A model generated the notes under the pieces. That model was not told the origin of the DNA, made no database searches, and was given only the letters and a program-made list of their open reading frames with translations. Shown here in pieces: positions 1 to 64,000 of a DNA stretch of 64,000 nt (within the stretch, counting starts at the first letter, position 1; each line of letters begins with the position of its first letter). Both the position numbers and the translations under genes were made by a program. Location of the stretch: NCBI RefSeq assembly GCF_022758885.1, contig NZ_JALEBH010000002.1, forward strand, positions 1,239,244 through 1,303,243. Direction: 5' to 3'. This DNA is from Sphingobium sp. BYY-5 (GTDB lineage: Bacteria > Pseudomonadota > Alphaproteobacteria > Sphingomonadales > Sphingomonadaceae).

Positions 1-2526
1 GCTCAACCGCGCCTGGAACGGCCCCTTCTCGAAATAGGGGATCACGTTGACCGTATGCTTCGAAAGATAGGGCAGGTTGAGGGCGCCCTCGACCCCCTCA
101 ATCGTCGAAGTGCTGCTATCCTGATAGGAATAGTTGGCCTGGATGCCGAAGCCGCCCCAGATTTCCGCCTGGCCGTTAATCAGGACGCCGTTGACCTTGG
201 CCTTGCCGCCATTGATCGGGCGCTGAACGCTATATCTGTCATCCAACTGACCCGTCAGCGAGTTGAACAGTGTCACCCCTTCCTGCCGCGTGGTGATGAT
301 ATAATTGCTGATGTCGCGACGATAGAGTTCGAGCGACAGCAGGGCGCCGGGGCGCGGATAATATTCGGCGGTGATTTCGTAATTGGTGGATTCGTAAGGC
401 TTCAGATTCGGATTGCCGCCGCCAGCGTCGAAAGTGACGTCGTTCTGCGTGATCGATGCGGCCAGATCTTGATAGCGGGGGCGCGAGATCACCTTTGCCA
501 CCGCTCCACGCAGAATGATCTGCGGGGTGACCTGATAGGCGATGTTGAAGCTGGGCAGGAACTTCAGATAGTCGGTGGTCGTGGTGGTCGGCACCGGTAC
601 CGGCGTCGGGTCCGCTACCGTCGGCAGGGTCAGGGCATAGTGTGAAACATCCTGGGTGTAGACCAGGCGGCCGCCGATATTGCCACGGAACCCGCCCTGC
701 TCGAAATTCGCCTGTACATAGGAGGCGGCGATGGTTTCCTTCACCTTGGTGGAGGCGCCGACCTTGTTGACCAGATCGGTGTTGATCGAATTGGCGAGGA
801 TGTCGATCACCGACTGGGCCGGCATATTGAGGTAGACGGTCGCGTTACCCTTGGCGCCCGTGCCATCGAATACGCCGCTGGGTGTTATCCCCGTGTCGAC
901 GTTCAACTGATCGGCGGTGAAGGACGACTGGAGATAGGTATTGATGCCGCGGGCATCGACGCGGTTAACATGAGCGGTATAGCGCGACCCCAGCAGCACT
1001 TCGGTAAAGGGGCCGAACGAAACCGGGATGGTCGCATCATAGCCGGCGAAAATATCGCGGTCGGTCGTGACGCTATAATCCAGGCCGCCAATCTGCGCGG
1101 CGTTGAGCTGCGTGCCGTTGACCAGCACCGGGCTGCCTTCGATCTGCGCCGGATTATTGTTCGGGTTGGTGAAATAATTGGCCGGGTTGGTGAGATCGCC
1201 AACGAAGTTCACTTCCGCCGAGGTGGGCGAGATGCTGTAGCTGAACGGCAGCTTGGTCTGGACGTTGAACAGATATTCGGGGTTACGGCCGCCGCGTGCG
1301 CGGCTCCAGCCTGCGGTGACGGAGAATTTGGCGCCGCTGTCGCCTTCCCAGTCGGCGTAGAAGTTGAGATTGTCGGTTTTCAGCTTCGTGCGACGAACCA
1401 GCGTGTCGAGCTGCGCGCTCTGGCCGGGCGCGGCGCCGAAGCTGGCCTGTGTCACCACGCCGTTGGACACCGTCGCCGACTCCAGCACACTGCCGGTCCA
1501 GGCGCCCGGAATGGTGTACATCGATTGGCTGTAATTATTGTAATTGCCTTCGATATGCAGGCCATTGACGGTCAGCGTCAGGCTGTCGGTCGGCTTGAAC
1601 TGCATCGTGCCCGAAACGCTGGCGCGCTGGCGCTGCTGCTGGAAATAGGCATAGTTGATGCCGAAGGGCGAGGCCGCCTTATAGAGATCCTCGATCGTGC
1701 CGCCGTTGATGGTGGCGTTGGGATTCTTGAGCGAGAGCGCGCCGGTGTCCGCGTCGCGATTCACGAACGGGCTGTTATAGGTGCCGTCGGCATTGGGCTG
1801 GTTATTGTCATAACCGAAAAACTCTACGCCGGAGCGGACGAGGTTCTGTTTGTCATAGGTTGCCGCGACCAGGATACCGAAAGTCTCGGCCTCATTCTTC
1901 CAGCTATACAGGCCGGATGCGCGGACATTTCCCTTGTCGGCGCGGTCATTGTAGGAATAGCCGGCCGAAGCGAAGACCGAATTGGCCTTGAGATCGAGCG
2001 GGCGGCGGGTGCGCACGATTACCGTGCCGCCCAGGCTGCCATCCTCGATCCGTGCTTCGGGCGATTTATAGACCTCAAGCCGGTCGACCAGTTCGGGGGC
2101 GAGCAGCGAATAGTTAAAGGTACGGCTGGAAGGGTCATTGTCGTTGCCGCCCCAGTCGGCCGAAGCCAGGCCATGGCCGTCGAGCAACATGCGGTTGAGT
2201 GCCGGATCAGTGCCGAGGATGGCGACCTTTTCGCCCTCGCCGAAGCGGCGATCGATCGAAACGCCGGGGATGTGGGACAGCGATTCAGCGACGTTGCGGT
2301 CGGGGAATTTGCCGATATCCTCCGCGCTGATGACGTCGACAACGGCATTGGCCTCTTTCTTGAGGTTGATGGCGTTGCGCAACGAGGCGCGGATGCCTGT
2401 GACGACGATTTCGCTGTCGGCGGCGGGTGCCTGGGGCGCTGGCTGGGCGTCGGCCTGCGCGAAGGCGATTGCAGGAAGCGCGGCAAGCGCGCTGGTGGCG
2501 AGAAATACAGTCCGTCGCAAAGCCAT
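1..2526 (-). CDS. TonB-dependent receptor, probable GlcNAc/chitooligosaccharide type (3' end beyond window)
   Basis: Outer-membrane active transporter powered by TonB-ExbBD. The visible 842 codons begin MALRRTVFLATSALAA, a signal peptide ending near AFA-QA. A plug domain follows with the sphingomonad/Caulobacter signature EIVVTGIRASLRNAINLKK and then PGVSIDRR. The rest is barrel-like with alternating aromatic strands. The frame is open to base 1, so the C-terminal barrel strands (probably only some tens of residues, judging by usual family length of about 900) lie outside the window. It matches the TIGR01782 style of receptor, commonly linked to sugar utilisation. It is divergent from nagR and the nag operon, so the GlcNAc assignment is from context. 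A 17-bp motif shared with the nagR promoter sits about 95 bases upstream of the start. Confidence 0.9.
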   Translation of the reverse strand, partial: MALRRTVFLATSALAALPAIAFAQADAQPAPQAPAADSEIVVTGIRASLRNAINLKKEANAVVDVISAEDIGKFPDRNVAESLSHIPGVSIDRRFGEGEKVAILGTDPALNRMLLDGHGLASADWGGNDNDPSSRTFNYSLLAPELVDRLEVYKSPEARIEDGSLGGTVIVRTRRPLDLKANSVFASAGYSYNDRADKGNVRASGLYSWKNEAETFGILVAATYDKQNLVRSGVEFFGYDNNQPNADGTYNSPFVNRDADTGALSLKNPNATINGGTIEDLYKAASPFGINYAYFQQQRQRASVSGTMQFKPTDSLTLTVNGLHIEGNYNNYSQSMYTIPGAWTGSVLESATVSNGVVTQASFGAAPGQSAQLDTLVRRTKLKTDNLNFYADWEGDSGAKFSVTAGWSRARGGRNPEYLFNVQTKLPFSYSISPTSAEVNFVGDLTNPANYFTNPNNNPAQIEGSPVLVNGTQLNAAQIGGLDYSVTTDRDIFAGYDATIPVSFGPFTEVLLGSRYTAHVNRVDARGINTYLQSSFTADQLNVDTGITPSGVFDGTGAKGNATVYLNMPAQSVIDILANSINTDLVNKVGASTKVKETIAASYVQANFEQGGFRGNIGGRLVYTQDVSHYALTLPTVADPTPVPVPTTTTTDYLKFLPSFNIAYQVTPQIILRGAVAKVISRPRYQDLAASITQNDVTFDAGGGNPNLKPYESTNYEITAEYYPRPGALLSLELYRRDISNYIITTRQEGVTLFNSLTGQLDDRYSVQRPINGGKAKVNGVLINGQAEIWGGFGIQANYSYQDSSTSTIEGVEGALNLPYLSKHTVNVIPYFEKGPFQARLS

Positions 2527-2618
2527 GTGAGCAATCCCCTAACAAGCGCCTGATGCGCTACCCTTCGCACTCCGGCGTGCCGCTCATGGCGGTGGCCGCA
2601 CCAAATTATGGTTCTATC

Positions 2619-2635
2619 TAGGTATTATATTGCCA
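2619..2635. promoter_or_regulatory. Candidate NagR operator upstream of the TBDR
   Basis: The sequence TAGGTATTATATTGCCA is imperfectly palindromic (GGyAwTA/TAwTrCC). It matches 12 of 17 positions with the reverse complement of the motif at 2961-2977 upstream of nagR. A similar half-site, TTTGGTATGATT, starts at 2639. Shared motifs before a regulator gene and its presumed target suggest one operator. The protein-site link is inferred. Confidence 0.35.
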
Positions 2636-2952
2636 TCGTTTGGTATGATTAATTGTTATACGCTATCACCGCAAAATCTACATAAAAATGAAATTTACCT
2701 GCAAAAATTGAAAAAAATCTCATAAATTGATGAAATTCAATGATGATTTCTGGATCACTCGCTGGCAAGGCGCTCAATGGATCCACGGCGTTCGCTTCCG
2801 GACGCGACCATATCCGCCTGGCTGGAATTGCCGAGAAATCGTGGGTTGGCCAAGGGTAAATGGCGGATTTTGTGCGATGGTTTCGATTCGATCCTCGTGA
2901 AGGAACGGCGTTGTCCGCCTGTCATCTCCCGATCCGGTTCGGCCTTCGGGGC

Positions 2953-2980
2953 TTGAATAGTACCATTATATAACCTATCA
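2953..2980 (+). promoter_or_regulatory. Candidate nagR promoter with overlapping operator
   Basis: TTGAAT at 2953-2958 and CTATCA at 2975-2980 are separated by 16 bases and could be -35 and -10 elements of a sigma-70 promoter. The motif TACCATTATATAACCTA at 2961-2977 lies in the spacer and is the inverted relative of the site at 2619-2635. Binding of NagR here would block the promoter. This is pattern-based only. Confidence 0.3.
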
Positions 2981-3050
2981 ATCGAATTGTGTTGTGCGAT
3001 ACCGTCCTTTACGTTCTCCGCGAACGAGTTGCGTTGCGAGTGAGGGGGGT

Positions 3051-3791
3051 ATGACGTCTTTTTCCGATCGTATTGGTCTGCTTCAGGAAGAGTTGCGGGT
3101 GCCGCTTTATCTTCAGTTGCAGCAATTGGTGCGGCAGGCGATTCAGAGCCGGCTTCTGGTGCAGGATGATGTCATCCCCGCCGAGCGCGACCTGGCCGAG
3201 GAATTTGGCGTGTCGCGCATCACGGTGCGCAAAGCGATCGACGGACTGGCGCAGGAAGGGCTTCTGGTTCGACGGCGCGGTGCGGGGACTTTCGTCGCGG
3301 CACGCGTCGACAAAAGCTTTTCCAAACTGTCCTCCTTTTCCGAGGATATGATGGCACGGGGGCGTCAGCCTAGCAGCGAATGGCTTTCCAAGTCGGTCGG
3401 GCTGGTGACGCCGGAAGAATCGCTGTCCCTGGGACTTTCCCCCGGCACGCGTGTCTATCGCTTTCAGCGTATGCGTTTTGCTGACGAGGTGCCGATGGCG
3501 GTCGAATATTCGACCATCGTCGGCCATTGCCTGCCCGATGTCGATGCGGTGGTGGATTCGCTCTATTCCGCGCTCGACGCCAATGGTTGCCGGCCGACGC
3601 GGGCGTTGCAGCGACTGCGCGCCATACATTTTCCGTCCGAACAGTCGAAACGGCTCGGCGTCGAAACCGGCCATGCCGGACTGTTCATCGAACGACGCGG
3701 TTTTCTGGCCAATGGCGAGGCCGTGGAGTTCACCCAAAGCTATTATCGCGGCGATGCCTATGATGTCGTCGCGGAGCTAAACGCCAGCTAG
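3051..3791 (+). CDS. nagR: GntR-family (HutC/UTRA) transcriptional regulator, NagR-like
   Basis: Cytoplasmic DNA-binding repressor, probably sensing GlcNAc-6-P or GlcN-6-P. The N-terminal winged helix-turn-helix (about residues 10-75) has the GntR hallmarks VPLYLQLQQLVRQAI, AERDLAEEFGVSRITVRKAI and LVRRRGAGTFVA. The C-terminal UTRA ligand domain (about 90-240) has PGTRVYRFQRMRFADEVPM and the usual ending VEFTQSYYRGDAYDV. The 246-residue length fits the HutC subfamily. I chose the ATG at 3051 because GAGGGGGG ends just before it; an upstream GTG at 2994 lacks such a site. It is the first gene of the nag operon, 29 bases before nagB-II. The specific effector is inferred from neighbours. Confidence 0.88.
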   Translation: MTSFSDRIGLLQEELRVPLYLQLQQLVRQAIQSRLLVQDDVIPAERDLAEEFGVSRITVRKAIDGLAQEGLLVRRRGAGTFVAARVDKSFSKLSSFSEDMMARGRQPSSEWLSKSVGLVTPEESLSLGLSPGTRVYRFQRMRFADEVPMAVEYSTIVGHCLPDVDAVVDSLYSALDANGCRPTRALQRLRAIHFPSEQSKRLGVETGHAGLFIERRGFLANGEAVEFTQSYYRGDAYDVVAELNAS

Positions 3792-3820
3792 TCCGGCTTT
3801 CCGGGCGCCAAGGGGATAGA

Positions 3821-4852
3821 ATGTCAGAGGTGAGTGTGGATCAGCGTTCCTCCGCGATGCGGCGGGAAGCCGGTGAAAGTGGACAGGCGGTTGCGCGTTT
3901 TCTTGAGCGCAATGCCGATCGCTTGAGTGAACTCGCTCATCATCTGCGCGCCAATCCTCCGGCTTTCGTTGTAACCTGCGCTCGTGGTTCGTCGGATCAC
4001 GCGGCGACCTTCGGCAAATATGTGATAGAGACATTGCTCGGCCTGCCGGTCGCATCGGCGGCCCCTTCGGTGACGTCGGTGTTCGCGGCGGAGTTCCAAC
4101 AGACCGGCGCATTGCTGATCGCCATTTCGCAGTCGGGCCGCAGCCCGGACCTGCTCTCCACTGTCGAGCGCTACAAGCAGGCGGGCGCTTATGTCGTCGT
4201 GCTGGTGAATGATGAAACCTCGCCGCTCGCCGCTCTGGCGGACGTGCTGTTGCCGCTTTACGCCGGACCGGAGACGTCGGTGGCGGCGACCAAGTCGTTC
4301 ATCGCATCGATCGCCGGTCTGGCCGCGCTTGCGGCGCATTGGAGCGGTGATGCAGCATTGCTCGCCGCGCTCTCCGCCCTGCCCGCGCAGTTGGAGCAGG
4401 CCTATGCGCTCGACTGGACGCCCATGGTCGACGCGCTTGCCGATGCGCGCAATCTGTTCATCGTCGGGCGCGGCTATGGCCTGTCGGTGACGCAGGAAGC
4501 GGCGCTGAAACTCAAGGAAACCTGCGGACTTCATGCCGAAGGCTTTTCGAGCGCCGAAGTGCGTCATGGGCCGATGGCGATCGTGCATAACGGCTTTCCT
4601 GTGCTGGCCTTTGCGACCTCGGATAAATCAGGCGATGATGTGCGGCAGGCTGCTGCGGAATTTGCCGAGCGGGGCGCCAATGTGCTGCTGGCCGATCCGG
4701 CGGGCAAACTGCCGGTGCTTTCGGCCCATGCAGTGCTGGAACCGATCCTGATGATCCAGTCCTTCTATGGCGCGGCGGAAAAGCTGGCCTGGACTCGCGG
4801 ACTGAACCCCGATCAACCGCCCTTCCTGCGCAAGGTCACTGAAACGCGATGA
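3821..4852 (+). CDS. nagB-II: Glucosamine-6-phosphate deaminase, SIS-domain type (NagB-II)
   Basis: Predicted to convert glucosamine-6-P to fructose-6-P plus ammonia in the cytoplasm. The 343-residue protein is two tandem SIS sugar-phosphate isomerase domains like the isomerase half of GlmS, without any glutaminase domain. Visible motifs are CARGSSDHAA, AISQSGRSPD and SVAATKSF in the first domain and GRGYGLSVTQEAALKLKET plus GFSSAEVRHGP in the second. The C-terminus NPDQPPFLRKVT mirrors the GlmS tail. Classical NagB is unrelated in fold; the SIS-type replacement is known from Shewanella and alphaproteobacteria. Its stop overlaps the nagA start by ATGA, so translation is likely coupled. An aldose/ketose isomerase of AgaS type is the main alternative, but linkage to nagA favours NagB-II. 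Confidence 0.87.
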   Translation: MSEVSVDQRSSAMRREAGESGQAVARFLERNADRLSELAHHLRANPPAFVVTCARGSSDHAATFGKYVIETLLGLPVASAAPSVTSVFAAEFQQTGALLIAISQSGRSPDLLSTVERYKQAGAYVVVLVNDETSPLAALADVLLPLYAGPETSVAATKSFIASIAGLAALAAHWSGDAALLAALSALPAQLEQAYALDWTPMVDALADARNLFIVGRGYGLSVTQEAALKLKETCGLHAEGFSSAEVRHGPMAIVHNGFPVLAFATSDKSGDDVRQAAAEFAERGANVLLADPAGKLPVLSAHAVLEPILMIQSFYGAAEKLAWTRGLNPDQPPFLRKVTETR

Positions 4853-5973
4853 GTGTGATCGGCTTTCGTAACGGGCGGATTCTGACCCGTGACGCCGAAC
4901 TGGATGGCGGTGCGTTCGAGTTGGACGGGGCGCTGATCGGCGCGCTTAAGCATGCGGATGGCGAAGCGTTGGACCTGGACGGTGGCTGGATCGTTCCCGG
5001 CTTCATCGATACCCAGGTCAATGGCGGCGGCGGCGTGCTGTTCAACGATCAGCCCGATGTGGACACCATTGCCCGCATCGGCGCCGCTCATGCGCCCTAT
5101 GGCACGACCGCTTTCCTGCCGACGCTCATCAGTTGCCCTCTGCCGGTGATCGCGCAGGCGCTGGAAGCCGTGGATCAGGCGATCGAGCAGGGCGTGCCGG
5201 GTGTCGTCGGCATCCATGTGGAAGGGCCGTTCCTGAACGCCTCGCGCAAGGGCATTCACGATGCGGAGAATTTCCGTCCGCTGGATGAAGAAGCGCTGAC
5301 ACTGCTGACGGCGCCGCGCAGAGGCAGAGTGCTGGTGACGCTGGCGCCCGAGCAGAATGATGTCGCGGCGATTCGCGCGTTGGTCGAAGCGGGCGTGATC
5401 GTCAGCATCGGTCACAGCAATGCGACCTATGCGCAGGCGCGCGCCGCCATAGACGCGGGCGCGACGGGCGTGACCCATCTTTTCAACGCCATGTCGCCGC
5501 TGCATCATCGTGAGCCGGGCGTGGTTGGCGCGGCGCTGGAGAACCAGGCGCTCTATTGCGGCCTTATCATCGATGGCGCGCATATGCATCCGGCTGCGGC
5601 GCGGATCGCATTGGCGGCGCGGCCGTTGGACCGTTTCCTGCTCGTGACCGATGCGATGCCGAGCGTGGGCAATGCGATCAAGGAATTTATGCTGAATGGC
5701 GAGCGCATCACCGTCAAAAATGGTGTTTGCGTGAATGAAGCCGGGACGCTGGCCGGGTCCGATCTCGACATGGCACTGGCGGTGCGGAACACGCATGAGC
5801 TGGGCCTGTCGTTGAGGGACGCGGTAGCAATGGCGGCGGCCAATCCGGCGGCTTTCCTTGGCCTTGGCGCGGAGCGTGGCATGCTAGCGCCCGGTTTTCG
5901 TGCGGATTTCGTATGGCTGGACCGTGAATTGAATGTTCGCGGGACGTGGATCGGCGGCAAGCGGGTCGCCTGA
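4849..5973 (+). CDS. nagA: N-acetylglucosamine-6-phosphate deacetylase
   Basis: Removes acetate from GlcNAc-6-P to give GlcN-6-P. The 374-residue protein is of normal family length, an amidohydrolase-superfamily TIM barrel. Metal and substrate motifs in order are PGFIDTQVNGGGG, GIHVEGPFLN (metal-ligand Glu), VSIGHSNATY (His), VTHLFNAMSPLHHREPG (His), IIDGAHMHP and LLVTDAMPSVG with the catalytic Asp. The C-terminal strand RADFVWLDRELNVRGTWIGG closes the small beta domain. The start overlaps the nagB-II stop by four bases. A hairpin and a palindromic repeat separate it from nagF. Confidence 0.95.
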   Translation: MSVIGFRNGRILTRDAELDGGAFELDGALIGALKHADGEALDLDGGWIVPGFIDTQVNGGGGVLFNDQPDVDTIARIGAAHAPYGTTAFLPTLISCPLPVIAQALEAVDQAIEQGVPGVVGIHVEGPFLNASRKGIHDAENFRPLDEEALTLLTAPRRGRVLVTLAPEQNDVAAIRALVEAGVIVSIGHSNATYAQARAAIDAGATGVTHLFNAMSPLHHREPGVVGAALENQALYCGLIIDGAHMHPAAARIALAARPLDRFLLVTDAMPSVGNAIKEFMLNGERITVKNGVCVNEAGTLAGSDLDMALAVRNTHELGLSLRDAVAMAAANPAAFLGLGAERGMLAPGFRADFVWLDRELNVRGTWIGGKRVA

Positions 5974-5982
5974 GCGCCCTCG

Positions 5983-6018
5983 TCGTGCTGCCATGATATA
6001 TTGATCCCGGCAGCACGA
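5983..6018 (+). terminator. Hairpin after nagA
   Basis: A perfect 10-bp inverted repeat, TCGTGCTGCC (5983-5992) and GGCAGCACGA (6009-6018), with a 16-base loop. TTTTT follows about ten bases later (6028-6032), not directly. It could be a weak terminator, an attenuating hairpin lowering nagF/nagE expression, or an mRNA-stabilising structure. Confidence 0.35.
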
Positions 6019-6039
6019 TCGGGACGCTTTTTCGATGCC

Positions 6040-6083
6040 GCATTTTCGGGGCCGTTGACCGTCAACGGGCAACTCGAAAATGC
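6040..6083. repeat. Palindromic intergenic repeat, copy 1
   Basis: Outer arms GCATTTTC (6040-6047) and GAAAATGC (6076-6083) enclose an inner hairpin CCGTTGA-ccg-TCAACGG (6052-6068). The same outer arms with a different inner hairpin occur at 24929-24973. It sits between nagA and nagF, about 15 bases before the nagF start. It is probably a REP-like element, which is inference from two copies. Confidence 0.5.
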
Positions 6084-6097
6084 TCTAAGGGGACGCA

Positions 6098-8599
6098 ATG
6101 GGTTCGATCATCCTCACTTCGCCCTTGCAGGGCTGGGCCACGGCCATCGACGATGTGCCTGACGCCGTCTTTTCCGGTCGCCTGCTGGGCGACGGCGTTG
6201 CCATCGATCCTCTGGGCAATGTGCTGCATGCGCCTTGTGATGGAGAAGTGCTGACGCTCCATGCCAGCCATCATGCCGTGACGCTGCGCGGCGAGGGCGG
6301 GGTCGAGGTGCTGATGCATCTGGGCATCGATACCGTCGCCCTGGGCGGCAAGGGGTTCGAGCCCCTGGTGGCGGTGGGCGATCAGGTGACGCGCGGTCAG
6401 CCGCTGGTGCGGTTCGACTTGGATGGCGTGGCGCAGGCCGTGCCTTCGCTGATGACGCCGGTGATCGTCACCAATGGCGATCGATTCCGCATCACCCGGT
6501 CCGAAACCGGCAAGGTTGTGGGGGTTGGTGAGGGGCTGATCTATCTTGAACCCGCAGAACCCGCGCTTGAAGTAAAGCGTGGCGATCAAGGTATGCGCGT
6601 GACCGGCAAGGTGCGCGTGCCGATGGTGCATGGCATTCATGCCCGCCCTGCTGCACGGATTGGGGAGGCGGCGCGAGCCTTCGTTGCGGAAAGCTGGATC
6701 GTCAAGGATGGCTGCGAAGCCTCGACCCGATCACCCATCGCCTTGCTCAAGCTGGGGGTCCGCCTGCATGACGAGGTGGATGTCGTGGCGAGCGGCATGG
6801 ATGCCGAGGCAGCCGTGGCAGCCCTGATCGCGTTGATCGAGGGCGGCATGGATGAGCATGACGATCCTCATGCCGGGGAGCCTTCGGCGGTTCCCGTACC
6901 CATGGTAACGGAGGTGCCCGAAGGGGCGCTGGCCGGCACATTGGCGGCGCCAGGTTATGTCCTGGGGCGTGCGCGCTGGTTGCGCGTGAAGGATATCGAC
7001 GTGCCCCGCGACGGCCAGGGGGCGGACAAGGAATCGGACCGGTTGAACCAGGCGCTGGACGTGATGCGTCTGCGGCTGGCGGATGTGTCCGGTGACGAGA
7101 CGGGCGCTGCGATCCGGCGGGCGCATGCGGCCTTTCTGGAAGACCCTGCGTTGCAACTCGACGCCTATGCACGGATCAGGCAGGGGCGCGACGCGGGTCA
7201 TGCCTGGCGTCAGGCGTGCCGGGCCACAGCGGAAACCATGCGCAACATGGGCGATGCGCGCTTTGCCGAGCGGGCCGATGACCTCATCGACCTGGAACGG
7301 CAGATGTTGCACATTCTGACGGGCACGCAGGAGGAGGCGCTGCGTTTTGCGCCGGGCACGATCCTGCTTGCCGATGAGTTGCTGCCCTCGCAGGTGATGG
7401 CGCTTGACGCCAATGTGATCGGGATCGTGCTGGAGCGCGGCGGGCCGACGTCGCATGTGGCGATCCTGGCGGCGACCATGGGCCTGCCTGCCCTGGTGGC
7501 GGTTGGCGATGCTCTTGGAGAAGTTGCGGATGACGCCACGCTGATCCTCGATGCCGATGGCGGTGTACTGCATGTCGATCCGGCAGAGGATGCGCTGGCG
7601 GACGCGCGGGCCGAGGTGGCGCGACGGGCAGTCGCGCGAGAGGCGGCGGTCGCGGCGGCGGCGGAAAATTGCGTCAGCCGCGATGGCGTCCGGATCGAGG
7701 CTTTCGCCAATCTTGGCTCGGTCGAGGATGCCGAGATCGCCATGGCCCATGGCGCTGAAGGATCGGGCCTGCTGCGCACCGAATTTCTGTTCCTGGAGCG
7801 TGATACAGCGCCCACGGTGGCGGAGCAGGCCGCGCTTTACGGCGCGGTTGCTGCGAAGCTGGACGGCAGGCCGCTCATCGTGCGCCTGCTCGACATCGGT
7901 GGCGACAAGCCCGCCTCCTATCTGCCGATCGCGACGGAGGAAAATCCGGCGCTTGGCCTGCGCGGCATTCGTGTCGGACTAGCCATGCCGGACGTGCTGG
8001 ACGAACAATTGCGCGCGATCCTGTCGGTGACGCCGCACGGTCAGTGCCGCATCATGGTGCCGATGGTCGCCAGCGTCGCGGAATTGCAGGCGGTGCGTGC
8101 GCGTGTGACGGCGATCAAGGCGGAGATGGGCCTGTCTCATCCGGTCTCGGTCGGCATCATGGTCGAAACGCCCGCTGCGGCGGTGACGGCGGCGACATTG
8201 GCGCGCCACGCCGATTTTCTGTCGATCGGGACCAACGACCTCACCCAATATGCGCTGGCGATGGATCGCGGCAATCCGGCGGTTGCCGCCGGGATCGACG
8301 GGTTGCATCCGGCAGTGCTGCAACTGATCGCGCTCACGACGGAGGGCGCGCGGGCGCACAAGCGTTGGGTCGGCGTTTGCGGCGGCCTGGCGTCGGATCG
8401 ACTGGCGGTTCCGCTGTTGCTGGGATTGGGCGTGACCGAATTGTCGGCCGCACCGCGCTTCGTGCCGGACCTCAAGGCACTGGTGCGGCGACTGTCCATC
8501 GCGGATTGCCGCGCCCATGCTGAACATGCCTTGCAACTGGAATCGGCGGCAGAGGTTCGGGCGCTGGCCCGCCGCTTTGAAGAGGAATTTCTGGCATGA
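6098..8599 (+). CDS. nagF: Fused PTS EIIA-HPr-EI protein for GlcNAc
   Basis: A soluble phosphorelay protein that takes phosphate from PEP and passes it to the EIIB domain of NagE. Three domains are visible in 833 residues. EIIA-Glc type (about 1-155) has VLMHLGIDTV with phospho-His74. HPr (about 168-255) has HGIHARPAARIG with His181. EI (about 275-833) has GGPTSHVAI with His453, then the PEP-binding part with EGSGLLRTEFLF, LDIGGDKPASYL, GIMVETPAAA and SIGTNDLTQYALA. All phospho-histidines are present, so the fusion should be self-sufficient. Its stop overlaps the nagE start by ATGA. The same architecture is known for FruB-like and NagF-like PTS fusions; the EIIA-Glc domain and nag context favour GlcNAc. 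Confidence 0.93.
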   Translation: MGSIILTSPLQGWATAIDDVPDAVFSGRLLGDGVAIDPLGNVLHAPCDGEVLTLHASHHAVTLRGEGGVEVLMHLGIDTVALGGKGFEPLVAVGDQVTRGQPLVRFDLDGVAQAVPSLMTPVIVTNGDRFRITRSETGKVVGVGEGLIYLEPAEPALEVKRGDQGMRVTGKVRVPMVHGIHARPAARIGEAARAFVAESWIVKDGCEASTRSPIALLKLGVRLHDEVDVVASGMDAEAAVAALIALIEGGMDEHDDPHAGEPSAVPVPMVTEVPEGALAGTLAAPGYVLGRARWLRVKDIDVPRDGQGADKESDRLNQALDVMRLRLADVSGDETGAAIRRAHAAFLEDPALQLDAYARIRQGRDAGHAWRQACRATAETMRNMGDARFAERADDLIDLERQMLHILTGTQEEALRFAPGTILLADELLPSQVMALDANVIGIVLERGGPTSHVAILAATMGLPALVAVGDALGEVADDATLILDADGGVLHVDPAEDALADARAEVARRAVAREAAVAAAAENCVSRDGVRIEAFANLGSVEDAEIAMAHGAEGSGLLRTEFLFLERDTAPTVAEQAALYGAVAAKLDGRPLIVRLLDIGGDKPASYLPIATEENPALGLRGIRVGLAMPDVLDEQLRAILSVTPHGQCRIMVPMVASVAELQAVRARVTAIKAEMGLSHPVSVGIMVETPAAAVTAATLARHADFLSIGTNDLTQYALAMDRGNPAVAAGIDGLHPAVLQLIALTTEGARAHKRWVGVCGGLASDRLAVPLLLGLGVTELSAAPRFVPDLKALVRRLSIADCRAHAEHALQLESAAEVRALARRFEEEFLA

Positions 8600-10281
8600 G
8601 GAAGATTGTCGGAGCGCTTCAGCCGATCGGCCGCGCGCTGATGCTGCCGATAGCAGTGCTGCCGGTGGCGGGGCTGTTGCTGCGTCTGGGTCAGCCTGAC
8701 CTGCTGGGCATTCCTCTTCTCGCGGCGGCGGGCGATGCGTTGTTTTCCAGCCTTGGCCTGTTGTTCGCCATCGGTGTGGCGACGGGCATTTCGCGCGATG
8801 GCAATGGCGCGGCGGGGCTTGCAGGCGTGGTCTGCTATCTGGTCGCCATGCATGGCGGGCGGGCTTTGCTTACCGTCCCGCCCGAAGTGACGGCCGGCCT
8901 TGCCGATGCGGTTGCGCAGACGGTTGCGGATGCCTGGAAGATCAAGGCCTTCGCGCGGCTGGATGTGCCCATCGGAATCAGCGCAGGCCTTATCGGCGGG
9001 TCTCTCTATAATCGCTATGCGACGATCGAGGTGCCGGCCTATCTCGCCTTCTTCGGCGGGCGGCGCTTCGTGCCGATCGTGGCGGGTGGCGCGGGCGTGC
9101 TGATGGCGCTCATTGTAGGGATGAGCTACAGCGCGCTCGACACGGGTCTCAGCCTGGTGAGCAAGGGGCTGGTGGCGTCGGGCAGCGTTGGCCTGTTCGG
9201 TTTCGGCCTGCTCAATCGGCTGCTGTTGGTGACGGGGCTGCACCACATATTGAACAATATTGCCTGGTTCGTTCTGGGTGATTATGCCGGGACGACCGGT
9301 GATCTGCGCCGCTTCTTCGCGGGTGATCCCCATGCGGGCGCGTTCATGGCTGGTTTCTTCCCCGTCATGATGTTCGGCCTGCCTGCTGCTTGCCTCGCCA
9401 TGTATCGCTCCGCCCTGCCGGACCAGAAAAAGGCGGTGGGCGGCATGTTGCTGAGCCTTGCGCTGACGTCCTTCCTGACAGGGGTGACTGAACCGATCGA
9501 GTTCAGCTTCATGTTTCTCGCACCCCTGCTCTACGCCATTCATGCGGTACTGACCGGCCTGTCGATGGTCGTGATGGATCTGCTGGGCGTGAGGCTGGGC
9601 TTCGGCTTTTCGGCGGGACTGTTCGACTATGTGTTGAACTTCGGACGAGCGACGCGGCCCTGGATGCTGCTGCCGGTCGGTGCTGTCTATTTCGCCGTCT
9701 ATTATGGCGTTTTCCGCTTTGCGATCCAGCGGTTCGATCTGGCTACGCCCGGCCGGCAGCTTGTGCAGGATGCAGCCGCTGGCGCCAGTGAAAGCGGGTC
9801 GCGCGGTGGCGACTATCTGACGGCGCTGGGCGGCGCGGCCAATCTGCACACGATCGGCGCCTGCACCACGCGGCTGCGACTGGTGGTGCAGGATCAGGCG
9901 AAGGTGGACGACGTGGCGCTCAAGGCGCTGGGCGCCGTCGCGGTGCTGCGGCCCTCCGCCCAGGCGGTGCAGGTGATTATCGGGCCGATGGCGGACCAGA
10001 TTTCCGAGGAGATCCGGCTGGCGGCGGCGCACGGCGCGCCACCGGTGGATCAGGCGCCGGTCGTCAAGGATCGGGCGTCGGTCGAACCGGCGGCGGAAAT
10101 TTTGGAGGCTCTGGGCGGCCCGGATGCCATCAGCGATGCGCAGATGGTGGCGGGACGCTTGCGGATCATATTGACGCGCAATGCCACGCCGGCGCGGCTG
10201 GTGGACGTGCGATGCGTGCGCGCTTTCGCACAGGTCGATGAGCGGACACTGCACCTACTGGGACAGGGCCTGACCCGCTGA
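8596..10281 (+). CDS. nagE: PTS EIICB permease for N-acetylglucosamine, with an extra degenerate IIB-like tail
   Basis: Inner-membrane permease that imports GlcNAc and releases it as GlcNAc-6-P. The EIIC domain (about 1-385) has about ten hydrophobic segments and glucose-family motifs such as GLHHILNNIAWF and TGVTEPIEFSFMF. EIIB (about 405-475) has the phosphorylation site IGACTTRLRL with Cys423. A second IIB-like segment (about 495-561) aligns through EILEALGGPDAISDAQ and GRLRIIL, but Val518 replaces the phospho-Cys. The 561-residue length exceeds a plain EIICB by about this module. It lacks EIIA, which NagF supplies. GlcNAc rather than glucose is chosen from the operon context. Confidence 0.9.
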   Translation: MRKIVGALQPIGRALMLPIAVLPVAGLLLRLGQPDLLGIPLLAAAGDALFSSLGLLFAIGVATGISRDGNGAAGLAGVVCYLVAMHGGRALLTVPPEVTAGLADAVAQTVADAWKIKAFARLDVPIGISAGLIGGSLYNRYATIEVPAYLAFFGGRRFVPIVAGGAGVLMALIVGMSYSALDTGLSLVSKGLVASGSVGLFGFGLLNRLLLVTGLHHILNNIAWFVLGDYAGTTGDLRRFFAGDPHAGAFMAGFFPVMMFGLPAACLAMYRSALPDQKKAVGGMLLSLALTSFLTGVTEPIEFSFMFLAPLLYAIHAVLTGLSMVVMDLLGVRLGFGFSAGLFDYVLNFGRATRPWMLLPVGAVYFAVYYGVFRFAIQRFDLATPGRQLVQDAAAGASESGSRGGDYLTALGGAANLHTIGACTTRLRLVVQDQAKVDDVALKALGAVAVLRPSAQAVQVIIGPMADQISEEIRLAAAHGAPPVDQAPVVKDRASVEPAAEILEALGGPDAISDAQMVAGRLRIILTRNATPARLVDVRCVRAFAQVDERTLHLLGQGLTR

Positions 10282-10291
10282 TCGTCAAAGG

Positions 10292-10319
10292 GGGGTCGGG
10301 ATCAGGCGATCCCGGCCCC
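10292..10319. terminator. Hairpin between convergent nagE and ROK kinase
   Basis: Arms GGGGTCGGGATC (10292-10303) and GATCCCGGCCCC (10308-10319) pair over 12 positions with one G-T wobble and a four-base loop. It overlaps the stop codon of the minus-strand kinase. No T-run follows on either strand, so bidirectional termination is likely but not certain. Confidence 0.45.
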
Positions 10320-11222
10320 CTCCAGCGCATCGAGCGCCAGTGCGACCGCGCCCAGCGGCCCTGCCTGATCGCCCAGCATTGGCGGGCGGACGATCTGGTC
10401 GATGCTGTCGGCATCGATATGGGACAGATAGCCGCCAAGCTGTGTCACCACTTTTTCCCGGACTTGATCGAGCAGGCCGGTGCGGCCCATGCCTACGCCG
10501 CCGCCGATCAGCACTTGCCGCGCCGATGTGCTGAGCAGGATGGTCGACACCAGATGGGCGATGTCGCTGGCTACATGATCCCAGCGCGGATCGTTCGGAT
10601 CGATTTCATGTCCCGGCACGCCGAAGCGTTTGGCCAGGGCCGGGCCGGACACGAGCCCTTCGATGCAATCGCCATGGAAGGGGCAACTGCCCGCAAAGCT
10701 GTCGCCGTGGGCACGAGGAACCCGGATATGGCCGATCTCCGGATGCATGGCCCCGCGCAGCGTCCGGCCGTTAAGGGCAAAGCCGCCGCCGACCCCGGTG
10801 CCGATGGTGATATAGCACAGGCTGTCGGAAGGCACCGGCCCCTGCGCGCCCGCACCCCAGCGCAATTCGGCCAGCGCTGCGCCGTTGACATCCGTGTCGA
10901 TGACGGCTGGGCAATCAAAGGGTGCCGTCAGCGTCCCCCAGATATCAGCGCCTGCCCAACCGGGCTTGGGTGTGGGCAGCATGATGCCGAAATCGGCGGC
11001 ATGCGAATCGAGCCGTAGCGGTCCGAAGCTGCCAATACCCATGGCGGCGAAAGCTTCCTGCGCGTCCCAGTCCTTCAATATCTCCACCGCCCTGCCCAGC
11101 GTGTCGAGCGGTGTAGTGGTGGGAATCATCTCCCGATCCAAAATGATACGGCCGCGTGCCCGCAGCACAAAGACCTTGGTTCCGCCGAGTTCTACCCCGG
11201 CCAGCATCGATTCTACATTCAT
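10302..11222 (-). CDS. ROK-family sugar kinase (fructokinase/glucokinase type)
   Basis: ATP-dependent cytoplasmic sugar kinase. The N-terminal phosphate loop is LAGVELGGTKVFVL, the catalytic region has DTDVNGAALAE, the second nucleotide motif is TIGTGVGGG, and the zinc module reads HPEIGHI followed by CPFHGDCIEG. This last form of the zinc site is typical of ScrK/GmuE-like fructokinases. Its 306 residues are normal. I chose the ATG at 11222 because homology begins there; the longer frame upstream has no family features. The PTS already delivers phosphorylated GlcNAc, so this kinase would handle free sugar released inside the cell (glucose, fructose, mannose or GlcNAc). It is convergent with nagE. 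Confidence 0.85.
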   Translation of the reverse strand: MNVESMLAGVELGGTKVFVLRARGRIILDREMIPTTTPLDTLGRAVEILKDWDAQEAFAAMGIGSFGPLRLDSHAADFGIMLPTPKPGWAGADIWGTLTAPFDCPAVIDTDVNGAALAELRWGAGAQGPVPSDSLCYITIGTGVGGGFALNGRTLRGAMHPEIGHIRVPRAHGDSFAGSCPFHGDCIEGLVSGPALAKRFGVPGHEIDPNDPRWDHVASDIAHLVSTILLSTSARQVLIGGGVGMGRTGLLDQVREKVVTQLGGYLSHIDADSIDQIVRPPMLGDQAGPLGAVALALDALEGAGIA

Positions 11223-11605
11223 TGCGCGTTCCAACCATATCGTCGAAGCCGCCTCAAGAAGGATTTCGAACCTGAATGTTTTTCCGATACGCGCTGGCGC
11301 GAAGGAGGGAGTGTGGCTGGGCCTCATGGGCTGCGCGACACCGTTCGCGCATCGGCGAGTTGATCGCTGCCGTAGCATTAATCATGAAATAGTCTCCCGG
11401 TTGAGGGGCGGCCCAGCAACCAAATCTTCTCATTAGGAGGTCATTTCAGCCAATATCGGTGCTAATTCTGCGTTAACCTCTTCTGTCTTCACAAACCATT
11501 GCTTCGCGCTTGCACATAGGCAACAATGACAAACTACAAGGTAAACTTACCAACAAATGGGGGCAATCCGTTCATCAATTGCATTGAAACGAAAGGATAA
11601 AGGCC
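11223..11605. other. Divergent intergenic region, nag locus to exopolysaccharide locus
   Basis: I see no gene in these 383 bases. They must hold the promoter of the ROK kinase (leftwards) and of the first beta-helix gene (rightwards). The latter has AAGGA about 7 to 10 bases before its ATG. The stretch 11440-11590 is less GC-rich than its surroundings. No convincing operator was found. Confidence 0.5.
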
Positions 11606-12661
11606 ATGACAGCTCTGCTCACACGCCGCCGGTTCATGAAGGCTACGGCCGCTGGTCCTGCTGCAGTGCCATCGATGATCCGGGCGCAGACGGGAAGCCA
11701 GACGCTGATCGATGGACGCACCTTTCGTGGAACCCGTCTCCCCGATGGTTCCGGAGTCGATGGCGGGACCGCCATCTGGGCGGAAAGCGACACCTTGATC
11801 CGGAATTGCCATTTTCTCAATTTGGGCAATGGCGCGATCCGATTATTTCATAGCGCGACCGCGAATTTCACAATCGAGGATTGTGATGTCAGCAACATGT
11901 ACCGGTTCATAGAAAATTGGTCCTGGGATCATCCCAGCGTGGCGGCGCCGGTCAGCGATTTCGCGATAAGGCGGGTGGTTGCGACTGGGCTGGAGCGTAA
12001 CTTTTTACGCATCCGCTACGGGTCTACGCGCGGCGTGATCGAAGATGTCGTGGCCCATGGCAACGGCCAATGTTCAAACTATTGCGTGGGCTTCGCTTTG
12101 GACGATGAAGCCAATGACATCGTATATCGCCGCGTGGAAGCGCATGATTTTTCCGAAACGCGACGGGCCGCCGACAGATATTGGAACGGGGATGGCTTTT
12201 CGGATGAGCGGGGCAATCGGCAAATCCGTTATTATTCCTGCGTTGCGACTGGCTGCAGCGACGGCGGTTTTGATGTGAAGTCCGCAGGTGTCTATCTGGA
12301 AGATTGTCGTGCCAGCGGGAACAAGCGCAATTACCGGCTATGGAACAGCGGCATTCTCAAAAATTGCCGAAGCGAGAATCCCGTCAAGAACGGGGGGACG
12401 GGAGAGGTGGCGCATTTCGCCTTCTTCGGCGGCAGCGGCGCAAATTATATGTTTGACCGCCCGGTCGTGCGCGCTGCCGCCGGCAACACGGCTCCGATCT
12501 TCTTTTTTCAGACGGATACGCCCGCCACTATCTCCATCTATGACGCGGATATCGATGCTCCGGATGCGCCGCTGATCCAGGTGGACGGACCGGCCCCAAC
12601 CATCCAATGGTTTCCCGATCGCAGTCAGCAAAAGATTCGTGTCGCGCGCGATATGGCGTGA
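11606..12661 (+). CDS. Exported right-handed beta-helix protein (Tat signal), exopolysaccharide locus
   Basis: Function unproven; the fold suggests a polysaccharide lyase, hydrolase or binding protein. The N-terminus TRRRFMKATAAGPAA is a twin-arginine signal with weak hydrophobicity. From about residue 40 on, short repeating strands such as LIRNCHFLNL, FTIEDCDVSN and GVYLEDCRASGNKRNYRLW are typical of parallel beta-helix coils. The central block YWNGDGFSDERGN followed by CSDGGFDVKS is almost identical in the next gene, so the two are tandem duplicates. Length is 351 residues. It opens the exopolysaccharide locus, in which lyases often trim or release polymer. No catalytic residues can be assigned safely. 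Confidence 0.75.
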   Translation: MTALLTRRRFMKATAAGPAAVPSMIRAQTGSQTLIDGRTFRGTRLPDGSGVDGGTAIWAESDTLIRNCHFLNLGNGAIRLFHSATANFTIEDCDVSNMYRFIENWSWDHPSVAAPVSDFAIRRVVATGLERNFLRIRYGSTRGVIEDVVAHGNGQCSNYCVGFALDDEANDIVYRRVEAHDFSETRRAADRYWNGDGFSDERGNRQIRYYSCVATGCSDGGFDVKSAGVYLEDCRASGNKRNYRLWNSGILKNCRSENPVKNGGTGEVAHFAFFGGSGANYMFDRPVVRAAAGNTAPIFFFQTDTPATISIYDADIDAPDAPLIQVDGPAPTIQWFPDRSQQKIRVARDMA

Positions 12662-12776
12662 AGGGCGGACGCGGTTAACCGTTCGGCGAATAGGAATCTC
12701 AGCCTGCGGTCGGACGGAAGGAACATTGCGTCGCAAAGCGGTTCGCGCGCCGCGTTCTGCTGCATATGCTCACTAT

Positions 12777-13739
12777 ATGCGTAGCGACATCAGCCCTGCC
12801 GCACCGTCAACTCCGTTGACGCAGATACAGGGCGATGATGGAGAAATCTATCTCGCCCGCAGCGGGCGCCGGATCGCCGGCATCAATGCAAGCCATGTGG
12901 GTAATGGCCTCCTTCGCGTCGCCTCGCCGGTCGATAAGCTCATTCTTGAAGATGCGAGGGTGAATGATGTCTACAGGGTCATAGAGAATAAGGCGGCGGA
13001 GAAGGATGGAGACGCAAGCATCCACGGTTTGCGCGTCAGTCGTGTCCTGGCGACCGGAATCCGGCGCAGCTTCGCCCGGATAGGGTATGACAGCCGGGAT
13101 GGCATTATCGAGGATGTCCTGGCGACCGGCACGACAGTAACCGCGCCGCACGACTTGCCGGTCGGTATCGGCTTTACCGGGACAGCCCATGATTTCAGGA
13201 TCGAACGCTGCATCATGCGCGGTTTTCGCTGGCAACGCGGAGAGAAGAAATATTGGAACGGCGATGGTTATTCCGCCGAACGGGGCAATTACAGGCTGCT
13301 GTTCCGGCGTTGCGCGGCCTATGACAATAGTGACGGGGGATTCGACCTCAAATCGTCTACGACCGTGCTGGACGATTGTATTGCCGGCGGCAATGCACGC
13401 AACTATCGGCTCTGGACGTCGATGCGGGCGACCCGCCTCACCAGCCTGGAGCCGGTAAAGGCTGGCGGGATCGGCGATACCTGCCACTTTTCGCTCATGG
13501 GCGAAAAATCCGTGTCGGGAAAGACGGCGGAACCGATCACGATACATATCGAGCATCTGGAAGTGCGCAGCAGCAAGGGATGGCCGATCTTCGTAGTCCA
13601 TGACGGACCGGTCAGGATATCGATCGGCACGCATGACATTCAGGTGCCGCCCCAAACGCCGCTTGTGCGGCTGGCAGGTGGAGCGATCCCCGGCGGAATC
13701 GTCTGGCAAAGTGGTCCGCCCCGCGGTTTGACGCTGTAG
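12777..13739 (+). CDS. Beta-helix protein, tandem paralog without clear signal peptide
   Basis: A paralog of the preceding gene, sharing VYRVIEN, KYWNGDGYSAERGNY, SDGGFDLKS and NARNYRLW at matching positions. Beta-helix coil repeats fill the protein. From the ATG at 12777 it has 320 residues, and homology starts within the first 20. An in-frame TTG at 12726 has a much better ribosome binding site (GGAAGGA at 12716-12722) and may be the real start. Neither choice gives a hydrophobic signal peptide, unlike the Tat-exported sister. It may therefore be cytoplasmic, be exported with help, or have lost its leader. Function is unknown; a polysaccharide-active role is inferred from fold and location. 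Confidence 0.7.
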   Translation: MRSDISPAAPSTPLTQIQGDDGEIYLARSGRRIAGINASHVGNGLLRVASPVDKLILEDARVNDVYRVIENKAAEKDGDASIHGLRVSRVLATGIRRSFARIGYDSRDGIIEDVLATGTTVTAPHDLPVGIGFTGTAHDFRIERCIMRGFRWQRGEKKYWNGDGYSAERGNYRLLFRRCAAYDNSDGGFDLKSSTTVLDDCIAGGNARNYRLWTSMRATRLTSLEPVKAGGIGDTCHFSLMGEKSVSGKTAEPITIHIEHLEVRSSKGWPIFVVHDGPVRISIGTHDIQVPPQTPLVRLAGGAIPGGIVWQSGPPRGLTL

Positions 13740-13926
13740 ACAATCTTCAGGCCGCAACTGTGGCACCATTCGACGCCAGCGCCTTGTTGCAGTGCACATA
13801 AAATCGGAGCCTCCGAAATTGGGGGCATGTGGGCCGTTTCGCGACGGTCGCGCAGACAACAGGGAAGATTATGTCCGATCTGTATGAGGAATCTCGGCCA
13901 CAACGTCCACGACAAGGCATGAACTG

Positions 13927-16107
13927 ATGGATGCCCGTGCGCAGGCGGCGCTGGAGCGCCGGCAGTTTTCCACGGATGCTGTCGATGAGGGCGCGCTGAT
14001 CGACGTGCATCGCATCGGCGGGATTGTCAGGCGGCGTTTGCCGTTGATTGGCGTGATCAGCGTGGTGCTGCTGATATTGGCGGGGGTCGGCTATTTCCTC
14101 GCGGAGCCGCGTTATGAGGCGACGGCGCGCATCGCGCTGGAACGCGGTTCGGAACAGGTCATTAACGTGGATCAGGTGGTTCCTTCGGTGGCGCCTGACT
14201 CGGCGTCGGTCGATACCGAGGTCCAGATCCTGCAATCGCCCGAATTGGCGGGCGAGATTGTGGACCAGCTTCGTTTGACGGAAGATCCCGAGTTTAATCC
14301 GCAACTGGCCGATGGCCGCGTTGCGTTGCCCCCCGACCAGGCGCGACGGCAAGCGGTTTCCAAGCTGTTGTCGGGATTGAAAATTCAGCGGGAAGGTTTT
14401 TCCTACGCGATCACGATCCGGTTCACATCGGACAGCCCTCGAACCGCCGCGCGGATCGCCAACGCCATCGCCGATACCTATGTGGGTAATCAGGTCAAGA
14501 CGAAGGCTGACGCCAATCGCCGGGCAAGCGGCTTCCTGGAAACGCAATTGGACAAGCTCCGGGCACAGGTTCAGTCGGCTGAGGCTGCGGTTGCGGATTA
14601 TCGTGCCAATAACCAATTGTTCGCGGCCTCCAGCAACAGCAGTGTCGCCCAGCAGGAGTTGAGCGGTCTCAGCACGCAATTGGCCGAAGCCCGCGCCCAG
14701 CAGGCAGCAGCCGAAGCCCGGCTGGAGACAGCGCGCGCGCAGCTTGCGCGCGGCGGAACCGGTGAAGAACTGGGCGAAGCACTCGATTCCCCGGTGGTGA
14801 GCCAACTTCGCGGTCAACGCGCCCAGCTTAGCCGCGACGTTGCGGCGTTGCGGGCGCGCTATCGCCCCGGCCATCCCGATCTGCTCCGTGCCGAAGAATC
14901 CCTGCGCGATACTGACGCACAGATTGGTGCAGAGGTGAATCGCATCATTTCCAACGTCACGGGCCAGGCCAATGCCGCGCGGCAACGCACGGCTTCGCTG
15001 CAAGGATCGCTCCACCAGACGGAAGGAACGCTGGCGGCCAACAACAGGGCATCGGTGCGGCTGAATGAACTGGAACGCAATGCGGAATCGGCCCGGACCC
15101 TGTATCAGGCGTTTCTCGACCGCTACAAGCAGACGCTGGCGCAGCGGGGATTGGAACGCAGCAATGCCTATGTTGTTGCGCGCGCCACTGTCCCGGTCAT
15201 TCCGGTATCGCCCAACAAGATCGTCTATCTCGTTCTCGGCCTGGTTGCGGCCTTGGGGGCGTCGGTGGTGGCCATCGCTATCCTTCAACTGCTCGAACGC
15301 GGCGTGGAGACAAGCGAGCAGGTCGAAAAACGGCTGGGGATCGCATCGGTCGGATCGATTCCCGATGCAAAGACCATCTCCCTCATACGGGGGTTGATCA
15401 AGGGCGGGACCGGTCCCGCCGACATCATCCTTCAATCACCGCAGTCAGCCTTTGCCGAAGCGTTTCGTCGATTGCGCACATCGATCGAATATGACCGGCC
15501 GGACATGCCGTCCCGCGTCGTCGCGATTACATCGGCGCTGCCGGGCGAGGGCAAGACGACGACCGCCATCTGCCTGGCGCGCTCCGCCGCCGTTGCGGGA
15601 ACGAAGGTTGTCCTGGTCGATTGCGACATCCGCCGGCGCGCGTCGAGCCGCAGTTTCGGCGCTGTCAACACGGCCGGGCTTCGCAATGTGCTGGAAGGAA
15701 AGGCGGTGCTGGATGAAGCGCTGATGCTGGATACAGAGTCCGGCGCCTGGATATTACCCCAACATCCCAATGATACGGCTATTACCAGTTTCACGGATAA
15801 GGAAGCATTCGCGTCCCTGATCGATCAACTGCACCAGAGGTTCGAACTGGTGGTGCTCGATACGCCGCCGATCCTGCCTGTCGATGAAGCCCGGGTGATC
15901 GCGGCCCATGCCGACAGCGTCATCTTGTTGATGCGTTGGCGACAGACGCCAACGAAAGCTGCGGCTCTTGCCTTGCGGGAACTGGATGAAGTCGGCGCCC
16001 ATGTCATCGGCATCAGCCTCAACATGGTCGATATGGTTGCGCAGGAACGTTCAGGCTATGGGGACGTCGGCTATTATTATCAATCCTACAAGAGTTACTA
16101 CGCCTGA
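13927..16107 (+). CDS. Wzc/GumC-type polysaccharide co-polymerase with BY-kinase domain
   Basis: An inner-membrane protein controlling chain length and export of exopolysaccharide. The 726 residues comprise a Wzz domain with a first transmembrane segment (LIGVISVVLLILAGVGYFL, about 36-55), a long periplasmic coiled-coil part (about 190-400), a GNVR-type second membrane segment (VYLVLGLVAALGASVVAIAI, about 430-450) and a cytoplasmic tyrosine kinase. The kinase has Walker A SALPGEGKTTTA, Walker A' VVLVDCDIRR and Walker B VVLDTPPIL. The C-terminal cluster YGDVGYYYQSYKSYYA is the autophosphorylation tail. Sphingan loci split these functions into GelC and GelE; here they are fused. The next gene starts 27 bases later. 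Confidence 0.9.
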   Translation: MDARAQAALERRQFSTDAVDEGALIDVHRIGGIVRRRLPLIGVISVVLLILAGVGYFLAEPRYEATARIALERGSEQVINVDQVVPSVAPDSASVDTEVQILQSPELAGEIVDQLRLTEDPEFNPQLADGRVALPPDQARRQAVSKLLSGLKIQREGFSYAITIRFTSDSPRTAARIANAIADTYVGNQVKTKADANRRASGFLETQLDKLRAQVQSAEAAVADYRANNQLFAASSNSSVAQQELSGLSTQLAEARAQQAAAEARLETARAQLARGGTGEELGEALDSPVVSQLRGQRAQLSRDVAALRARYRPGHPDLLRAEESLRDTDAQIGAEVNRIISNVTGQANAARQRTASLQGSLHQTEGTLAANNRASVRLNELERNAESARTLYQAFLDRYKQTLAQRGLERSNAYVVARATVPVIPVSPNKIVYLVLGLVAALGASVVAIAILQLLERGVETSEQVEKRLGIASVGSIPDAKTISLIRGLIKGGTGPADIILQSPQSAFAEAFRRLRTSIEYDRPDMPSRVVAITSALPGEGKTTTAICLARSAAVAGTKVVLVDCDIRRRASSRSFGAVNTAGLRNVLEGKAVLDEALMLDTESGAWILPQHPNDTAITSFTDKEAFASLIDQLHQRFELVVLDTPPILPVDEARVIAAHADSVILLMRWRQTPTKAAALALRELDEVGAHVIGISLNMVDMVAQERSGYGDVGYYYQSYKSYYA

Positions 16108-16134
16108 AGTCTGTCCTGATAGGGGGGATGCGCG

Positions 16135-17577
16135 GTGAACGAAGCAAGCAGCAGTTTCGGGCCGTCATTCGGACTGGGCGTGCTGGTTCCGGCCACGTTC
16201 GTCCTTTTGGCTATCCTGATCCTTGCGGCGCGGGGCGTCCGCAGCAATGCCGGCAGGCTGGTCATGGCGTCCCTGTGGCTGCGCTATATGATGGGCGCCT
16301 ATCATGCCTATACGTTCAAGCCGCTTTTCGCCGGACTTTCCGCCAATGCACTGGCGTCGATCGCAGTCGTCGGACTGGGCGGAGTCATCATTCGCAAACG
16401 GCACCTGACCCTTTCCGTACTGCCGCCGCTCTATCTGCTGATGGCGTTGCTGCTGGTCAGCGCGGTGCTCAATGATGATCCGTCCGGTGCGCTCAACAGC
16501 GTCGTCAAATATGCCTATTTCGGCATCATCCTGATCGCCACATTCGAAGCGCTGCGGCAGGAGGATCGCGAGCGGTTCATGAACAGGCTGGTCTGGGCCT
16601 TCGCGCCGCTCATGCTGTTTCAGTTCTTGTCGGTGGCGCTCAACCTGCCCAAGGGATCGGAACTGGGCGATGGCCTGGTATGGATCGGGGGATATAATCA
16701 CGAAGCGGCCTTTTCGGTGGCGTTGCTGACCGGTTTTACGGTGGCGTGCCTGGCGTTTCGCCTGCATCCCGCGCTGCGTTTCCTCTTCCTTTTCGCGACT
16801 GCATTTGGCGTTCTTCTGGCGGGGTATCGCACGGCGATGCTGGCGATGCTGCCGTTGGCCTTCGCCACCTTCTGGATCGCCATCACGCAATATGTGAAGC
16901 CCGACCAGCGTCGCCCGGTCTCCGTGGCCATGCTCATGCTCTGCCTGGTAGGCGCGGCGGTCGTGATCGTCGCCTATCAGGACCGCTTCACCGATCTGGC
17001 CACTTTCCTTTCCGATCCTGGATCGCTGATAAAGGATCCACGGTCCTTTACGCAGATGGACCGGCAGATCATGTCCGGCCGCGCCTTGATCTGGAGCGAA
17101 TATCTCACCGCTTATGCACGGGGAACGCCGGTCAATCATATCTTCGGGTTCGGGCCGGAATCATGGGCCGACGCCTTCAAGGTCTATCCCCACAACACGC
17201 TGGTCAGCACCTTGTACGAACTGGGCGGGCTGGGTGTCGGCGCCATGCTGCTGCTTTGGATCGTCATGGCCGCCCAGGCGTTCGGGGCGCGGCGGCATGA
17301 GCGGCTGATATTGATCGCTGCCCATGTCAGCTTCATTCTGCTCAATTTCGCGACCATGCCCTTCTGGCAGGTCGAGGGATTGGCCCTCTATGCTGTCTTG
17401 TCCGGTTACACCCTGTTTAGCGCCCGCGCGGCCGCTGTCAGTCGCGGCGGTGCAGGACGGGGTTCGGTCCGGTCTTCATCCGAAAGTCGGGGCGGTCGGC
17501 AAGAAATTCGTCAACGGCTTCGCGGCAGCCCTTATAATCGTGATAATCGTCTATTACGACCAACCCGCCCGGCGTGA
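16135..17577 (+). CDS. O-antigen ligase/Wzy-type polymerase membrane protein
   Basis: Predicted inner-membrane polymerase joining polysaccharide repeat units, or a ligase. It has about ten to eleven hydrophobic helices, starting LGVLVPATFVLLAILILAA. A large periplasmic loop lies around residues 285-350 with MSGRALIWSEYLTAYARG and a PHNTLVSTLYELG block that is typical of the Wzy_C/O-antigen ligase family. The GTG start at 16135 is preceded by GGGGGG. The last 46 codons are Arg/Ser-rich, lack homology features and lie antisense to the end of the methyltransferase gene; the protein probably ended earlier in ancestors. The position just after the Wzc gene supports the polymerase role. Confidence 0.83.
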   Translation: MNEASSSFGPSFGLGVLVPATFVLLAILILAARGVRSNAGRLVMASLWLRYMMGAYHAYTFKPLFAGLSANALASIAVVGLGGVIIRKRHLTLSVLPPLYLLMALLLVSAVLNDDPSGALNSVVKYAYFGIILIATFEALRQEDRERFMNRLVWAFAPLMLFQFLSVALNLPKGSELGDGLVWIGGYNHEAAFSVALLTGFTVACLAFRLHPALRFLFLFATAFGVLLAGYRTAMLAMLPLAFATFWIAITQYVKPDQRRPVSVAMLMLCLVGAAVVIVAYQDRFTDLATFLSDPGSLIKDPRSFTQMDRQIMSGRALIWSEYLTAYARGTPVNHIFGFGPESWADAFKVYPHNTLVSTLYELGGLGVGAMLLLWIVMAAQAFGARRHERLILIAAHVSFILLNFATMPFWQVEGLALYAVLSGYTLFSARAAAVSRGGAGRGSVRSSSESRGGRQEIRQRLRGSPYNRDNRLLRPTRPA

Positions 17578-18157
17578 GGCATTCGGCCGTCTGGTTGAGG
17601 CAGTAGCGAACCGGTTCATACCAGTCGCAATCAATGTGGGCGAAGGCGATCTGTTCGATATCCAATGTTGGCAGGCTGTCCTGAAACAACCCCTTCACCA
17701 GATTGACGCGATCGCCGTCGACCGGCGTTCCATAACGAGCCAACTGACTGGCCACCTGATCGAACAGATCGTCGCGATAGCCATAATAGGTATCGCCGCC
17801 TAATCCCTCCGCCTTGCCCGACGCAATAATGTCATAACGCTGTTTTGACCGCGCATCGTCGCGTTCGGAAGCAGGGGGTGGGATCATGGCGAACACGTCC
17901 AGGCCAAAGAAGCGACGATCTGACCGGGCATGATGTGCAAGCAGGATGGCCGATCCGCCAAGGGCTACGCCGAACTCGACGATATCCCCCCTCACCGCGC
18001 GTCTGCGGATGCGGGACAGGGCAGCCTCTATGCGCAACAGTTTTCGGGCGGGGAGATAGGTAAGCCGTTCGCGCCGAATCTGTCGACTGATCCGGCTGAG
18101 GCGAGCCACGTCCGTCCAATGGCGCATCCGCCGCCGGAGGGCAGGCAGCGCGCTCAT
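17438..18157 (-). CDS. TylF/macrocin O-methyltransferase-like SAM methyltransferase
   Basis: Probable SAM-dependent O-methyltransferase decorating the polysaccharide. The 239 residues have GDIVEFGVALGGSAILLA as the SAM motif I, FGLDVFAMIP as the acidic end of strand 2, and FAHIDCDWYEPVRYCL followed by GGLVVIDDYHDY, the TylF family metal/catalytic Asp block. It begins one base after the pyruvyl transferase stop, so they are one operon with the flippase and GT25 genes. Its last 140 bases overlap the convergent Wzy-like gene. Sugar O-methylation is inferred; the family also includes antibiotic sugar methyltransferases such as TylF and NovP. Confidence 0.85.
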   Translation of the reverse strand: MSALPALRRRMRHWTDVARLSRISRQIRRERLTYLPARKLLRIEAALSRIRRRAVRGDIVEFGVALGGSAILLAHHARSDRRFFGLDVFAMIPPPASERDDARSKQRYDIIASGKAEGLGGDTYYGYRDDLFDQVASQLARYGTPVDGDRVNLVKGLFQDSLPTLDIEQIAFAHIDCDWYEPVRYCLNQTAECLTPGGLVVIDDYHDYKGCREAVDEFLADRPDFRMKTGPNPVLHRRD

Positions 18158-18158
18158 C

Positions 18159-19163
18159 TCATGATTTTCCGATCAAGCCCTGGGCGAGGGCGAATGCCTG
18201 CTGCCGCGTCGTCGCCTGATGGAAACCGCGATACTCCCTGGTCCAATGGGCAGCGAACCCGCTCAGCTTGCCATAGCTGTTGTCCAACGCGACATGGGGA
18301 ATATCGAGCAGCAATGACAGGATGTGGGCGTGCAGGCGGTCGGTGACGACCACCTGCCCCTGCGACAGGATGGAAAAGCCCCGCCGCAGCCGCCAGTCGG
18401 CAAGTAGCTGATATCGCCGCAGCCGCTTTTCCCGATCGGTGGAGGCGCGCAGTGAATCGACTTTGACGCGGGCGCGAATGAAGGTGCGTTCCATGCGCCC
18501 TTCCTCCAACCAGTCCTGCGCGATCGTGGCGGGCGGTGGCGAGACTGCATCTCCCGCGACAGCCTCATGATCGGTACGCAGCAGCGCCAATATGTCGGCC
18601 TTGGGGGAGAGCCGCTGATGACAGCCAAGATAGATGGCCGCGTCCGGGCAGAGTTTCACCTCACAATCGAAATGCCGCTCCGCGAAGGCGAAGGATTTCG
18701 CATCGCGGACCAGCAGGGTGAAGGCGCCATGGTCGCGTATCGCCTGTGCCATTTCCGCCGATCGATCCGCATCATCATAGAATATCGATTGGGGCAGTTG
18801 AATGATCGGGCGATCGGGGAAGTTCCGGAGCAGCCGCAGCCGGAACTGCTCGTGCCGGAGCCAGGTGGTGCCGAAATTGCCCCCCCCATGTATCAGGATC
18901 GGTCCGGTGGGCGCCGCGCGCCGCAAATCATCCTCGCTGAAATTGTTCAGGCTGCATGTATAGACCGGCGCCCGGCCCGCAGCCGTCAGCCAGGCCATTT
19001 CACCCAGCCAGATGGCTGAATCCCCGACATTGGAATGATCGGGGAAATCGACCAGCGCGACCGGGCCGGGGGCTATGCATTCCTCGAAGCGCTGGTTGAT
19101 CTGCGTGCTGAGCGAGCGGACGAGTTGCTGTGCCGTCAGGCTGTCTTCCATCGTTTCCATCAT
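18159..19163 (-). CDS. Polysaccharide pyruvyl transferase
   Basis: Predicted to attach a pyruvate ketal to a sugar of the exopolysaccharide using PEP. The 334 residues have the family pattern DFPDHSNVGDSAIWLGE near the N-terminus, PILIHGGGNFGTTW in the middle, and VVTDRLHAHILSLLLDIPH near the C-terminus with the conserved Arg-His pair, followed by DNSYGKL. The start at 19163 overlaps the flippase stop by ATGA. A longer upstream frame is just read-through of flippase sequence. It is similar to ExoV/CsaB-type enzymes. Pyruvylation would add negative charge to the polymer. Confidence 0.9.
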   Translation of the reverse strand: MMETMEDSLTAQQLVRSLSTQINQRFEECIAPGPVALVDFPDHSNVGDSAIWLGEMAWLTAAGRAPVYTCSLNNFSEDDLRRAAPTGPILIHGGGNFGTTWLRHEQFRLRLLRNFPDRPIIQLPQSIFYDDADRSAEMAQAIRDHGAFTLLVRDAKSFAFAERHFDCEVKLCPDAAIYLGCHQRLSPKADILALLRTDHEAVAGDAVSPPPATIAQDWLEEGRMERTFIRARVKVDSLRASTDREKRLRRYQLLADWRLRRGFSILSQGQVVVTDRLHAHILSLLLDIPHVALDNSYGKLSGFAAHWTREYRGFHQATTRQQAFALAQGLIGKS

Positions 19164-20650
19164 GCCAGCGCCCGCCTTGCAGTACCGATCAGCAGGCGAC
19201 GCCATGTCTGTGAAAGCGTGAGCAGTGCGACGCCATAGACGAACGCGCCCGATCCCGCGACCAGGATCAGTTGGGCCAGTCGATTGGATGTCACCAATGT
19301 TACCTCCGCCAGGGTGAAATGCACGAACAGTCCCATGATCCCCGATGCGACCAGCGGTTCCCAGACGGCCATCATCGTATCCGTCAACCCGATCCCCGAA
19401 ATGCGCTTGAGCATTGCCACCTGCAACGGCAATGTCAGATAGGCGCGCAGGACATAGGCCCAGGCTATCGCGTAGAGTCCATGGGGAGCGGCTACCAGCG
19501 TGAAGATCGCCGTCATGGCGAGTTGTGTGCCGCCCAGAAACATCAATGCCCTGCTTGCTCCCGCCGCGCCCAGGGCGGGTGAGGCGAAGAAGTTGAGGGT
19601 GAAGGGCAGGGCCATGAAGGCGAAAATCTGCGCCAACTGGCCCGACTGCGCCCATTTGTCGCCGAAGACGACGGGAATGGCGAGCGGCGCCAACGATCCG
19701 AAACCGACCAGCGCGGGAAATGACAGCGCCGACGCCTTGGAAATCATCCAGCGATAGGCGGCCAGCATCTCGGCTCGATCATCCTTCACCCGCGCCAGCG
19801 TCTGCATGGCGACCGTGGAGAAGGGCTGGATCGCGCCGTTGGCGATCAGTTCGACCGTTCGCCAGGCCGTACGGTAGATGCCGACCGCGGCGATGCCGAT
19901 GACAGTGCCGATGACCAGATCCTGCAACCGCTGGGTGAAGATGAACACCAACTGGGTTGCCGTCAGGCTGCCGTTCAGGCCCAGATTACGCTTGAGCATT
20001 GCCCAGGAAAAGGCCTTCCCCGGCGTCCAGTCATAGGACATCCGACCCAGCACGGCGCCGACCATGGCCGTCACGATCCGCTGGATCACCAGTGCCCATA
20101 GTCCAAGGCCGGCAAAGGCCGCTGCGACAGCCGCGCCGCCGCCGATCACGCCGCTCAGCACGGAACGCAAAGCCGTCGTCCGGTGGCCGAAGGCGCGCAG
20201 GCGCAGCGCCATATGTGTCTGGCCAAGCGCCGAAATCGGCAGCACCAGGCTCAACACACATAATGGCCATGCAATTTGAGGCGCATCCATGAAGGCGGCG
20301 AAGGGCATCGCCAGGACAAAGGTGATGGCGCAGGCGATCAGGCTGAACCCCATATTGCCGCGATAGATGGTGTCGAGAAATTCGTCAGAGAGAATGCGCT
20401 CGCGCGCGACGGTCTGGATCAGGCCTGCCGTGCTGATCGCGCGGAACACTTCCGCAAAGACCGCCATCAGTGCGAAGGCACCGATATCGCCGGGCGCAAG
20501 CAGCCGGGCCAGCAGGACGAAGACCAGGAAGGAAAAGACCTGATCCGACATGAAACGCATCACCGACCAGCCGACGGAGGCCTTGCTCTGACGCCGGAGC
20601 TTGGTGTCGAAACGGGGCTCGACGGCAGCGGGGTTCTGTTCAGCGCTCAA
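19160..20650 (-). CDS. Wzx-type polysaccharide flippase (PST family)
   Basis: Flips undecaprenyl-linked repeat units across the inner membrane. The 496-residue protein has about twelve to fourteen hydrophobic helices. The N-terminus SVGWSVMRFMSDQVFSFLVF followed by LLARLLAPGDIGAFAL is the standard start of WzxC/lipopolysaccharide flippases, and YRGNMGFSLIACAITFVLAM follows. It overlaps the GT25 gene stop by eleven bases and the pyruvyl transferase start by four. Specificity cannot be read from sequence. Confidence 0.9.
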   Translation of the reverse strand: MSAEQNPAAVEPRFDTKLRRQSKASVGWSVMRFMSDQVFSFLVFVLLARLLAPGDIGAFALMAVFAEVFRAISTAGLIQTVARERILSDEFLDTIYRGNMGFSLIACAITFVLAMPFAAFMDAPQIAWPLCVLSLVLPISALGQTHMALRLRAFGHRTTALRSVLSGVIGGGAAVAAAFAGLGLWALVIQRIVTAMVGAVLGRMSYDWTPGKAFSWAMLKRNLGLNGSLTATQLVFIFTQRLQDLVIGTVIGIAAVGIYRTAWRTVELIANGAIQPFSTVAMQTLARVKDDRAEMLAAYRWMISKASALSFPALVGFGSLAPLAIPVVFGDKWAQSGQLAQIFAFMALPFTLNFFASPALGAAGASRALMFLGGTQLAMTAIFTLVAAPHGLYAIAWAYVLRAYLTLPLQVAMLKRISGIGLTDTMMAVWEPLVASGIMGLFVHFTLAEVTLVTSNRLAQLILVAGSGAFVYGVALLTLSQTWRRLLIGTARRALA

Positions 20651-21389
20651 GCGCCAGCCCCAGTTTCTTCATGCGGATGCGCTGCCGCTCCACCCAGCGG
20701 GCCAGTTTCTGACGGCGCGTTCCGTGCGCCACGCTGCGCCCGGTGGCGAAGCGTGTCGAGCCGATGCCCGATTCCACGAATTCCTCGATCACCGGCGCGG
20801 GAAACAGCATGAGATTGCGAACGCCATGGTCCCAGGACCGGTCCATCTCATCATCGATGGGCCGGCGGACGACACGACATGCCTGTGAGAAAGCCCGCGC
20901 GCCTTCGAGCGTGATGACATAGGCCTGCGTGCCGTAAGCATTGCCGACCAGCTCGACCACCGTGCGGGAATGCTGCAGGAAATCCTTTCTTATCTTCTTC
21001 TGCCAGGTCGGCGTCTTGGCGTAGAGGCGCAGATAAGGGATGCCCTCCGCCGTCAGGTTCGTCTCCGCCAGCCGCGCGAGAAACGCCCAATCGACGATGG
21101 TGTCGTCTTCCAGCACGATAGATTGCCGGGTGCCGTTGGCGATCATGTCCTGCCAGATGCTGAAATGGCTCGAATAGCAGCCGATTTCGCCCTGGGTCAG
21201 TTGGCGGCCCTTGTTGCGTTCCACCGCATCGGCGGCGAGGACGAGGCCGTCTGCCAAAGTCCGCTTCCCATCAAAAAAACGCCATGGCAGTCCGGTTGCG
21301 CGCGCGCGCTCCGTAAAGGCGGCGCGCCGTGCGGTGGCGTTCTCCATCGACACGACGAGAACAGGCGTTGTGAACTTTGGGTCTGCCAT
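20640..21389 (-). CDS. Glycosyltransferase family 25 (LPS-type)
   Basis: Cytoplasmic nucleotide-sugar transferase, often a galactosyl- or glucosyltransferase. Motifs are VLVVSMENATARRAAF at the N-terminus, TQGEIGCYSSHFSIWQDMI, the metal-binding SIVLEDDTIVD, and YGTQAYVITLEGARAF. All match GT25. I chose the ATG at 21389 (MADPKFTTPV), which gives 249 residues, because the upstream in-frame extension has no family sequence. It starts the minus-strand operon GT25-flippase-pyruvyl transferase-methyltransferase and is divergent from a GT2 gene. Confidence 0.87.
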   Translation of the reverse strand: MADPKFTTPVLVVSMENATARRAAFTERARATGLPWRFFDGKRTLADGLVLAADAVERNKGRQLTQGEIGCYSSHFSIWQDMIANGTRQSIVLEDDTIVDWAFLARLAETNLTAEGIPYLRLYAKTPTWQKKIRKDFLQHSRTVVELVGNAYGTQAYVITLEGARAFSQACRVVRRPIDDEMDRSWDHGVRNLMLFPAPVIEEFVESGIGSTRFATGRSVAHGTRRQKLARWVERQRIRMKKLGLALER

Positions 21390-21661
21390 CCTGTTTGTCG
21401 CGCAATGCCCATTTGCCAGATGCGCGGCAATCGACTCCTGTCTGTCGCCGCTGCATCGCAAGGAAAGGAAACGGATTTTGCATTGCAGTGCAACCCGGTG
21501 GAGGGGTGGAGCGTCCGGATTGCGGCGTATCGAGCCAATTCAGCGACAGTTCATTCAATGCGTTATCCACGACAAACGGTTCGCCGGGCTTGCCGCCCGC
21601 TTCATCTTCGCAACTGCGGTAGAGGCTTGACCCGCATCGCCGACTTGCGGACCCTTCCATC

Positions 21662-22591
21662 ATGTCTGAGGCAGCCCGGTTCCCTGACGATGGTCAAACG
21701 GTGAAAGGCGCCGCTGTCGTAGCGCCACTCGTCAGTGTCATCATTCCTGTCTGGAACAGTCCCGATTATATTCGTCATTGTCTGGCGGCGCTTGAGCAGC
21801 AGACGCTGCCGCGCGATCAATATGAGATTGTGGTGGTCGACAATGGTTCGACCGATGATACGGCCAGTATCGCACGGGCCGTGCCGGGGATCATCGTGCT
21901 GGAAGAAACGCGGCCGGGTTCCTACGCCGCCCGCAACCGGGCGTTGAAGGAAGTCCGTGGCACATTCGTCGCCTTCACCGACGCCGATTGCCTGCCCGCG
22001 CCCGACTGGTTGGAAGCGGCGCTGAGTGCGGCGCGATCACATCCGGAATTCGGTGTGCTGGCGGGGCGGATCGAATTGTTCGACGAAGCGCTTCCCGATG
22101 GGCAGGCTTGTGGTGATTATGAGCGCATCTTCAGCTTTCCCCAGGCCTTTGCAGAGCGGGGCAATTGCGCGACCGCCAACTGGGTCAGCCGCAAGGATGT
22201 CTTTGACCGGCTGGGCGGTTTCGATGCGGCTCTCAAGTCCGGGGGCGATCGTCAGATGGCGCTGCGTATCCGCGATTCGGGTTTCCCTCTCATCTACGTG
22301 CCGGAAATGCTGGTGCGGCATCCGGTCCGCGCGTCGTGGACGGAACTTGTTCGCAAGCGACGCCGCCTGTCCGGTGGCCGCTGGGACCGCACCCGTCGGC
22401 CCGCGCGCCTGCTCCGCGTACTGGGCGCGACGCTCTACGATGCTGGTCGTCGGTTGCGGCGCGCAGCGCTCGCCCCGGGCCTGTCGATCGGGCGACGATT
22501 GGGCGTCATGCGGCTGACACTGGCGCTGTCGGCCGTCGCTGTCGGTGAATTCCTGCGGCTGGCCGGCGGACAAAGGGCGGCGCGGGACTGA
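21662..22591 (+). CDS. Glycosyltransferase family 2
   Basis: GT-A fold transferase for polysaccharide assembly at the inner face of the inner membrane. It shows PLVSVIIPVWNSPDYIRHCL, VVVDNGSTDDT, the AARNRALKEVRG nucleotide region and the DxD-like FTDADCLP. The acceptor-side motif GGFDAALKSGGDRQMALR fits GT2. The C-terminal third is Arg-rich and amphipathic, so peripheral membrane association is likely. Length is 309 residues. It is followed two bases later by another GT2 gene, with which it is surely cotranscribed. Confidence 0.88.
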   Translation: MSEAARFPDDGQTVKGAAVVAPLVSVIIPVWNSPDYIRHCLAALEQQTLPRDQYEIVVVDNGSTDDTASIARAVPGIIVLEETRPGSYAARNRALKEVRGTFVAFTDADCLPAPDWLEAALSAARSHPEFGVLAGRIELFDEALPDGQACGDYERIFSFPQAFAERGNCATANWVSRKDVFDRLGGFDAALKSGGDRQMALRIRDSGFPLIYVPEMLVRHPVRASWTELVRKRRRLSGGRWDRTRRPARLLRVLGATLYDAGRRLRRAALAPGLSIGRRLGVMRLTLALSAVAVGEFLRLAGGQRAARD

Positions 22592-22592
22592 C

Positions 22593-23570
22593 ATGACCTC
22601 ACCGCGCTTTTCCGTGGTCATGCCCTTGTTCAATAAGGGGCCGCATGTGGAGGCCGCGATCCAAAGCGTGCTGGACCAGAGCTTCGCGCCGCTGGAACTG
22701 ATCGTGATCGATGACAGTTCGACGGATGGCGGACGGGAACGGGTTGCAGCGATGGCTCGCCCGGAAATCAGGCTGCTGACGCGCGATACACCGGGGCCGG
22801 GTGGATATGCTGCGCGCAATCTGGGGATTGTCGAAGCCGCAGGGGACTGGGTAGCGTTTCTGGATGCCGACGATATCTGGCTGCCCGATCATCTGGCCGT
22901 ACTGGCCGACCTCATCGGACAGATGCCGACGGCGGGCATGGCCGCGACGCGCTTCGATCATGTGTTCGACACCCATCGTCAGCCCCAGCGCGTGACGGCG
23001 CGTCTGGCGGAAAGTGGAGAAGCCGATTTCGGTGCGTTTCTTGCCGCCTGGCTGGACGTGCGGGAATGCCCGATGTGGACCGGGGCGATCGCGATCCGGC
23101 GCGACCTGTTGATGCGGGTGGGCCTGTTCCCGGAAGGCCGGGCGTTGCGCGGCGGCGACAAGGATCTCTGGCTGCGTTGCGCGCGGCATATGACGCTGGC
23201 CTACAGCCCCCGGGTGACGGCCGAGTTCAACCGCGATTCAACCAACAAGGTCAGCAAATCCACCTCGACCCTTGCGCCGCCCTGCCTGGTTCGAACGGCG
23301 CGTGAGATGCTCGCGGACGCGGATGCCGCCGAACGGCGACTTTTGCGGCGTCTGATCAATCAGGAGATCGGTTATTATCTGCGCTACGCGATGAAATCGC
23401 CGGGCCGGGTGGGCATCGGCATTCAGGACGTGGCCCTGCCGGAAGGGGTTCGGACGCTGGCCCTTCTGGTGGCTGTGCGCTGGATACCGGCAACTGTTCG
23501 ACAGTCCGCTTACCGGCTTTTCACACGGCGGCGGATGGAACGCGGTGGCGGGTTGCTCGCCGCGCGGTGA
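22593..23570 (+). CDS. Glycosyltransferase family 2
   Basis: A second GT2 enzyme, 325 residues, with RFSVVMPLFNKGPHVEAAI, LIVIDDSSTDGG, GYAARNLGIVEAAG and the metal-binding FLDADDIWLPDHL. The acceptor motif GGDKDLWLRCA is intact. The ATG at 22593 directly follows the TGA of the previous gene, so I prefer it to the upstream in-frame ATG at 22545, which lies inside the neighbour. It is followed by the outer-membrane barrel gene. The donor and linkage are unknown. Confidence 0.88.
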   Translation: MTSPRFSVVMPLFNKGPHVEAAIQSVLDQSFAPLELIVIDDSSTDGGRERVAAMARPEIRLLTRDTPGPGGYAARNLGIVEAAGDWVAFLDADDIWLPDHLAVLADLIGQMPTAGMAATRFDHVFDTHRQPQRVTARLAESGEADFGAFLAAWLDVRECPMWTGAIAIRRDLLMRVGLFPEGRALRGGDKDLWLRCARHMTLAYSPRVTAEFNRDSTNKVSKSTSTLAPPCLVRTAREMLADADAAERRLLRRLINQEIGYYLRYAMKSPGRVGIGIQDVALPEGVRTLALLVAVRWIPATVRQSAYRLFTRRRMERGGGLLAAR

Positions 23571-23626
23571 CGGGCCGGAATATCGAAGGGGGATCGTCGC
23601 TTCCCTGCACAAAACATGGAGCGCGA

Positions 23627-24928
23627 ATGAAGTTCAGGAAATGGGCTACATGTCTGCTGATGGGGATGCCCTGCGGATCGGCGCTGGCGCAGCAATATGA
23701 TCCGTTCGACCGCCTCGGCACCTTGCAGGGCAGTGACAATGTTTTCGGTCGCGACCGCAATGTCGGCGTGACCGACAGGCCCCGGCCCGATTATGCGACC
23801 AGGCCCATTCAGTTGGGATCGTGGACCATAACGCCCCAGATGGCGGTGGAAGCAAATTACAACGACAATATCTATTACACGCGCCGCTCGACCGTCGATG
23901 ACATCATCATGAGCGTCAGGCCGCGCCTGACGATCGCCCGTCCTGATCCCAACCTCACAGTGGCGATCGCGGGCGAATATGAGGCGGCTCGCTATATGAA
24001 CCGCACCGCTGAAAATACGGACACCTACGCATTGAAAGGCGATCTGCGAAGCGTCGTCCGGCGCGATACCGTCCTCAATCTGCGGCTGTTGCAGGCGCGC
24101 GAAGCCGAAGCGCGCTTCTCCCCGGATTCGCTGACAGGTATCGCCCGTCCGACCCGGTTCGACATTACGGAAGTCTATGGCGAAGCGGTCCATATATTCA
24201 ACCGCCTGCGCGTACGCGGCACGATGGATTATGAACGGCGCAACTATCACGACAATCGCGATCGGTCAGGCGCGATCATCGATCAGGATTTTCGTGACCA
24301 CAAAACTGTGACCGGATCGGCCATCGCCGAATATGCGCTCAGCCCCAGCCTGGCGCTGTTCGTGGCTGGATCGGTCAACCGGCGCAGTTATGCGGCGCGT
24401 ATCGGCCCCGTGCCCGCGCGCGATTCCCGTGGATATGAGGCGGCGCTGGGCGCCAGCATGGAAATCGGCCGCCTGATGCGCGGCTCCGTCCGGCTCGGCT
24501 ATCTGGATCAGGATTATAAGGACCCCATGTTCACCGATGTCAGCGGGCTATTGATGCGGGGAGAACTGGCTTATTTCGTGACATCCCTCGTCACCCTGAC
24601 CGCGAAGGTCGATCGCAGCGTGGTGGAGAGCGGACTTGCCGGATCGGCGGGCTATCTGCGTACCGGTTATTCGCTGCGCGCCGACTATGAATTGCTCAGG
24701 AACCTCATCCTGTTGGCCGAACTGGGGCGTGAGAATCGCCGATATAATGGCATTGAGCGTAGCAATAGCGGGTTCACCGGGCGCTTCGCCGCGACATATA
24801 TGGTCAGCCCCCGTTGGGCACTGCGCACTGAATTCAGCCATCGGGCGCAGGAGAGTGCGGGCGCCAGTGCCGGACGCACCTTCGCGGGCAATCAGGTCAT
24901 GCTGAGCGTTGTCTTCAAGGGGCTTTAA
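23627..24928 (+). CDS. Outer-membrane beta-barrel protein, BBP2 type, exopolysaccharide locus
   Basis: A 433-residue exported protein with signal peptide MKFRKWATCLLMGM ending at ALAQ. The mature part is rich in alternating polar/aromatic strands, for example WTITPQMAVEANYNDNIYY, YALSPSLALFVAGSVNRRSY and the C-terminal strand NQVMLSVVFKGL. This resembles the putative porin family (BBP2) seen in sphingomonad exopolysaccharide loci, such as GelF-like proteins. It may form or assist the outer-membrane exit. The ATG at 23627 was chosen because the signal peptide begins there; the upstream extension is not leader-like. A palindromic repeat follows immediately after the stop codon. Confidence 0.78.
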   Translation: MKFRKWATCLLMGMPCGSALAQQYDPFDRLGTLQGSDNVFGRDRNVGVTDRPRPDYATRPIQLGSWTITPQMAVEANYNDNIYYTRRSTVDDIIMSVRPRLTIARPDPNLTVAIAGEYEAARYMNRTAENTDTYALKGDLRSVVRRDTVLNLRLLQAREAEARFSPDSLTGIARPTRFDITEVYGEAVHIFNRLRVRGTMDYERRNYHDNRDRSGAIIDQDFRDHKTVTGSAIAEYALSPSLALFVAGSVNRRSYAARIGPVPARDSRGYEAALGASMEIGRLMRGSVRLGYLDQDYKDPMFTDVSGLLMRGELAYFVTSLVTLTAKVDRSVVESGLAGSAGYLRTGYSLRADYELLRNLILLAELGRENRRYNGIERSNSGFTGRFAATYMVSPRWALRTEFSHRAQESAGASAGRTFAGNQVMLSVVFKGL

Positions 24929-24973
24929 AGCATTTTCTAGTCAGATGAAATCATCCGACGACTCGGAAAATGC
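24929..24973. repeat. Palindromic intergenic repeat, copy 2
   Basis: Outer arms GCATTTTC (24929-24936) and GAAAATGC (24966-24973) match those of the copy at 6040-6083. The inner stem is GTCAGATGA-aa-TCATCCGAC with one mismatch. It lies between convergent genes and next to the terminator at 24989-25027. Confidence 0.5.
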
Positions 24974-24987
24974 GATAAACAAAAAAC

Positions 24988-25767
24988 TTAGAGCGGTTGA
25001 TCCGATGCAATGGGATCAACCGCTCTAGCGGAAGGGGGCGATGTCAGGCAGCCCGGAAATGCGTCGACGCAGGCCCGCATGAGGGCGTCGGGCACCATGC
25101 GGTTGATATAGCCGTCCGATCCGTCCTGCGACAGCAGCTTTGCGGGGATGCCGCCCACCACGCCCTTGTCCGGCACATCCTTGGTGACGACCGCATTGGC
25201 ACCGACCGCGCTATCATTCCCCAATGTGATGCGCCCCAATATCTTGGCCCCCGCGCCCAGGAAAATGCGATCCCCGACGATCGGCGCTCCGGCGCGCGCG
25301 CCGCGATTGGTCTGCCCCAGCAGCACGCCATGCGTGACGTTGATGTTGGCGCCGACGATGGCGTCGCCATGAATATAGATGCCGCCGAAACGATTGATGA
25401 AGAAGCCGGGGCCGATCACCGTATATTCGGGGATGGCGATCCCATATTTATAGCGGCAGCGCAGCAGCAGCCATTTGGACAGCGGGTATAGCCCCAGGGC
25501 CTGAAAGCGCTTCGTTTTCAGATAGCCGCACCCGCGCATCAGCACCGTATATTTATAGCCCGGCGTGAACAGATAATGGCGCCAGAAGGCGCTCGCGTCC
25601 GCGCGTCCGGCATAGCGGAACAGGTCCGCCCGCAACAAGGCGACCAGCCCGCGCAGGCGGGGCGCGCATCCACGCAGGTGTGGCTTGGCCATTTCTTCGA
25701 CCGTCGCGGGAGCAGGGAGCGCCGACGACAATGGGGCGGCGGGCGATGTCGTTGCGGGCGAGTTCAA
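24988..25767 (-). CDS. Serine O-acetyltransferase-like hexapeptide acyltransferase
   Basis: A left-handed beta-helix acetyltransferase of 259 residues, probably using acetyl-CoA to acetylate the polysaccharide or its precursor. Hexapeptide turns run from about residue 115 to 205: IYIHGDAIVGANINVTHGV, LGQTNRGARAGAPIVGDR, IFLGAGAKILGRITLGN and SAVGANAVVTKDVPD. The catalytic His is in VTHGVLLG. An N-terminal Pro/Ala-rich segment (1-25) precedes an alpha-helical part with a CysE-like layout. In this locus it is more likely a colanic-acid-type sugar acetyltransferase than CysE. It overlaps the export gene stop by four bases. The last codons and the stop lie inside the terminator hairpin. Confidence 0.82.
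   Translation of the reverse strand: MNSPATTSPAAPLSSALPAPATVEEMAKPHLRGCAPRLRGLVALLRADLFRYAGRADASAFWRHYLFTPGYKYTVLMRGCGYLKTKRFQALGLYPLSKWLLLRCRYKYGIAIPEYTVIGPGFFINRFGGIYIHGDAIVGANINVTHGVLLGQTNRGARAGAPIVGDRIFLGAGAKILGRITLGNDSAVGANAVVTKDVPDKGVVGGIPAKLLSQDGSDGYINRMVPDALMRACVDAFPGCLTSPPSARAVDPIASDQPL
24989..25027 (-). terminator. Intrinsic terminator overlapping the acetyltransferase stop codon
   Basis: A perfect 15-bp inverted repeat: TAGAGCGGTTGATCC (24989-25003) and GGATCAACCGCTCTA (25013-25027), loop nine bases. Reading the minus strand, the hairpin is followed within a few bases by a T-run (AAAAAA on the plus strand at 24981-24986). It has all parts of a rho-independent terminator for the minus-strand operon. 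The hairpin encodes the final residues AVDPIASDQPL and the stop. Confidence 0.8.
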
Positions 25768-26333
25768 AAGTAACGCTCCTTGATACGGATGATGTCGCCG
25801 GGCTGCACGGTAATTTCGGCGGTCAGGGGATAGATTTTCTCCTCCGCCTCTCCCGCCCGCTTGATATAGGCTCGCTTCTCGTTCGCCCGGTAGGTGAAGC
25901 CATCGGCCTTGGCGACGGCCCCGCGCACGGTCAGCCCCGTGATGAACGGGTATTCGCCCGGCTTGTTCACTTCACCCAATATATAGAAGGGCCGGAAATT
26001 CGCGACGCTGACCGTCACCTTGGGTTCGATGACGAAGTTCTTGTTCAGCGCGTCGGCTATGTCCTTCTGCACGTCCTGCGCTTCACGGCCGGCCGCCTTG
26101 ACTTCCCCGATGAGGGGGAAGCCGATGGTTCCGGCTGGTGAAATCTCGAAATCGCCCGACAGGGAGGGTTCGCCGAAGGTGCTGATCCTCAGCTTGTCAC
26201 CCGGCGAGAGCCGAAAGACGAACTCTTGCGTGGTTGGCGGATCATCCTTGGCGAAAAGCCTTCCGGATTGGCCCGCCAATACCAACAGCATGATCCCTAG
26301 CGCCGCCGTCATAGCGATGCGGATACCGCTCAT
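25764..26333 (-). CDS. GumB/Wza-like polysaccharide export protein
   Basis: A periplasmic or outer-membrane export protein. The 189 residues start with a signal peptide (IAMTAALGIMLLVLAG). The Poly_export domain follows (FRLSPGDKLRISTFGEPSLS, then ISPAGTIGFPLIGEVKAAG) and then one SLBB domain (FYILGEVNKPGEYPFITGL). It ends ITVQPGDIIRIKERYF. It is far shorter than Wza and resembles GumB, which lacks the C-terminal membrane helix, so a separate barrel, perhaps that at 23627, may complete the channel. AGGAGA lies seven bases before the ATG. It overlaps the upstream GT4 stop and the downstream acetyltransferase start by four bases each. Confidence 0.9.
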   Translation of the reverse strand: MSGIRIAMTAALGIMLLVLAGQSGRLFAKDDPPTTQEFVFRLSPGDKLRISTFGEPSLSGDFEISPAGTIGFPLIGEVKAAGREAQDVQKDIADALNKNFVIEPKVTVSVANFRPFYILGEVNKPGEYPFITGLTVRGAVAKADGFTYRANEKRAYIKRAGEAEEKIYPLTAEITVQPGDIIRIKERYF

Positions 26334-27553
26334 CTCTTGATCTCCTGCAGCTCAATGGCATTGCCCGTCCGTGGATTGCCGGACGGGCGCCCCCTTTCGA
26401 TCACGTCCCAATATTGGCGAACCGTCCGTTCGACGCTGAATGCGCGCGACGCTTCCAACGCCGTCTTGCCGCGCAGTTCCCGTTCGGGATCATCATGAAC
26501 TTGTCGCAACGCCGCGGCGAACAGAGAAGGATCGTTGGGCGGGACGATTGTCCCTGCCGGACAATATATGGTTGCCGTAACCGAATGACGCGGCAATCCC
26601 AGCAGGATTTCCGATGGGCCGGACGGACAATTAGCCGCCACCACCGGCCGCCCGCAAGCCATCGCTTCGACCAGTCCGTTGGGAAATCCTTCCGCATTGG
26701 AGGGCAGGGCGAACAGCGTCGATCGGGCGATAATGGCGAAGGGGTTTTCAACGAAGCCCGGCAGGTGGACCCGACCCTCCAGTCCCAGGGTCCGTGCCTG
26801 CCGCTCCAGCGTCTCCCGCAGCGGCCCTTCGCCCAGAATGACAAGATCGCCATCAAGCTCCGACCGGGCGAAGGCTTCGATCAGCATGGCGAAATTCTTG
26901 CTCGGAACGAGCCGCCCGACCGCGACGATATACGGACGGGCGAGGCGCAGCACGGGCGTTTCTCCGACCATGGACGTGATCGCGTCATGATCGACCGGAT
27001 TGGGAATGACCGTCATATGGTCCGGCGAGACGCCGAAATTCTGGGCGAGATCGTCGGCCACGCCTTCGGAAACCGGGATGACATGATCGGCCCGGCCATA
27101 GAAGAGCCGCACCAGCGCTTTGCCTGCCCATCCGCCCGCGCCGAAATGGACGGAGGTGTTGACGCGCTCGCTGATGATGCAGGCGGCCGGACGGCCACGG
27201 GTCGCGATGACGTTCGCGACATTCGACCGGGTAAGGAAACTCAGAACCGCATGGGGACGGAGCTGGGCCACCAGGTTGCGCAGGGCGATAGCGCTCGGCA
27301 ACAGCCGACCACGGCAATCGAGTTGGACGAGATTGACGCCGGGCGGCGGATCATAGGCCATTGCGGTCCGATCGAGCAGGGCCAGCGTGATGGGATGGCG
27401 CGGGTATAGATCAACGGATGCGCGCACCAGTGTCGCCATCACCCGTTCCGCGCCCCCGCCTTCCAGGGAATTGATGACGAACAGCATCCCGGGGCGGATT
27501 GCCCCTGTCGGCTCGTGGGCGGTTCCTTCCGTCGCGGGCGGCAGCCGGTTCAT
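26330..27553 (-). CDS. Glycosyltransferase family 4
   Basis: GT-B fold transferase. The N-terminal domain has LFVINSLEGGGAERVMATLV, the family donor-side glycine loop, and ISERVNTSVHFG. The C-terminal domain has PYIVAVGRLVPSKNFAMLI, LVILGEGPLRETLE, RVHLPGFVENPFAII and the catalytic E-x7-E region SNAEGFPNGLVEAMACGRPV. The ATG at 27553 (407 residues) is used; an in-frame GTG at 27574 is also possible, and neither has a clear ribosome binding site. It heads the minus-strand operon GT4-export protein-acetyltransferase. Confidence 0.88.
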   Translation of the reverse strand: MNRLPPATEGTAHEPTGAIRPGMLFVINSLEGGGAERVMATLVRASVDLYPRHPITLALLDRTAMAYDPPPGVNLVQLDCRGRLLPSAIALRNLVAQLRPHAVLSFLTRSNVANVIATRGRPAACIISERVNTSVHFGAGGWAGKALVRLFYGRADHVIPVSEGVADDLAQNFGVSPDHMTVIPNPVDHDAITSMVGETPVLRLARPYIVAVGRLVPSKNFAMLIEAFARSELDGDLVILGEGPLRETLERQARTLGLEGRVHLPGFVENPFAIIARSTLFALPSNAEGFPNGLVEAMACGRPVVAANCPSGPSEILLGLPRHSVTATIYCPAGTIVPPNDPSLFAAALRQVHDDPERELRGKTALEASRAFSVERTVRQYWDVIERGRPSGNPRTGNAIELQEIKR

Positions 27554-27621
27554 GGCGTCACGCTTGTCGCGCACCGGCGCGGCGTGAGAGGTTGCCCTAT
27601 CTTTCGGACGTGACGAGGGCC

Positions 27622-28170
27622 ATGATGATACTCACACGCCGCAGCTTCGCTCTGGGCATTCTGCCGTCCGGCCTGCTCGGCCAGCATTTGCTGGCTGCGC
27701 CCCGACCGGCTGACGCTCCGTCCCACAATCGTCCCGATGAACGTGTCGTCGAACTTGGCGAGGGACTTGCGGTCCATACGCGCTGGACATGGCGCGACAA
27801 TGGCTGGGGCAGCAGCAATGCGGTGATCGTCGAACATAATGGCGACGCCCTCCTTATCGAACCCTTCGCATTCCGATCCGCGATCAATGTTTCGATGGCG
27901 CGTTTTCCGGCCGTGCGATCGCTGCTGGTCCTTGACGCACCAGGGCCGCATATTCAGCGGATCGCCGCTGGGCACGCGGTTGCGCTCCTTCCAGCTCTGC
28001 CTGGCCGTCCCTATCATCTGGGCAACATCGGCATCCGCCTTGACGATCGCTCGCCCGGCGTCCTGATCGAGCGATCGGGCGCTCACCTGGCCTTCGCTCC
28101 GCAAGCGCCGGCGCGGACGATCGGTTGGATTCCATTCAGCGGTGCCCTGGACGTGCGCTTTCGCGCATGA
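27622..28170 (+). CDS. Tat-exported protein of unknown function, possible degenerate metallo-beta-lactamase fold
   Basis: I do not recognise a family with confidence. The N-terminus LTRRSFALGILPSGLLGQ is a twin-arginine signal. The mature part has WGSSNAVIVEHNGDALLIEP, which resembles the first strands of metallo-beta-lactamase-fold proteins, and then RSLLVLDAPGPHIQRIAAG where the HxHxDH metal motif should be, but no such motif exists. Length is 182 residues. Two adjacent ATG codons (27622 and 27625) are possible starts. It is divergent from the GT4 gene and convergent with another, so it stands alone within the polysaccharide locus. Confidence 0.6.
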   Translation: MMILTRRSFALGILPSGLLGQHLLAAPRPADAPSHNRPDERVVELGEGLAVHTRWTWRDNGWGSSNAVIVEHNGDALLIEPFAFRSAINVSMARFPAVRSLLVLDAPGPHIQRIAAGHAVALLPALPGRPYHLGNIGIRLDDRSPGVLIERSGAHLAFAPQAPARTIGWIPFSGALDVRFRA

Positions 28171-28214
28171 ATAGCGAAGCGTAGCGCCCGATGAAGAGAT
28201 GAAGATGGCCCGGC

Positions 28215-29366
28215 TCAATCGCTGACGCCTGGCTTGACGGCGTCGAGCAGGGGAGGTGCGGCCCGGCTCATGACTCCCCGATAAACGATCGCGGTTTCCA
28301 TGGCCGATCTGTCCCAGTCGAACCGGCGTCGAACTCGTGCGACATCGCCGACAAACGCATCGAACGGCCCTTCCAGCATCTGTGCGAGCCGGGATATGTC
28401 GCCGGCCGGAAAATAACTGGCTTCATCAAGTCCGATGTCGCGATTTGCCGGAATGTCGCTGAGTACCATCGGCGCGGAACAGGAAGCGGCCTCAAGCGCG
28501 GCGATCGGCAGGCCTTCATGATAGGAGGGCAGGACGAAAAGCGCGCAATGCCCGTAAAGCACTTTCAGCACATCATGCGGCAGAATGCCCGCAAAGATGA
28601 TGCTGTCGCTCGCCTGATCAAGCAACCCTCGCGCATAGGGTGAATCATGATCCGCGCCGCCCGCGATCAGCAGCTTGCGCGCCGCTCCGGTCCCGCTCGC
28701 CCGAAACGCCTCTATCAGGTCATGGAAGCCCTTTTCGGGCACCAGACGCCCCACGGCAAGAATGAAGCCCCTGGGTTCCAGGCCGAGGCGCCGCAGGATA
28801 TCCTCCGGCTCCTCGATCCCGTCGGGCAAATGGGGCGCACCGTTGGGGATATAGACGACCTTGTGCGCGTGCGAAGGAAACAGGCGTTTCAGGTCGTCCG
28901 CGATGGACGGAGCCACGGCAATGACCTTGTGCGCCCAGATCAATGAAGACCGCTCGCCAATCCGCAGCACCAGCTTTGCGATTCGACCCCATTTGGCGCG
29001 CTGATAGTCCGCGCCATGATGCGTGACGACGACCTTCAGTCCCAGCAACCGCGCCAGAGGCGACAGCAGCGATGGACCGATCGCGTGGATATGGATGGCT
29101 CGCGCTCGCCGGATAAAGGCATAAAGGATGGCGATGAATGTGGAGGCTATGGCCTCCAGCGAACGTTGTTTGGGGGATGGCAGCGGGACAAGCCGGATAT
29201 CGCGATAATCCCGCACGTCATTGTCGACATACGGTGCGCGGCAAAGGACGGTGATGTCCAGATCAGGGTTCTGCGCCTTGATACGCGGCAATAATTCCTC
29301 ACAGTGACTCTCGACGCCGCCCATCACGCCGGGAATCCCTCTAAGTCCGGTAACATGTATCTCCAT
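28215..29366 (-). CDS. Glycosyltransferase family 4
   Basis: A 383-residue GT-B enzyme. N-terminal motifs are HVTGLRGIPGVMGGVESHCE, typical of a rhamnosyl/mannosyl transferase subgroup, and VVVTHHGADYQRAKWG. C-terminal motifs are FILAVGRLVPEKGFHDLIE, LLIAGGADHDSPYA and the E-x7-E region SYHEGLPIAALEAASCSAPM. AGGGGA sits eight bases before the ATG. It is a single-gene transcript on the minus strand, between the Tat protein and an apparently non-coding gap. The donor sugar is unknown. Confidence 0.88.
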   Translation of the reverse strand: MEIHVTGLRGIPGVMGGVESHCEELLPRIKAQNPDLDITVLCRAPYVDNDVRDYRDIRLVPLPSPKQRSLEAIASTFIAILYAFIRRARAIHIHAIGPSLLSPLARLLGLKVVVTHHGADYQRAKWGRIAKLVLRIGERSSLIWAHKVIAVAPSIADDLKRLFPSHAHKVVYIPNGAPHLPDGIEEPEDILRRLGLEPRGFILAVGRLVPEKGFHDLIEAFRASGTGAARKLLIAGGADHDSPYARGLLDQASDSIIFAGILPHDVLKVLYGHCALFVLPSYHEGLPIAALEAASCSAPMVLSDIPANRDIGLDEASYFPAGDISRLAQMLEGPFDAFVGDVARVRRRFDWDRSAMETAIVYRGVMSRAAPPLLDAVKPGVSD

Positions 29367-29760
29367 GGCGTTCGTCCCCTGTTAAAGACGCCAGCTCTTT
29401 CTTCCGGGACGATGCTTCGCGCTCCCGGAGACGGACAATATGTCCCCCAGATATCCTTTGTTGATTGTTGATCTTTCGACCGAAGCCTGTGGTTGGCCAA
29501 CTACATGAGAAGCATAGCTAATAGTGATCGTGTAAGAAACCGCTCATGCTGTGCTGCAACAATCTGCTGGTCGGATTTAGCCTTCGCCGTACCGTAATTT
29601 TCCGAAAACCGTGGTTCGTTGATCTTCCATTCATCAAACCTGCGCCAGAGTCGCGCGACCGCAGGAAAATAATCGTCATACGCCTGGAGAATATATTCTA
29701 CTGGGCGATTCGATCCTTGCGGGGAATGGTGCGGCAATGACGTGTTGGAGTTGAAGAATA
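29367..29760. other. Low-GC gap without a confident gene
   Basis: This stretch is clearly less GC-rich than its surroundings. It must contain the promoter of the GT4 gene. On the minus strand, the frame from about 29707 to 29501 reads PVEYILQAYDDYFPAVARL, then WRRFDEWKINEPRFSENYG and TAKAKSDQQIVAAQHERFL, which looks protein-like, but it has no good start or ribosome binding site. It may be a gene remnant. Confidence 0.4.
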
Positions 29761-29994
29761 ATGCAGATCGACGGTTTGGATGGGTCGATATCGGCCGGGG
29801 GAAATTCCGGCACATCCGGCGCAGATGCTGCGCAGAACAAGGCAGCGGAAAAGGTGCATATTGCAGGCTCGACCATCGCGACGGCCGGTATCGCGGCCGT
29901 GCTCGTGGTTGTCGCCATACCTGTGTCTCTGGGGCTGATGACGTCATGGCTTGCGAAGGCGGTGGCACGCAAAATGAGTGGAAATCAACGCTGA
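29761..29994 (+). CDS. Small single-span membrane protein, hypothetical
   Basis: A 77-residue frame with a polar Gly/Ser/Asp-rich N-terminus, one hydrophobic segment (GIAAVLVVVAIPVSLGLM, about residues 43-60) and a positive tail (AKAVARKMSGNQR), so N-out/C-in topology is expected. Codon third positions are mostly G or C, as in real genes here. A weak purine-rich stretch, GGAGTTGAAGAA, precedes the ATG. It ends 14 bases before the convergent acyltransferase gene. No family is recognised and it could be spurious. Confidence 0.45.
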   Translation: MQIDGLDGSISAGGNSGTSGADAAQNKAAEKVHIAGSTIATAGIAAVLVVVAIPVSLGLMTSWLAKAVARKMSGNQR

Positions 29995-30007
29995 CGGCGT
30001 TCCGATC

Positions 30008-31165
30008 TCATACCCCTTCGGCGGGGGCGACGGTGGTCGCAACTTCCCTGACGCCGCGATAGCGTTCCTTCGCCCATCGGTTGATCGGCTCCTCAAGCCA
30101 GCGATAGGATATATAGGCAAGCGCGATCGTCACGGGCAACGATAGCAGGAGCAGGGCCAGGAAGGCGGGCTTGCTGGAAGCCAGGCCCTGGCGTTGCAGC
30201 AGGACTGCCCAACCGATCAATATGGGCAGGTGCAGAATATAGAAGCCATAGGACACCTCGCCCATGGCGACGAAGGGGCGCCAGGCCAGAATATGCCGGG
30301 CAACCGCAAAGGGGCGCCATCCGTCGAGTGTGCAGATAAGAATCGTGGCCACCCAGATGATCGGCGGCAGTGCTGAGAGAATCTCGCCCGCGCGCGCGGC
30401 GAGCAGCACGATCAGCCCGCCGATCACGAGCAACAGGTCGGGGCGATCGGCGATCCTGGGCATATGGATGGCGGTCAATATTCCGATGATGAAATAGGTA
30501 AGCGTCATCGGCAGGAAGGAAGGCACCTGGGGATAGATGTCGCCGAACAAGGCCCGTCCGAACAAGGCCAGACCTATGATCGCGCAAAAGGCGATCGGCC
30601 TGCCGCGCGGATTGGAGAGAATGGCGACGAGGAACGGCGCCACGATGTAAAATTGCACCTCAAGCGAGAGGCTCCAGGCAGGGGCGTTGAAGGCAAGGGC
30701 CGAACCATAGAGAATGCTGTCCGGAATCGCGCCATGGACCAGGAACAGATGGGCGATCAGGTGCTGACCGAACTGATCAAATTCTCCTTGGGTGCGATGG
30801 GCGATGCGGGCAATGTCGCCCGCCTCACCTCCGCCGAGCGCCGTGAGCAAGCCGGGATAATAAGCCGACGTCATCAAGCCGAGCAGAAGACCCACAAGAT
30901 AGACGGGATAGAGACGGAAGAAGCGGCGGGCAAAATATTGGCCATAGGTCGACCGGCCATTGAGGAGCGTGGTGCCGATGGCGAAGCCCGACAGGATCAT
31001 GAACACGCTGACGGCCATGCTGCCATTGGCGATGAGGCCAAGGATGCCATGGTCGGGAAAGCCGACCAGGAACAATATGTGTGTCAGATAGACCCAAAGA
31101 GCCATGAAACCGCGCAGACTGTCGAGTTCCACCAGCCTGCTAATGCTCCGCTCTGCGTTCGGCAT
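30008..31165 (-). CDS. Acyltransferase 3 family membrane protein
   Basis: Inner-membrane O-acyltransferase of OafA/ExoZ type, probably acetylating the polysaccharide. The 385 residues have about ten hydrophobic helices. Signature motifs are ELDSLRGFMALWVYLTHILF, FFRLYPVYLVGLLLGL and SLEVQFYIVAPFLVAIL. The C-terminal part includes VSYGFYILHLPILIGW. I chose the ATG at 31165 because GGAGG lies six bases upstream on the minus strand; in-frame starts further upstream lack one. It is the last gene of the exopolysaccharide locus in this window. Confidence 0.87.
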   Translation of the reverse strand: MPNAERSISRLVELDSLRGFMALWVYLTHILFLVGFPDHGILGLIANGSMAVSVFMILSGFAIGTTLLNGRSTYGQYFARRFFRLYPVYLVGLLLGLMTSAYYPGLLTALGGGEAGDIARIAHRTQGEFDQFGQHLIAHLFLVHGAIPDSILYGSALAFNAPAWSLSLEVQFYIVAPFLVAILSNPRGRPIAFCAIIGLALFGRALFGDIYPQVPSFLPMTLTYFIIGILTAIHMPRIADRPDLLLVIGGLIVLLAARAGEILSALPPIIWVATILICTLDGWRPFAVARHILAWRPFVAMGEVSYGFYILHLPILIGWAVLLQRQGLASSKPAFLALLLLSLPVTIALAYISYRWLEEPINRWAKERYRGVREVATTVAPAEGV

Positions 31166-31397
31166 CGCCCACCTCCGGATGCGTAGCTTGTTCATATCGC
31201 TATCGGAGGGGGCAGGGGGTGGCCAGCCACGCCCGCAGGCACGCACCTTGATTTGTGCACCGCCGAACAAGGGAAGGCGCTTCAATCGGGATGAACCGAT
31301 GGAAGAGCAGGGAAAGAGCTACGTACGAGAATGATGGCCTTTCTGGCGCTGGCGTTTGAGGAAGACGGGGGTTTATCGGAAACGAGCCGGGTCGGCG

Positions 31398-32738
31398 TTA
31401 GACGATCAAGCCCGGAATAATCTTGTTGGTTTCCAGGCTGCCCGTGCCCCAGCGGTCGACCGGCACGCCCATAGCCTGTTGTAGGGTCAGACCTACCCGG
31501 CTGACCGGCGTGCCATCGCCGGTGAAATATTGCCCGGTGTGGATGCGCCCGCCCGCCGATCCTGCCGTCATCATCGGGATATTGTCGATGGTGTGGAACT
31601 TGGCGAACTCGGTCTCGCTGTGGGCGAAGACCAGGCTGTTGTCGAGCAGGGTGCGGTCTCCTTCCTTCATCGCGTCCATCGCCTTGATGAAATAGGTCCA
31701 GGCTTCCATGCATTTGTTGACGTAGAAGGTCGCCTCCGGCTGGTAGCCTAGCCGATTATCCAGCACCTCCTCATGGGTCAGTTGATGATGGGTGATGGTG
31801 CTGCCGATCCGGGTCAGCGATGACGCGCCATTGTTGAAGTTCATGTTGAACAGCCGGACATTGTCGCACGCCATCGCCATGACCAGCAGATCGGTCATAA
31901 TCTGGTGATTATGCATCACATTCTCGATCTCGGCATTGACCGGCTGGTCGGGCACCTTGGGCGGCACGATGCAGGCCTGCATCGGTTCGGGCTTGGTCAG
32001 TTGCACGTCAAGCTGGTTTTCCAACTGCCGTAGCGAGGTGAAATATTGGTCCAGCCGCTGCCGGTCCGCCGCGCCCACACGCGCTTCCAGCGCCTGGCGC
32101 TGGTCCACCACGCCCGACAGCACGCTGCGCCGCGCCATCACCGCCGGATCGGGGGTGAAGGTCGCGCTGTTGGGATCGTGGAAGCCGGGGCCGAACAGCC
32201 TGGTATAGAGCGCGGCGGGCGATACTTCGGCCGGATTGAGATTGCCGTTGCCGCGCCCCGACAGCGAATTGCGCGGATCGCCGGTCGCCGACAACTCGAT
32301 CGACCGGAAGCGCGTGCGTGTGCCGATGACATCGCCGATCGATACGTCGAAGGACGGACCAGGCAAGCCTCGGTCGGATTCGATCGCGATCCCGGTGCGG
32401 ATGCCGATGCCACCGCTGATATGCGGCAGGTTGGGCTTGCCGTCCAGCGGCAGCGTGAAGTCGCCCAATATGTTGACCTTGTGCTTGAGCGCTTCGATCG
32501 GTGCCAGCTCCACCTTCAGTTCATAATCCTTGCCGGCCGCGCCGGGAAACCAGCGTGGCGGATTGACGCCCAGTCCCCAGAACCAGGTGCCGAACCGCAC
32601 CGGCATTGGCGCGCCGGTCGCGGCCATCGCCGTGCCGTTGCCGTCGAGGAAGATGTCGAGCAACGGCAGGCCCACGGCGACGGCCATGCCGTTGACCATG
32701 CCGCGCAGCGCGCTGCGGCGATTGAAGGGGAAGCTCAT
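31398..32738 (-). CDS. DUF1552 family Tat-exported protein
   Basis: Role unknown. The 446 residues begin with a Tat signal (NRRSALRGMVNGMAVAVGLP) and show DUF1552 hallmarks: RFGTWFWGLGVNPPRWFPG, SIGDVIGTRTRFRSIELS, FNMNFNNGASSLTRIG and LVFAHSETEFAKFHTIDNIP. The DUF1552 family is typically encoded beside DUF1592/DUF1588 proteins in planctomycetes, myxobacteria and some proteobacteria, as here. It overlaps the DUF1592-type gene by ATGA and is the last gene of a seven-gene operon of redox proteins. A periplasmic role with the c-heme partner is inferred. Its HxxTH-like and HSE segments might bind metal, but that is not established. Confidence 0.85.
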   Translation of the reverse strand: MSFPFNRRSALRGMVNGMAVAVGLPLLDIFLDGNGTAMAATGAPMPVRFGTWFWGLGVNPPRWFPGAAGKDYELKVELAPIEALKHKVNILGDFTLPLDGKPNLPHISGGIGIRTGIAIESDRGLPGPSFDVSIGDVIGTRTRFRSIELSATGDPRNSLSGRGNGNLNPAEVSPAALYTRLFGPGFHDPNSATFTPDPAVMARRSVLSGVVDQRQALEARVGAADRQRLDQYFTSLRQLENQLDVQLTKPEPMQACIVPPKVPDQPVNAEIENVMHNHQIMTDLLVMAMACDNVRLFNMNFNNGASSLTRIGSTITHHQLTHEEVLDNRLGYQPEATFYVNKCMEAWTYFIKAMDAMKEGDRTLLDNSLVFAHSETEFAKFHTIDNIPMMTAGSAGGRIHTGQYFTGDGTPVSRVGLTLQQAMGVPVDRWGTGSLETNKIIPGLIV

Positions 32739-34450
32739 GGCTGATCTCCTGATCGGATATGGGGGCTGGTCATCATCGCCACCTGCGGCTTGGGCAGCGG
32801 CGTCATGGGCACGCGATAGGCTTCGGCCATGGTCGCCACCTGCAGGAACAGCGCCTGGATGCGATATCCGTTGGCGGCAAAGCCCTGCTCGATCGCCATT
32901 GCGGTTGCGTCTTCATCCGCTGGCGTCCGGCCGGTCGCATATTGGAAGGCGCGGCCCGCGACGCATTCGGTGGTTGACTTGCTGGCCGCCAGCGCCTTGC
33001 CCAGGCCGACATTGCCCTGGAAGGCTGTACCCTCAAACACGCCCGCCGTATCGATCGGCGCGCCATTTTCCTGCCCGCGGAAGGCGCCAATGCCGTCGAA
33101 CCGTTCCAGCGGCAGGCCCAGCGGGTCGGTGATCTTGTGGCAAGCGGCGCAGACCGGGTCGCTGTTATGCGCGTTCAGGCGGATGCGCGCGGTCGGCATC
33201 GCCTTGTTGGTGACGTCCTGCACCGCGGTGAAATTGACGTTGCCGGGTGGATTGGGCACCGGCTGGCACAGCAATAGCTCACGGATCGCACGACCGCGCA
33301 GCGTCGGCGAGCTGCGCCCGGAATGGGAATAGAGCGCCAGGAATCCCGCCTGCCCCAGCAGGCCGGCACGGTCGTCGCCTTCGGCAAACTCATAGGGCAC
33401 CCAGCCTTGGCTGCTGGCGACTTTCGTCTGGTAGAGCGGCCCCAATGCCCGGTTGATGAAGGTGTGCCGGGTCGTGAACAACAGGCGATAATCGCCCTGC
33501 CGCGTCACCAACTGGTCGACGATCATGCGTAGCATTTGTTCGGATAGGGCGGACGCCACGTCGGGGTTGAAGCGGGGGTAGACGATCTGGTCCTTGGCCA
33601 TCTCGTCGAATTTCTCGAACAGCAGCATGTCGGCGAAGAAGGCGCGAACGCCATCCTCCAGCCGGGTCGACCGGACCATGCGCTGGGCGATTGCCGACAG
33701 TTCGGCCGGATCGGTCAGCTTGCCCTCATCCGCCGCGCGCAGCAGCGCCTCGCCCGGCGTGGTGTTCCACAGCAGGAAGCTCAGCCGCGCGGCGCGGGAG
33801 TAATTGTCCAGCCGCATCTCGCCGGGCGCTTGCGGATCCGGCTCGGCGCTTTCGATGATGTAGAGGAATTGCGGCGACACCAGCATGGCCGCCAACGCCA
33901 GTTGCAGCCCGTCATAGAAGCTCTGATCCTGTCCAACGCCCTTGCCCGCCATCATGACGAAGGCGGCGATTTCCTGCTGCGTCATCGGCCGGCGGAACAG
34001 GTAGCGGCCGATCGGCACCAGCGTGCGCGCGGCGCAATCCGCATCGGGTGCGGCGGCACTGCGCGGGGCGCAGGGAATGAATTGCGCGCGTCGATCCTCC
34101 GCGACAATCTGCGCCGCGATGTTGCGCGCCATCGCGTCGAACTGTTCAAGGCCCGCCGGTGAGATGGTCGACACGCTCGCCCCGGTGGCGATCAGTTCAT
34201 GGACTGGCCGCACGATCGGTTCGAAGCGTCCGGCAACCTTGATGTCTGGACCGAAGATATCGGCGACGCTGTTGCGATATTGCGCCTCGGTCAGGCGGCG
34301 CATCCCGACCACTTGCCCCAGCGGCGCTTGCAAGGATGTGAGATTATGGTCCGGCGATGCGGTCTGCGGCACCTTCTCGGTGGTGCAGGCGGCCAGCGTC
34401 AGGCCGGCGAGCAGCGCCCAATATGGGCATCTGGTGACTATCCCGCTCAT
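32735..34450 (-). CDS. DUF1592/DUF1588-type c-heme lipoprotein
   Basis: A predicted periplasmic lipoprotein of 571 residues with signal YWALLAGLTLAACTTE, cleavage before Cys. The N-terminal part has RRLTEAQYRNSVADIFG (DUF1587-like). The middle has RYLFRRPMTQQEIAAF and SFLLWNTTPGEALL (DUF1592-like). The C-terminal part has HSGRSSPTLRGRAIRELLL and then the heme motif CAACH (residues 434-438) within the conserved DPLGLPLERFDGIGAFR block (DUF1588/1585). A covalent c-type heme is therefore likely. It overlaps the genes on both sides by four bases. Function of the family is unknown; partnership with DUF1552 is a known genomic pattern. Confidence 0.87.
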   Translation of the reverse strand: MSGIVTRCPYWALLAGLTLAACTTEKVPQTASPDHNLTSLQAPLGQVVGMRRLTEAQYRNSVADIFGPDIKVAGRFEPIVRPVHELIATGASVSTISPAGLEQFDAMARNIAAQIVAEDRRAQFIPCAPRSAAAPDADCAARTLVPIGRYLFRRPMTQQEIAAFVMMAGKGVGQDQSFYDGLQLALAAMLVSPQFLYIIESAEPDPQAPGEMRLDNYSRAARLSFLLWNTTPGEALLRAADEGKLTDPAELSAIAQRMVRSTRLEDGVRAFFADMLLFEKFDEMAKDQIVYPRFNPDVASALSEQMLRMIVDQLVTRQGDYRLLFTTRHTFINRALGPLYQTKVASSQGWVPYEFAEGDDRAGLLGQAGFLALYSHSGRSSPTLRGRAIRELLLCQPVPNPPGNVNFTAVQDVTNKAMPTARIRLNAHNSDPVCAACHKITDPLGLPLERFDGIGAFRGQENGAPIDTAGVFEGTAFQGNVGLGKALAASKSTTECVAGRAFQYATGRTPADEDATAMAIEQGFAANGYRIQALFLQVATMAEAYRVPMTPLPKPQVAMMTSPHIRSGDQP

Positions 34451-35637
34451 CGCTGCGCCACCTTTGCTTCGGGCAGCCGGTCGTTGATGAAGGCGGGCAC
34501 CGCCTCTGCTTCGATCCCGCTCGAAATGCGGCGGCACTGGCCGGTCGCGGGATCGCGATCGCCATCGGCCATCGCCTTCAACGCGGCATACATGGCGGCG
34601 CAGTCATAGCCCGCCGTCGTCGCTGCGCCCTCACCCCCAACCGAGGCGCTGGCCATCACGTTCCAGATAGGCTGATAGCCGCCGACAATCCCTTTCAGCG
34701 ACCCGTCCGGCTGAAATTCCAGGCGCAGCCGCGCCCTGGTGAAATCATATTCGTTGCGCCGCCCGCGAATGTCGCGCTCCGACCCCTGTCCCCAATTCTG
34801 CTTCAGCCGGATATGGGCAGGCTCGGTGGTCAGCACGCCGTTGCGGATGCTGCCCTTCAGCAGGTTGCGATGATCGGGATTGGCAGTGACCGTATAGCTG
34901 GCGCCGCGAATGAAATTCTGCCGCGAATCCACCACCGCGCGATCCTCGCTATTGGCGTAGATCACGGTCACGTCGGGATCGTCGACCAGACTGTCGACCC
35001 CGGTCAGCAACAGCACCTGGCTATGTTCGCCGCTAATCAGGAACTGGGTAAGGCCGCGCACGATGTCACCGCCCATGCCGTCCACCCCGCGCCAGGTCCG
35101 CACGCAGCCCATGGCCCGCCACATCTGGTTGTCGATGCCCTTTTCTCCCGTCGGGCCATCGAAATTGGTGTGGCGACAGGTGTCCGCTTCGCTGTCGCCA
35201 TCGCCCGTTTCATCGTCCAGATTCAGCCCCTTGGCGATCTTGCCCTGCACCATGCGCTGGGGCGGGCGATCGAACTTGTCGGGATGGGTGCAGATGTTGA
35301 TATTGTCCGGGCCGAAAGCATAGCCATGCCAGCGTGCGGTTAATTCCTTCTCGTTGGATTTTTCCAGCAACCGCGCCCGCTCGCCGACCGGTTGGGTTTG
35401 CAGGTAATTTTCACGCAGGGTTGCGGCCAGCCCCTCTGGGCAATCTTCCTTGCCCTGGTAGATGGCGGGCGCGAAATGGGTGAAGACGAAGCCCATCTCG
35501 CCATTGGCTGGTGGCGCGGGCAGGGCGGCGGTTGCCACCTGTTTCGTAACGTCCCCGCCCTGCGCAGCGACCGGTGCCGCAGTCAATGCCGGCAGGGCGA
35601 TGGCGGCGACCCATGACAGCTTTCTCCGCATGTTCAT
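34447..35637 (-). CDS. Exported protein of unknown function in redox operon
   Basis: I do not recognise a family. The 396 residues start with a signal peptide (MNMRRKLSWVAAIALPAL to PVAAQ). Notable segments are FTHFAPAIYQGKEDCPEG, ARWHGYAFGPDNINICTHPD, DTCRHTNFDGPTGEKGIDNQ and AMGCVRTW, which supply Cys and His that could bind metal or form disulfides. A C-terminal DCAAMYAALKAMAD and CRRISSGIEAE follow. There is no CxxCH. The ATG at 35637 has AAGGAGAAGAGAGG just upstream. It lies 19 bases after the COG4315-like gene and overlaps the c-heme lipoprotein gene by four bases, so all are one transcript. Confidence 0.75.
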   Translation of the reverse strand: MNMRRKLSWVAAIALPALTAAPVAAQGGDVTKQVATAALPAPPANGEMGFVFTHFAPAIYQGKEDCPEGLAATLRENYLQTQPVGERARLLEKSNEKELTARWHGYAFGPDNINICTHPDKFDRPPQRMVQGKIAKGLNLDDETGDGDSEADTCRHTNFDGPTGEKGIDNQMWRAMGCVRTWRGVDGMGGDIVRGLTQFLISGEHSQVLLLTGVDSLVDDPDVTVIYANSEDRAVVDSRQNFIRGASYTVTANPDHRNLLKGSIRNGVLTTEPAHIRLKQNWGQGSERDIRGRRNEYDFTRARLRLEFQPDGSLKGIVGGYQPIWNVMASASVGGEGAATTAGYDCAAMYAALKAMADGDRDPATGQCRRISSGIEAEAVPAFINDRLPEAKVAQR

Positions 35638-35656
35638 CCTCTCTTCTCCTTGACCG

Positions 35657-36448
35657 TCAGGGCGTAAGTGGCAGCGCATCGGTGGGAATGTCCGCCGGAT
35701 CGGCACCGTCGATCACGTAGACCGGCCGATCGCGATACACCCATTGCGCTCGCTCCTCGTCCTGGCGCACGCTCCATTGGCCTGTGCCACGACGCACCAG
35801 CCCGGCGGGAAAGGCGCGCCATTGTGCACAGGTAGCGCCGCAGTGCGCAGCCCTGGGGCTGACCAGCAGGTCGCCCTGTCCGTCGACCAGCAGATAGCGT
35901 CCCTCCACCAGGCGCGGCGCGACATTTGCGGGCGCGGTGATCCTGGGCAGGGGCGGCACATATTTCAGGCTGTTCCAGGTGAGGCCGTCCTCACCGTCAT
36001 GCGCCGCCGATCCCGGCTGTTCGCCAATGCGGGTGAAGACGAGGTTCACGCCCTTAAAGACCCATTGCGGTCCTTTCGGTCCCTGCATGACGACCCAGTC
36101 GCCGTTCGGTTTGGACGCGTCCGCCGCAGATTTTTCACCGCCGAACTGGGGTGGGAGCGGTACGACCATGGCTTTGGCTGGCGCCATCAGTGGTTCCCAT
36201 TGTGTCAGGCAATCACCCGAACACCATAGGGCTTGACGCCCGGTCCGGCCGGTGACGGCACGCATATCCATGCCATAAAGCGTGCGCCCATGGGCATCGA
36301 CATAGACGCTTCTTGATCCCGCCTGCTTCACACTCACGCCGGGGGGCAGGGGATCGCCGCTCGCTGCCTCCAACGGCAAATCCGCAGCCTGCGCCCATAG
36401 TTCGGCAGGCTGGACCAGCATCAGGATGGCGATGGCGTGCCGGATCAT
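35657..36448 (-). CDS. Exported protein with COG4315-like secreted repeats
   Basis: A 263-residue exported protein with signal IRHAIAILMLVQPAELWAQ. Two copies of a repeat are visible. The first (about 47-130) has VYVDAHGRTLYGMD, ALWCSGDCLTQWEPL and WVFKGVNLVF. The second (about 180-250) has LLVDGQGDLLVSP, HCGATCAQWRAFP and QWVYRDRPVYV. This is the pattern of the secreted repeat family of unknown function (COG4315, pfam03640). Each repeat has a Cys pair (CSGDC, CGATC) that could form a disulfide. The start overlaps the cytochrome c' stop as TGATG. Confidence 0.78.
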   Translation of the reverse strand: MIRHAIAILMLVQPAELWAQAADLPLEAASGDPLPPGVSVKQAGSRSVYVDAHGRTLYGMDMRAVTGRTGRQALWCSGDCLTQWEPLMAPAKAMVVPLPPQFGGEKSAADASKPNGDWVVMQGPKGPQWVFKGVNLVFTRIGEQPGSAAHDGEDGLTWNSLKYVPPLPRITAPANVAPRLVEGRYLLVDGQGDLLVSPRAAHCGATCAQWRAFPAGLVRRGTGQWSVRQDEERAQWVYRDRPVYVIDGADPADIPTDALPLTP

Positions 36449-36915
36449 CAGCGCCGCTCCTCGACGCGGAAGCTGCGATGGCAGGTGCCACAGCTTTGCC
36501 CCAGCGCTTTGGCCGCTAGCCGCATCCGCGCGATGTCGCCGCTCTGCGCCATGGTGGCGAAGGTGTTGGCCTGCGCCGCGAAGCCGTCCTGCGCCGCCTT
36601 GAACGCGGCGGCCTGGCTCCAGATTTCCGCCTTGGCCGCGGTCTTCACGCCCGGTCTGGGACCGCTGCCCGCCGGGAACCAGCCTTGCTGCTGGCGCGCA
36701 TAGTCGCGGATCTGGCGTGCCGAGATCTGGATGACATAGGTTTGTGGCGTGGTCGATTTCAGTTCGTCATTGATGTTCTTGAACGCCGCCCCGACCTCGC
36801 GGAAGCCGGCGATGCGGGTTGCGATGATATCGCCGGGGGCCGCTGCCAGCGGTGTCGCGCATAAGGCGGCCAGCAGGGTGAACAGGGCGGTCGGGCGCCG
36901 GGCGTCGCTTTTCAT
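36448..36915 (-). CDS. Cytochrome c' (class II c-type cytochrome)
   Basis: A periplasmic heme protein of 155 residues. The signal peptide is LFTLLAALCATPLAAA. The mature protein is a four-helix bundle with the C-terminal heme motif CGTCHRSFR, the class II position. The N-terminal helix RIAGFREVGAAFKNINDEL fits family sequences such as those starting with a methionine or similar axial residue. A ribosome binding site GGAAGGG precedes the start. It lies 21 bases after the cytochrome b561 gene. It may carry electrons or bind NO; in this operon an electron carrier role is inferred. Confidence 0.88.
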   Translation of the reverse strand: MKSDARRPTALFTLLAALCATPLAAAPGDIIATRIAGFREVGAAFKNINDELKSTTPQTYVIQISARQIRDYARQQQGWFPAGSGPRPGVKTAAKAEIWSQAAAFKAAQDGFAAQANTFATMAQSGDIARMRLAAKALGQSCGTCHRSFRVEERR

Positions 36916-36936
36916 GTCATCCCTTCCTTTCCAGTT

Positions 36937-37593
36937 TCAGAGCATCGGGTCGGCGAAGACCCACCAGGCGATCACGCCCGACAGGGTGACGGCGATCAGG
37001 AAAGTGACCGCCCTGGCGCGTCGTACAGGCACGACCGCCTCGCTCGCGACAGCCGTTCGGCCGGTCAGCATCGCCCCGATCAGGTTGCGTCGCCGCGCCA
37101 GCAGGTAGAAAAGCACCGCCGCCACATGCAATCCGATCAGGATTTGCAGGATGGTGAAGCTGGTCGCGTGGATCGCGGCAGCCAGCCGCCCTTGGTCGAA
37201 ATCGACCAGATGCGACAGCGGCCCGGATTCGATCCCGTCAATGTCGACCGCGAACAGACCGGTGCCGAGTTGCACCATCAGCAGCAGCAGCATCGCGATC
37301 ACGCTCCATCCGCCCAGCGGATTATGGCCGACCGGCGCGACCCCGCCCGCCAGATAGGCGCGGATGGCGCGTGGACCCTTCAGGAGATAGGCAAAGCGCG
37401 CTGATCCCGAGCCGACAAAGCCCCAGATCAGGCGAAAGACGACCAGGAACAGCACGGCCTGGCCCGACCAGCGATGCCAGTCCATATGATAGGTTTCCGC
37501 GCTCCACCAGGAAAAGCCCAGCAACGCCACCAGCAGCCAGTGAAACAGGCGGATCGGCAGGTCCCAGACGAATTGACGGGCGTCACTTATCAT
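36937..37593 (-). CDS. Cytochrome b561-type membrane protein
   Basis: A 218-residue inner-membrane diheme b cytochrome. The start VWDLPIRLFHWLLVALLGF (His18) is the hallmark of the bacterial b561/hydrogenase-type family. Further ligand candidates are His36/His40 in YHMDWHRWSGQ and His in AIHATSFTILQILIGLHVA. Four main helices are seen, plus one C-terminal helix (AVTFLIAVTLSGVIAWWVF). It would link the quinone pool with periplasmic carriers. It starts four bases after the HiPIP stop and precedes cytochrome c'. Confidence 0.88.
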   Translation of the reverse strand: MISDARQFVWDLPIRLFHWLLVALLGFSWWSAETYHMDWHRWSGQAVLFLVVFRLIWGFVGSGSARFAYLLKGPRAIRAYLAGGVAPVGHNPLGGWSVIAMLLLLMVQLGTGLFAVDIDGIESGPLSHLVDFDQGRLAAAIHATSFTILQILIGLHVAAVLFYLLARRRNLIGAMLTGRTAVASEAVVPVRRARAVTFLIAVTLSGVIAWWVFADPML

Positions 37594-37597
37594 CGGT

Positions 37598-37909
37598 TCA
37601 GCCCTTCTTCGCCCAGGAATCGCACAGCCCTTCGGCCGGGACGATCCCGCCGCTCAGCAGTGCGCATTTGCCGCAACCGGGCTGGGCGGCGGTGAAGAAT
37701 GCGCAGACGCTACAGCGCTTGGCTGCATCGGCCGACGGCGCCCGGAACCCCAGCGACTTGCGCATACTCTTCTGCGCGGCGGACAGGCTTGCGGGATCGA
37801 CGCATTCGGCGGCATTACCGATCCCCGTAAAGCCGATCGGCAGCATCGCCAGCAAGGTCAGCGCCGACCGGCGGGTCCAGACATGATCTTGATGTTTCGC
37901 TGCCGGCAC
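37598..37909 (-). CDS. High-potential iron-sulfur protein (HiPIP)
   Basis: A small periplasmic electron carrier with a 4Fe-4S cluster. It has a Tat-type leader (WTRRSALTLLAMLPIGFTG). The four cluster cysteines are in RCSVCAFF, GCGKCALL and EGLCDSW, matching the HiPIP spacing C-x2-C ... C ... C, with an additional Cys before the third. With the GTG start at 37909 it has 103 residues; GAAGAGGAG lies about nine bases upstream of it. An upstream extension without leader features is rejected. It is the first gene of the seven-gene operon and is divergent from the response regulator. Confidence 0.85.
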   Translation of the reverse strand: MPAAKHQDHVWTRRSALTLLAMLPIGFTGIGNAAECVDPASLSAAQKSMRKSLGFRAPSADAAKRCSVCAFFTAAQPGCGKCALLSGGIVPAEGLCDSWAKKG

Positions 37910-37990
37910 GCGGGCCGCTCCTCTTCCCTGTTGGCCCGGTCTACCCGGCCGTCTTCTTGCCCCGGCTATAGCAGCGGCTCGTCGGTTTAA

Positions 37991-38053
37991 TTTGTCAGCG
38001 CCGACAAAATTGGCGCAGAATAATTCCGCGCTTTGTGTCCGGTTTGACAAAAT
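37991..38053. promoter_or_regulatory. Candidate operator region in the divergent HiPIP/response-regulator promoter
   Basis: TTTGTC-agcgcc-GACAAA (37991-38008) is a 6-bp dyad. The octamer GACAAAAT occurs at 38003-38010 and again at 38046-38053, 43 bases apart (about four helix turns). OmpR-type regulators often bind direct repeats, so autoregulation and control of the redox operon are plausible. Purely pattern-based. Confidence 0.3.
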
Positions 38054-38090
38054 CCAGCGGAGGGCGACCGCTAGAAAGGGCGCAGAACGG

Positions 38091-38849
38091 ATGAAGGAGA
38101 GGCAGGTGGCGGCCATGGCGGCGGAGGCGATCGATGCGTCGGAACAGACCCATATCCTGATCGTCGACGACGATCCTTCGCTGCGCACTCTGGTCCGCGC
38201 CTTTCTGACACAGGAAGGTTATGTCGTGGCGGAGGCGGAGGATGCCACGGCGCTGCGCCGGCTGCTCGACCGGCAGCGGGTCGACATCCTGATCCTCGAC
38301 GTGATGATGCCGGGCGAGGACGGGCTTTCGATTGCCCGTTCACTCGCCGGGAAACAGGACATCGGCATCATCATGGTCTCTGCTCTGGGGACCGAGGGCG
38401 ACCGGATCACGGGTCTGGAAATGGGGGCAGACGACTATCTGCCCAAACCCGTGTCGCCGCGCGAACTGCTTGCCCGTGTTCGCGCACTTCAACGCCGTCG
38501 TCGCTCTGCTGCCGAAACGCGCCTGGCATCGATGACTCATTATCATTTCGAGGGGTGGAGGCTCGATCCGGTACGGCGCGTGCTGCGCGATCCGGCCGGG
38601 ATCATCATCAGCCTGTCGGAGGGGGAGTTTGCCCTGCTGCTCGCCTTCATCGAGCATCCTCAGAAGATATTGACCCGCGACCATTTGGTGGAACTCGCGC
38701 GCGGTGTCGACGCCGATGTGTTCGATCGGGCGATTGATACCCAGGTCAGCCGGCTGCGGCGCAAGCTGGGAACCCGCGCCGGGGGCGACTTGATCCAGAC
38801 GGTACGCAGTGAAGGCTATATCTTTCAGGCTGCGGTGCGGCGCGGATGA
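38091..38849 (+). CDS. OmpR-family response regulator
   Basis: A cytoplasmic two-component regulator of 252 residues. The receiver has ILIVDDDPS, the phospho-acceptor Asp70 in DILILDVMMPGEDG, the Ser switch in MVSALGTEGDR, and Lys in DYLPKPVSPREL. The C-terminal winged helix has LSEGEFALLLAFIEHPQKIL, TQVSRLRRKLG and VRSEGYIF. The ATG at 38091 is used; a second in-frame ATG at 38115 is equally possible. The stop overlaps the kinase start by ATGA. It is divergent from the HiPIP operon, which is its most likely target. Confidence 0.93.
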   Translation: MKERQVAAMAAEAIDASEQTHILIVDDDPSLRTLVRAFLTQEGYVVAEAEDATALRRLLDRQRVDILILDVMMPGEDGLSIARSLAGKQDIGIIMVSALGTEGDRITGLEMGADDYLPKPVSPRELLARVRALQRRRRSAAETRLASMTHYHFEGWRLDPVRRVLRDPAGIIISLSEGEFALLLAFIEHPQKILTRDHLVELARGVDADVFDRAIDTQVSRLRRKLGTRAGGDLIQTVRSEGYIFQAAVRRG

Positions 38850-40180
38850 AGGCGCGCTTCCTGCGCTGGGCCAATTCGATCCACGCCCATCTATTGGCGC
38901 TTACCCTGGTCGTCATCCTGACTCTCACGGCTTTCAGCCTTTTCTTGCTATTATCCCTTATCCCACCCGAACGGGTGCCGGTGTCTGTCTATGAGATCGC
39001 CCGCATCTTGAAGAAACAGCCGCTGCTGCGCGAAATCCCCGTGGTGCATGAAAAGCGTCAGGCGGCCGCGCCCCTCCCGCCGACCGACCCGGCCGAACGG
39101 TTGATATCGGCACTGCTCGCGCGCCAATTGACCCTGCGGGCCGATGATGTCCGCGTCCGGCTCGATCCGGGCGATCGCGAACGGCTTGGCCAGTTTTTGC
39201 AGGAAATGCAGCTTTATGGCTCCGACGAGGCGGCTGACCCTTTCATCCTGGGCACCTTCACCGCTGCGGTTCGCCAGCGCTCGGGCGAATGGCGGCTGGT
39301 GACGCGTGAGGCGCGCGGCGGCCAGTCGCTTTGGCGGCTGTTCGGGCAGAATGCCTTCCTCCTGGGCCTGTTGCTCGTGATCCCGCTCAGCCTATGGTTC
39401 AGCGTCCGCCTGTCCCGCCCGATCCGAGCCTTCGCTGCTTCGGCGGAACGGCTGGGGGCAGGGATTGAGGAACAGCCCATCCCGGTTGAGGGACCAAGCG
39501 AAATCCGGATGGCTGCCCAGTCTCTCAACGAGATGCAGTCGCGCATCGCCCGCTATGTGCGGGAGCGGACTTCGGTGGTGGGTGCGATCGCGCATGACCT
39601 GCGCACGCCACTTTCCCGCCTGCACTTCCACCTTGCCAGCGCACCGGCGTCGGTCCGGATGGCGGCGGAGGATGAAATCCGTCAGATGGAACAGTTGATA
39701 GGTACGACGCTTGATTTCGTCGATAATGAAAGCCGGCCGCGATCAATGGACCCGCTCGATTTGGGGTTGCTGGTGGAAGGCCTGGTTGACGACTTCGCCG
39801 ACATGGGTCGCGATGTGGTCATGACAAAGGGTGAATCGATCACGATCATAGGTGATATGCTTCTATTGAAGCGGCTCTTCACCAACCTGTTCGACAATGC
39901 GATCAAATATGGCGATCGCGCTTGGGTTACTGTCCAGCGCATCGATGATATGGCGATTGTGGACGTGATGGACGATGGGCCGGGCATGATGGACGAGCAA
40001 ATCGCCCGCGCCTTCGAGCCCTTCTATCGCGGGGAGCCTTCACGCAATCGCAGCACCGGGGGGGTAGGTCTGGGCCTTTCGATCGTCCAGTCGGCGGTAC
40101 AGGCGCATGATGGCATGATCGCCCTGACTTCTTCGGTTGGCGGAGGCTTGCGCGTCCGAGTGCAATTGCCGATTTTATAG
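38846..40180 (+). CDS. EnvZ-type sensor histidine kinase
   Basis: An inner-membrane sensor of 444 residues. Helix 1 (LLALTLVVILTLTAFSLFLL, about 16-36) and helix 2 (NAFLLGLLLVIPLSLWFSV, about 170-190) enclose a periplasmic sensor region of about 130 residues with no recognised ligand motif. A HAMP segment follows (LSRPIRAFAASAERLG). The dimerisation helix has the phospho-His in GAIAHDLRTPLSRLHFHL. ATP-binding boxes are NLFDNAIKYG (N), VMDDGPGM (G1), FEPFYRGE (F) and GVGLGLSIVQ (G2). All catalytic motifs are intact. Translationally coupled to the response regulator. Confidence 0.93.
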   Translation: MKARFLRWANSIHAHLLALTLVVILTLTAFSLFLLLSLIPPERVPVSVYEIARILKKQPLLREIPVVHEKRQAAAPLPPTDPAERLISALLARQLTLRADDVRVRLDPGDRERLGQFLQEMQLYGSDEAADPFILGTFTAAVRQRSGEWRLVTREARGGQSLWRLFGQNAFLLGLLLVIPLSLWFSVRLSRPIRAFAASAERLGAGIEEQPIPVEGPSEIRMAAQSLNEMQSRIARYVRERTSVVGAIAHDLRTPLSRLHFHLASAPASVRMAAEDEIRQMEQLIGTTLDFVDNESRPRSMDPLDLGLLVEGLVDDFADMGRDVVMTKGESITIIGDMLLLKRLFTNLFDNAIKYGDRAWVTVQRIDDMAIVDVMDDGPGMMDEQIARAFEPFYRGEPSRNRSTGGVGLGLSIVQSAVQAHDGMIALTSSVGGGLRVRVQLPIL

Positions 40181-40250
40181 GGTGAAGGCTGTACGTCGCC
40201 TCGGTGGAGACCAACGGTTCACTGTCTTGGGTCGGCGTCCCCCGTTGGCC

Positions 40251-40281
40251 GGCGGCGGGTCACAAGGCTGGGCCCGCCGCC
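40251..40281. terminator. GC-rich hairpin between convergent kinase and TBDR genes
   Basis: GGCGGCGGG (40251-40259) pairs with CCCGCCGCC (40273-40281) over nine bases with a 13-base loop. It lies in the 123-base gap between two convergent genes. No T-run follows on either strand, so it is a stem-loop of probable terminator function rather than a classical intrinsic terminator. Confidence 0.45.
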
Positions 40282-40303
40282 GCCATCATTGCCGAAGGGA
40301 AGG

Positions 40304-43300
40304 TCAGTAATTGACCTTCACGCCGACGCGGAAATAGCGACCCAATATGCCTTCGCCACCCTGTACCGGGTTATAGGCATGGGCGCCGTAGGTGATGGTG
40401 TCGATCGGCGGCAACCGGTCAAACATGTTCAACATATTGGCATAGAATGTGAAGTTGTCGTTCACTTTGACCTGCGCATTCAGGTCGAAGGTGACATAAT
40501 TTTTCACCTTGCAGGGCAACGAGCCGTCATCCAGCCCGCAATCCTTGTAGTCGGTGCCCTGGTCCATGGCCGAAAGATCATAGCCGCCGAAGAAATTGAC
40601 CGTGTTGCTGATCGCGAACTTACCGAAATCCAGCGTGTTGAGCCAGCTACCATGCCATTTGGGCGTGCCCGAACCCGCCGTCAGGTTGAAGTTGCCGAGC
40701 GTGCCGTCATAGCGCTCCACCGTGCCATCTGGGAATTTGGTTTCCAGCCTGAGGATATAGCTGGCTTCCAGCGAACTGGTCCAACGGATGCCGTCGGTGA
40801 TCCCGATATCGGCGTTGGCGGCGAAGTCCAGGCCTTCCGACTTGATCGTATTGGCATTGATGAAGCCCGACTGCACGAAGGCGACACGCGGCGTTCTGGT
40901 ATCACCCGGAGCGATCGGCACGTCTTCAATGACGTTATAGCCTTCGGGGATCGGCTGGCCTGCATAATAGGCGATCAGTGCAGGGGCATTGTTCGCTGTC
41001 GTGATGGCGCCCGTCTTCTTGATATTATAATAATCTACCGAGAAGGACAGGCCGCGCATCGGTTCGACCAGGATACCGGCGGTGAAGCTGCGCGATTTTT
41101 CCGGCTTCAAATTCTGGTTGGCGAGAGAGGTCTGCCCATAGGTGCCGTTCCGAATATAGGCCGGACAGGTGCTGAACGTGGCTACCGTGCAGCCATATTG
41201 CGCCAGATACTGGTCGTTGAATGCGCTTGCTGTATTGCTGACGAAGCCCGTTGTCGGGAAAGTCGCGTTGGCTTCGCCGAAGCTGGGGATGCGGAAGCCG
41301 CGCGAATAGGTGCCACGCAGTACAACCTGCTCGATCGGTTTTACTTTCACGCCGACCTTCGGCGAGAAATTATCGATACCACCGGAATAGCGGTCATAGC
41401 GGCCCGACGCATTGATTTCGAGTTGTTCGAAGATTGGCGCATTCAGTTCCGCATAGGCCGAATAGACGCGACGGTCGCCCTTCACGGCAAAGCCGTTCAG
41501 GCGATAATAGCGTTCGGTCCCGCCGTTGATGTCGGAATTGATACTGGGGGAGTCGATCGCTTCATAGCGAAACGACACCCCCAGGCCGAGCTGCAAGGGG
41601 CCGCCCGGCAACTCCATCAGGCTGCCGCTGACAACCGCCTGCGCCTGAACCATGTCCGATGTCGACGTCGATGTCGCGGTCGGCATCAGATAATCCAGCG
41701 TCGCCTGGCTGTTGGCCGCCGGATTGACGAAGTTGAAGCTGCCGTCGGCGATTACGTCCAGCAGGTGCTGGATATAGACATAGCCGTCCGACTTGCGGCG
41801 CAGGTCCATGTGCATGGCCGTCGCATTGACGTCATAGGTCCAATTGTCATTGATCGGTCCCTTGATGCCGATCGCACCGCGATAGGCGCGGGTGCGCGAT
41901 TCATCATGCTCGATCGAGTTGGGCAGGCGACCGATGATCGCGGCATTCTGTCCCTGCGCGGCATAGGGATTGTTCGGGTTCAGCGTGCCGTTCGCCGCAG
42001 TGCAGGCCACGGTCGTACCGCGCGGGCAGACATAGACCGGCAGTTGCAGGATGTTATTGTTACCATAGTAGGCGACGTTGCCCGACGTGCTGTAGCGCGG
42101 GAAGTAGAAGGGCGCCGGCGCATTGGCGCGGATCGTGCTCGGCAGGCCGTCATAGGCGACCTTGGTCTGCAGGAAGTTGAATTCCGCATAGGCTTCGCTG
42201 CTATCGCCCACGCGGGCGGTGAAGCGGCCCGAGAAGCCATAGCGTTCGATATCCGGGTTGATGACGCCGTAATTGTTGGTGATATCTTCCTGACACACGG
42301 TAGAAGGCGCCGTCGGATTGTCGGCCAATTCATCGGCTGTCAGAGTATAGGGGTTGCTCCGGTTGCAGCCCGCCGTCGGATTGAGCATTTGATAGGCGCC
42401 ACTCTGCGTGCCGTCTGACGCAGCAGCGGGACGGACGAAGAAGGTGCTGCCCGTATTCGTTACGACTGGGCTGAAACCCGGATAGGCGCCATTCCCATCC
42501 AGTCCATCGACGATATTGTTCGGACCGCATGTACCGTCATGGCAAATGCGGCGATAATCGTCCGTGTTGAAGGGATAGGGACGCTGGCTGTTCTTCAACT
42601 GCTTGCTGTTGTAATAGAAGCCGCTGACATAGGCGTTATAGCCGTTATCCTGCAGATCGCCGGTGCCGGCCGTCAGCGACAGGCGATATTGCGACCCGTC
42701 ACCCCGGCTGGATATGCCCGTTTCGGCGCGACCGGCAATACCCTTGAAATTCTTCTTGGTGATGATGTTGACCACGCCCGCGATCGCATCTGCGCCATAG
42801 CTGGACGAAGCGCCGTCCCGCAAAACTTCGACATGATCGACGATATCGTCGGGAATGGTGTTGAGATCGACGAAATTGCGGGTGCCGTCATCCGAAAGCG
42901 GATAATAGGCCGCGCGCATACCGTCGAACAGCACCAGCGTCGAATTGGTGGACAGGCCGCGCAGCGAAACGGCGGACGCGCCGCCCGCAAAGGCGCCATT
43001 GGCCGAAAAACTGTTGGTGAGGGCCGGGCCATTATTGGAGGCCAGACGCTGCAACCCGTCTTGGATCGTGCTGACGCCGCGCTTGTCGAGATTTTCGGTG
43101 CTGACGACGGTGACAGGAGACGGGGTTTCCGTATTGGTCCGGCTCAGGATCGATCCGGTGACGATGATCGTGGCGCCTTCGTCGGCTGCCTGCGGCGACG
43201 CTGTCGTGGTGGATGTCTGTCCCTGGGCGAACGCAGGCGCCGCTATCAGCGCCAGGCCAAGGATGGCGGGCGCGGAGCCCGCACGCAATGATGCAGCGAT

Positions 43301-43315
43301 GGAAATTTTCTTCAC
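40304..43315 (-). CDS. TonB-dependent receptor, large
   Basis: A 1003-residue outer-membrane receptor. The signal peptide (PAILGLALIAAPAFAQ) is followed by a TonB box-like ATIIVTGSILSRTNTETPSP, a plug with VSLRGLSTNSTLVLFDGMR, GASSSYGADAIAGVVNIITK, and a long barrel ending in GILGRYFRVGVKVNY with the usual terminal aromatic residue. The plug style (VSLRGL ... LVLFDG) is close to the receptor at 59989. It stands alone: the upstream 535 bases hold no gene on this strand and the downstream gene is convergent. The substrate cannot be told from sequence. Confidence 0.93.
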   Translation of the reverse strand: MKKISIAASLRAGSAPAILGLALIAAPAFAQGQTSTTTASPQAADEGATIIVTGSILSRTNTETPSPVTVVSTENLDKRGVSTIQDGLQRLASNNGPALTNSFSANGAFAGGASAVSLRGLSTNSTLVLFDGMRAAYYPLSDDGTRNFVDLNTIPDDIVDHVEVLRDGASSSYGADAIAGVVNIITKKNFKGIAGRAETGISSRGDGSQYRLSLTAGTGDLQDNGYNAYVSGFYYNSKQLKNSQRPYPFNTDDYRRICHDGTCGPNNIVDGLDGNGAYPGFSPVVTNTGSTFFVRPAAASDGTQSGAYQMLNPTAGCNRSNPYTLTADELADNPTAPSTVCQEDITNNYGVINPDIERYGFSGRFTARVGDSSEAYAEFNFLQTKVAYDGLPSTIRANAPAPFYFPRYSTSGNVAYYGNNNILQLPVYVCPRGTTVACTAANGTLNPNNPYAAQGQNAAIIGRLPNSIEHDESRTRAYRGAIGIKGPINDNWTYDVNATAMHMDLRRKSDGYVYIQHLLDVIADGSFNFVNPAANSQATLDYLMPTATSTSTSDMVQAQAVVSGSLMELPGGPLQLGLGVSFRYEAIDSPSINSDINGGTERYYRLNGFAVKGDRRVYSAYAELNAPIFEQLEINASGRYDRYSGGIDNFSPKVGVKVKPIEQVVLRGTYSRGFRIPSFGEANATFPTTGFVSNTASAFNDQYLAQYGCTVATFSTCPAYIRNGTYGQTSLANQNLKPEKSRSFTAGILVEPMRGLSFSVDYYNIKKTGAITTANNAPALIAYYAGQPIPEGYNVIEDVPIAPGDTRTPRVAFVQSGFINANTIKSEGLDFAANADIGITDGIRWTSSLEASYILRLETKFPDGTVERYDGTLGNFNLTAGSGTPKWHGSWLNTLDFGKFAISNTVNFFGGYDLSAMDQGTDYKDCGLDDGSLPCKVKNYVTFDLNAQVKVNDNFTFYANMLNMFDRLPPIDTITYGAHAYNPVQGGEGILGRYFRVGVKVNY

Positions 43316-43850
43316 GGTTCAATCCCTTTCCCGATCGGCAGCTTTCTGCCCGATTGATGCCTACGCACCATGGAAGTGTGTTTGGTGAGGGATTGGTGCG
43401 CCTCCTTGGTGCGGGCTGTAAAGCGGGCCAACTTTCCAAGATTACAATTAATTTCCGTCCGTTACATTGTTACCACACTGTTGCGATAGTGAAATATTCA
43501 AGCAATATCGCGGCTTTGCGGGCGCGGAGTGCGGCCAATCGTTTCCCTGTTGCGATCGATGGATTTCATGAATTTTCGGTAACATGAGCCGCTGCTAAAA
43601 ATCTTGCACCGGGTCTGCATGATCATAGTCGGCACTATATGATCGTAGCATTGTAACTTTCTGTAATGGAACGTTGCCGGCGACCTCGCTCATTCCGATC
43701 ATGATGGTGTCGCGTTCGTATCGATCCGATTAGCAGGCGATCATCCAGAATGAGTGCGGCCGCGTGGATGTCATGCCACAGGAATGTGATAACATTACAA
43801 TATCGTAATTTGCGTCGATCCGACCATTCCCTGTAGCTGAAGTCTGACCC
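43316..43850. other. Divergent intergenic region between TBDR and zinc-uptake genes
   Basis: I see no gene in these 535 bases. They are less GC-rich than the surrounding genes, with many short A/T runs, and must hold the promoter of the leftward receptor and of the rightward small protein/receptor pair. The dyad at 43781-43798 is the only structured site I can support. Confidence 0.5.
43781..43798. promoter_or_regulatory. Zur-like operator upstream of the zinc receptor pair
   Basis: GGAATGTGATAACATTAC is an 18-bp dyad with seven of nine matching pairs. Its reverse complement contains GTAATGTTAT, which resembles the ATGTTATA core of proteobacterial Zur boxes. It lies about 50 bases before the small Cys/His protein gene and about 515 before the ZnuD-like receptor. 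Site identity is inferred from pattern and gene context. Confidence 0.5.
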
Positions 43851-44246
43851 TTGTTCGGAATCTGCAATTTGAGACTATTGGATCGCTCCAATTTTAAGGG
43901 AAGTCGGACCAGCATCCTGGCGATAGTCATCGCCCTGATCCTGCTTGTCTCGAATATATTGGCGATCCAGGTCCATCGCGAGATCGGCCATGATGCTTCG
44001 TCGCAAAGCGCCGCCGGCCGTTTGCATCAGCCATCTCTTGCTAGCGTGGCGACCAGCCATTGCCTGTTGTGCGACCCGGCTACGCAAGTTGATCCGCTTC
44101 TGCCGCATCTGGCGGAACCGGTTGGCTCCCGATCATCCGCATCGGTCCGGCAAGACAATGTTCCGATCGAGCGGACCGATGTCGTGCCGGTCAGTCATGC
44201 CTGGCGTAGCCGCGCACCACCTGCGGAAAGTCCTCGCACGGCCTGA
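43851..44246 (+). CDS. Small exported Cys/His-containing protein, DUF2946-like
   Basis: A 131-residue protein with one N-terminal hydrophobic segment (SILAIVIALILLVSNILAI, about 21-39). This is followed by HREIGHDAS, HCLLCDPATQ and a proline-rich C-terminus SRAPPAESPRT. The short leader, CxxC and terminal RAPPA resemble DUF2946-like proteins found beside metal-related receptors. The TTG start at 43851 is uncertain; other in-frame TTG codons follow at 43869 and 43878. A role in metal binding in the periplasm is inferred. It lies between the Zur-like box and the ZnuD-like receptor. Confidence 0.55.
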   Translation: MFGICNLRLLDRSNFKGSRTSILAIVIALILLVSNILAIQVHREIGHDASSQSAAGRLHQPSLASVATSHCLLCDPATQVDPLLPHLAEPVGSRSSASVRQDNVPIERTDVVPVSHAWRSRAPPAESPRTA

Positions 44247-44314
44247 CACCCGCTATGTGGGTATGGAGCCTGTGCGGGTGGTTGGACAGATATCCCCTAT
44301 CCCCGGAGTGTTTC

Positions 44315-46321
44315 ATGCGCACCATGCTCTTTGCCAGCGCGGCCGTTATTGCCTGTGCCTCTTCCCACGCATCCGCCGAGGATGCGTCTCCCTCCTCATC
44401 CACGACCGGCCCCGGCGTGAACATCATCGTCACCGCATCCCCGATCGCGCACGATCGTGACGATACGCCCTCCATCGTTGCGAAAGTCGATGCCGACCAA
44501 ATCCGGCATCAGGGCGGCGCAACCATCTCCGATGCGCTGGCGCGCGTGCCGGGCATCGCGGCCAGCGGCTTTGCTACGGGCGCCAGCCGGCCCATCATTC
44601 GCGGCCTGGACGCCAATCGCGTCCGGATATTGGAGGACGGCACGAGTGTGTCCGACGTTTCTGATATCGGGCCGGATCATGGCATTCCCATTGATCCCCT
44701 GGCGGCGCAAAGCATTGAAGTGGTGCGAGGAGCCGGCACACTACGCTATGGCAGCCAGGCCATCGGCGGGGTCGTCAACGTGATTAACAATCGCGTGCCG
44801 GGCGCCCTATCCAGCCATCCGATTTCCGGGGAACTGGAAGGAAGCTATGGCAGTGTGTCGGACCTTTGGCAGGGGGCAGGGATGCTTGATGCCTCCCTTG
44901 GCCAGTTCGCCCTGCATGCCGACGGTTTCGTCAGGGACGCCGGTGACTATGACACACCGCTGGGTACGCAGCAGAATAGCTTCTTCCATGGCCATGGTGG
45001 ATCGCTAGGCGGATCCTATTTCTTCGGTTCGAACAATGACAGCCATATCGGCGCGGCCGTGACGCAATATGACGCCAGATACGGCATACCAAGCGACAGC
45101 AGCTATATCGACATGCGTCAGACAAAGGTTATGACCAAATCCTCCTTCGCATTGGGTGATGGGCTGCTCAAATCCCTCAGTCTGGACGGCAGCTATGCCG
45201 ATTATGCGCATGATGAAAAGGACCCGGACGGCACCATCCTCACCACCTTCAAGAACAAGGAATATAACGGAAGAGCCGAATTGCTTTTCAACCGGATCGG
45301 CTTTGTGGATAATTCGGCGTTGGGCGTCGAATATCAGCACCGTGATTATTCGGCATTGGGTGATGACAGCAGCTATCTATTCCCATCGACCATGGAAAGC
45401 ATTGCCGGCTATCTCTTCGCTGACACCAGTGTGACCAACCGGCTGCATCTGGAAACCAGCGGTCGGGTCGAAAATGTGAAGATCAACGGCACTCCCGCAT
45501 CCGACTTGTTCACAAAACGCGAATTCACGCCGCTCAGCGGTGCCGTCGGTGCGCTCTACACAGTTAGTCCAGCCATCAAGCTTGGCCTGACCTTCTCCAG
45601 CACCGGACGCGCGCCTGCCATGGCTGAACTGTTCGCGCGCGGAGGACATGACGGGCCTGACACCTTCGAGACCGGCGATCCCTTCCTCAAGATGGAACGC
45701 GCCAATTCGCTGGAGGGCACGTTGCGCGTTCGGAGCGGTGCTTTCCGCTTCGATGGTAGCGTCTACAGCAGTTGGTTCCACAATTATATCTATGGCGACC
45801 TGACAGGCAGGACTTGTGATGATGACGGTGTTTGCGCGGTGGATGGCGATGGCGACTTGCGTGAACTGAACTATCGTCAGCAGGATGCCCATTTCCGTGG
45901 CTTGGAAGGCGAAGCCAGCTATGATCTGGTCAAGACCGATCACGGCACTTTCCGCTTCAATATATTGGGGGATTATACGCGCGCGACGCTGCATGACGGT
46001 GATAACGTGCCCCGGATACCGCCTTATCGCATTGGCGGCGGATTGAACTGGTCGGGCGATCGCCTCGACGCCGGTTTCAACCTCATCTATGCGGGGCGGC
46101 AGGACAAGGCTGGCCGGTTCGATACATCGACCCCATCATATGTTTCGCTCGACGGTCAGGTCGCTATCCGTCCCTTCCCCCAATATCCGGGCGTCGAACT
46201 GGCCATTGTCGGTCAGAATCTCACCAATGACGTCCAGCGGCTGGCGACAGCGTTGAACAAGGATGACGTCGTCATGCCGGGCCGGAGGATCATGGCCACG
46301 TTGAAACTGGCCACATTCTAA
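44315..46321 (+). CDS. znuD: ZnuD-like TonB-dependent receptor (probable zinc)
   Basis: A 668-residue outer-membrane receptor, shorter than the carbohydrate receptors nearby. After the signal (MRTMLFASAAVIACASSHASA) the TonB box region is GVNIIVTASPIAHDRDD. The plug has SRPIIRGLDANRVRILEDG, the DVSDIGPDHGIPIDPLAAQ block and YGSQAIGGVVNVINNR. These are typical of the ZnuD subgroup of metal receptors. His/Asp-rich segments such as FFHGHGG are also present. Zinc as substrate fits the Zur-like site and the small Cys/His protein upstream. The ATG at 44315 begins the leader; an in-frame ATG at 44255 adds non-leader residues. Confidence 0.78.
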   Translation: MRTMLFASAAVIACASSHASAEDASPSSSTTGPGVNIIVTASPIAHDRDDTPSIVAKVDADQIRHQGGATISDALARVPGIAASGFATGASRPIIRGLDANRVRILEDGTSVSDVSDIGPDHGIPIDPLAAQSIEVVRGAGTLRYGSQAIGGVVNVINNRVPGALSSHPISGELEGSYGSVSDLWQGAGMLDASLGQFALHADGFVRDAGDYDTPLGTQQNSFFHGHGGSLGGSYFFGSNNDSHIGAAVTQYDARYGIPSDSSYIDMRQTKVMTKSSFALGDGLLKSLSLDGSYADYAHDEKDPDGTILTTFKNKEYNGRAELLFNRIGFVDNSALGVEYQHRDYSALGDDSSYLFPSTMESIAGYLFADTSVTNRLHLETSGRVENVKINGTPASDLFTKREFTPLSGAVGALYTVSPAIKLGLTFSSTGRAPAMAELFARGGHDGPDTFETGDPFLKMERANSLEGTLRVRSGAFRFDGSVYSSWFHNYIYGDLTGRTCDDDGVCAVDGDGDLRELNYRQQDAHFRGLEGEASYDLVKTDHGTFRFNILGDYTRATLHDGDNVPRIPPYRIGGGLNWSGDRLDAGFNLIYAGRQDKAGRFDTSTPSYVSLDGQVAIRPFPQYPGVELAIVGQNLTNDVQRLATALNKDDVVMPGRRIMATLKLATF

Positions 46322-46338
46322 CCTTGCGGTTGTCGTTC

Positions 46339-46367
46339 GGCCTGGATGTTCTGTGGACATCCGGGCC
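46339..46367 (+). terminator. Hairpin after the ZnuD-like gene
   Basis: GGCCTGGATGT (46339-46349) pairs with ACATCCGGGCC (46357-46367) over eleven positions with one wobble and a seven-base loop. It starts 17 bases after the receptor stop. No T-run follows, so termination strength is uncertain. Confidence 0.45.
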
Positions 46368-46472
46368 GGTCATCTCACTCAAAAAAGTGGGATCAAGTTT
46401 CATCATGCGGGATTGACGAAGAGGGGAATCGCATTCATGTAAATAAAACAAATGAAATGGGGGAGGATTCGC

Positions 46473-49397
46473 ATGAAGCGCTGCGATCGCGTAGGCTTGT
46501 GGATGGTTGCGACTTCGGCATTGGCCATCGCGACGCCAACAGTGCAAGCACAGGAAGATGCTGCGAAATCGGTGGATCAGCAGCGAAGCGAACCGCCCCC
46601 GGCCATTGAACCCGTCAATAACGCGGATATTGTCGTGACCGGGTTCCGCGCCAGCCTCGGCAGCGCGCTCAACATGAAGAAGATGGAAACCTCCGCCATA
46701 GATGTGATCAAGGCAGAGGATATTGCGGACTTCCCGGACAATAACCTGGCTGAATCCCTTCAGCGTGTTCCAGGCGTATCAATCAATCGCGTAGGCGGCG
46801 AAGGCCGGGCCATCACCGTGCGCGGCCTCTCCGGAAGTTTCACGCGCGTTCGGGTCAACGGCATGGAAGCGCAGGCGATTTCCGGTGCGACCACGTCCGA
46901 TCGTGGCGTCAACACGGGTCGTGGATTCGATTTCAACATCTTCGCGTCCGAGCTTTTCAACAATCTCACCGTTCGCAAGACGGCAGACGCGGAAACGATA
47001 GAGGGATCGCTCGGCGCCACTGTCGATCTCAATGCTGCTCGCCCGTTCGATTACAAGGATTTCACCTTGGCCGTAAGCGCGCAGGGTGGTTACAACAGTC
47101 TTGCCAAAAATATCGACCCGAAGTTCACGGGCCTTATATCGAACACATGGGAAACGGGCATAGGTCGTATCGGTGTCCTCGTCTCAGCCGCCTATAGCCG
47201 CCGGCGCTATTATGAGGATCAGTTCGGTTCGGGTGGCTGGAATCCGGCAACCGCCGATGGCGGCTTTTGTTCGCCTGTAGGCACTACGCCTGTTTCGCCT
47301 GCCCTCAACCCCGGTCAGGGAACCACCGACACGGACTGTGCCTTTGGCGTAGCGCGGCCGGCCGCTGGCGATCCCAACTATGCAGCGGTTAATCGCTCCA
47401 CGGTCTTCCTTCCCCGCTTGCCGCGTTATGGCCGGTTTCATCATGACCAGAAGCGACTTGGCGTAACCGGTTCTCTGCAATGGGAGCCGCGCGACGGCAT
47501 TCAGCTTGGCGCCGACTTGCTATATTCCAACTACAAGGTGCTTCGGGAGGAAAATTGGCTGGAAGGCTTCTCCTTCGCGCGCGCGATTGCCGCTCCCAAT
47601 TTTGGCAAGCCGCAAACCGCCATCCGGGAAGCGATCTTGCGGGATGTGGGAACCAGTAATACCCAGGGGACCAATTTCGGGCAGAATGTCTACGACATCG
47701 ACTATGGTGTTTTCGACGGCGTTGATGTGCGTTCCGATACCGCCCGGAACCGGTTCCGCAGCAAATTTACCCAATATACCCTCTACGGTGATTTCGAGCT
47801 TACGGAGAAATTGTCCGCAAGGTTTCTGGCAGGCAGTTCCTCGACTGATTTCGACGAATATGAACAGACTACCTTCCTGTTCGGTCGGAACAATACGAGG
47901 CAGACCATCGATTTTCGGGAGAGTCGAAATCAGCCGACCATAAGCTACGGGTTCGATGTCACCGATGTCGGGCAATATACGCTCGCGCCTGGCAGTGCCG
48001 AAATCCGTACCAATCCGCAATATATCACCAACAAGAACAAGGTGCTGGAAGGATCGTTGAAATGGAAGATAGCCGACGGTTTCACCCTGAAAACCGGTGC
48101 GCATTTCGACAGGTTTGAATTCGATGTCCTTGCCTATCAAAGGCCCAACAACTTCGTCGTTCCTACCCTGACGCCCGCCCAACTGGCCGAATATACCAAA
48201 ATCGTCGATGGCTTTGGAAAGAGCCTGAAGGATGGCGTGTTCCCGACATCATGGGTAGCGATCGATTTCGACAAGTTTGCGTCCGCTTATGGGTTGGCGG
48301 ACTATGGCGGCGATTTTGCCCTCGTCCAAAATCTTGGTGCGACAAGGAATATTCGCGAAGATATCTTCTCTGCCTTTGCCCAGTTCGATTTCGACATGCG
48401 CGACATGGGTATCCCGATCAGGGGGAATGCCGGCATGCGCTATGCGCGAACCAGACTGAAATCAACGGGCTATTCGCAGTCACTCGGTCAATTCGTCACA
48501 GCACGCAACGGCTATGAAGACTGGCTCCCATCGCTCAATCTGGTGGGGGATATCACTGATAAACTATTGGTGCGCGGCGCCGTTGCCAAGGTTATTACCC
48601 GCCCTGAGTTGGGATTTCTGAGTCCTGGTGCCAATGTGGTGATTAGCGGGACACCCAGCATCAACAGCGGTAATCCTGCACTCGATCCGATCCGCGCCAC
48701 CACCTATGATGCGTCCATCGAATGGTATTTTGCGCGAAATTCTCTCCTTTCCGCCGCATATTTCCGAAAGGACATCGCGTCCTATATCCAGAACCAGTCG
48801 TTGCAGCAGACTTTCGCGCAGACGGGATTGCCGCTGGATCTGATCGCCAATAGCGGCTTGGATCCGAATGTGACACTCTTCACAGTGAATCAGGCTCGCA
48901 ATACACCCGGCGGGCGGTTGGAGGGCTATGAGGTCAACTACCAGCAGGCCTTCACCTTCCTCCCTGGTATCCTCCAGAACTTGGGCGCGCTATTCAACTA
49001 CACCCTCGTAAAGTCGCAGATCACTTATTTTCTCGCGGCAAGCTCAGCGAATACGACCAAGCGCGATCTTCTGGGCCTGTCGCGCGACGCCTTCAATGCG
49101 ACACTTTACTATGAGGATAGCAAGCTCAGCGCCAGAATATCGGGATCCTATCGCGGTCCTTATATCATTGCCCTGCCTGCCAATAACCCTCTTCAGGATC
49201 TGGAGGGTGTGGACAAATCTCTCATCTTCGATGCTTCGATATCCTATCAATTGACGGATCGGGTAAAACTCACGCTTGAAGGGCTGAATATCTTCAATCG
49301 AGGCTATCGGCAGTATATCGACTCTGATCGCGACAGTACATTCGTGTATAGCGAAACCGGTGCTCAATTTTACTTCGGTGCACAGTTTCGTTTCTGA
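46473..49397 (+). CDS. TonB-dependent receptor, TIGR01782-type, next to a glycosidase
   Basis: A 974-residue outer-membrane receptor. It has a signal peptide (LWMVATSALAIATPTVQAQ), then ADIVVTGFRASLGSALNMKK, IADFPDNNLAESLQRVPGV and ITVRGLSGSFTRVRVNGME, the conserved plug signature of the Caulobacter/Xanthomonas carbohydrate-type receptors. The barrel ends in ETGAQFYFGAQFRF. GGGGGAGG lies seven bases before the ATG at 46473, so I prefer it to the upstream in-frame start. It precedes a GH39 glycosidase by about 100 bases on the same strand; import of its xylo- or related oligosaccharide products is inferred. Confidence 0.92.
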   Translation: MKRCDRVGLWMVATSALAIATPTVQAQEDAAKSVDQQRSEPPPAIEPVNNADIVVTGFRASLGSALNMKKMETSAIDVIKAEDIADFPDNNLAESLQRVPGVSINRVGGEGRAITVRGLSGSFTRVRVNGMEAQAISGATTSDRGVNTGRGFDFNIFASELFNNLTVRKTADAETIEGSLGATVDLNAARPFDYKDFTLAVSAQGGYNSLAKNIDPKFTGLISNTWETGIGRIGVLVSAAYSRRRYYEDQFGSGGWNPATADGGFCSPVGTTPVSPALNPGQGTTDTDCAFGVARPAAGDPNYAAVNRSTVFLPRLPRYGRFHHDQKRLGVTGSLQWEPRDGIQLGADLLYSNYKVLREENWLEGFSFARAIAAPNFGKPQTAIREAILRDVGTSNTQGTNFGQNVYDIDYGVFDGVDVRSDTARNRFRSKFTQYTLYGDFELTEKLSARFLAGSSSTDFDEYEQTTFLFGRNNTRQTIDFRESRNQPTISYGFDVTDVGQYTLAPGSAEIRTNPQYITNKNKVLEGSLKWKIADGFTLKTGAHFDRFEFDVLAYQRPNNFVVPTLTPAQLAEYTKIVDGFGKSLKDGVFPTSWVAIDFDKFASAYGLADYGGDFALVQNLGATRNIREDIFSAFAQFDFDMRDMGIPIRGNAGMRYARTRLKSTGYSQSLGQFVTARNGYEDWLPSLNLVGDITDKLLVRGAVAKVITRPELGFLSPGANVVISGTPSINSGNPALDPIRATTYDASIEWYFARNSLLSAAYFRKDIASYIQNQSLQQTFAQTGLPLDLIANSGLDPNVTLFTVNQARNTPGGRLEGYEVNYQQAFTFLPGILQNLGALFNYTLVKSQITYFLAASSANTTKRDLLGLSRDAFNATLYYEDSKLSARISGSYRGPYIIALPANNPLQDLEGVDKSLIFDASISYQLTDRVKLTLEGLNIFNRGYRQYIDSDRDSTFVYSETGAQFYFGAQFRF

Positions 49398-49500
49398 CTT
49401 TGATGGGAAGATGTCGTGAGGTAGCATCGGGGGTGCTTCCGTGGAACGGGAAATCGTCGCTCTGCCAAAGACCCGCCATGTCAGGTTCGAGAGGATATCC

Positions 49501-51180
49501 ATGACGATCTTCAAGGTGATCGCTTCGCTGTCGGTGCTGATCGCGCTGCCACATATCGTGCAGGCGCAGGCAACAAGGCAGGTTGCGATCAGCATCGATG
49601 CGGGCAGGCCGGTTGGCAAGTTACCGCCGGTCTGGCGCTTCTTCGGCGCGGACGAACCCAATTATGCGACGATGAAGGATGGTCGCAAACTGCTGGTTGA
49701 GCTGGGCGAACTCAAGAAGGGCGAAGTCTATTTCCGCGCGCATAATTTGCTCAGCAGCGGCGATGGCACGCCAGCGTTCAAATGGGGCAGCAGCAATGCC
49801 TATACCGAGACGAAAGACGGCAAGCCGTTCTATGACTGGAAAGTGGTGGATGGCATCATCGACACCTATCTCGCGCGCGGAGTGCGGCCCTATCTCCAGA
49901 TCGGTTTCATGCCCGAAGCGATGTCGAGCGCGCCGGCTGGTACTGCCTATCAACATAGTTGGCGGCCGGGTTTCGACTATAAACTGATCGAGGGCGGCTG
50001 GAACTATCCGCCGAAAGACTATGCCAAATGGGGTGAACTCGTCTATCAATGGACGCTTCACAATATCGAGCGCTATGGCCGGGCTGAGGTTGAACGCTGG
50101 TATTTCGAGGTATGGAACGAACCCAACGGATCATCCTATTGGAAGGGGACCCCGGAGGAATTCTACAAGCTGCACGATTATGCCATCGCCGCCGTCCGCC
50201 GTGCGCTCCCCACCGCTAAGGTCGGCGGACCGGATGTTGCCGGAGCGGGTGGTGCCTTCATGGACGGCTTTCTGAAACATGTGTCGTCGGGAAGGAATTA
50301 TGTGACCGGGCAGACCGGAACACCCACCGATTTCCTGTCCTTTCATGCCAAGGGCAAGCCCCTCTTCGTTGACGGCCATGTCCGGATGGGCGTCGCCACT
50401 CATCTGCGCGAAGTGGATCGCGGTTTTACCAAGATACTGTCGATCCCCTCGCTCGCGACCAAGCCGGTCGTGATCGGCGAAAGCGATCCGGAAGGTTGCG
50501 CCGCCTGTCCGGGGCCGCAAAATGCTTACCGCAACGGCACCATGTATTCGAGCTATACCGCCGCCAGCTTCGCCCGCATCTGGGAATTGGCGGAAAGGCG
50601 AAAGGTCAATCTGGAAGGCGTCCTGTCCTGGTCCTTCGAGTTCGAGGATCAGCCCTGGTTTGCCGGCTATCGTCAATTGTCGACCAATGGCGTCGACTTG
50701 CCGGTCCTCAATGTCTTCCGGCTGTTCGCCCAGCTTGGCGAGACCAGGCTGGAAACCACCAACGATGCGCAGATCCCGCTCGACACGATCATGACCGATG
50801 GCGTGCAGGGCGCACCCGACATCGGATCGATCGCCACACGCACGGCAGATGGCAGGGTCGCGTTGCTGCTTTGGCACTATCATGATGACGATGTTGCCGG
50901 GCCGGATGCGCAGGTGAAGATCAGCCTCAAGGGGTTGAAGAGCGCGCCAACCGGAGCGAAGCTGTGGCGGGTCGATGGCGATCATGCCAATGCCTTTTCC
51001 GCCTGGAAGAAGATGGGCTCACCCCAATCGCCCAACCAGGATCAATATGCGCAACTGGAGGCCGCCTCTGTGATGCAGGCGGAGGATGTCGTCGTGACCG
51101 GCGGCGCGCGTGGCGCATCCGCCGTCGACCTGGGCCTGCCGCGGCAGGGTGTCGCGCTGCTGGTTCTGGATGGCCGATGA
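49501..51180 (+). CDS. Exported glycoside hydrolase family 39
   Basis: A 559-residue periplasmic or secreted retaining glycosidase. The signal is MTIFKVIASLSVLIALPHI, cleaved near VQAQA. The TIM barrel has the acid/base Glu207 in YFEVWNEPNG, the SFHAKG strand, and the nucleophile candidate Glu327 in VIGESDPEG. The block LSWSFEFEDQPWF follows, and a C-terminal beta-sandwich ends VALLVLDGR. This is the GH39 layout of beta-xylosidases, but the family also includes arabinofuranosidases and other activities. GAGAGG precedes the ATG at 49501. It is likely cotranscribed with the upstream receptor. Confidence 0.85.
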   Translation: MTIFKVIASLSVLIALPHIVQAQATRQVAISIDAGRPVGKLPPVWRFFGADEPNYATMKDGRKLLVELGELKKGEVYFRAHNLLSSGDGTPAFKWGSSNAYTETKDGKPFYDWKVVDGIIDTYLARGVRPYLQIGFMPEAMSSAPAGTAYQHSWRPGFDYKLIEGGWNYPPKDYAKWGELVYQWTLHNIERYGRAEVERWYFEVWNEPNGSSYWKGTPEEFYKLHDYAIAAVRRALPTAKVGGPDVAGAGGAFMDGFLKHVSSGRNYVTGQTGTPTDFLSFHAKGKPLFVDGHVRMGVATHLREVDRGFTKILSIPSLATKPVVIGESDPEGCAACPGPQNAYRNGTMYSSYTAASFARIWELAERRKVNLEGVLSWSFEFEDQPWFAGYRQLSTNGVDLPVLNVFRLFAQLGETRLETTNDAQIPLDTIMTDGVQGAPDIGSIATRTADGRVALLLWHYHDDDVAGPDAQVKISLKGLKSAPTGAKLWRVDGDHANAFSAWKKMGSPQSPNQDQYAQLEAASVMQAEDVVVTGGARGASAVDLGLPRQGVALLVLDGR

Positions 51181-51447
51181 CATGAAGGCATCCTATGGGG
51201 CAGGAGACGACCCCATGCGGAGCGCTGGACCGTCGCGGCGATCATCAGCCAACTCGACCGCCGGACCCTGCCCGGGGCGATAAAATATAGAGCGGCCGGC
51301 ATCCCCTTATCGGTATCCAGCAGAGCGAGCTTACATGGACACCCAAGGAGCTTCGGTTCCCCCTGATAAGCGCAGCGTGTTTGTCACATTTCCCCTCTAG
51401 CCCTCCACCGACTCAGTTGTTTCCTGATAATCGGTCGCGGATGTGGG

Positions 51448-52050
51448 ATGAACGGCACTGACAGAGAACGGGCGCGCTGGCTGCTTCGCACTATCCTGCC
51501 GCATGAACCTGCGCTGCGCAGATGGTTGGTGCGTAATCCTCTGGCGGGGATGGAGCCTGACGATATCATCCAGGAATCCTATACGATCCTGGCGGAACTG
51601 GAGCGGATCGACACGATCCGCTATCCGCGCGCCTATTTGTTTCAGGTAGCTCGGTCCGTCATCACGCGGCATGTGCGCCGCGCGCGGATCGTGCCGATCC
51701 AGGTCGTCGACAATCTTGACCGTCTGGACCAGCCGGACGATGCCGCTTCACCTGAACAATGTGCGATCGACCGGGACGAATTGCATCAACTGGCGCGTGC
51801 GATCGCGGCCATGCCGTTGAAAACAAGAGAGGCATTCGTCCTTCGGCGCGTGGAAGGCTTGCCACAGCGCGCGATCGCGGCGCAAATGGGCATATCGGAG
51901 AATACAGTCGAAACACATATTTCACGAGGTATCCGATTCCTGATTGACTGGTTCGGTCGTGGCGGAAAGACGCTACCTCAAACCTCTAGAGATACGGAAC
52001 CGGAGAATATCGCGTTTGATGGGCAAGCGAGAAGACAGTCGAAGCATTGA
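51448..52050 (+). CDS. ECF sigma factor, FecI-like
   Basis: A 200-residue alternative sigma factor that would recruit RNA polymerase to its own and the receptor promoter. Region 2 has GMEPDDIIQESYTILAEL and YLFQVARSVITRHVRR. Region 4 has AIAAMPLKTREAFVLRRVEG and PQRAIAAQMGISENTVETHI. It is followed by an overlapping FecR gene and an STN-containing receptor, the classic cell-surface signalling order. The first 50 residues are typical of FecI-like proteins. No ribosome binding site stands out at 51448. The 267 bases upstream hold no other gene. Confidence 0.9.
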   Translation: MNGTDRERARWLLRTILPHEPALRRWLVRNPLAGMEPDDIIQESYTILAELERIDTIRYPRAYLFQVARSVITRHVRRARIVPIQVVDNLDRLDQPDDAASPEQCAIDRDELHQLARAIAAMPLKTREAFVLRRVEGLPQRAIAAQMGISENTVETHISRGIRFLIDWFGRGGKTLPQTSRDTEPENIAFDGQARRQSKH

Positions 52051-53047
52051 CGAGGCGGCGTCCGATTGGACGGCGAGGCTGGACCGTGGCCCACTGACTC
52101 CGGAAGAAGATGCGTCGTTCCAGCACTGGCTGTCCCTCGATCCTCGCAACAAGGGCGCGATGCTGCGTGCTCAGGCCCTGTCGCTCATGAGTGAATCCGC
52201 CCAGGCGCTGGGACCGTCCTTCGATCCCACACCGTTCGAGGCGCCGCGTCGACGCGCGGCTATTCTCTCGCGTCGGCAGGCGCTGGGCTGGGGCGGCGGC
52301 GCGATCGCGGCCGTCGCTGGCATGGCGGCAATATCGGTGGGTATGCCCGCCGCCGGCGCGATCATCCGCACCGGTCGGGGTGAGATGCGTCTGGTGCCGC
52401 TGGAGGACGGGTCCACCGCCCTGCTTAATACCGACACCAGCATCCGTGTGCGCTATGACGATGCAGAGCGTCGGATATCGCTGCTGCGCGGTGAGGTCTA
52501 TTTCTCGGTCACGCGCGACGACCGTCGCCCCTTTGTCGTCGAGGCAGGGACATGCCGATTGCGCACCGCCCAGGCCGGATTTCGCGTGCGCAAGCTGGAC
52601 CGCGATCCGATCGACATATTGGTGCATCAGGGGCAGATCGAGGTGCCGGACACCACGCCCTTCAGCAAACGGTCCGCGCTGGTGTTGTCGGCCAACATGC
52701 ATATGGTCATGGCCGACATGGCGACTGGCCTTGCCGCCGAACGGCCTGAGCCAATCGCGCCGGACCGGATCGCGCGCGACCTGGCCTGGCGCGAAGGCAA
52801 GCTGGCGTTCGAGGGTGAGACATTGCAACAGGCCGCCGCTGCCTTCGCGCGATATAGCGACATGCGCATCATCATCAAAGACCCCGCTCTGGCGCAGGAG
52901 CCGGTGGCGGGCCTGTTCACCGCCAATGATCCGGTGGGTTTCAGTCGGGCCGTGTCGCGCATTTTCGACGCACGTGTCGAACAGCATGGCGGGGAGCTTC
53001 TGCTGACCCGCGCTGTGTCGCCCGCGAAAAATTTTCAAGGGCGGTAG
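52019..53047 (+). CDS. FecR-type anti-sigma/transducer protein
   Basis: An inner-membrane protein of 342 residues that holds the ECF sigma factor and receives a signal from the receptor's periplasmic STN domain. The N-terminal DUF4880-like part has DEAASDWTARLDRGPLTPEE and FQHWLSLDPRNKGAMLRA. The membrane helix is WGGGAIAAVAGMAAISVGM (about 90-110). The FecR domain has RTGRGEMRLVPLEDGSTALL and RRISLLRGEVYFSV. The C-terminal part has DLAWREGKLAFEGETLQQAA. The ATG at 52019 overlaps the sigma gene by 32 bases, indicating coupling. Confidence 0.9.
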   Translation: MGKREDSRSIDEAASDWTARLDRGPLTPEEDASFQHWLSLDPRNKGAMLRAQALSLMSESAQALGPSFDPTPFEAPRRRAAILSRRQALGWGGGAIAAVAGMAAISVGMPAAGAIIRTGRGEMRLVPLEDGSTALLNTDTSIRVRYDDAERRISLLRGEVYFSVTRDDRRPFVVEAGTCRLRTAQAGFRVRKLDRDPIDILVHQGQIEVPDTTPFSKRSALVLSANMHMVMADMATGLAAERPEPIAPDRIARDLAWREGKLAFEGETLQQAAAAFARYSDMRIIIKDPALAQEPVAGLFTANDPVGFSRAVSRIFDARVEQHGGELLLTRAVSPAKNFQGR

Positions 53048-53119
53048 CGGAACCCCCGACGGCAAGCCTCTTTATGCGGAACGCCGCGTGAGATGCGGTA
53101 AGCAGGGGGCTGTCAGCCA

Positions 53120-56100
53120 ATGTATTCTCGTTATTCTCTCCTCACTTGTGGGGCGTCTGTTGTCGCGCTGGCCATCGTCACGCCGGCGCAGGCGCAAGAG
53201 CGCATCTTCGACATTCCAGCGCAGCCCGCCGTGCGCGCCATCCCCGAACTGGCGCGTCAGGCGCAGGTGCAGATCGTTGCCCCGGCGCGTGATCTGGAAG
53301 GCATTTCGACACCCGCCATCAAGGGGCGCATGGACATCCGCACCGCGCTGCGCCGCCTGATCGCCGGGACGCCGCTGCGTATCGATGCCGACGACGGCAA
53401 CATCATCACGCTGCGGTCGTCGCGCCCCGCCGCCCAGGGGCCGGCAATCGGCATCGGCACCGTGCGCGGTCGCGTCTTCAATACCGCTACCGGCGAATAT
53501 CTGCGCAACGCTGAAATCCGCGTGGAAGGCACGTCGATCCTGGTCTTTTCGGACGATGACGGCGAATTTCGGCTAACCGGCGTTCCGGCTGGGACTGCAA
53601 CGGTTATCGTTAAATATACCGGCCTGGCGTCGGAACGGTTGACCGCCGCTGTCGCATCGGGGCAGGTTGCAACCCTGGACGTCGCGCTGCAGGCGCGGAC
53701 CTCCAGCGGCTCCGCCGTCGATGCCGCCTCCGCCATTACCGTCACTGCCCGGCGCGAGGGGCAGGCCGCCGCTATCATGGAGCGCCGCGCCGCCACCAAT
53801 GCGAAGACCGTGGTCGCCGCCGACAATTATGGCCTGCTCACCATGGGCGATGTCGGTGAATTCATGAAACAGATGCCCGGCATCTCGCTGGATTATACCG
53901 AAGTCGATGCGACGGCGGTGCGAATCGGTGGCCTCGACCCCAAAATATTCGACCTTCACTACCGACGGCGCGCGCATGGCGACGGCTACCTCGAACAACA
54001 ATAATGGCCGCCAGAACAGTTTCGAGCAGATGTCGATCACCGGCATCGAATCCATCGAACTCAACAATACGCTGACCGCGCGCCTGGATGCGGATGCGCC
54101 CGGCGGCGCCATCAACTTGCGCAGCAAATATGCCTTTCAACTGAAGAAGCGGCAATTGCGTTTCCAGTTGGGCGGCGTCGGCACCTCCGACGCGGGTTTG
54201 AGCCAGATCTATCTGCCTGATGACCGCAAACATCCCCGCATCTATCCGTCAGCCAGCTTCAGCTATGGTGACGTCTTCCTGGACGGGCGGCTGGGGATCG
54301 CGTTCAGCGGCAGCTACAACGCCAATTATGTCCAGCAGGACCGTATCCAGACCGACTGGTCCTATCTGGCCGACGGCCGGGTCATCCCCTATCAGGTCAT
54401 GTGGCGGCCCGGTCCCAAGAAGACCAGCCGTACCGCCGCGAACCTGTCCGTTGACTATAAATTTTCCGACGAACTCGCCTTGTCCCTCCGCGGCACCTAT
54501 TCGATGTACGATGTCGAATATTTCAATCAATATACCTATCTGACCTTCGGCACGACGACCCGGTCCTACGCTACGCCGGATTCGACTTCGACCCATATCG
54601 TCGTCAATCCCAACGGCCAGAATACGCGGCTGCGCACGGAATATTCCCATCGCTACGCCGGCACGCCCGCCATGCTGTTCGCGCCCAAGTTGGAATATAA
54701 GAATGACGATTGGGAAGCCGTGCTGCGCGGCAGCTATTCTAGTTCGGAATTCAACTTCCGCGACATGAGCAAGGGTTTCTTCCAGCGCACCGATAGCTGG
54801 CTGACGGGCATCGGTTTCACGCTGGACCGCCCTTCGGAAGAATCGAACGCCTGGACATTGGCGCAGACCGCTGGCCGATCCTGGAGCGACCCGCGTAATT
54901 TCAACCGGGACATCGACATTGGCAACAATATCCGCACCGCCGAATCCGATGCGCGTAACGAGATGTATGGCGGTAATCTGGACCTGAAGCGGAAGCTGAC
55001 CGTCGGCGCGGTTCCCGTCACGCTGATGACCGGGCTCAGCGCGCGCGTGAACGACTGGAGGACCAATGAAGGCTCCTACAACCAGTTTCAATATGTCGGC
55101 CCCAATGGCGATTTGAGCCAGAGAGACCCGGCGGCGGTCATTCCCTGGACCAACAACTACGAGTTCCAGATCATCGGATTCGATGCCGGGAACATGAACG
55201 CGCAGAATTGGCGGGCCGACAGCAATTACGGGATGTATGACATCTACAAGGCGCATCCGGAATATTTCGTTGCGGATACGGTTGGCAATCTCAAGCGCGA
55301 TCTCGACAATGACAAGCGCGTCAAGGAAGATATCTACGCCGCCTATTTCGAAGTTCAGGGTCGCGCCGGCAAGGCGTCGTTCGACCTTGGCCTGCGCTAT
55401 GAAAAGACAAAGACCGCTGCGCAGATCGCCAACATCCGTCCCACGAGCGAAGTGACCGCGGCGGGATATTCGATCAATACGGTCGAGGGGCTGCTCTACC
55501 AATATAATGGCGGCACCTATGGCACGCGGCGCGGGGACTATGACGACTGGTTCCTGAGCGGCGGGGTCAAATATGACTTCACCAAGCGGCTGGTCGGCCA
55601 GTTGGCGTTCAGCCAGTCGATCCTGCGGCCCGACTATGGCAATCTGGGCGGGGTGGTGTCGGTCAATGATGACACGATGATCGTCAACGTCCCCAACCCG
55701 CTGCTTAAGCCCGAGCATTCGACCAAATATTTCGCCAGCCTGCAATATTATCTGGAACCGTCGGGCATCATCGGTCTGTCCTATTATAAGCTGGATATGA
55801 AGGATATGCAGGTAACCGGCATCGAGGTCGATCCGGAGGCGGTCGGCTTCGACCCCAATGAATATGCCGGCTACACCTTCCGCAGCGCGCAGAACCTGCC
55901 AGGCACCAGCACCAACGAAGGCCTGATCTTCGAGTATGACCAACAGCTCACTTTCCTGCCGGGTATCCTCAAAGGACTGGGCCTGCGTGGCTCCTTCACC
56001 CGGCTTTTCCCCGATGCCGAGCGCGTCAATACACCGGAAAAATCGGCCAATTGGGGCGTGCGCTACAGCTATGGTCCGTTCGACTTCCAACTGACCGGCA

Positions 56101-56357
56101 ACTGGCAGTCCAAATATCGAGTGAGCGCTCTCAGCAATACGCTGACCACCGCGAATAACGGCATCCTCTACCATACCGACCGCCAGCTCTGGAACATCAG
56201 CGCTAGCTTCAAGCTTAGCCGCAACTTCGAGCTGAACATCGCCGGGCGCAACATCTTCAATTCGCCAGACATCATCTATTCCAACGTCCGCAGCCGCGTG
56301 CGCCAGTACAGCATCTACGGATCGATGTGGAATATCGGCATCAAGGGCAGCTTTTGA
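53120..56357 (+). pseudogene. TonB-dependent transducer receptor, interrupted by a one-base frameshift
   Basis: Two overlapping frames (53120-54004 and 53907-56357) together encode one receptor. Part one has a signal peptide, an STN signalling domain (RIFDIPAQPAVRAIPELARQ, about 28-100), a carboxypeptidase-like regulatory domain (VRGRVFNTATGEYLRNAEI, about 115-195) and the start of the plug. Part two continues with YSTFTTDGARMATATSN, IESIELNNTLTARLDADAPG and a barrel ending WNIGIKGSF. The switch is at CCCCAAAA (53938-53945), where removing one A gives the family-like GLDPKYSTFTTDGARMA and a perfect 1078-residue protein. It may be a true inactivating mutation, a sequence error or, less likely, recoding. 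ECF sigma and FecR genes precede it. Confidence 0.85.
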
Positions 56358-56429
56358 TCCCCCGAGGGACGGGCATGGCGGCCATGTCGGCCGTCATGCC
56401 CGTCTTCATCCCGCAGGAAAGTGACGATC

Positions 56430-58064
56430 ATGGCTCTACATATTGACCGACGCAGCCTCATTCTGGGCGGCGGCCTTGGCATCGGTGCGCTGTTGCTCCC
56501 TGCCGGACGCGCGTTGGCCATCAACCTTCTGGGTGCGAGGGGTTTCACCCACAATGTTGCAAGCGGTGAGCCGGGAGCGGACTCGATGCTGCTCTGGACC
56601 CGCTATGTTTCGGCGGTGGGTGAGGAAAGCGTCCGGCTGGACGCGGAAGTGGCGATCGATCCTGATTTCGCGAAGGTCGTGTCGGGCGGTAGCGTGCGGA
56701 CCGGCGCCTATCGCGACTGGACGGTCAAGATCACCGTCGACGGGCTGACGCCCGGCACCGTCTACTGGTATCGTTTCGTCGCACCGGACGGCGGCAAGTC
56801 GCCGGTCGGCCGCACCAAGACGCTGCCAGTGGGTGATGTGTCGCGCTTTGGCCTGGGCGTCTTTTCCTGCTCCAACCTGCCCTATGGCTGGTTCAACGCC
56901 TATGGCCATGCCGCCGCGCGCCACGACCTCGACCTGTGGTTGCATGTGGGTGACTATATCTACGAATATGGCACGGCCTCGGTCCGTCCCGAGCAGGCAG
57001 TGGCGGGTCGGTTGCCGTTTCTGCCCGATCATGAAATTCTTGCGATTGCCGACTATCGTCTGCGCTACGCGACCTATCGCGCCGATCCGGACTTGCAGCG
57101 CCTGCACCAGATCGCGCCGATGGTGGCGTTGTGGGACGATCATGAATCGGCCAACGACAGTTGGGAAGGGGGTGCGGCCAACCACCAGAGCGACAAGGAA
57201 GGCGACTGGAACATTCGCCGTGCCGCCGCGATGCAGGTCTATCGCGAATGGATGCCGGTGTCCGACGAGCCGTGGAAGGCCTATGCGATCGGCACGTTGG
57301 CGACACTTTATCGCACCGAATCGCGGCTGTTGGCGCGCACCCGTCCAGCGGACATCAACGCGGCCGTCAACGCGCCTGATGTCGATGCAGCCCTGAAAAA
57401 TTTCCGGGAGGGCGTCTGGCAGGATTCGTCCGCCACCATGCTGGGCACGACGCAGGAAAGCTGGCTGGCCCATGCGTTCAAGGCCAATGCCCGTACCACC
57501 GCCTGGCAAATGGTCGGCATGGGCACGATTATCGGCCGCACTGTGATGCCCGCCAATGTCGTCGACTGGCTGCGTCCCGATGCCAATCCCAGGCTGGTTC
57601 AGCGCTACCGCAACAGCGTGCGCATGGCAGACAGCGGCCTGCCGATGTGGATGGACCGGTGGGACGGTTATCCGGCCGCCCGTTCGCGCTTGCTCAAAGC
57701 GGCGCAGGTGGCGGACGCTGACCTGGTCATGCTCGCGGGCGACAGCCATAATGCCTGGGCTTATGCCCTGGTCGAGGACGGTAAACCCGCAGGCGTCGAA
57801 TTTGCCGGGCAGGCCGTGACGTCGGGCGGGATCGAAGGCGACCTGTCCGGAGACCCCAGGCGGATCGCGCAGGGCTTCATGGCTGCCAATCCCGAACTCA
57901 AATGGGCTGATACCAGCCAGCGCGGCTATATGATGATCGATATCCGCCATCAGCGCGTGACGGGCGAATGGCTATTCCTGGACACGATCAAGACACGCAG
58001 CCTGGCGCTGGCCGGCACGCACCGCATGGCCGTCGATCACGGTCGACGCGTGTTTGCCGGCTGA
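56430..58064 (+). CDS. phoD: PhoD-type alkaline phosphatase/phosphodiesterase (Tat exported)
   Basis: A 544-residue exported metallophosphatase cleaving phosphomonoesters or diesters, usually Ca/Fe-dependent. The Tat leader is DRRSLILGGGLGIGALLLPAG. An N-terminal Fn3-like domain starts GFTHNVASGEPGADSMLLWT and has DGLTPGTVYWYRFVAPDG. The catalytic part has LGVFSCSNLPYGWF, LHVGDYIYEYG, VALWDDHESAND and VMLAGDSHNAWA, the PhoD metal and catalytic blocks. AGGAAAG lies about nine bases before the ATG at 56430; a GTG at 56421 is also in frame. It follows the frameshifted receptor by about 70 bases, so its product phosphate or alcohol may be linked to that system. Confidence 0.9.
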   Translation: MALHIDRRSLILGGGLGIGALLLPAGRALAINLLGARGFTHNVASGEPGADSMLLWTRYVSAVGEESVRLDAEVAIDPDFAKVVSGGSVRTGAYRDWTVKITVDGLTPGTVYWYRFVAPDGGKSPVGRTKTLPVGDVSRFGLGVFSCSNLPYGWFNAYGHAAARHDLDLWLHVGDYIYEYGTASVRPEQAVAGRLPFLPDHEILAIADYRLRYATYRADPDLQRLHQIAPMVALWDDHESANDSWEGGAANHQSDKEGDWNIRRAAAMQVYREWMPVSDEPWKAYAIGTLATLYRTESRLLARTRPADINAAVNAPDVDAALKNFREGVWQDSSATMLGTTQESWLAHAFKANARTTAWQMVGMGTIIGRTVMPANVVDWLRPDANPRLVQRYRNSVRMADSGLPMWMDRWDGYPAARSRLLKAAQVADADLVMLAGDSHNAWAYALVEDGKPAGVEFAGQAVTSGGIEGDLSGDPRRIAQGFMAANPELKWADTSQRGYMMIDIRHQRVTGEWLFLDTIKTRSLALAGTHRMAVDHGRRVFAG

Positions 58065-58083
58065 TTTTCACCCCTTGTCCTGG

Positions 58084-59241
58084 ATGGTCCCAATGCCCAG
58101 CCTCAGCGTCACGCTCTGCCGCCTCTTGTCGTTGATGCTGTGCTTCACGCTGGTCGTGCCGGGATGGGCGGCCGATCCCTCCCGCCATCCTCGTCCACCG
58201 GCGCTACAGACAGCGGGCCCCTGGTATTCCGGGCATGTGCAAGGCATCGCCGTCGATCGGAAGGGCGGCTATATCTATTATTCCTTCACCAACCTGCTCG
58301 CCAAATATGATTTTCACGGACGCCTGATCGGTACGTTGCGCGGCTGGTCAGGGCATCTGGGCGACCTTGATTTCAATCCGGCTGATGGAAAAGTCTATGG
58401 ATCGCTGGAATATGGCAAGGAGGATGCCTTCTACATCGCCGTGATCGATGGCGCACGGTTGGATCGCGTGGGCATGACCATGGGCGAAGCCGATATGATG
58501 CGGGCCATCTACCTGGCCGAAGTCACGAAAGATTATGCCGCCGATCTCGATGGCGAGGGCAAGGTGACGGAGGATGCATCCTCCGATCATCGCTACGGCT
58601 GTTCGGGGATCGACGGCGTTTCATTCGGCCCGGCCTTCGGCCGCATCGATGGTCCGCAATATCTGACGGTCGCCTATGGCATCTATGGCGACAAGATGCG
58701 CACCGACAACGACCATCAGATATTGCTGCAATATGATATCGGCGAATGGGACGCATTGGCCAAGCCGATCGATGAGAATATGCTCCATCACAGCGGCCCT
58801 GCGACCATGCGCGGCAAATATTTCGTACGCACCGGCAACACACGCTATGGCGTCCAGAATCTCGCCTATGATCCGACGCTGCATCGCTGGTTCATGGGCG
58901 TCTATCAGGGCAACAAGCCGGTCTGGCCCAATTATCTGTTATTCGCCGTCGACGGCCACGGCGCGCCGATATTATCCGATCTGATCGGCGTGCGCGGCCG
59001 TGATGGTGCAAAATGGGAGAAGGGCCTGTTGCTTCCGTTGGCGCCGGAAGGGCTGCACGACACTCAAACGGGCATTCGTGGATGGAACCAGAAAGCCGAC
59101 GTCGGATTCCAGCCGCTGGGTGATGGGCTTTATTATCTGGTGCAGAATGCCGGCGCGAAAGGTCGGCAGTCAGCCGAGATCAGTCTGATGCGATGGACGG
59201 GTGATCCATCCCGTCCTTTCGAGCCTGCCGCCAGTAGATAG
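58084..59241 (+). CDS. Exported protein, beta-propeller-like, unknown function
   Basis: I do not recognise a defined family. The N-terminus (LCRLLSLMLCFTLVVPGWA) is a signal peptide. The mature part has repeated short strand segments such as GHVQGIAVDRKGGYIYYSFT, LGDLDFNPADGKVYGSLEYG, YGVQNLAYDPTLHRWFMGVY and PLGDGLYYLVQNAG, resembling NHL or propeller blades. A conserved-looking SDHRYGCSGIDGVSFGPAFG lies centrally. The start is uncertain: ATG at 58084 or 58093, or a TTG at 58054 inside the upstream gene. It follows phoD by about 20 bases and is probably cotranscribed. Length 385 residues from 58084. Confidence 0.72.
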   Translation: MVPMPSLSVTLCRLLSLMLCFTLVVPGWAADPSRHPRPPALQTAGPWYSGHVQGIAVDRKGGYIYYSFTNLLAKYDFHGRLIGTLRGWSGHLGDLDFNPADGKVYGSLEYGKEDAFYIAVIDGARLDRVGMTMGEADMMRAIYLAEVTKDYAADLDGEGKVTEDASSDHRYGCSGIDGVSFGPAFGRIDGPQYLTVAYGIYGDKMRTDNDHQILLQYDIGEWDALAKPIDENMLHHSGPATMRGKYFVRTGNTRYGVQNLAYDPTLHRWFMGVYQGNKPVWPNYLLFAVDGHGAPILSDLIGVRGRDGAKWEKGLLLPLAPEGLHDTQTGIRGWNQKADVGFQPLGDGLYYLVQNAGAKGRQSAEISLMRWTGDPSRPFEPAASR

Positions 59242-59255
59242 CAGCGTCCAGTTCC

Positions 59256-59798
59256 TTAACCGTCGCCACTATCGTTGGAGTCCTGTGTTTCAGCGATCCT
59301 GACGACGATCTGCTCCAGCAGGCGGATGCCAAGGCGCATGTCTTCTTCGCTCAGGTCGGCAAATACCGACGACCTGATTTCCGAGAGCGCCGGCTGAACC
59401 TGCTCCACCACAGCCATTCCGGCGGGGGTGATCTCGATATAGCGGGAACGCTTGTCGTTCGGATTCTCCGTTCGCCGAATCAGGCCGTCGGCTTCCAGCG
59501 AGTTCAATGTCCTGACAAGCGGCGGCCATTGGATCGCCAGGCGCGCGGACAGCAGGGATGTCGTGACGGGCGGCGTCGCGACATTGAGGACGAACAAGGT
59601 CTGCCACCTGGATCGGGATTGTCCCGTGGCGGCCATCATGCGGCTTTCGACATAGGTGCCCCATCGCCGCGCCGACAGGGACAGGATGCGGGTGAGTCGG
59701 AATTCAACATCGTCGCGCGAACCCTCGGGAAAATAAGCGCGATATTGCGGCGTCGTGCTGTCGAAAAGATCTACCGGATGCGGTCTGTCAGAGGCCAT
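59256..59798 (-). CDS. MarR-family transcriptional regulator
   Basis: A 180-residue winged helix-turn-helix repressor. The DNA-binding part has LFVLNVATPPVTTSLLSARL, WPPLVRTLNSLEADGLIRR and NDKRSRYIEITPAGMAVVEQ, the standard MarR wing. The C-terminal dimer helix is EDMRLGIRLLEQIVVRIAE. The ATG at 59798 (MASDRPHPVDLF) is preferred; in-frame starts up to 59900 exist but add Arg/Pro-rich sequence. It is divergent from a TonB-dependent receptor with a dyad in the shared promoter. Many MarR regulators sense aromatic acids, which would suit the MFS transporter downstream. Confidence 0.88.
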   Translation of the reverse strand: MASDRPHPVDLFDSTTPQYRAYFPEGSRDDVEFRLTRILSLSARRWGTYVESRMMAATGQSRSRWQTLFVLNVATPPVTTSLLSARLAIQWPPLVRTLNSLEADGLIRRTENPNDKRSRYIEITPAGMAVVEQVQPALSEIRSSVFADLSEEDMRLGIRLLEQIVVRIAETQDSNDSGDG

Positions 59799-59914
59799 GC
59801 CAATCCTGTTGCAAAGCGGACGAAGGGAAATTTCGGGCAACGCCCTTCTTAGCGGTGGCGGCGACCGTCTGCCAAACCCCATTTTGCATCCCCTCTCCAA
59901 AGAGAATTACGGCA

Positions 59915-59945
59915 TTGACAGTTTATGTATCGAGGTACACATATC
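59915..59945 (+). promoter_or_regulatory. Promoter of the TBDR with overlapping MarR-type dyad
   Basis: TTGACA at 59915-59920 is a perfect -35. ACATAT (59939-59944, spacer 18) or CATATC is the likely -10. The dyad ATGTAT-N6-ACACAT (59925-59942), with one mismatch, fills the spacer, as expected for a MarR operator that blocks transcription. Confidence 0.5.
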
Positions 59946-59988
59946 TGGATATGAGGCCGCATCAGAAGGCCGGAGAGGGAGTTTGACT

Positions 59989-62895
59989 ATGCGATTGAGC
60001 ATGAAGTGGAGGCGGGCGAGCGCGAGCATCCTGGCCATCATCGGCGCGACGGTGGTGGCATCGCCGCACATCGCTTCCGCGCAGGAACAACAGCCCGCCG
60101 ATCAGCCGTCCCGCGAGCAACAGGCAGCATCGTCCGACGTCCCCGTACCCGATATCGTGGTGACCGGCACGCGGCTCGGCTCCAATTTCAGCGCACCGAC
60201 TCCGGTGACTTCCATCAACGCGGAACGGCTCGATGCACTCGGCATCAACAATGTCGGTGAAGCGCTGAATCAGTTGCCCAGTTTCCGCGCATCAAGCGGT
60301 CCCGGCGCCCAGGCAAACCAGGGCGGCAATATCGGCGCGCGTCTGCTCGACCTGCGCGGTCTCGATCCGCAACGCACCCTCGTTCTCGTCGATGGTAAAC
60401 GCTTCGTACCTAGCACGGTGCAGGGTTCTGTCGATACCAACCTGATCCCTTCGTCGCTGTTGCGTACGGTCGACGTGGTCACCGGCGGCGCATCGGCCGC
60501 TTATGGGTCCGACGCCGTCGCCGGTGTGGTGAATTTCATTCTCGACCGGAAGAAGAAGGGCCTCGACGGCGCAATCTCGGCGGGCATTTCGCAGCGCGGC
60601 GACGACGGCAATCTGTTCGCCAGCCTGTCGGGCGGCACCAGCCTGAACGACCGCATCCATATCGTCGGCGCCGTCGAATATGAAAAGCTGGAAGGAATGG
60701 GCAATTGCACCAAGCGGCGCTGGTGCGACAGCCAGACGCTCATCCTGGGTAACACCGCGCCGGGCGCGGGCGGCCTGCCCGCCAACCTGATCGTCGCGGG
60801 CGTCAACACGTCGACCATGACGCCCGGCGGCCTCATCAACCGTTCCTACGATGCCGCCGGACGGGTGATCGGCACGACCGCCACCGATCCGCTTCGCGGC
60901 ACGAAATTCCTGCCAGACGGCACAGCTGCGCCTTTCCAATATGGCACGCTGGTCGGCCCGCTGTTCATGCTGGGCGGTGAGGGGCAGGGGCGCAACGGCT
61001 TCATGTCGGCCCTGCGGCTGAAGGTGCCGCTGGAGCGCATCTCCAGCTATGGCGCACTCACTGCCGAAGTCACCGACGATGTGACGCTGACTGCCGATAT
61101 TTCATACGGGCGGGTCAAGGGCACGGTCGACGGTGCGATCTTCCGTGACTTCAACGGCTCTTTGCTTGGGCGCATCAAACGCGACAATCCCTATATACCG
61201 GCGCCCGTCGCGGCAGCGATGGACGCCAACGGGGTCGCGTCCTTCATCCTGGGCAAGGCGGCGTTCGACCTTGGCCCCGGTCAGGCGACATCGACGACCG
61301 AAACCTATCGCGGCGTGCTTGGCTTCGAAGCGAAGCTGAGCAGCAAATGGACGGTCGAGGGCTTCTACCAATATGGTCGCACCAACTTCACCCAGCGGGC
61401 GACGAACCTTATCAATCAGGCAAATCTGCTGAAGGCGACCGACGCGGTGCGGTCCGGCAATCGAATAGTGTGCCGCGTCAATGCCGATGCGACCACCACC
61501 AACGACGACCCCTCCTGTGCGCCCTATAATCCTTTTGGCGAGGGTCAATATAACCAGGCGGCGGTGGACTACATCACCGGCAACGGGTTGCAGCACACCG
61601 TCAATGAACAGCATGTCGCGGGCGTCGACCTGCGCGGCACGTTGTTCGACCTGCCGGCCGGCGCGGTGACGGTCGCGGTCGGCGCGGAATATCGGCGGGA
61701 CACGGTCGATGGCATGGCCGATCCGATCTCCGCCGCGAATGGCTTCTATGCGCTCAACGGTTCCGCCACTTCGGGGGGCGTCACCGTCAAGGAAGCCTTT
61801 GGTGAAATAGCGATCCCGGTGCTGCGGGATTCGGCGCTCGGCCATGCGCTGGACCTTAACGGCGCGATCCGCCGTACCCATTATAGCACGACGGGGTCGG
61901 TGACGACCTGGAAAGCTGGCGCCGTTTATGAACCGATCGAAGGCGTCCGCCTGCGCGGCACCCGGTCGCGCGACATTCGCGCGCCGAACATCTTCGAATT
62001 GTTCGGACCGCAGACGCGCCGGTCGATCGGCCTGTCGGACCCGATCAACGGCGGATTGCAGACCAACCCCAATGTCATCACCGGGTCGAACACCGACCTT
62101 TCGGTCGAAAAGGCCGATAGCTGGACCCTGGGCGTTGTTATTGCGCCGCGATCCGGCTTGCTGCAACGTATGCGTCTGTCGGTCGACTATTATAATATCA
62201 AAGTTGCCGATGCGATCGGCGCGCTGGGTGCGCAGACGCTGGTCAACCGTTGCGCGCAGGGCGCCACCGCTTTCTGCAACCAGATCACCCGCGACGCCGC
62301 AAACCAGATTGTGGAGGTGCGCGATGTCATCCTGAACTCCAATGCGCTCAAGACCAGCGGCTATGATATCGAACTGCAATATCGCCAGCCGATCGGCGCG
62401 TTGGGCGACCTCAATGCGCAGTTGATCGCGAATATCACGAATGAACTGACGACTGTCGATTCCCTTGGCCCCGTCGACAGGGCGGGCCAGACGGGCCAAC
62501 GCACCGGGACGATCGCGGGCGTGCCGGACTATGTGCTGGATGGCGTCCTGACCTGGACGACCGGCCGGTTTCAACTGACGGGTCACGGCCGCTATATTCC
62601 GTCGGGTCTCTACTGGACGAACTTCATCGGCCCGGATCAGGATGGCTATGCCGTCACGCTGCCCAACAGCGTCGACAATAATCGCGTGCCGAGCCGCTTC
62701 TACCTCGACCTTACCGCACGGGTGAATGTCGAAACCGGCAGCGGCCGGACCTTCCAGTTGTTCGCCACGGTGAACAACGTCCTCGATCGCGATCCGCCGG
62801 CTATCCCCGGACCATCGGGCGGCACCAACCAGATATTGTTCGATCCGGTCGGTCGTGCGTTCAAGGTCGGTGCTCGCTTCCATTTCGGCGGATAA
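59989..62895 (+). CDS. TonB-dependent receptor, probable aromatic compound uptake
   Basis: A 968-residue outer-membrane receptor. The signal peptide includes ASILAIIGATVVASPHIASA. The TonB box region is VPDIVVTGTRLGSNFSAPTP. The plug has LLDLRGLDPQRTLVLVDGKR and GASAAYGSDAVAGVVNFILD. The barrel ends AFKVGARFHFGG with a terminal aromatic strand. GGAGAGGG lies nine bases before the ATG at 59989; an in-frame upstream extension overlaps the MarR promoter and is rejected. It is directly followed by an aromatic-acid type MFS permease and is divergent from a MarR gene. Receptors with such context (for example DdvT of Sphingobium SYK-6) import aromatic compounds; the exact ligand is unknown. Confidence 0.9.
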   Translation: MRLSMKWRRASASILAIIGATVVASPHIASAQEQQPADQPSREQQAASSDVPVPDIVVTGTRLGSNFSAPTPVTSINAERLDALGINNVGEALNQLPSFRASSGPGAQANQGGNIGARLLDLRGLDPQRTLVLVDGKRFVPSTVQGSVDTNLIPSSLLRTVDVVTGGASAAYGSDAVAGVVNFILDRKKKGLDGAISAGISQRGDDGNLFASLSGGTSLNDRIHIVGAVEYEKLEGMGNCTKRRWCDSQTLILGNTAPGAGGLPANLIVAGVNTSTMTPGGLINRSYDAAGRVIGTTATDPLRGTKFLPDGTAAPFQYGTLVGPLFMLGGEGQGRNGFMSALRLKVPLERISSYGALTAEVTDDVTLTADISYGRVKGTVDGAIFRDFNGSLLGRIKRDNPYIPAPVAAAMDANGVASFILGKAAFDLGPGQATSTTETYRGVLGFEAKLSSKWTVEGFYQYGRTNFTQRATNLINQANLLKATDAVRSGNRIVCRVNADATTTNDDPSCAPYNPFGEGQYNQAAVDYITGNGLQHTVNEQHVAGVDLRGTLFDLPAGAVTVAVGAEYRRDTVDGMADPISAANGFYALNGSATSGGVTVKEAFGEIAIPVLRDSALGHALDLNGAIRRTHYSTTGSVTTWKAGAVYEPIEGVRLRGTRSRDIRAPNIFELFGPQTRRSIGLSDPINGGLQTNPNVITGSNTDLSVEKADSWTLGVVIAPRSGLLQRMRLSVDYYNIKVADAIGALGAQTLVNRCAQGATAFCNQITRDAANQIVEVRDVILNSNALKTSGYDIELQYRQPIGALGDLNAQLIANITNELTTVDSLGPVDRAGQTGQRTGTIAGVPDYVLDGVLTWTTGRFQLTGHGRYIPSGLYWTNFIGPDQDGYAVTLPNSVDNNRVPSRFYLDLTARVNVETGSGRTFQLFATVNNVLDRDPPAIPGPSGGTNQILFDPVGRAFKVGARFHFGG

Positions 62896-62918
62896 GCACA
62901 GGACCGGGATCAACCAGG

Positions 62919-64000
62919 ATGACGGCAAACCCAGCAGACCGCCTTCCCTCCGTCGCTATCGAGGTGACGGAGGTGATCGAACGGCAGAAGATCAATGCGT
63001 TCGTGATCCGTCTGATCGCGATCTCATGGACCATCACCTTTCTTGATGGCTTCGACATGCTCGTCATGTCGTTCGTCGCGCCCTATCTGCGCGACGGCTT
63101 CGGGGCGGATGCCATCTCGCTGGGAGAGTTGTTCGCTATCGGCGTGTTCGGCGCGATGCTGGGAGGCATCGCCTTCGGCTGGCTGGGCGACCGATATGGT
63201 CGGCGGCCGATCATCATCGCATCGGTCGCCGCGTTCGGCGTGACCAGCATCGGCATCGCGCTGGTGCCCTCGATGTCGATGCTGATGGTGTTGCGTTTCC
63301 TGAACGGGGTGGCGCTAGGCGGCCTGATGCCGCTCGCCTGGGCGCTCAACATCGAATATGTGCCCGGCCGCTATCGGGCGACGGTCGTGACGGTCATCAT
63401 GATGGGCTATACGCTGGGCGGCGTGGTCGCGGGGCCGATGACGGTCTGGCTCGCGCCGCATTTCGGCTGGCAATCGGTTTTCCTGCTTTCGGGCGTCACA
63501 ACGCTTTTTCTGGTGCCGCTCCTGTTCGTCCTGCTCCCTGAATCCGCCCGCTATCTGGCGGTGAAGGGCCGTTCGCCTGAAAGAATCGCGAAGGCGCTGA
63601 ACGCGCTGGAACCAGGGCTGGGCGCGCGATCGCAGGATCGGTTCCTCGTCTCCGACGAAGCCCCTGCGGCGGCCGGACAGAATTTCCGCATCGCCACGCT
63701 GTTCAAGGGGGATTTGCGCCCCATCACCTCGCTGCTGTGGCTCGCCTATATCGGCAGTTCCATGGCGGTCTATTTCAAGTCCAACTGGGGCCCGATCATC
63801 TTCGAGGATGTCGGCTTCACCCGGACGCAGGCCGCGATGATCATGTCGGTCAGTTCGGTCGGCGGTTCGATCGCAGGGCTTGCGCTGATGCGCTTCACCG
63901 ACCGGTTGGGGCCGATCGCGATCGCCGTCTATCCGATGCTGGCAGCACCGTTGCTGTTGCTTATGGGGCTGGCCGATGTTTCGTTGCAGGGGCTGGCGAT
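62919..64000 (+). CDS. MFS transporter, aromatic acid:H+ symporter type (3' end beyond window)
   Basis: An inner-membrane permease. The visible 360 residues show TITFLDGFDMLVMSFVAPYL, where the DGFD in helix 1 is the hallmark of the aromatic acid:H+ symporter (AAHS) family, then GWLGDRYGRRP, the MFS loop 2-3 motif. LPESARYLAVKGRSPERI is also typical of this family. About nine helices are seen before the window end; the family has twelve, so 80-100 residues are missing. It starts 23 bases after the receptor stop and is probably cotranscribed. Substrate specificity (benzoate, protocatechuate, lignin-derived acids) cannot be read. Confidence 0.88.
   Translation, partial: MTANPADRLPSVAIEVTEVIERQKINAFVIRLIAISWTITFLDGFDMLVMSFVAPYLRDGFGADAISLGELFAIGVFGAMLGGIAFGWLGDRYGRRPIIIASVAAFGVTSIGIALVPSMSMLMVLRFLNGVALGGLMPLAWALNIEYVPGRYRATVVTVIMMGYTLGGVVAGPMTVWLAPHFGWQSVFLLSGVTTLFLVPLLFVLLPESARYLAVKGRSPERIAKALNALEPGLGARSQDRFLVSDEAPAAAGQNFRIATLFKGDLRPITSLLWLAYIGSSMAVYFKSNWGPIIFEDVGFTRTQAAMIMSVSSVGGSIAGLALMRFTDRLGPIAIAVYPMLAAPLLLLMGLADVSLQGLA

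What the first reader, a model, noticed from the sequence alone, without database searches (positions are those of the whole stretch)
31398..40180. Seven-gene periplasmic redox operon of unknown function under a dedicated two-component system
In transcription order the operon has HiPIP, cytochrome b561, cytochrome c', a COG4315-like repeat protein, an unknown exported protein, a c-heme DUF1592/1588 lipoprotein and a DUF1552 Tat protein. Gaps are four to 21 bases and four junctions overlap or nearly touch. A response regulator and a histidine kinase are divergent from it. Every product is exported or membrane-bound, and five have visible redox or metal-type motifs. I know of no described pathway with this set. 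A quinone-to-periplasm electron chain serving a DUF1552/DUF1592 oxidase or oxygenase is my inference.
Basis: partly seen in the sequence, partly recalled or inferred. Interest (0 to 1): 0.78.

Follow-up and report, generated by a model that had tools for sequence, protein, structure and literature searches.

The report
Unknown periplasmic redox operon, widely conserved core
Seven neighbouring genes in a sphingomonad, next to their own two-component regulator, encode an uncharacterised set of exported redox proteins; three of the genes travel together across several bacterial phyla, and what the set acts on is unknown.

Summary
HiPIP, b561, cytochrome c', a COG4315-like protein, an unnamed exported protein (here UNK396), a DUF1592/1588 c-heme lipoprotein and a Tat-type DUF1552 protein lie in tight order (31398-37909, minus strand), divergent from an OmpR-type regulator and EnvZ-type kinase (38091-40180). 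All nine genes are together in 10 distinct sphingomonad genomes, window included. A palindrome, TTTGTC-N6-GACA, sits in the divergent gap of 11 of 11 distinct operons. The core is larger than the finding says: UNK396, DUF1592 and DUF1552 lie within 6 kb in 45 of 46 uncut neighbourhoods, from Sphingomonadales to Gammaproteobacteria, Myxococcota, Acidobacteria and Marinimicrobia bins. UNK396 has no Pfam hit and no significant fold match. The DUF1552 model resembles sulfatases and alkaline phosphatases, with a fully conserved Ser/Thr and His/Asp set, so 'oxidase or oxygenase' is not supported for it. Likeliest reading: a periplasmic complex that oxidises an unknown substrate and passes electrons through HiPIP or cytochrome c' to b561 and quinone; this is inference. 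It is a variant of the planctomycete-type cytochrome (PSCyt3) gene clusters, whose function is unknown.

The parts
37598..37909 (-). HiPIP, GTG start, Tat-type signal, 103 aa; six conserved Cys (36, 66, 69, 79, 82, 96)
   Evidence: PF01355 31.6 bits; each of the six Cys in 34 of 34 rows; only HiPIP hit in this genome
36937..37593 (-). cytochrome b561, 218 aa; His 18, 40, 142, 156
   Evidence: PF01292; these His in 20-21 of 21 rows, the missing one being a gap
36448..36915 (-). cytochrome c', 155 aa, C-terminal CxxCH
   Evidence: PF01322; CxxCH 29 of 29 rows, no Met at 90% or more
35657..36448 (-). exported COG4315-like protein, two CxxxC/W repeats, 263 aa
   Evidence: no Pfam hit; CxxxC pairs in 27 and 26 of 27 rows
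34447..35637 (-). UNK396: unnamed exported protein, 396 aa, core partner
   Evidence: no Pfam or NCBIfam family; alignment A1; model pLDDT 83 with no significant PDB or viral match
32735..34450 (-). c-heme lipoprotein DUF1587-1595-1592-1588-1585 (PSD3-PSD5-PSD4-PSCyt3-PSD2)
   Evidence: CxxCH, His377, His429 and Cys128/140/396/497 in 42 of 42 rows (numbered from 34453)
31398..32738 (-). DUF1552 (HXXSHH) Tat-type protein, 446 aa; alkaline-phosphatase-superfamily-like fold
   Evidence: PF07586; model pLDDT 87; Foldseek best 6.7e-6, sulfatases; conserved Ser/Thr108, His318, His322, His382
38091..38849 (+). OmpR-family response regulator (start 38091 or later)
   Evidence: 3 and 4 were run from 38094
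38846..40180 (+). EnvZ-like sensor histidine kinase, no Cys
37991..38008 (.). TTTGTC-N6-GACA palindrome in the divergent gap, probable operator of the regulator
   Evidence: present in 13 of 13 operons examined, 11 distinct; 7 hits in 1,295,064 bases elsewhere
38036..38051 (-). second copy of the motif

Best explanation
A regulated periplasmic redox complex. Shown: nine co-conserved genes, a conserved operator-like palindrome, and a triad of UNK396, a c-heme protein (DUF1592) and a Tat-type DUF1552 protein with a predicted sulfatase/alkaline-phosphatase-like fold that is tied together across phyla. Inferred: the lipoprotein holds DUF1552 and UNK396 at a membrane; DUF1552 binds metal and an anionic or ester substrate; the complex oxidises that substrate (or a product of its hydrolysis), and the c-heme of DUF1592 passes electrons to HiPIP and cytochrome c', and from there to cytochrome b561 and the quinone pool. 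UNK396 and the COG4315-like protein would be binding or assembly partners. The kinase senses an unknown periplasmic signal and the regulator switches the operon from the TTTGTC-N6-GACA site.
For: Synteny of all nine genes. Triad within 6 kb in 45 of 46 uncut neighbourhoods and 67 of 80 in all. UNK396 in 7 and DUF1552 in 15 of 296 order genomes, all 7 within the 15. HiPIP, cytochrome c' or b561 in 28 of 46 uncut neighbourhoods (19, 24 and 12 one by one); a further cytochrome c family (one member scanned, two Cytochrom_C stretches) at 10 of 94 loci. The sister operon type, DUF1592-DUF1552-ankyrin, carries cytochrome c'-b561 in 3 of 8 loci examined, one of them in this very genome. Fold and conserved residues of DUF1552. 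Operator.
Against: No recognised dehydrogenase cofactor (flavin, PQQ, molybdenum) is encoded in the operon, so the catalytic step is unexplained. A phosphatase-like fold argues for hydrolysis rather than oxidation. TM-scores over the query are 0.34-0.41 for the eight best matches and 0.21-0.41 over the 50 listed, and profile comparison with 18 sulfatases found nothing. 18 of 46 uncut neighbourhoods show none of HiPIP, cytochrome c' or b561; among the 27 more distant ones (L052 onward) only 10 show any, though 26 have the triad. No expression data. I lowered this from 0.45 to 0.42 on recounting, because of the 10 of 27.
Confidence: 0.42

Rival explanations
1. A hydrolase-centred nutrient system: DUF1552 is a working phosphatase, sulfatase or transferase, and the heme and iron-sulfur proteins serve its maturation or a later oxidation of the product.
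For: Fold match to sulfatases, LtaS, phosphoglycerate mutase and alkaline phosphatase; Ser/Thr108 at the start of a predicted helix and invariant His/Asp; TonB receptor family of the neighbour at 15 of 94 loci, no background measured.
Against: Constant pairing with a c-heme protein in both operon types is not needed for a hydrolase; no profile similarity to sulfatases.
Confidence: 0.22
2. One reading: quinol gives electrons through b561 and HiPIP or cytochrome c' to the DUF1592/DUF1552 complex, which activates oxygen or reduces a substrate.
For: b561 proteins can work from quinol (recalled); in a Novosphingobium locus oxygenase and F420 genes lie nearby.
Against: The 50 listed fold matches of DUF1552 include no oxygenase; redox potentials are unknown.
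Confidence: 0.18
3. An envelope stress or nitric-oxide response: cytochrome c' binds NO and the kinase senses redox damage.
For: Cytochrome c' without a conserved Met, so perhaps five-coordinate; dedicated two-component pair; a planctomycete DUF1552 gene (RB9955) is in the table of genes induced by heat, cold and salt together in PMC2754498 (passages).
Against: 22 of 46 uncut neighbourhoods lack cytochrome c' and 40 of 46 lack the regulator-kinase pair as scored by the window's profiles; the kinase has no Cys and a single non-invariant His in its sensor. Raised from 0.10 to 0.12 on recounting.
Confidence: 0.12

Closest known systems
PSCyt3/PSD2-5 (DUF1592/1588) genes next to an unknown family in Verrucomicrobia and Planctomycetes
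   Same: Same five Pfam domains in one exported c-heme protein. PMC5615132 (passages) says PSCyt2 and PSCyt3 genes usually sit next to each of two unknown families and that nothing is known of their functions. That the PSCyt3 partner is DUF1552 is my inference: the main text held does not name it, though the search counted DUF1552 three times in the full record.
   Different: Here a shorter protein without PSCyt1, with UNK396 and a diverged DUF1552 subfamily, and with HiPIP, b561, cytochrome c' and a two-component pair.
DUF1592-DUF1552-ankyrin-cytochrome c'-b561 operon (second copy in this genome, L113)
   Same: Same heme protein family, DUF1552, cytochrome c' and b561; a regulator/kinase pair within a few kb.
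   Different: Ankyrin protein in place of UNK396 and COG4315-like; DUF1552 matches PF07586 at 239-352 bits against 152-178 for the UNK396-linked ones in the order sample.
DUF1800-DUF1501 gene pair
   Same: A conserved pair of unknown function with a Tat-type member; canonical DUF1552 and DUF1501 profiles look related (89% probability, E 2.6e-7; the window's own subfamily only 2.7%). Pair described in PMC5122149 (passages).
   Different: Different partner family; the passages read mention no heme protein in that pair.
Alkaline-phosphatase/sulfatase superfamily
   Same: Predicted fold and candidate nucleophile and metal ligands of DUF1552.
   Different: No detectable profile similarity to sulfatases; a c-heme partner is not a feature of that superfamily (recalled).

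Membership tests
DUF1592/PSCyt3 multi-domain family | five Pfam domains over their gathering scores | tested here: met
DUF1592/PSCyt3 multi-domain family | c-type heme motif CxxCH | tested here: met
   42 of 42 rows
DUF1552 (PF07586) | Pfam gathering score | tested here: met
   167.8 against 30 bits
Alkaline-phosphatase superfamily (DUF1552) | fold | tested here: met
   Foldseek PDB: 8 matches at E <= 0.001, all sulfatases or LtaS/LtaP; the 50 listed of 183 are all of this superfamily by my recall; TM-scores low, 0.21-0.41. A predicted model only
Alkaline-phosphatase superfamily (DUF1552) | Ser/Thr nucleophile and His/Asp metal ligands | tested here: inconclusive
   conserved in 40 of 40 rows, but their place in the site is not shown
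Alkaline-phosphatase superfamily (DUF1552) | profile similarity to sulfatases | tested here: not met
   0% probability against 18 sulfatases; DUF1501 against the same 18 also gives 0%, so the test is insensitive
Alkaline-phosphatase superfamily (DUF1552) | ester hydrolysis or transfer | not testable with these tools
   -
HiPIP | Pfam score and four Fe-S Cys | tested here: met
   which four of the six Cys bind the cluster is not shown
Cytochrome c' | Pfam score and C-terminal CxxCH | tested here: met
Cytochrome c' | five-coordinate heme | not testable with these tools
   no conserved Met in 29 rows is suggestive
COG4315 / PF03640 repeat lipoproteins | Pfam or NCBIfam score | tested here: not met
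   no Pfam hit, NCBIfam SCO0930 15.5 of 275 bits

The most novel reading that the evidence does not exclude
An unrecognised class of respiration-linked periplasmic metalloenzyme in which an alkaline-phosphatase-fold protein works with a c-heme protein and a new-fold partner (UNK396), present in several phyla in many copies and adapted to different substrates, each copy wired to whatever carriers (HiPIP, cytochrome c', other cytochrome c, b561) the host has.
Probability: 0.3. Interest if true: 0.85.

Novelty: new variant of a known kind. Interest (0 to 1): 0.62.

Why it matters
The planctomycete-type cytochrome domains are frequent in environmental genomes and their function was stated as unknown in the paper read (PMC5615132, passages). 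This locus reduces the problem to a three-protein core with a small, regulated operon in cultivable sphingomonads, where deletion, heme spectra and substrate screens are feasible. It also links an alkaline-phosphatase-like fold to a c-heme protein and defines a protein family with no Pfam hit and a predicted fold without a significant PDB match.

Tried and rejected
Oxidase/oxygenase reading of DUF1552: dropped after the fold search. Metal or thiol sensing by the kinase: its sensor has no Cys and its only His (68) is not invariant in 11 sequences. A regulon beyond the operon: 12 motif matches at 10 places in the genome, counting overlapping matches of one palindrome as one or two, of which the three at C2:1277234-1277294 are this gap; two of the others were looked at, one inside an ORF and one LacI-operator-like beside a LacI-type gene (my reading of the translations); the rest were not looked at. 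Structured RNA: none at gathering score in 30000-44000. Promoter/terminator scan: 4 and 7 sites against shuffle means of 1.7 and 6.1; not used. Literature: searches for the DUF names, Pfam accessions, PSCyt terms, COG4315 and carrier/genus terms showed no functional study among the papers listed; most were seen as listings only, passages were read in five papers, one search listed 10 of 483, and only open-licence papers are held, so this is not proof of absence. TonB receptors as part of the unit: neighbour's family at 15 of 94 loci and in 8 of 46 uncut 6-kb neighbourhoods, no background measured; left open. On recounting I found that the motif background (28 hits) had included loci fetched for the motif; one search replaces it.
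Full report
OBSERVATION. In transcription order on the minus strand: HiPIP (37598-37909, GTG start chosen by me from the upstream purine-rich stretch), b561 (36937-37593), cytochrome c' (36448-36915), a COG4315-like protein (35657-36448), UNK396 (34447-35637), DUF1592 lipoprotein (32735-34450; I passed 34453 to several tools, which adds one codon), DUF1552 (31398-32738). Three junctions overlap by 1, 4 and 4 bases and three have gaps of 4, 21 and 19 (read). The regulator and kinase run the other way and overlap by 4 bases.

CONSERVATION IN RELATIVES. UNK396 is found in 11 of 41 genomes (own, 24 same-genus and 16 order genomes); besides the own one, the matches fall in two classes, 77-86% identity in 6 genomes and 28-37% in 4. 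All 6 close ones hold all nine genes in the same order. A scan of one genome per species found 164 relatives, of which the best 80 were kept as named loci. All nine genes lie within 6 kb in 5 of these 80, of which L030 and L031 have the contig lengths of two genomes already counted, so distinct genomes with the full set are the window, L016-L021, L032, L033 and L034, ten in all. In L035 (Sphingobium boeckii) no b561 was detected, and L036 (S. sufflavum) has a rearranged set. In an even sample of 296 order genomes 7 have UNK396, so the system is patchy. DUF1552 is found in 15 of 296 in what appears to be the same sample (same size and handles); all 7 lie within the 15. By my own arithmetic the chance of that without linkage is about 2e-10, ignoring relatedness and the fact that one of the 7 is this genome.

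THE CORE. Same-strand blocks of the three genes occur somewhere in the locus in 67 of 80. The COG4315-like family is near in 54 of 80 (37 of 46 uncut). Record titles name Sphingobium, Sphingomonas, Novosphingobium, Caulobacteraceae, Rhodospirillaceae, Gammaproteobacteria including Steroidobacter and Peristeroidobacter, Myxococcota, Acidobacteria and Marinimicrobia; most beyond sphingomonads are metagenome bins, so their taxonomy is only as good as the bins. HiPIP, cytochrome c' or b561 lie near in 28 of 46 uncut neighbourhoods (19, 24 and 12). Split by distance, among the 27 uncut loci from L052 on (mostly not sphingomonads) 26 have the triad but only 10 have any of these carriers, which counts against a fixed electron path. 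I did not measure a background with the same profiles, but this genome has a single HiPIP.

TWO OPERON TYPES. This genome has a second DUF1552, in a DUF1592-DUF1552-ankyrin-cytochrome c'-b561 operon with a regulator and kinase a few kb away. Of 8 other order genomes with the higher-scoring DUF1552 I fetched seven (G047 was not fetched); ankyrin follows DUF1552 in five (L128-L132) and cytochrome c'-b561 follow in two (L128, L129); L133 and L134 show neither, L133 being cut about 0.5 kb after DUF1552. With the own copy that is ankyrin in 6 of 8 and cytochrome c'-b561 in 3 of 8. In one search the nine UNK396-linked DUF1552 score 152-178 bits against PF07586 and the nine others 239-352 (a further partial match of 21.5 bits with a stop was left out), so the two types carry separate DUF1552 subfamilies. 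The recurrence of cytochrome c'-b561 with both is the best hint of an electron path to quinone.

PROTEINS. DUF1552: 40-row alignment, model pLDDT 87 and pTM 0.84. Foldseek against PDB: best E 6.7e-6, eight at or below 0.001, all sulfatases or lipoteichoic acid synthases; the other 42 of the 50 listed (183 in all at E <= 10) are, by recall of their superfamily, also alkaline-phosphatase-like. As a control, the UNK396 model run the same way gave no match below 0.029. Conserved in 40 of 40 rows: His106, Ser/Thr108, Asp131, His318, His322, Asp327, His382, and Asp/Glu at 375; residue 108 starts a predicted helix. Against this: TM-scores over the query are 0.34-0.41 for the eight and 0.21-0.41 over the 50, and profile-profile comparison with 18 sulfatases finds nothing; DUF1501 against the same sulfatases also finds nothing, so that test is insensitive. 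The window's subfamily matches canonical DUF1552 at 100%; canonical DUF1552 against 17 DUF1501 proteins gives 89%, the window's subfamily against them 2.7%. I hold the fold as likely (about 0.8) and activity as open.

DUF1592 protein: CxxCH, His377, His429 and four further Cys in 42 of 42 rows; the residue three after the heme His is Thr in 29 and Met in 12 of 42. A lipobox pattern was seen in 20 of 42 rows, so lipid anchoring is not shown to be general. UNK396: model pLDDT 83; conserved Gly/Asp/Asn motifs and some Cys, but no heme or iron-sulfur motif that I recognise. It is more likely a binding or structural partner than a redox protein (inference). HiPIP has six conserved Cys, two more than the cluster needs. 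Cytochrome c' keeps CxxCH but no Met. b561 keeps four His (rows above a bit-score cut, some from closely related strains).

REGULATION. TTTGTC-N6-GACA lies in the divergent gap of 13 of 13 operons examined, 11 of them distinct; in the other loci L022-L109 it occurs 7 times in 1,295,064 bases, palindromes counted on both strands, so by my arithmetic a gap of 200-800 bases would hold one by chance in about 0.1-0.4% of cases. In the window there are two copies, 37991-38008 and 38036-38051. OmpR-type proteins usually bind direct repeats (recalled), so a palindrome is a little unusual. The kinase sensor region (41-165) is less conserved (0.71) than HAMP and HisKA (0.87-0.90), with no Cys.

FUNCTION. 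Committed reading: respiration-linked oxidation by the triad, with electrons leaving by HiPIP/cytochrome c' and b561 (0.42). Weakest point: no known two-electron cofactor is encoded. The hydrolase reading (0.22) fits the fold better but not the constant heme partner. Substrate hints are too varied to use: acyl-CoA dehydrogenases near L022, catabolic and F420 genes near L042, glycosidase-like and cyclase-type genes near L025/L028, flavin enzymes near L084 and L096.

LITERATURE. No paper held contains both DUF1592 and DUF1552; four contain at least one of six such names. PMC5615132 (passages) reports that PSCyt2 and PSCyt3 genes usually neighbour two unknown families, that function is unknown, and that some carry carbohydrate-binding modules. 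PMC6004670 (passage) lists a CBM2-DUF1592 protein, closest to Cellvibrio, in a lignocellulose-degrading community. PMC2754498 (passages) lists a DUF1552 gene of Rhodopirellula (RB9955) among genes induced by heat, cold and salt alike, a point for the stress reading. PMC7789669 (passage) only lists the domains. PMC5122149 (passages) describes the DUF1501-DUF1800 pair.

VERDICT. A real, conserved, uncharacterised system; observation confirmed, interpretation partly supported, and the deeper finding is the three-gene core with a new protein family.

Noticed in passing
L113 (own genome C2:1138000-1157000), 6094-12483: A second, sister operon DUF1592-DUF1552-ankyrin-cytochrome c'-b561 in the same genome, beside purine-type genes (adenosine deaminase, purine nucleoside permease, amidohydrolase).
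   Followed up: partly
L042:1-7133 and 15612-20199: In a Novosphingobium bin the triad sits between coenzyme F420 biosynthesis genes (CofH-type radical SAM, CofD, F420 ligase, CofC), an F420-type NADP oxidoreductase, a luciferase-like monooxygenase, and a Rieske oxygenase, sulfotransferase and SnoaL-like gene; L050 and L053 look alike by their starts but were not scanned.
   Followed up: partly
window 53120-56357: A TonB receptor appears split over two overlapping frames (53120-54004 with STN and carboxypeptidase-like domains, 53907-56357 with the barrel).
   Followed up: no
window 56421-58064: PhoD-like phosphatase downstream of the split TonB receptor.
   Followed up: no
window 40304-49397: Three TonB receptors in the stretch next to the kinase gene.
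   Followed up: no
L061, L064, L065: Two triads face away from each other around a gene of a CHRD-type family (one member scanned) in alphaproteobacterial bins; that family is at 7 of 94 loci.
   Followed up: no
L025:12068-12598 and 12 further loci: A small exported glyoxalase-fold (VOC) protein family (one member scanned) occurs at 13 of 94 loci, next to DUF1552 on its downstream side in seven (L025, L028, L029, L043, L050, L051, L053).
   Followed up: partly
L096:11070-12377: In an Acidobacteria bin a Tat-type flavin amine-oxidase-like gene follows UNK396; L088 has a gene of the same length in that place.
   Followed up: no
L022:10115-14033: A Tn3-type transposase and resolvase lie next to a triad with cytochrome c' and b561, in keeping with the patchy spread.
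   Followed up: no
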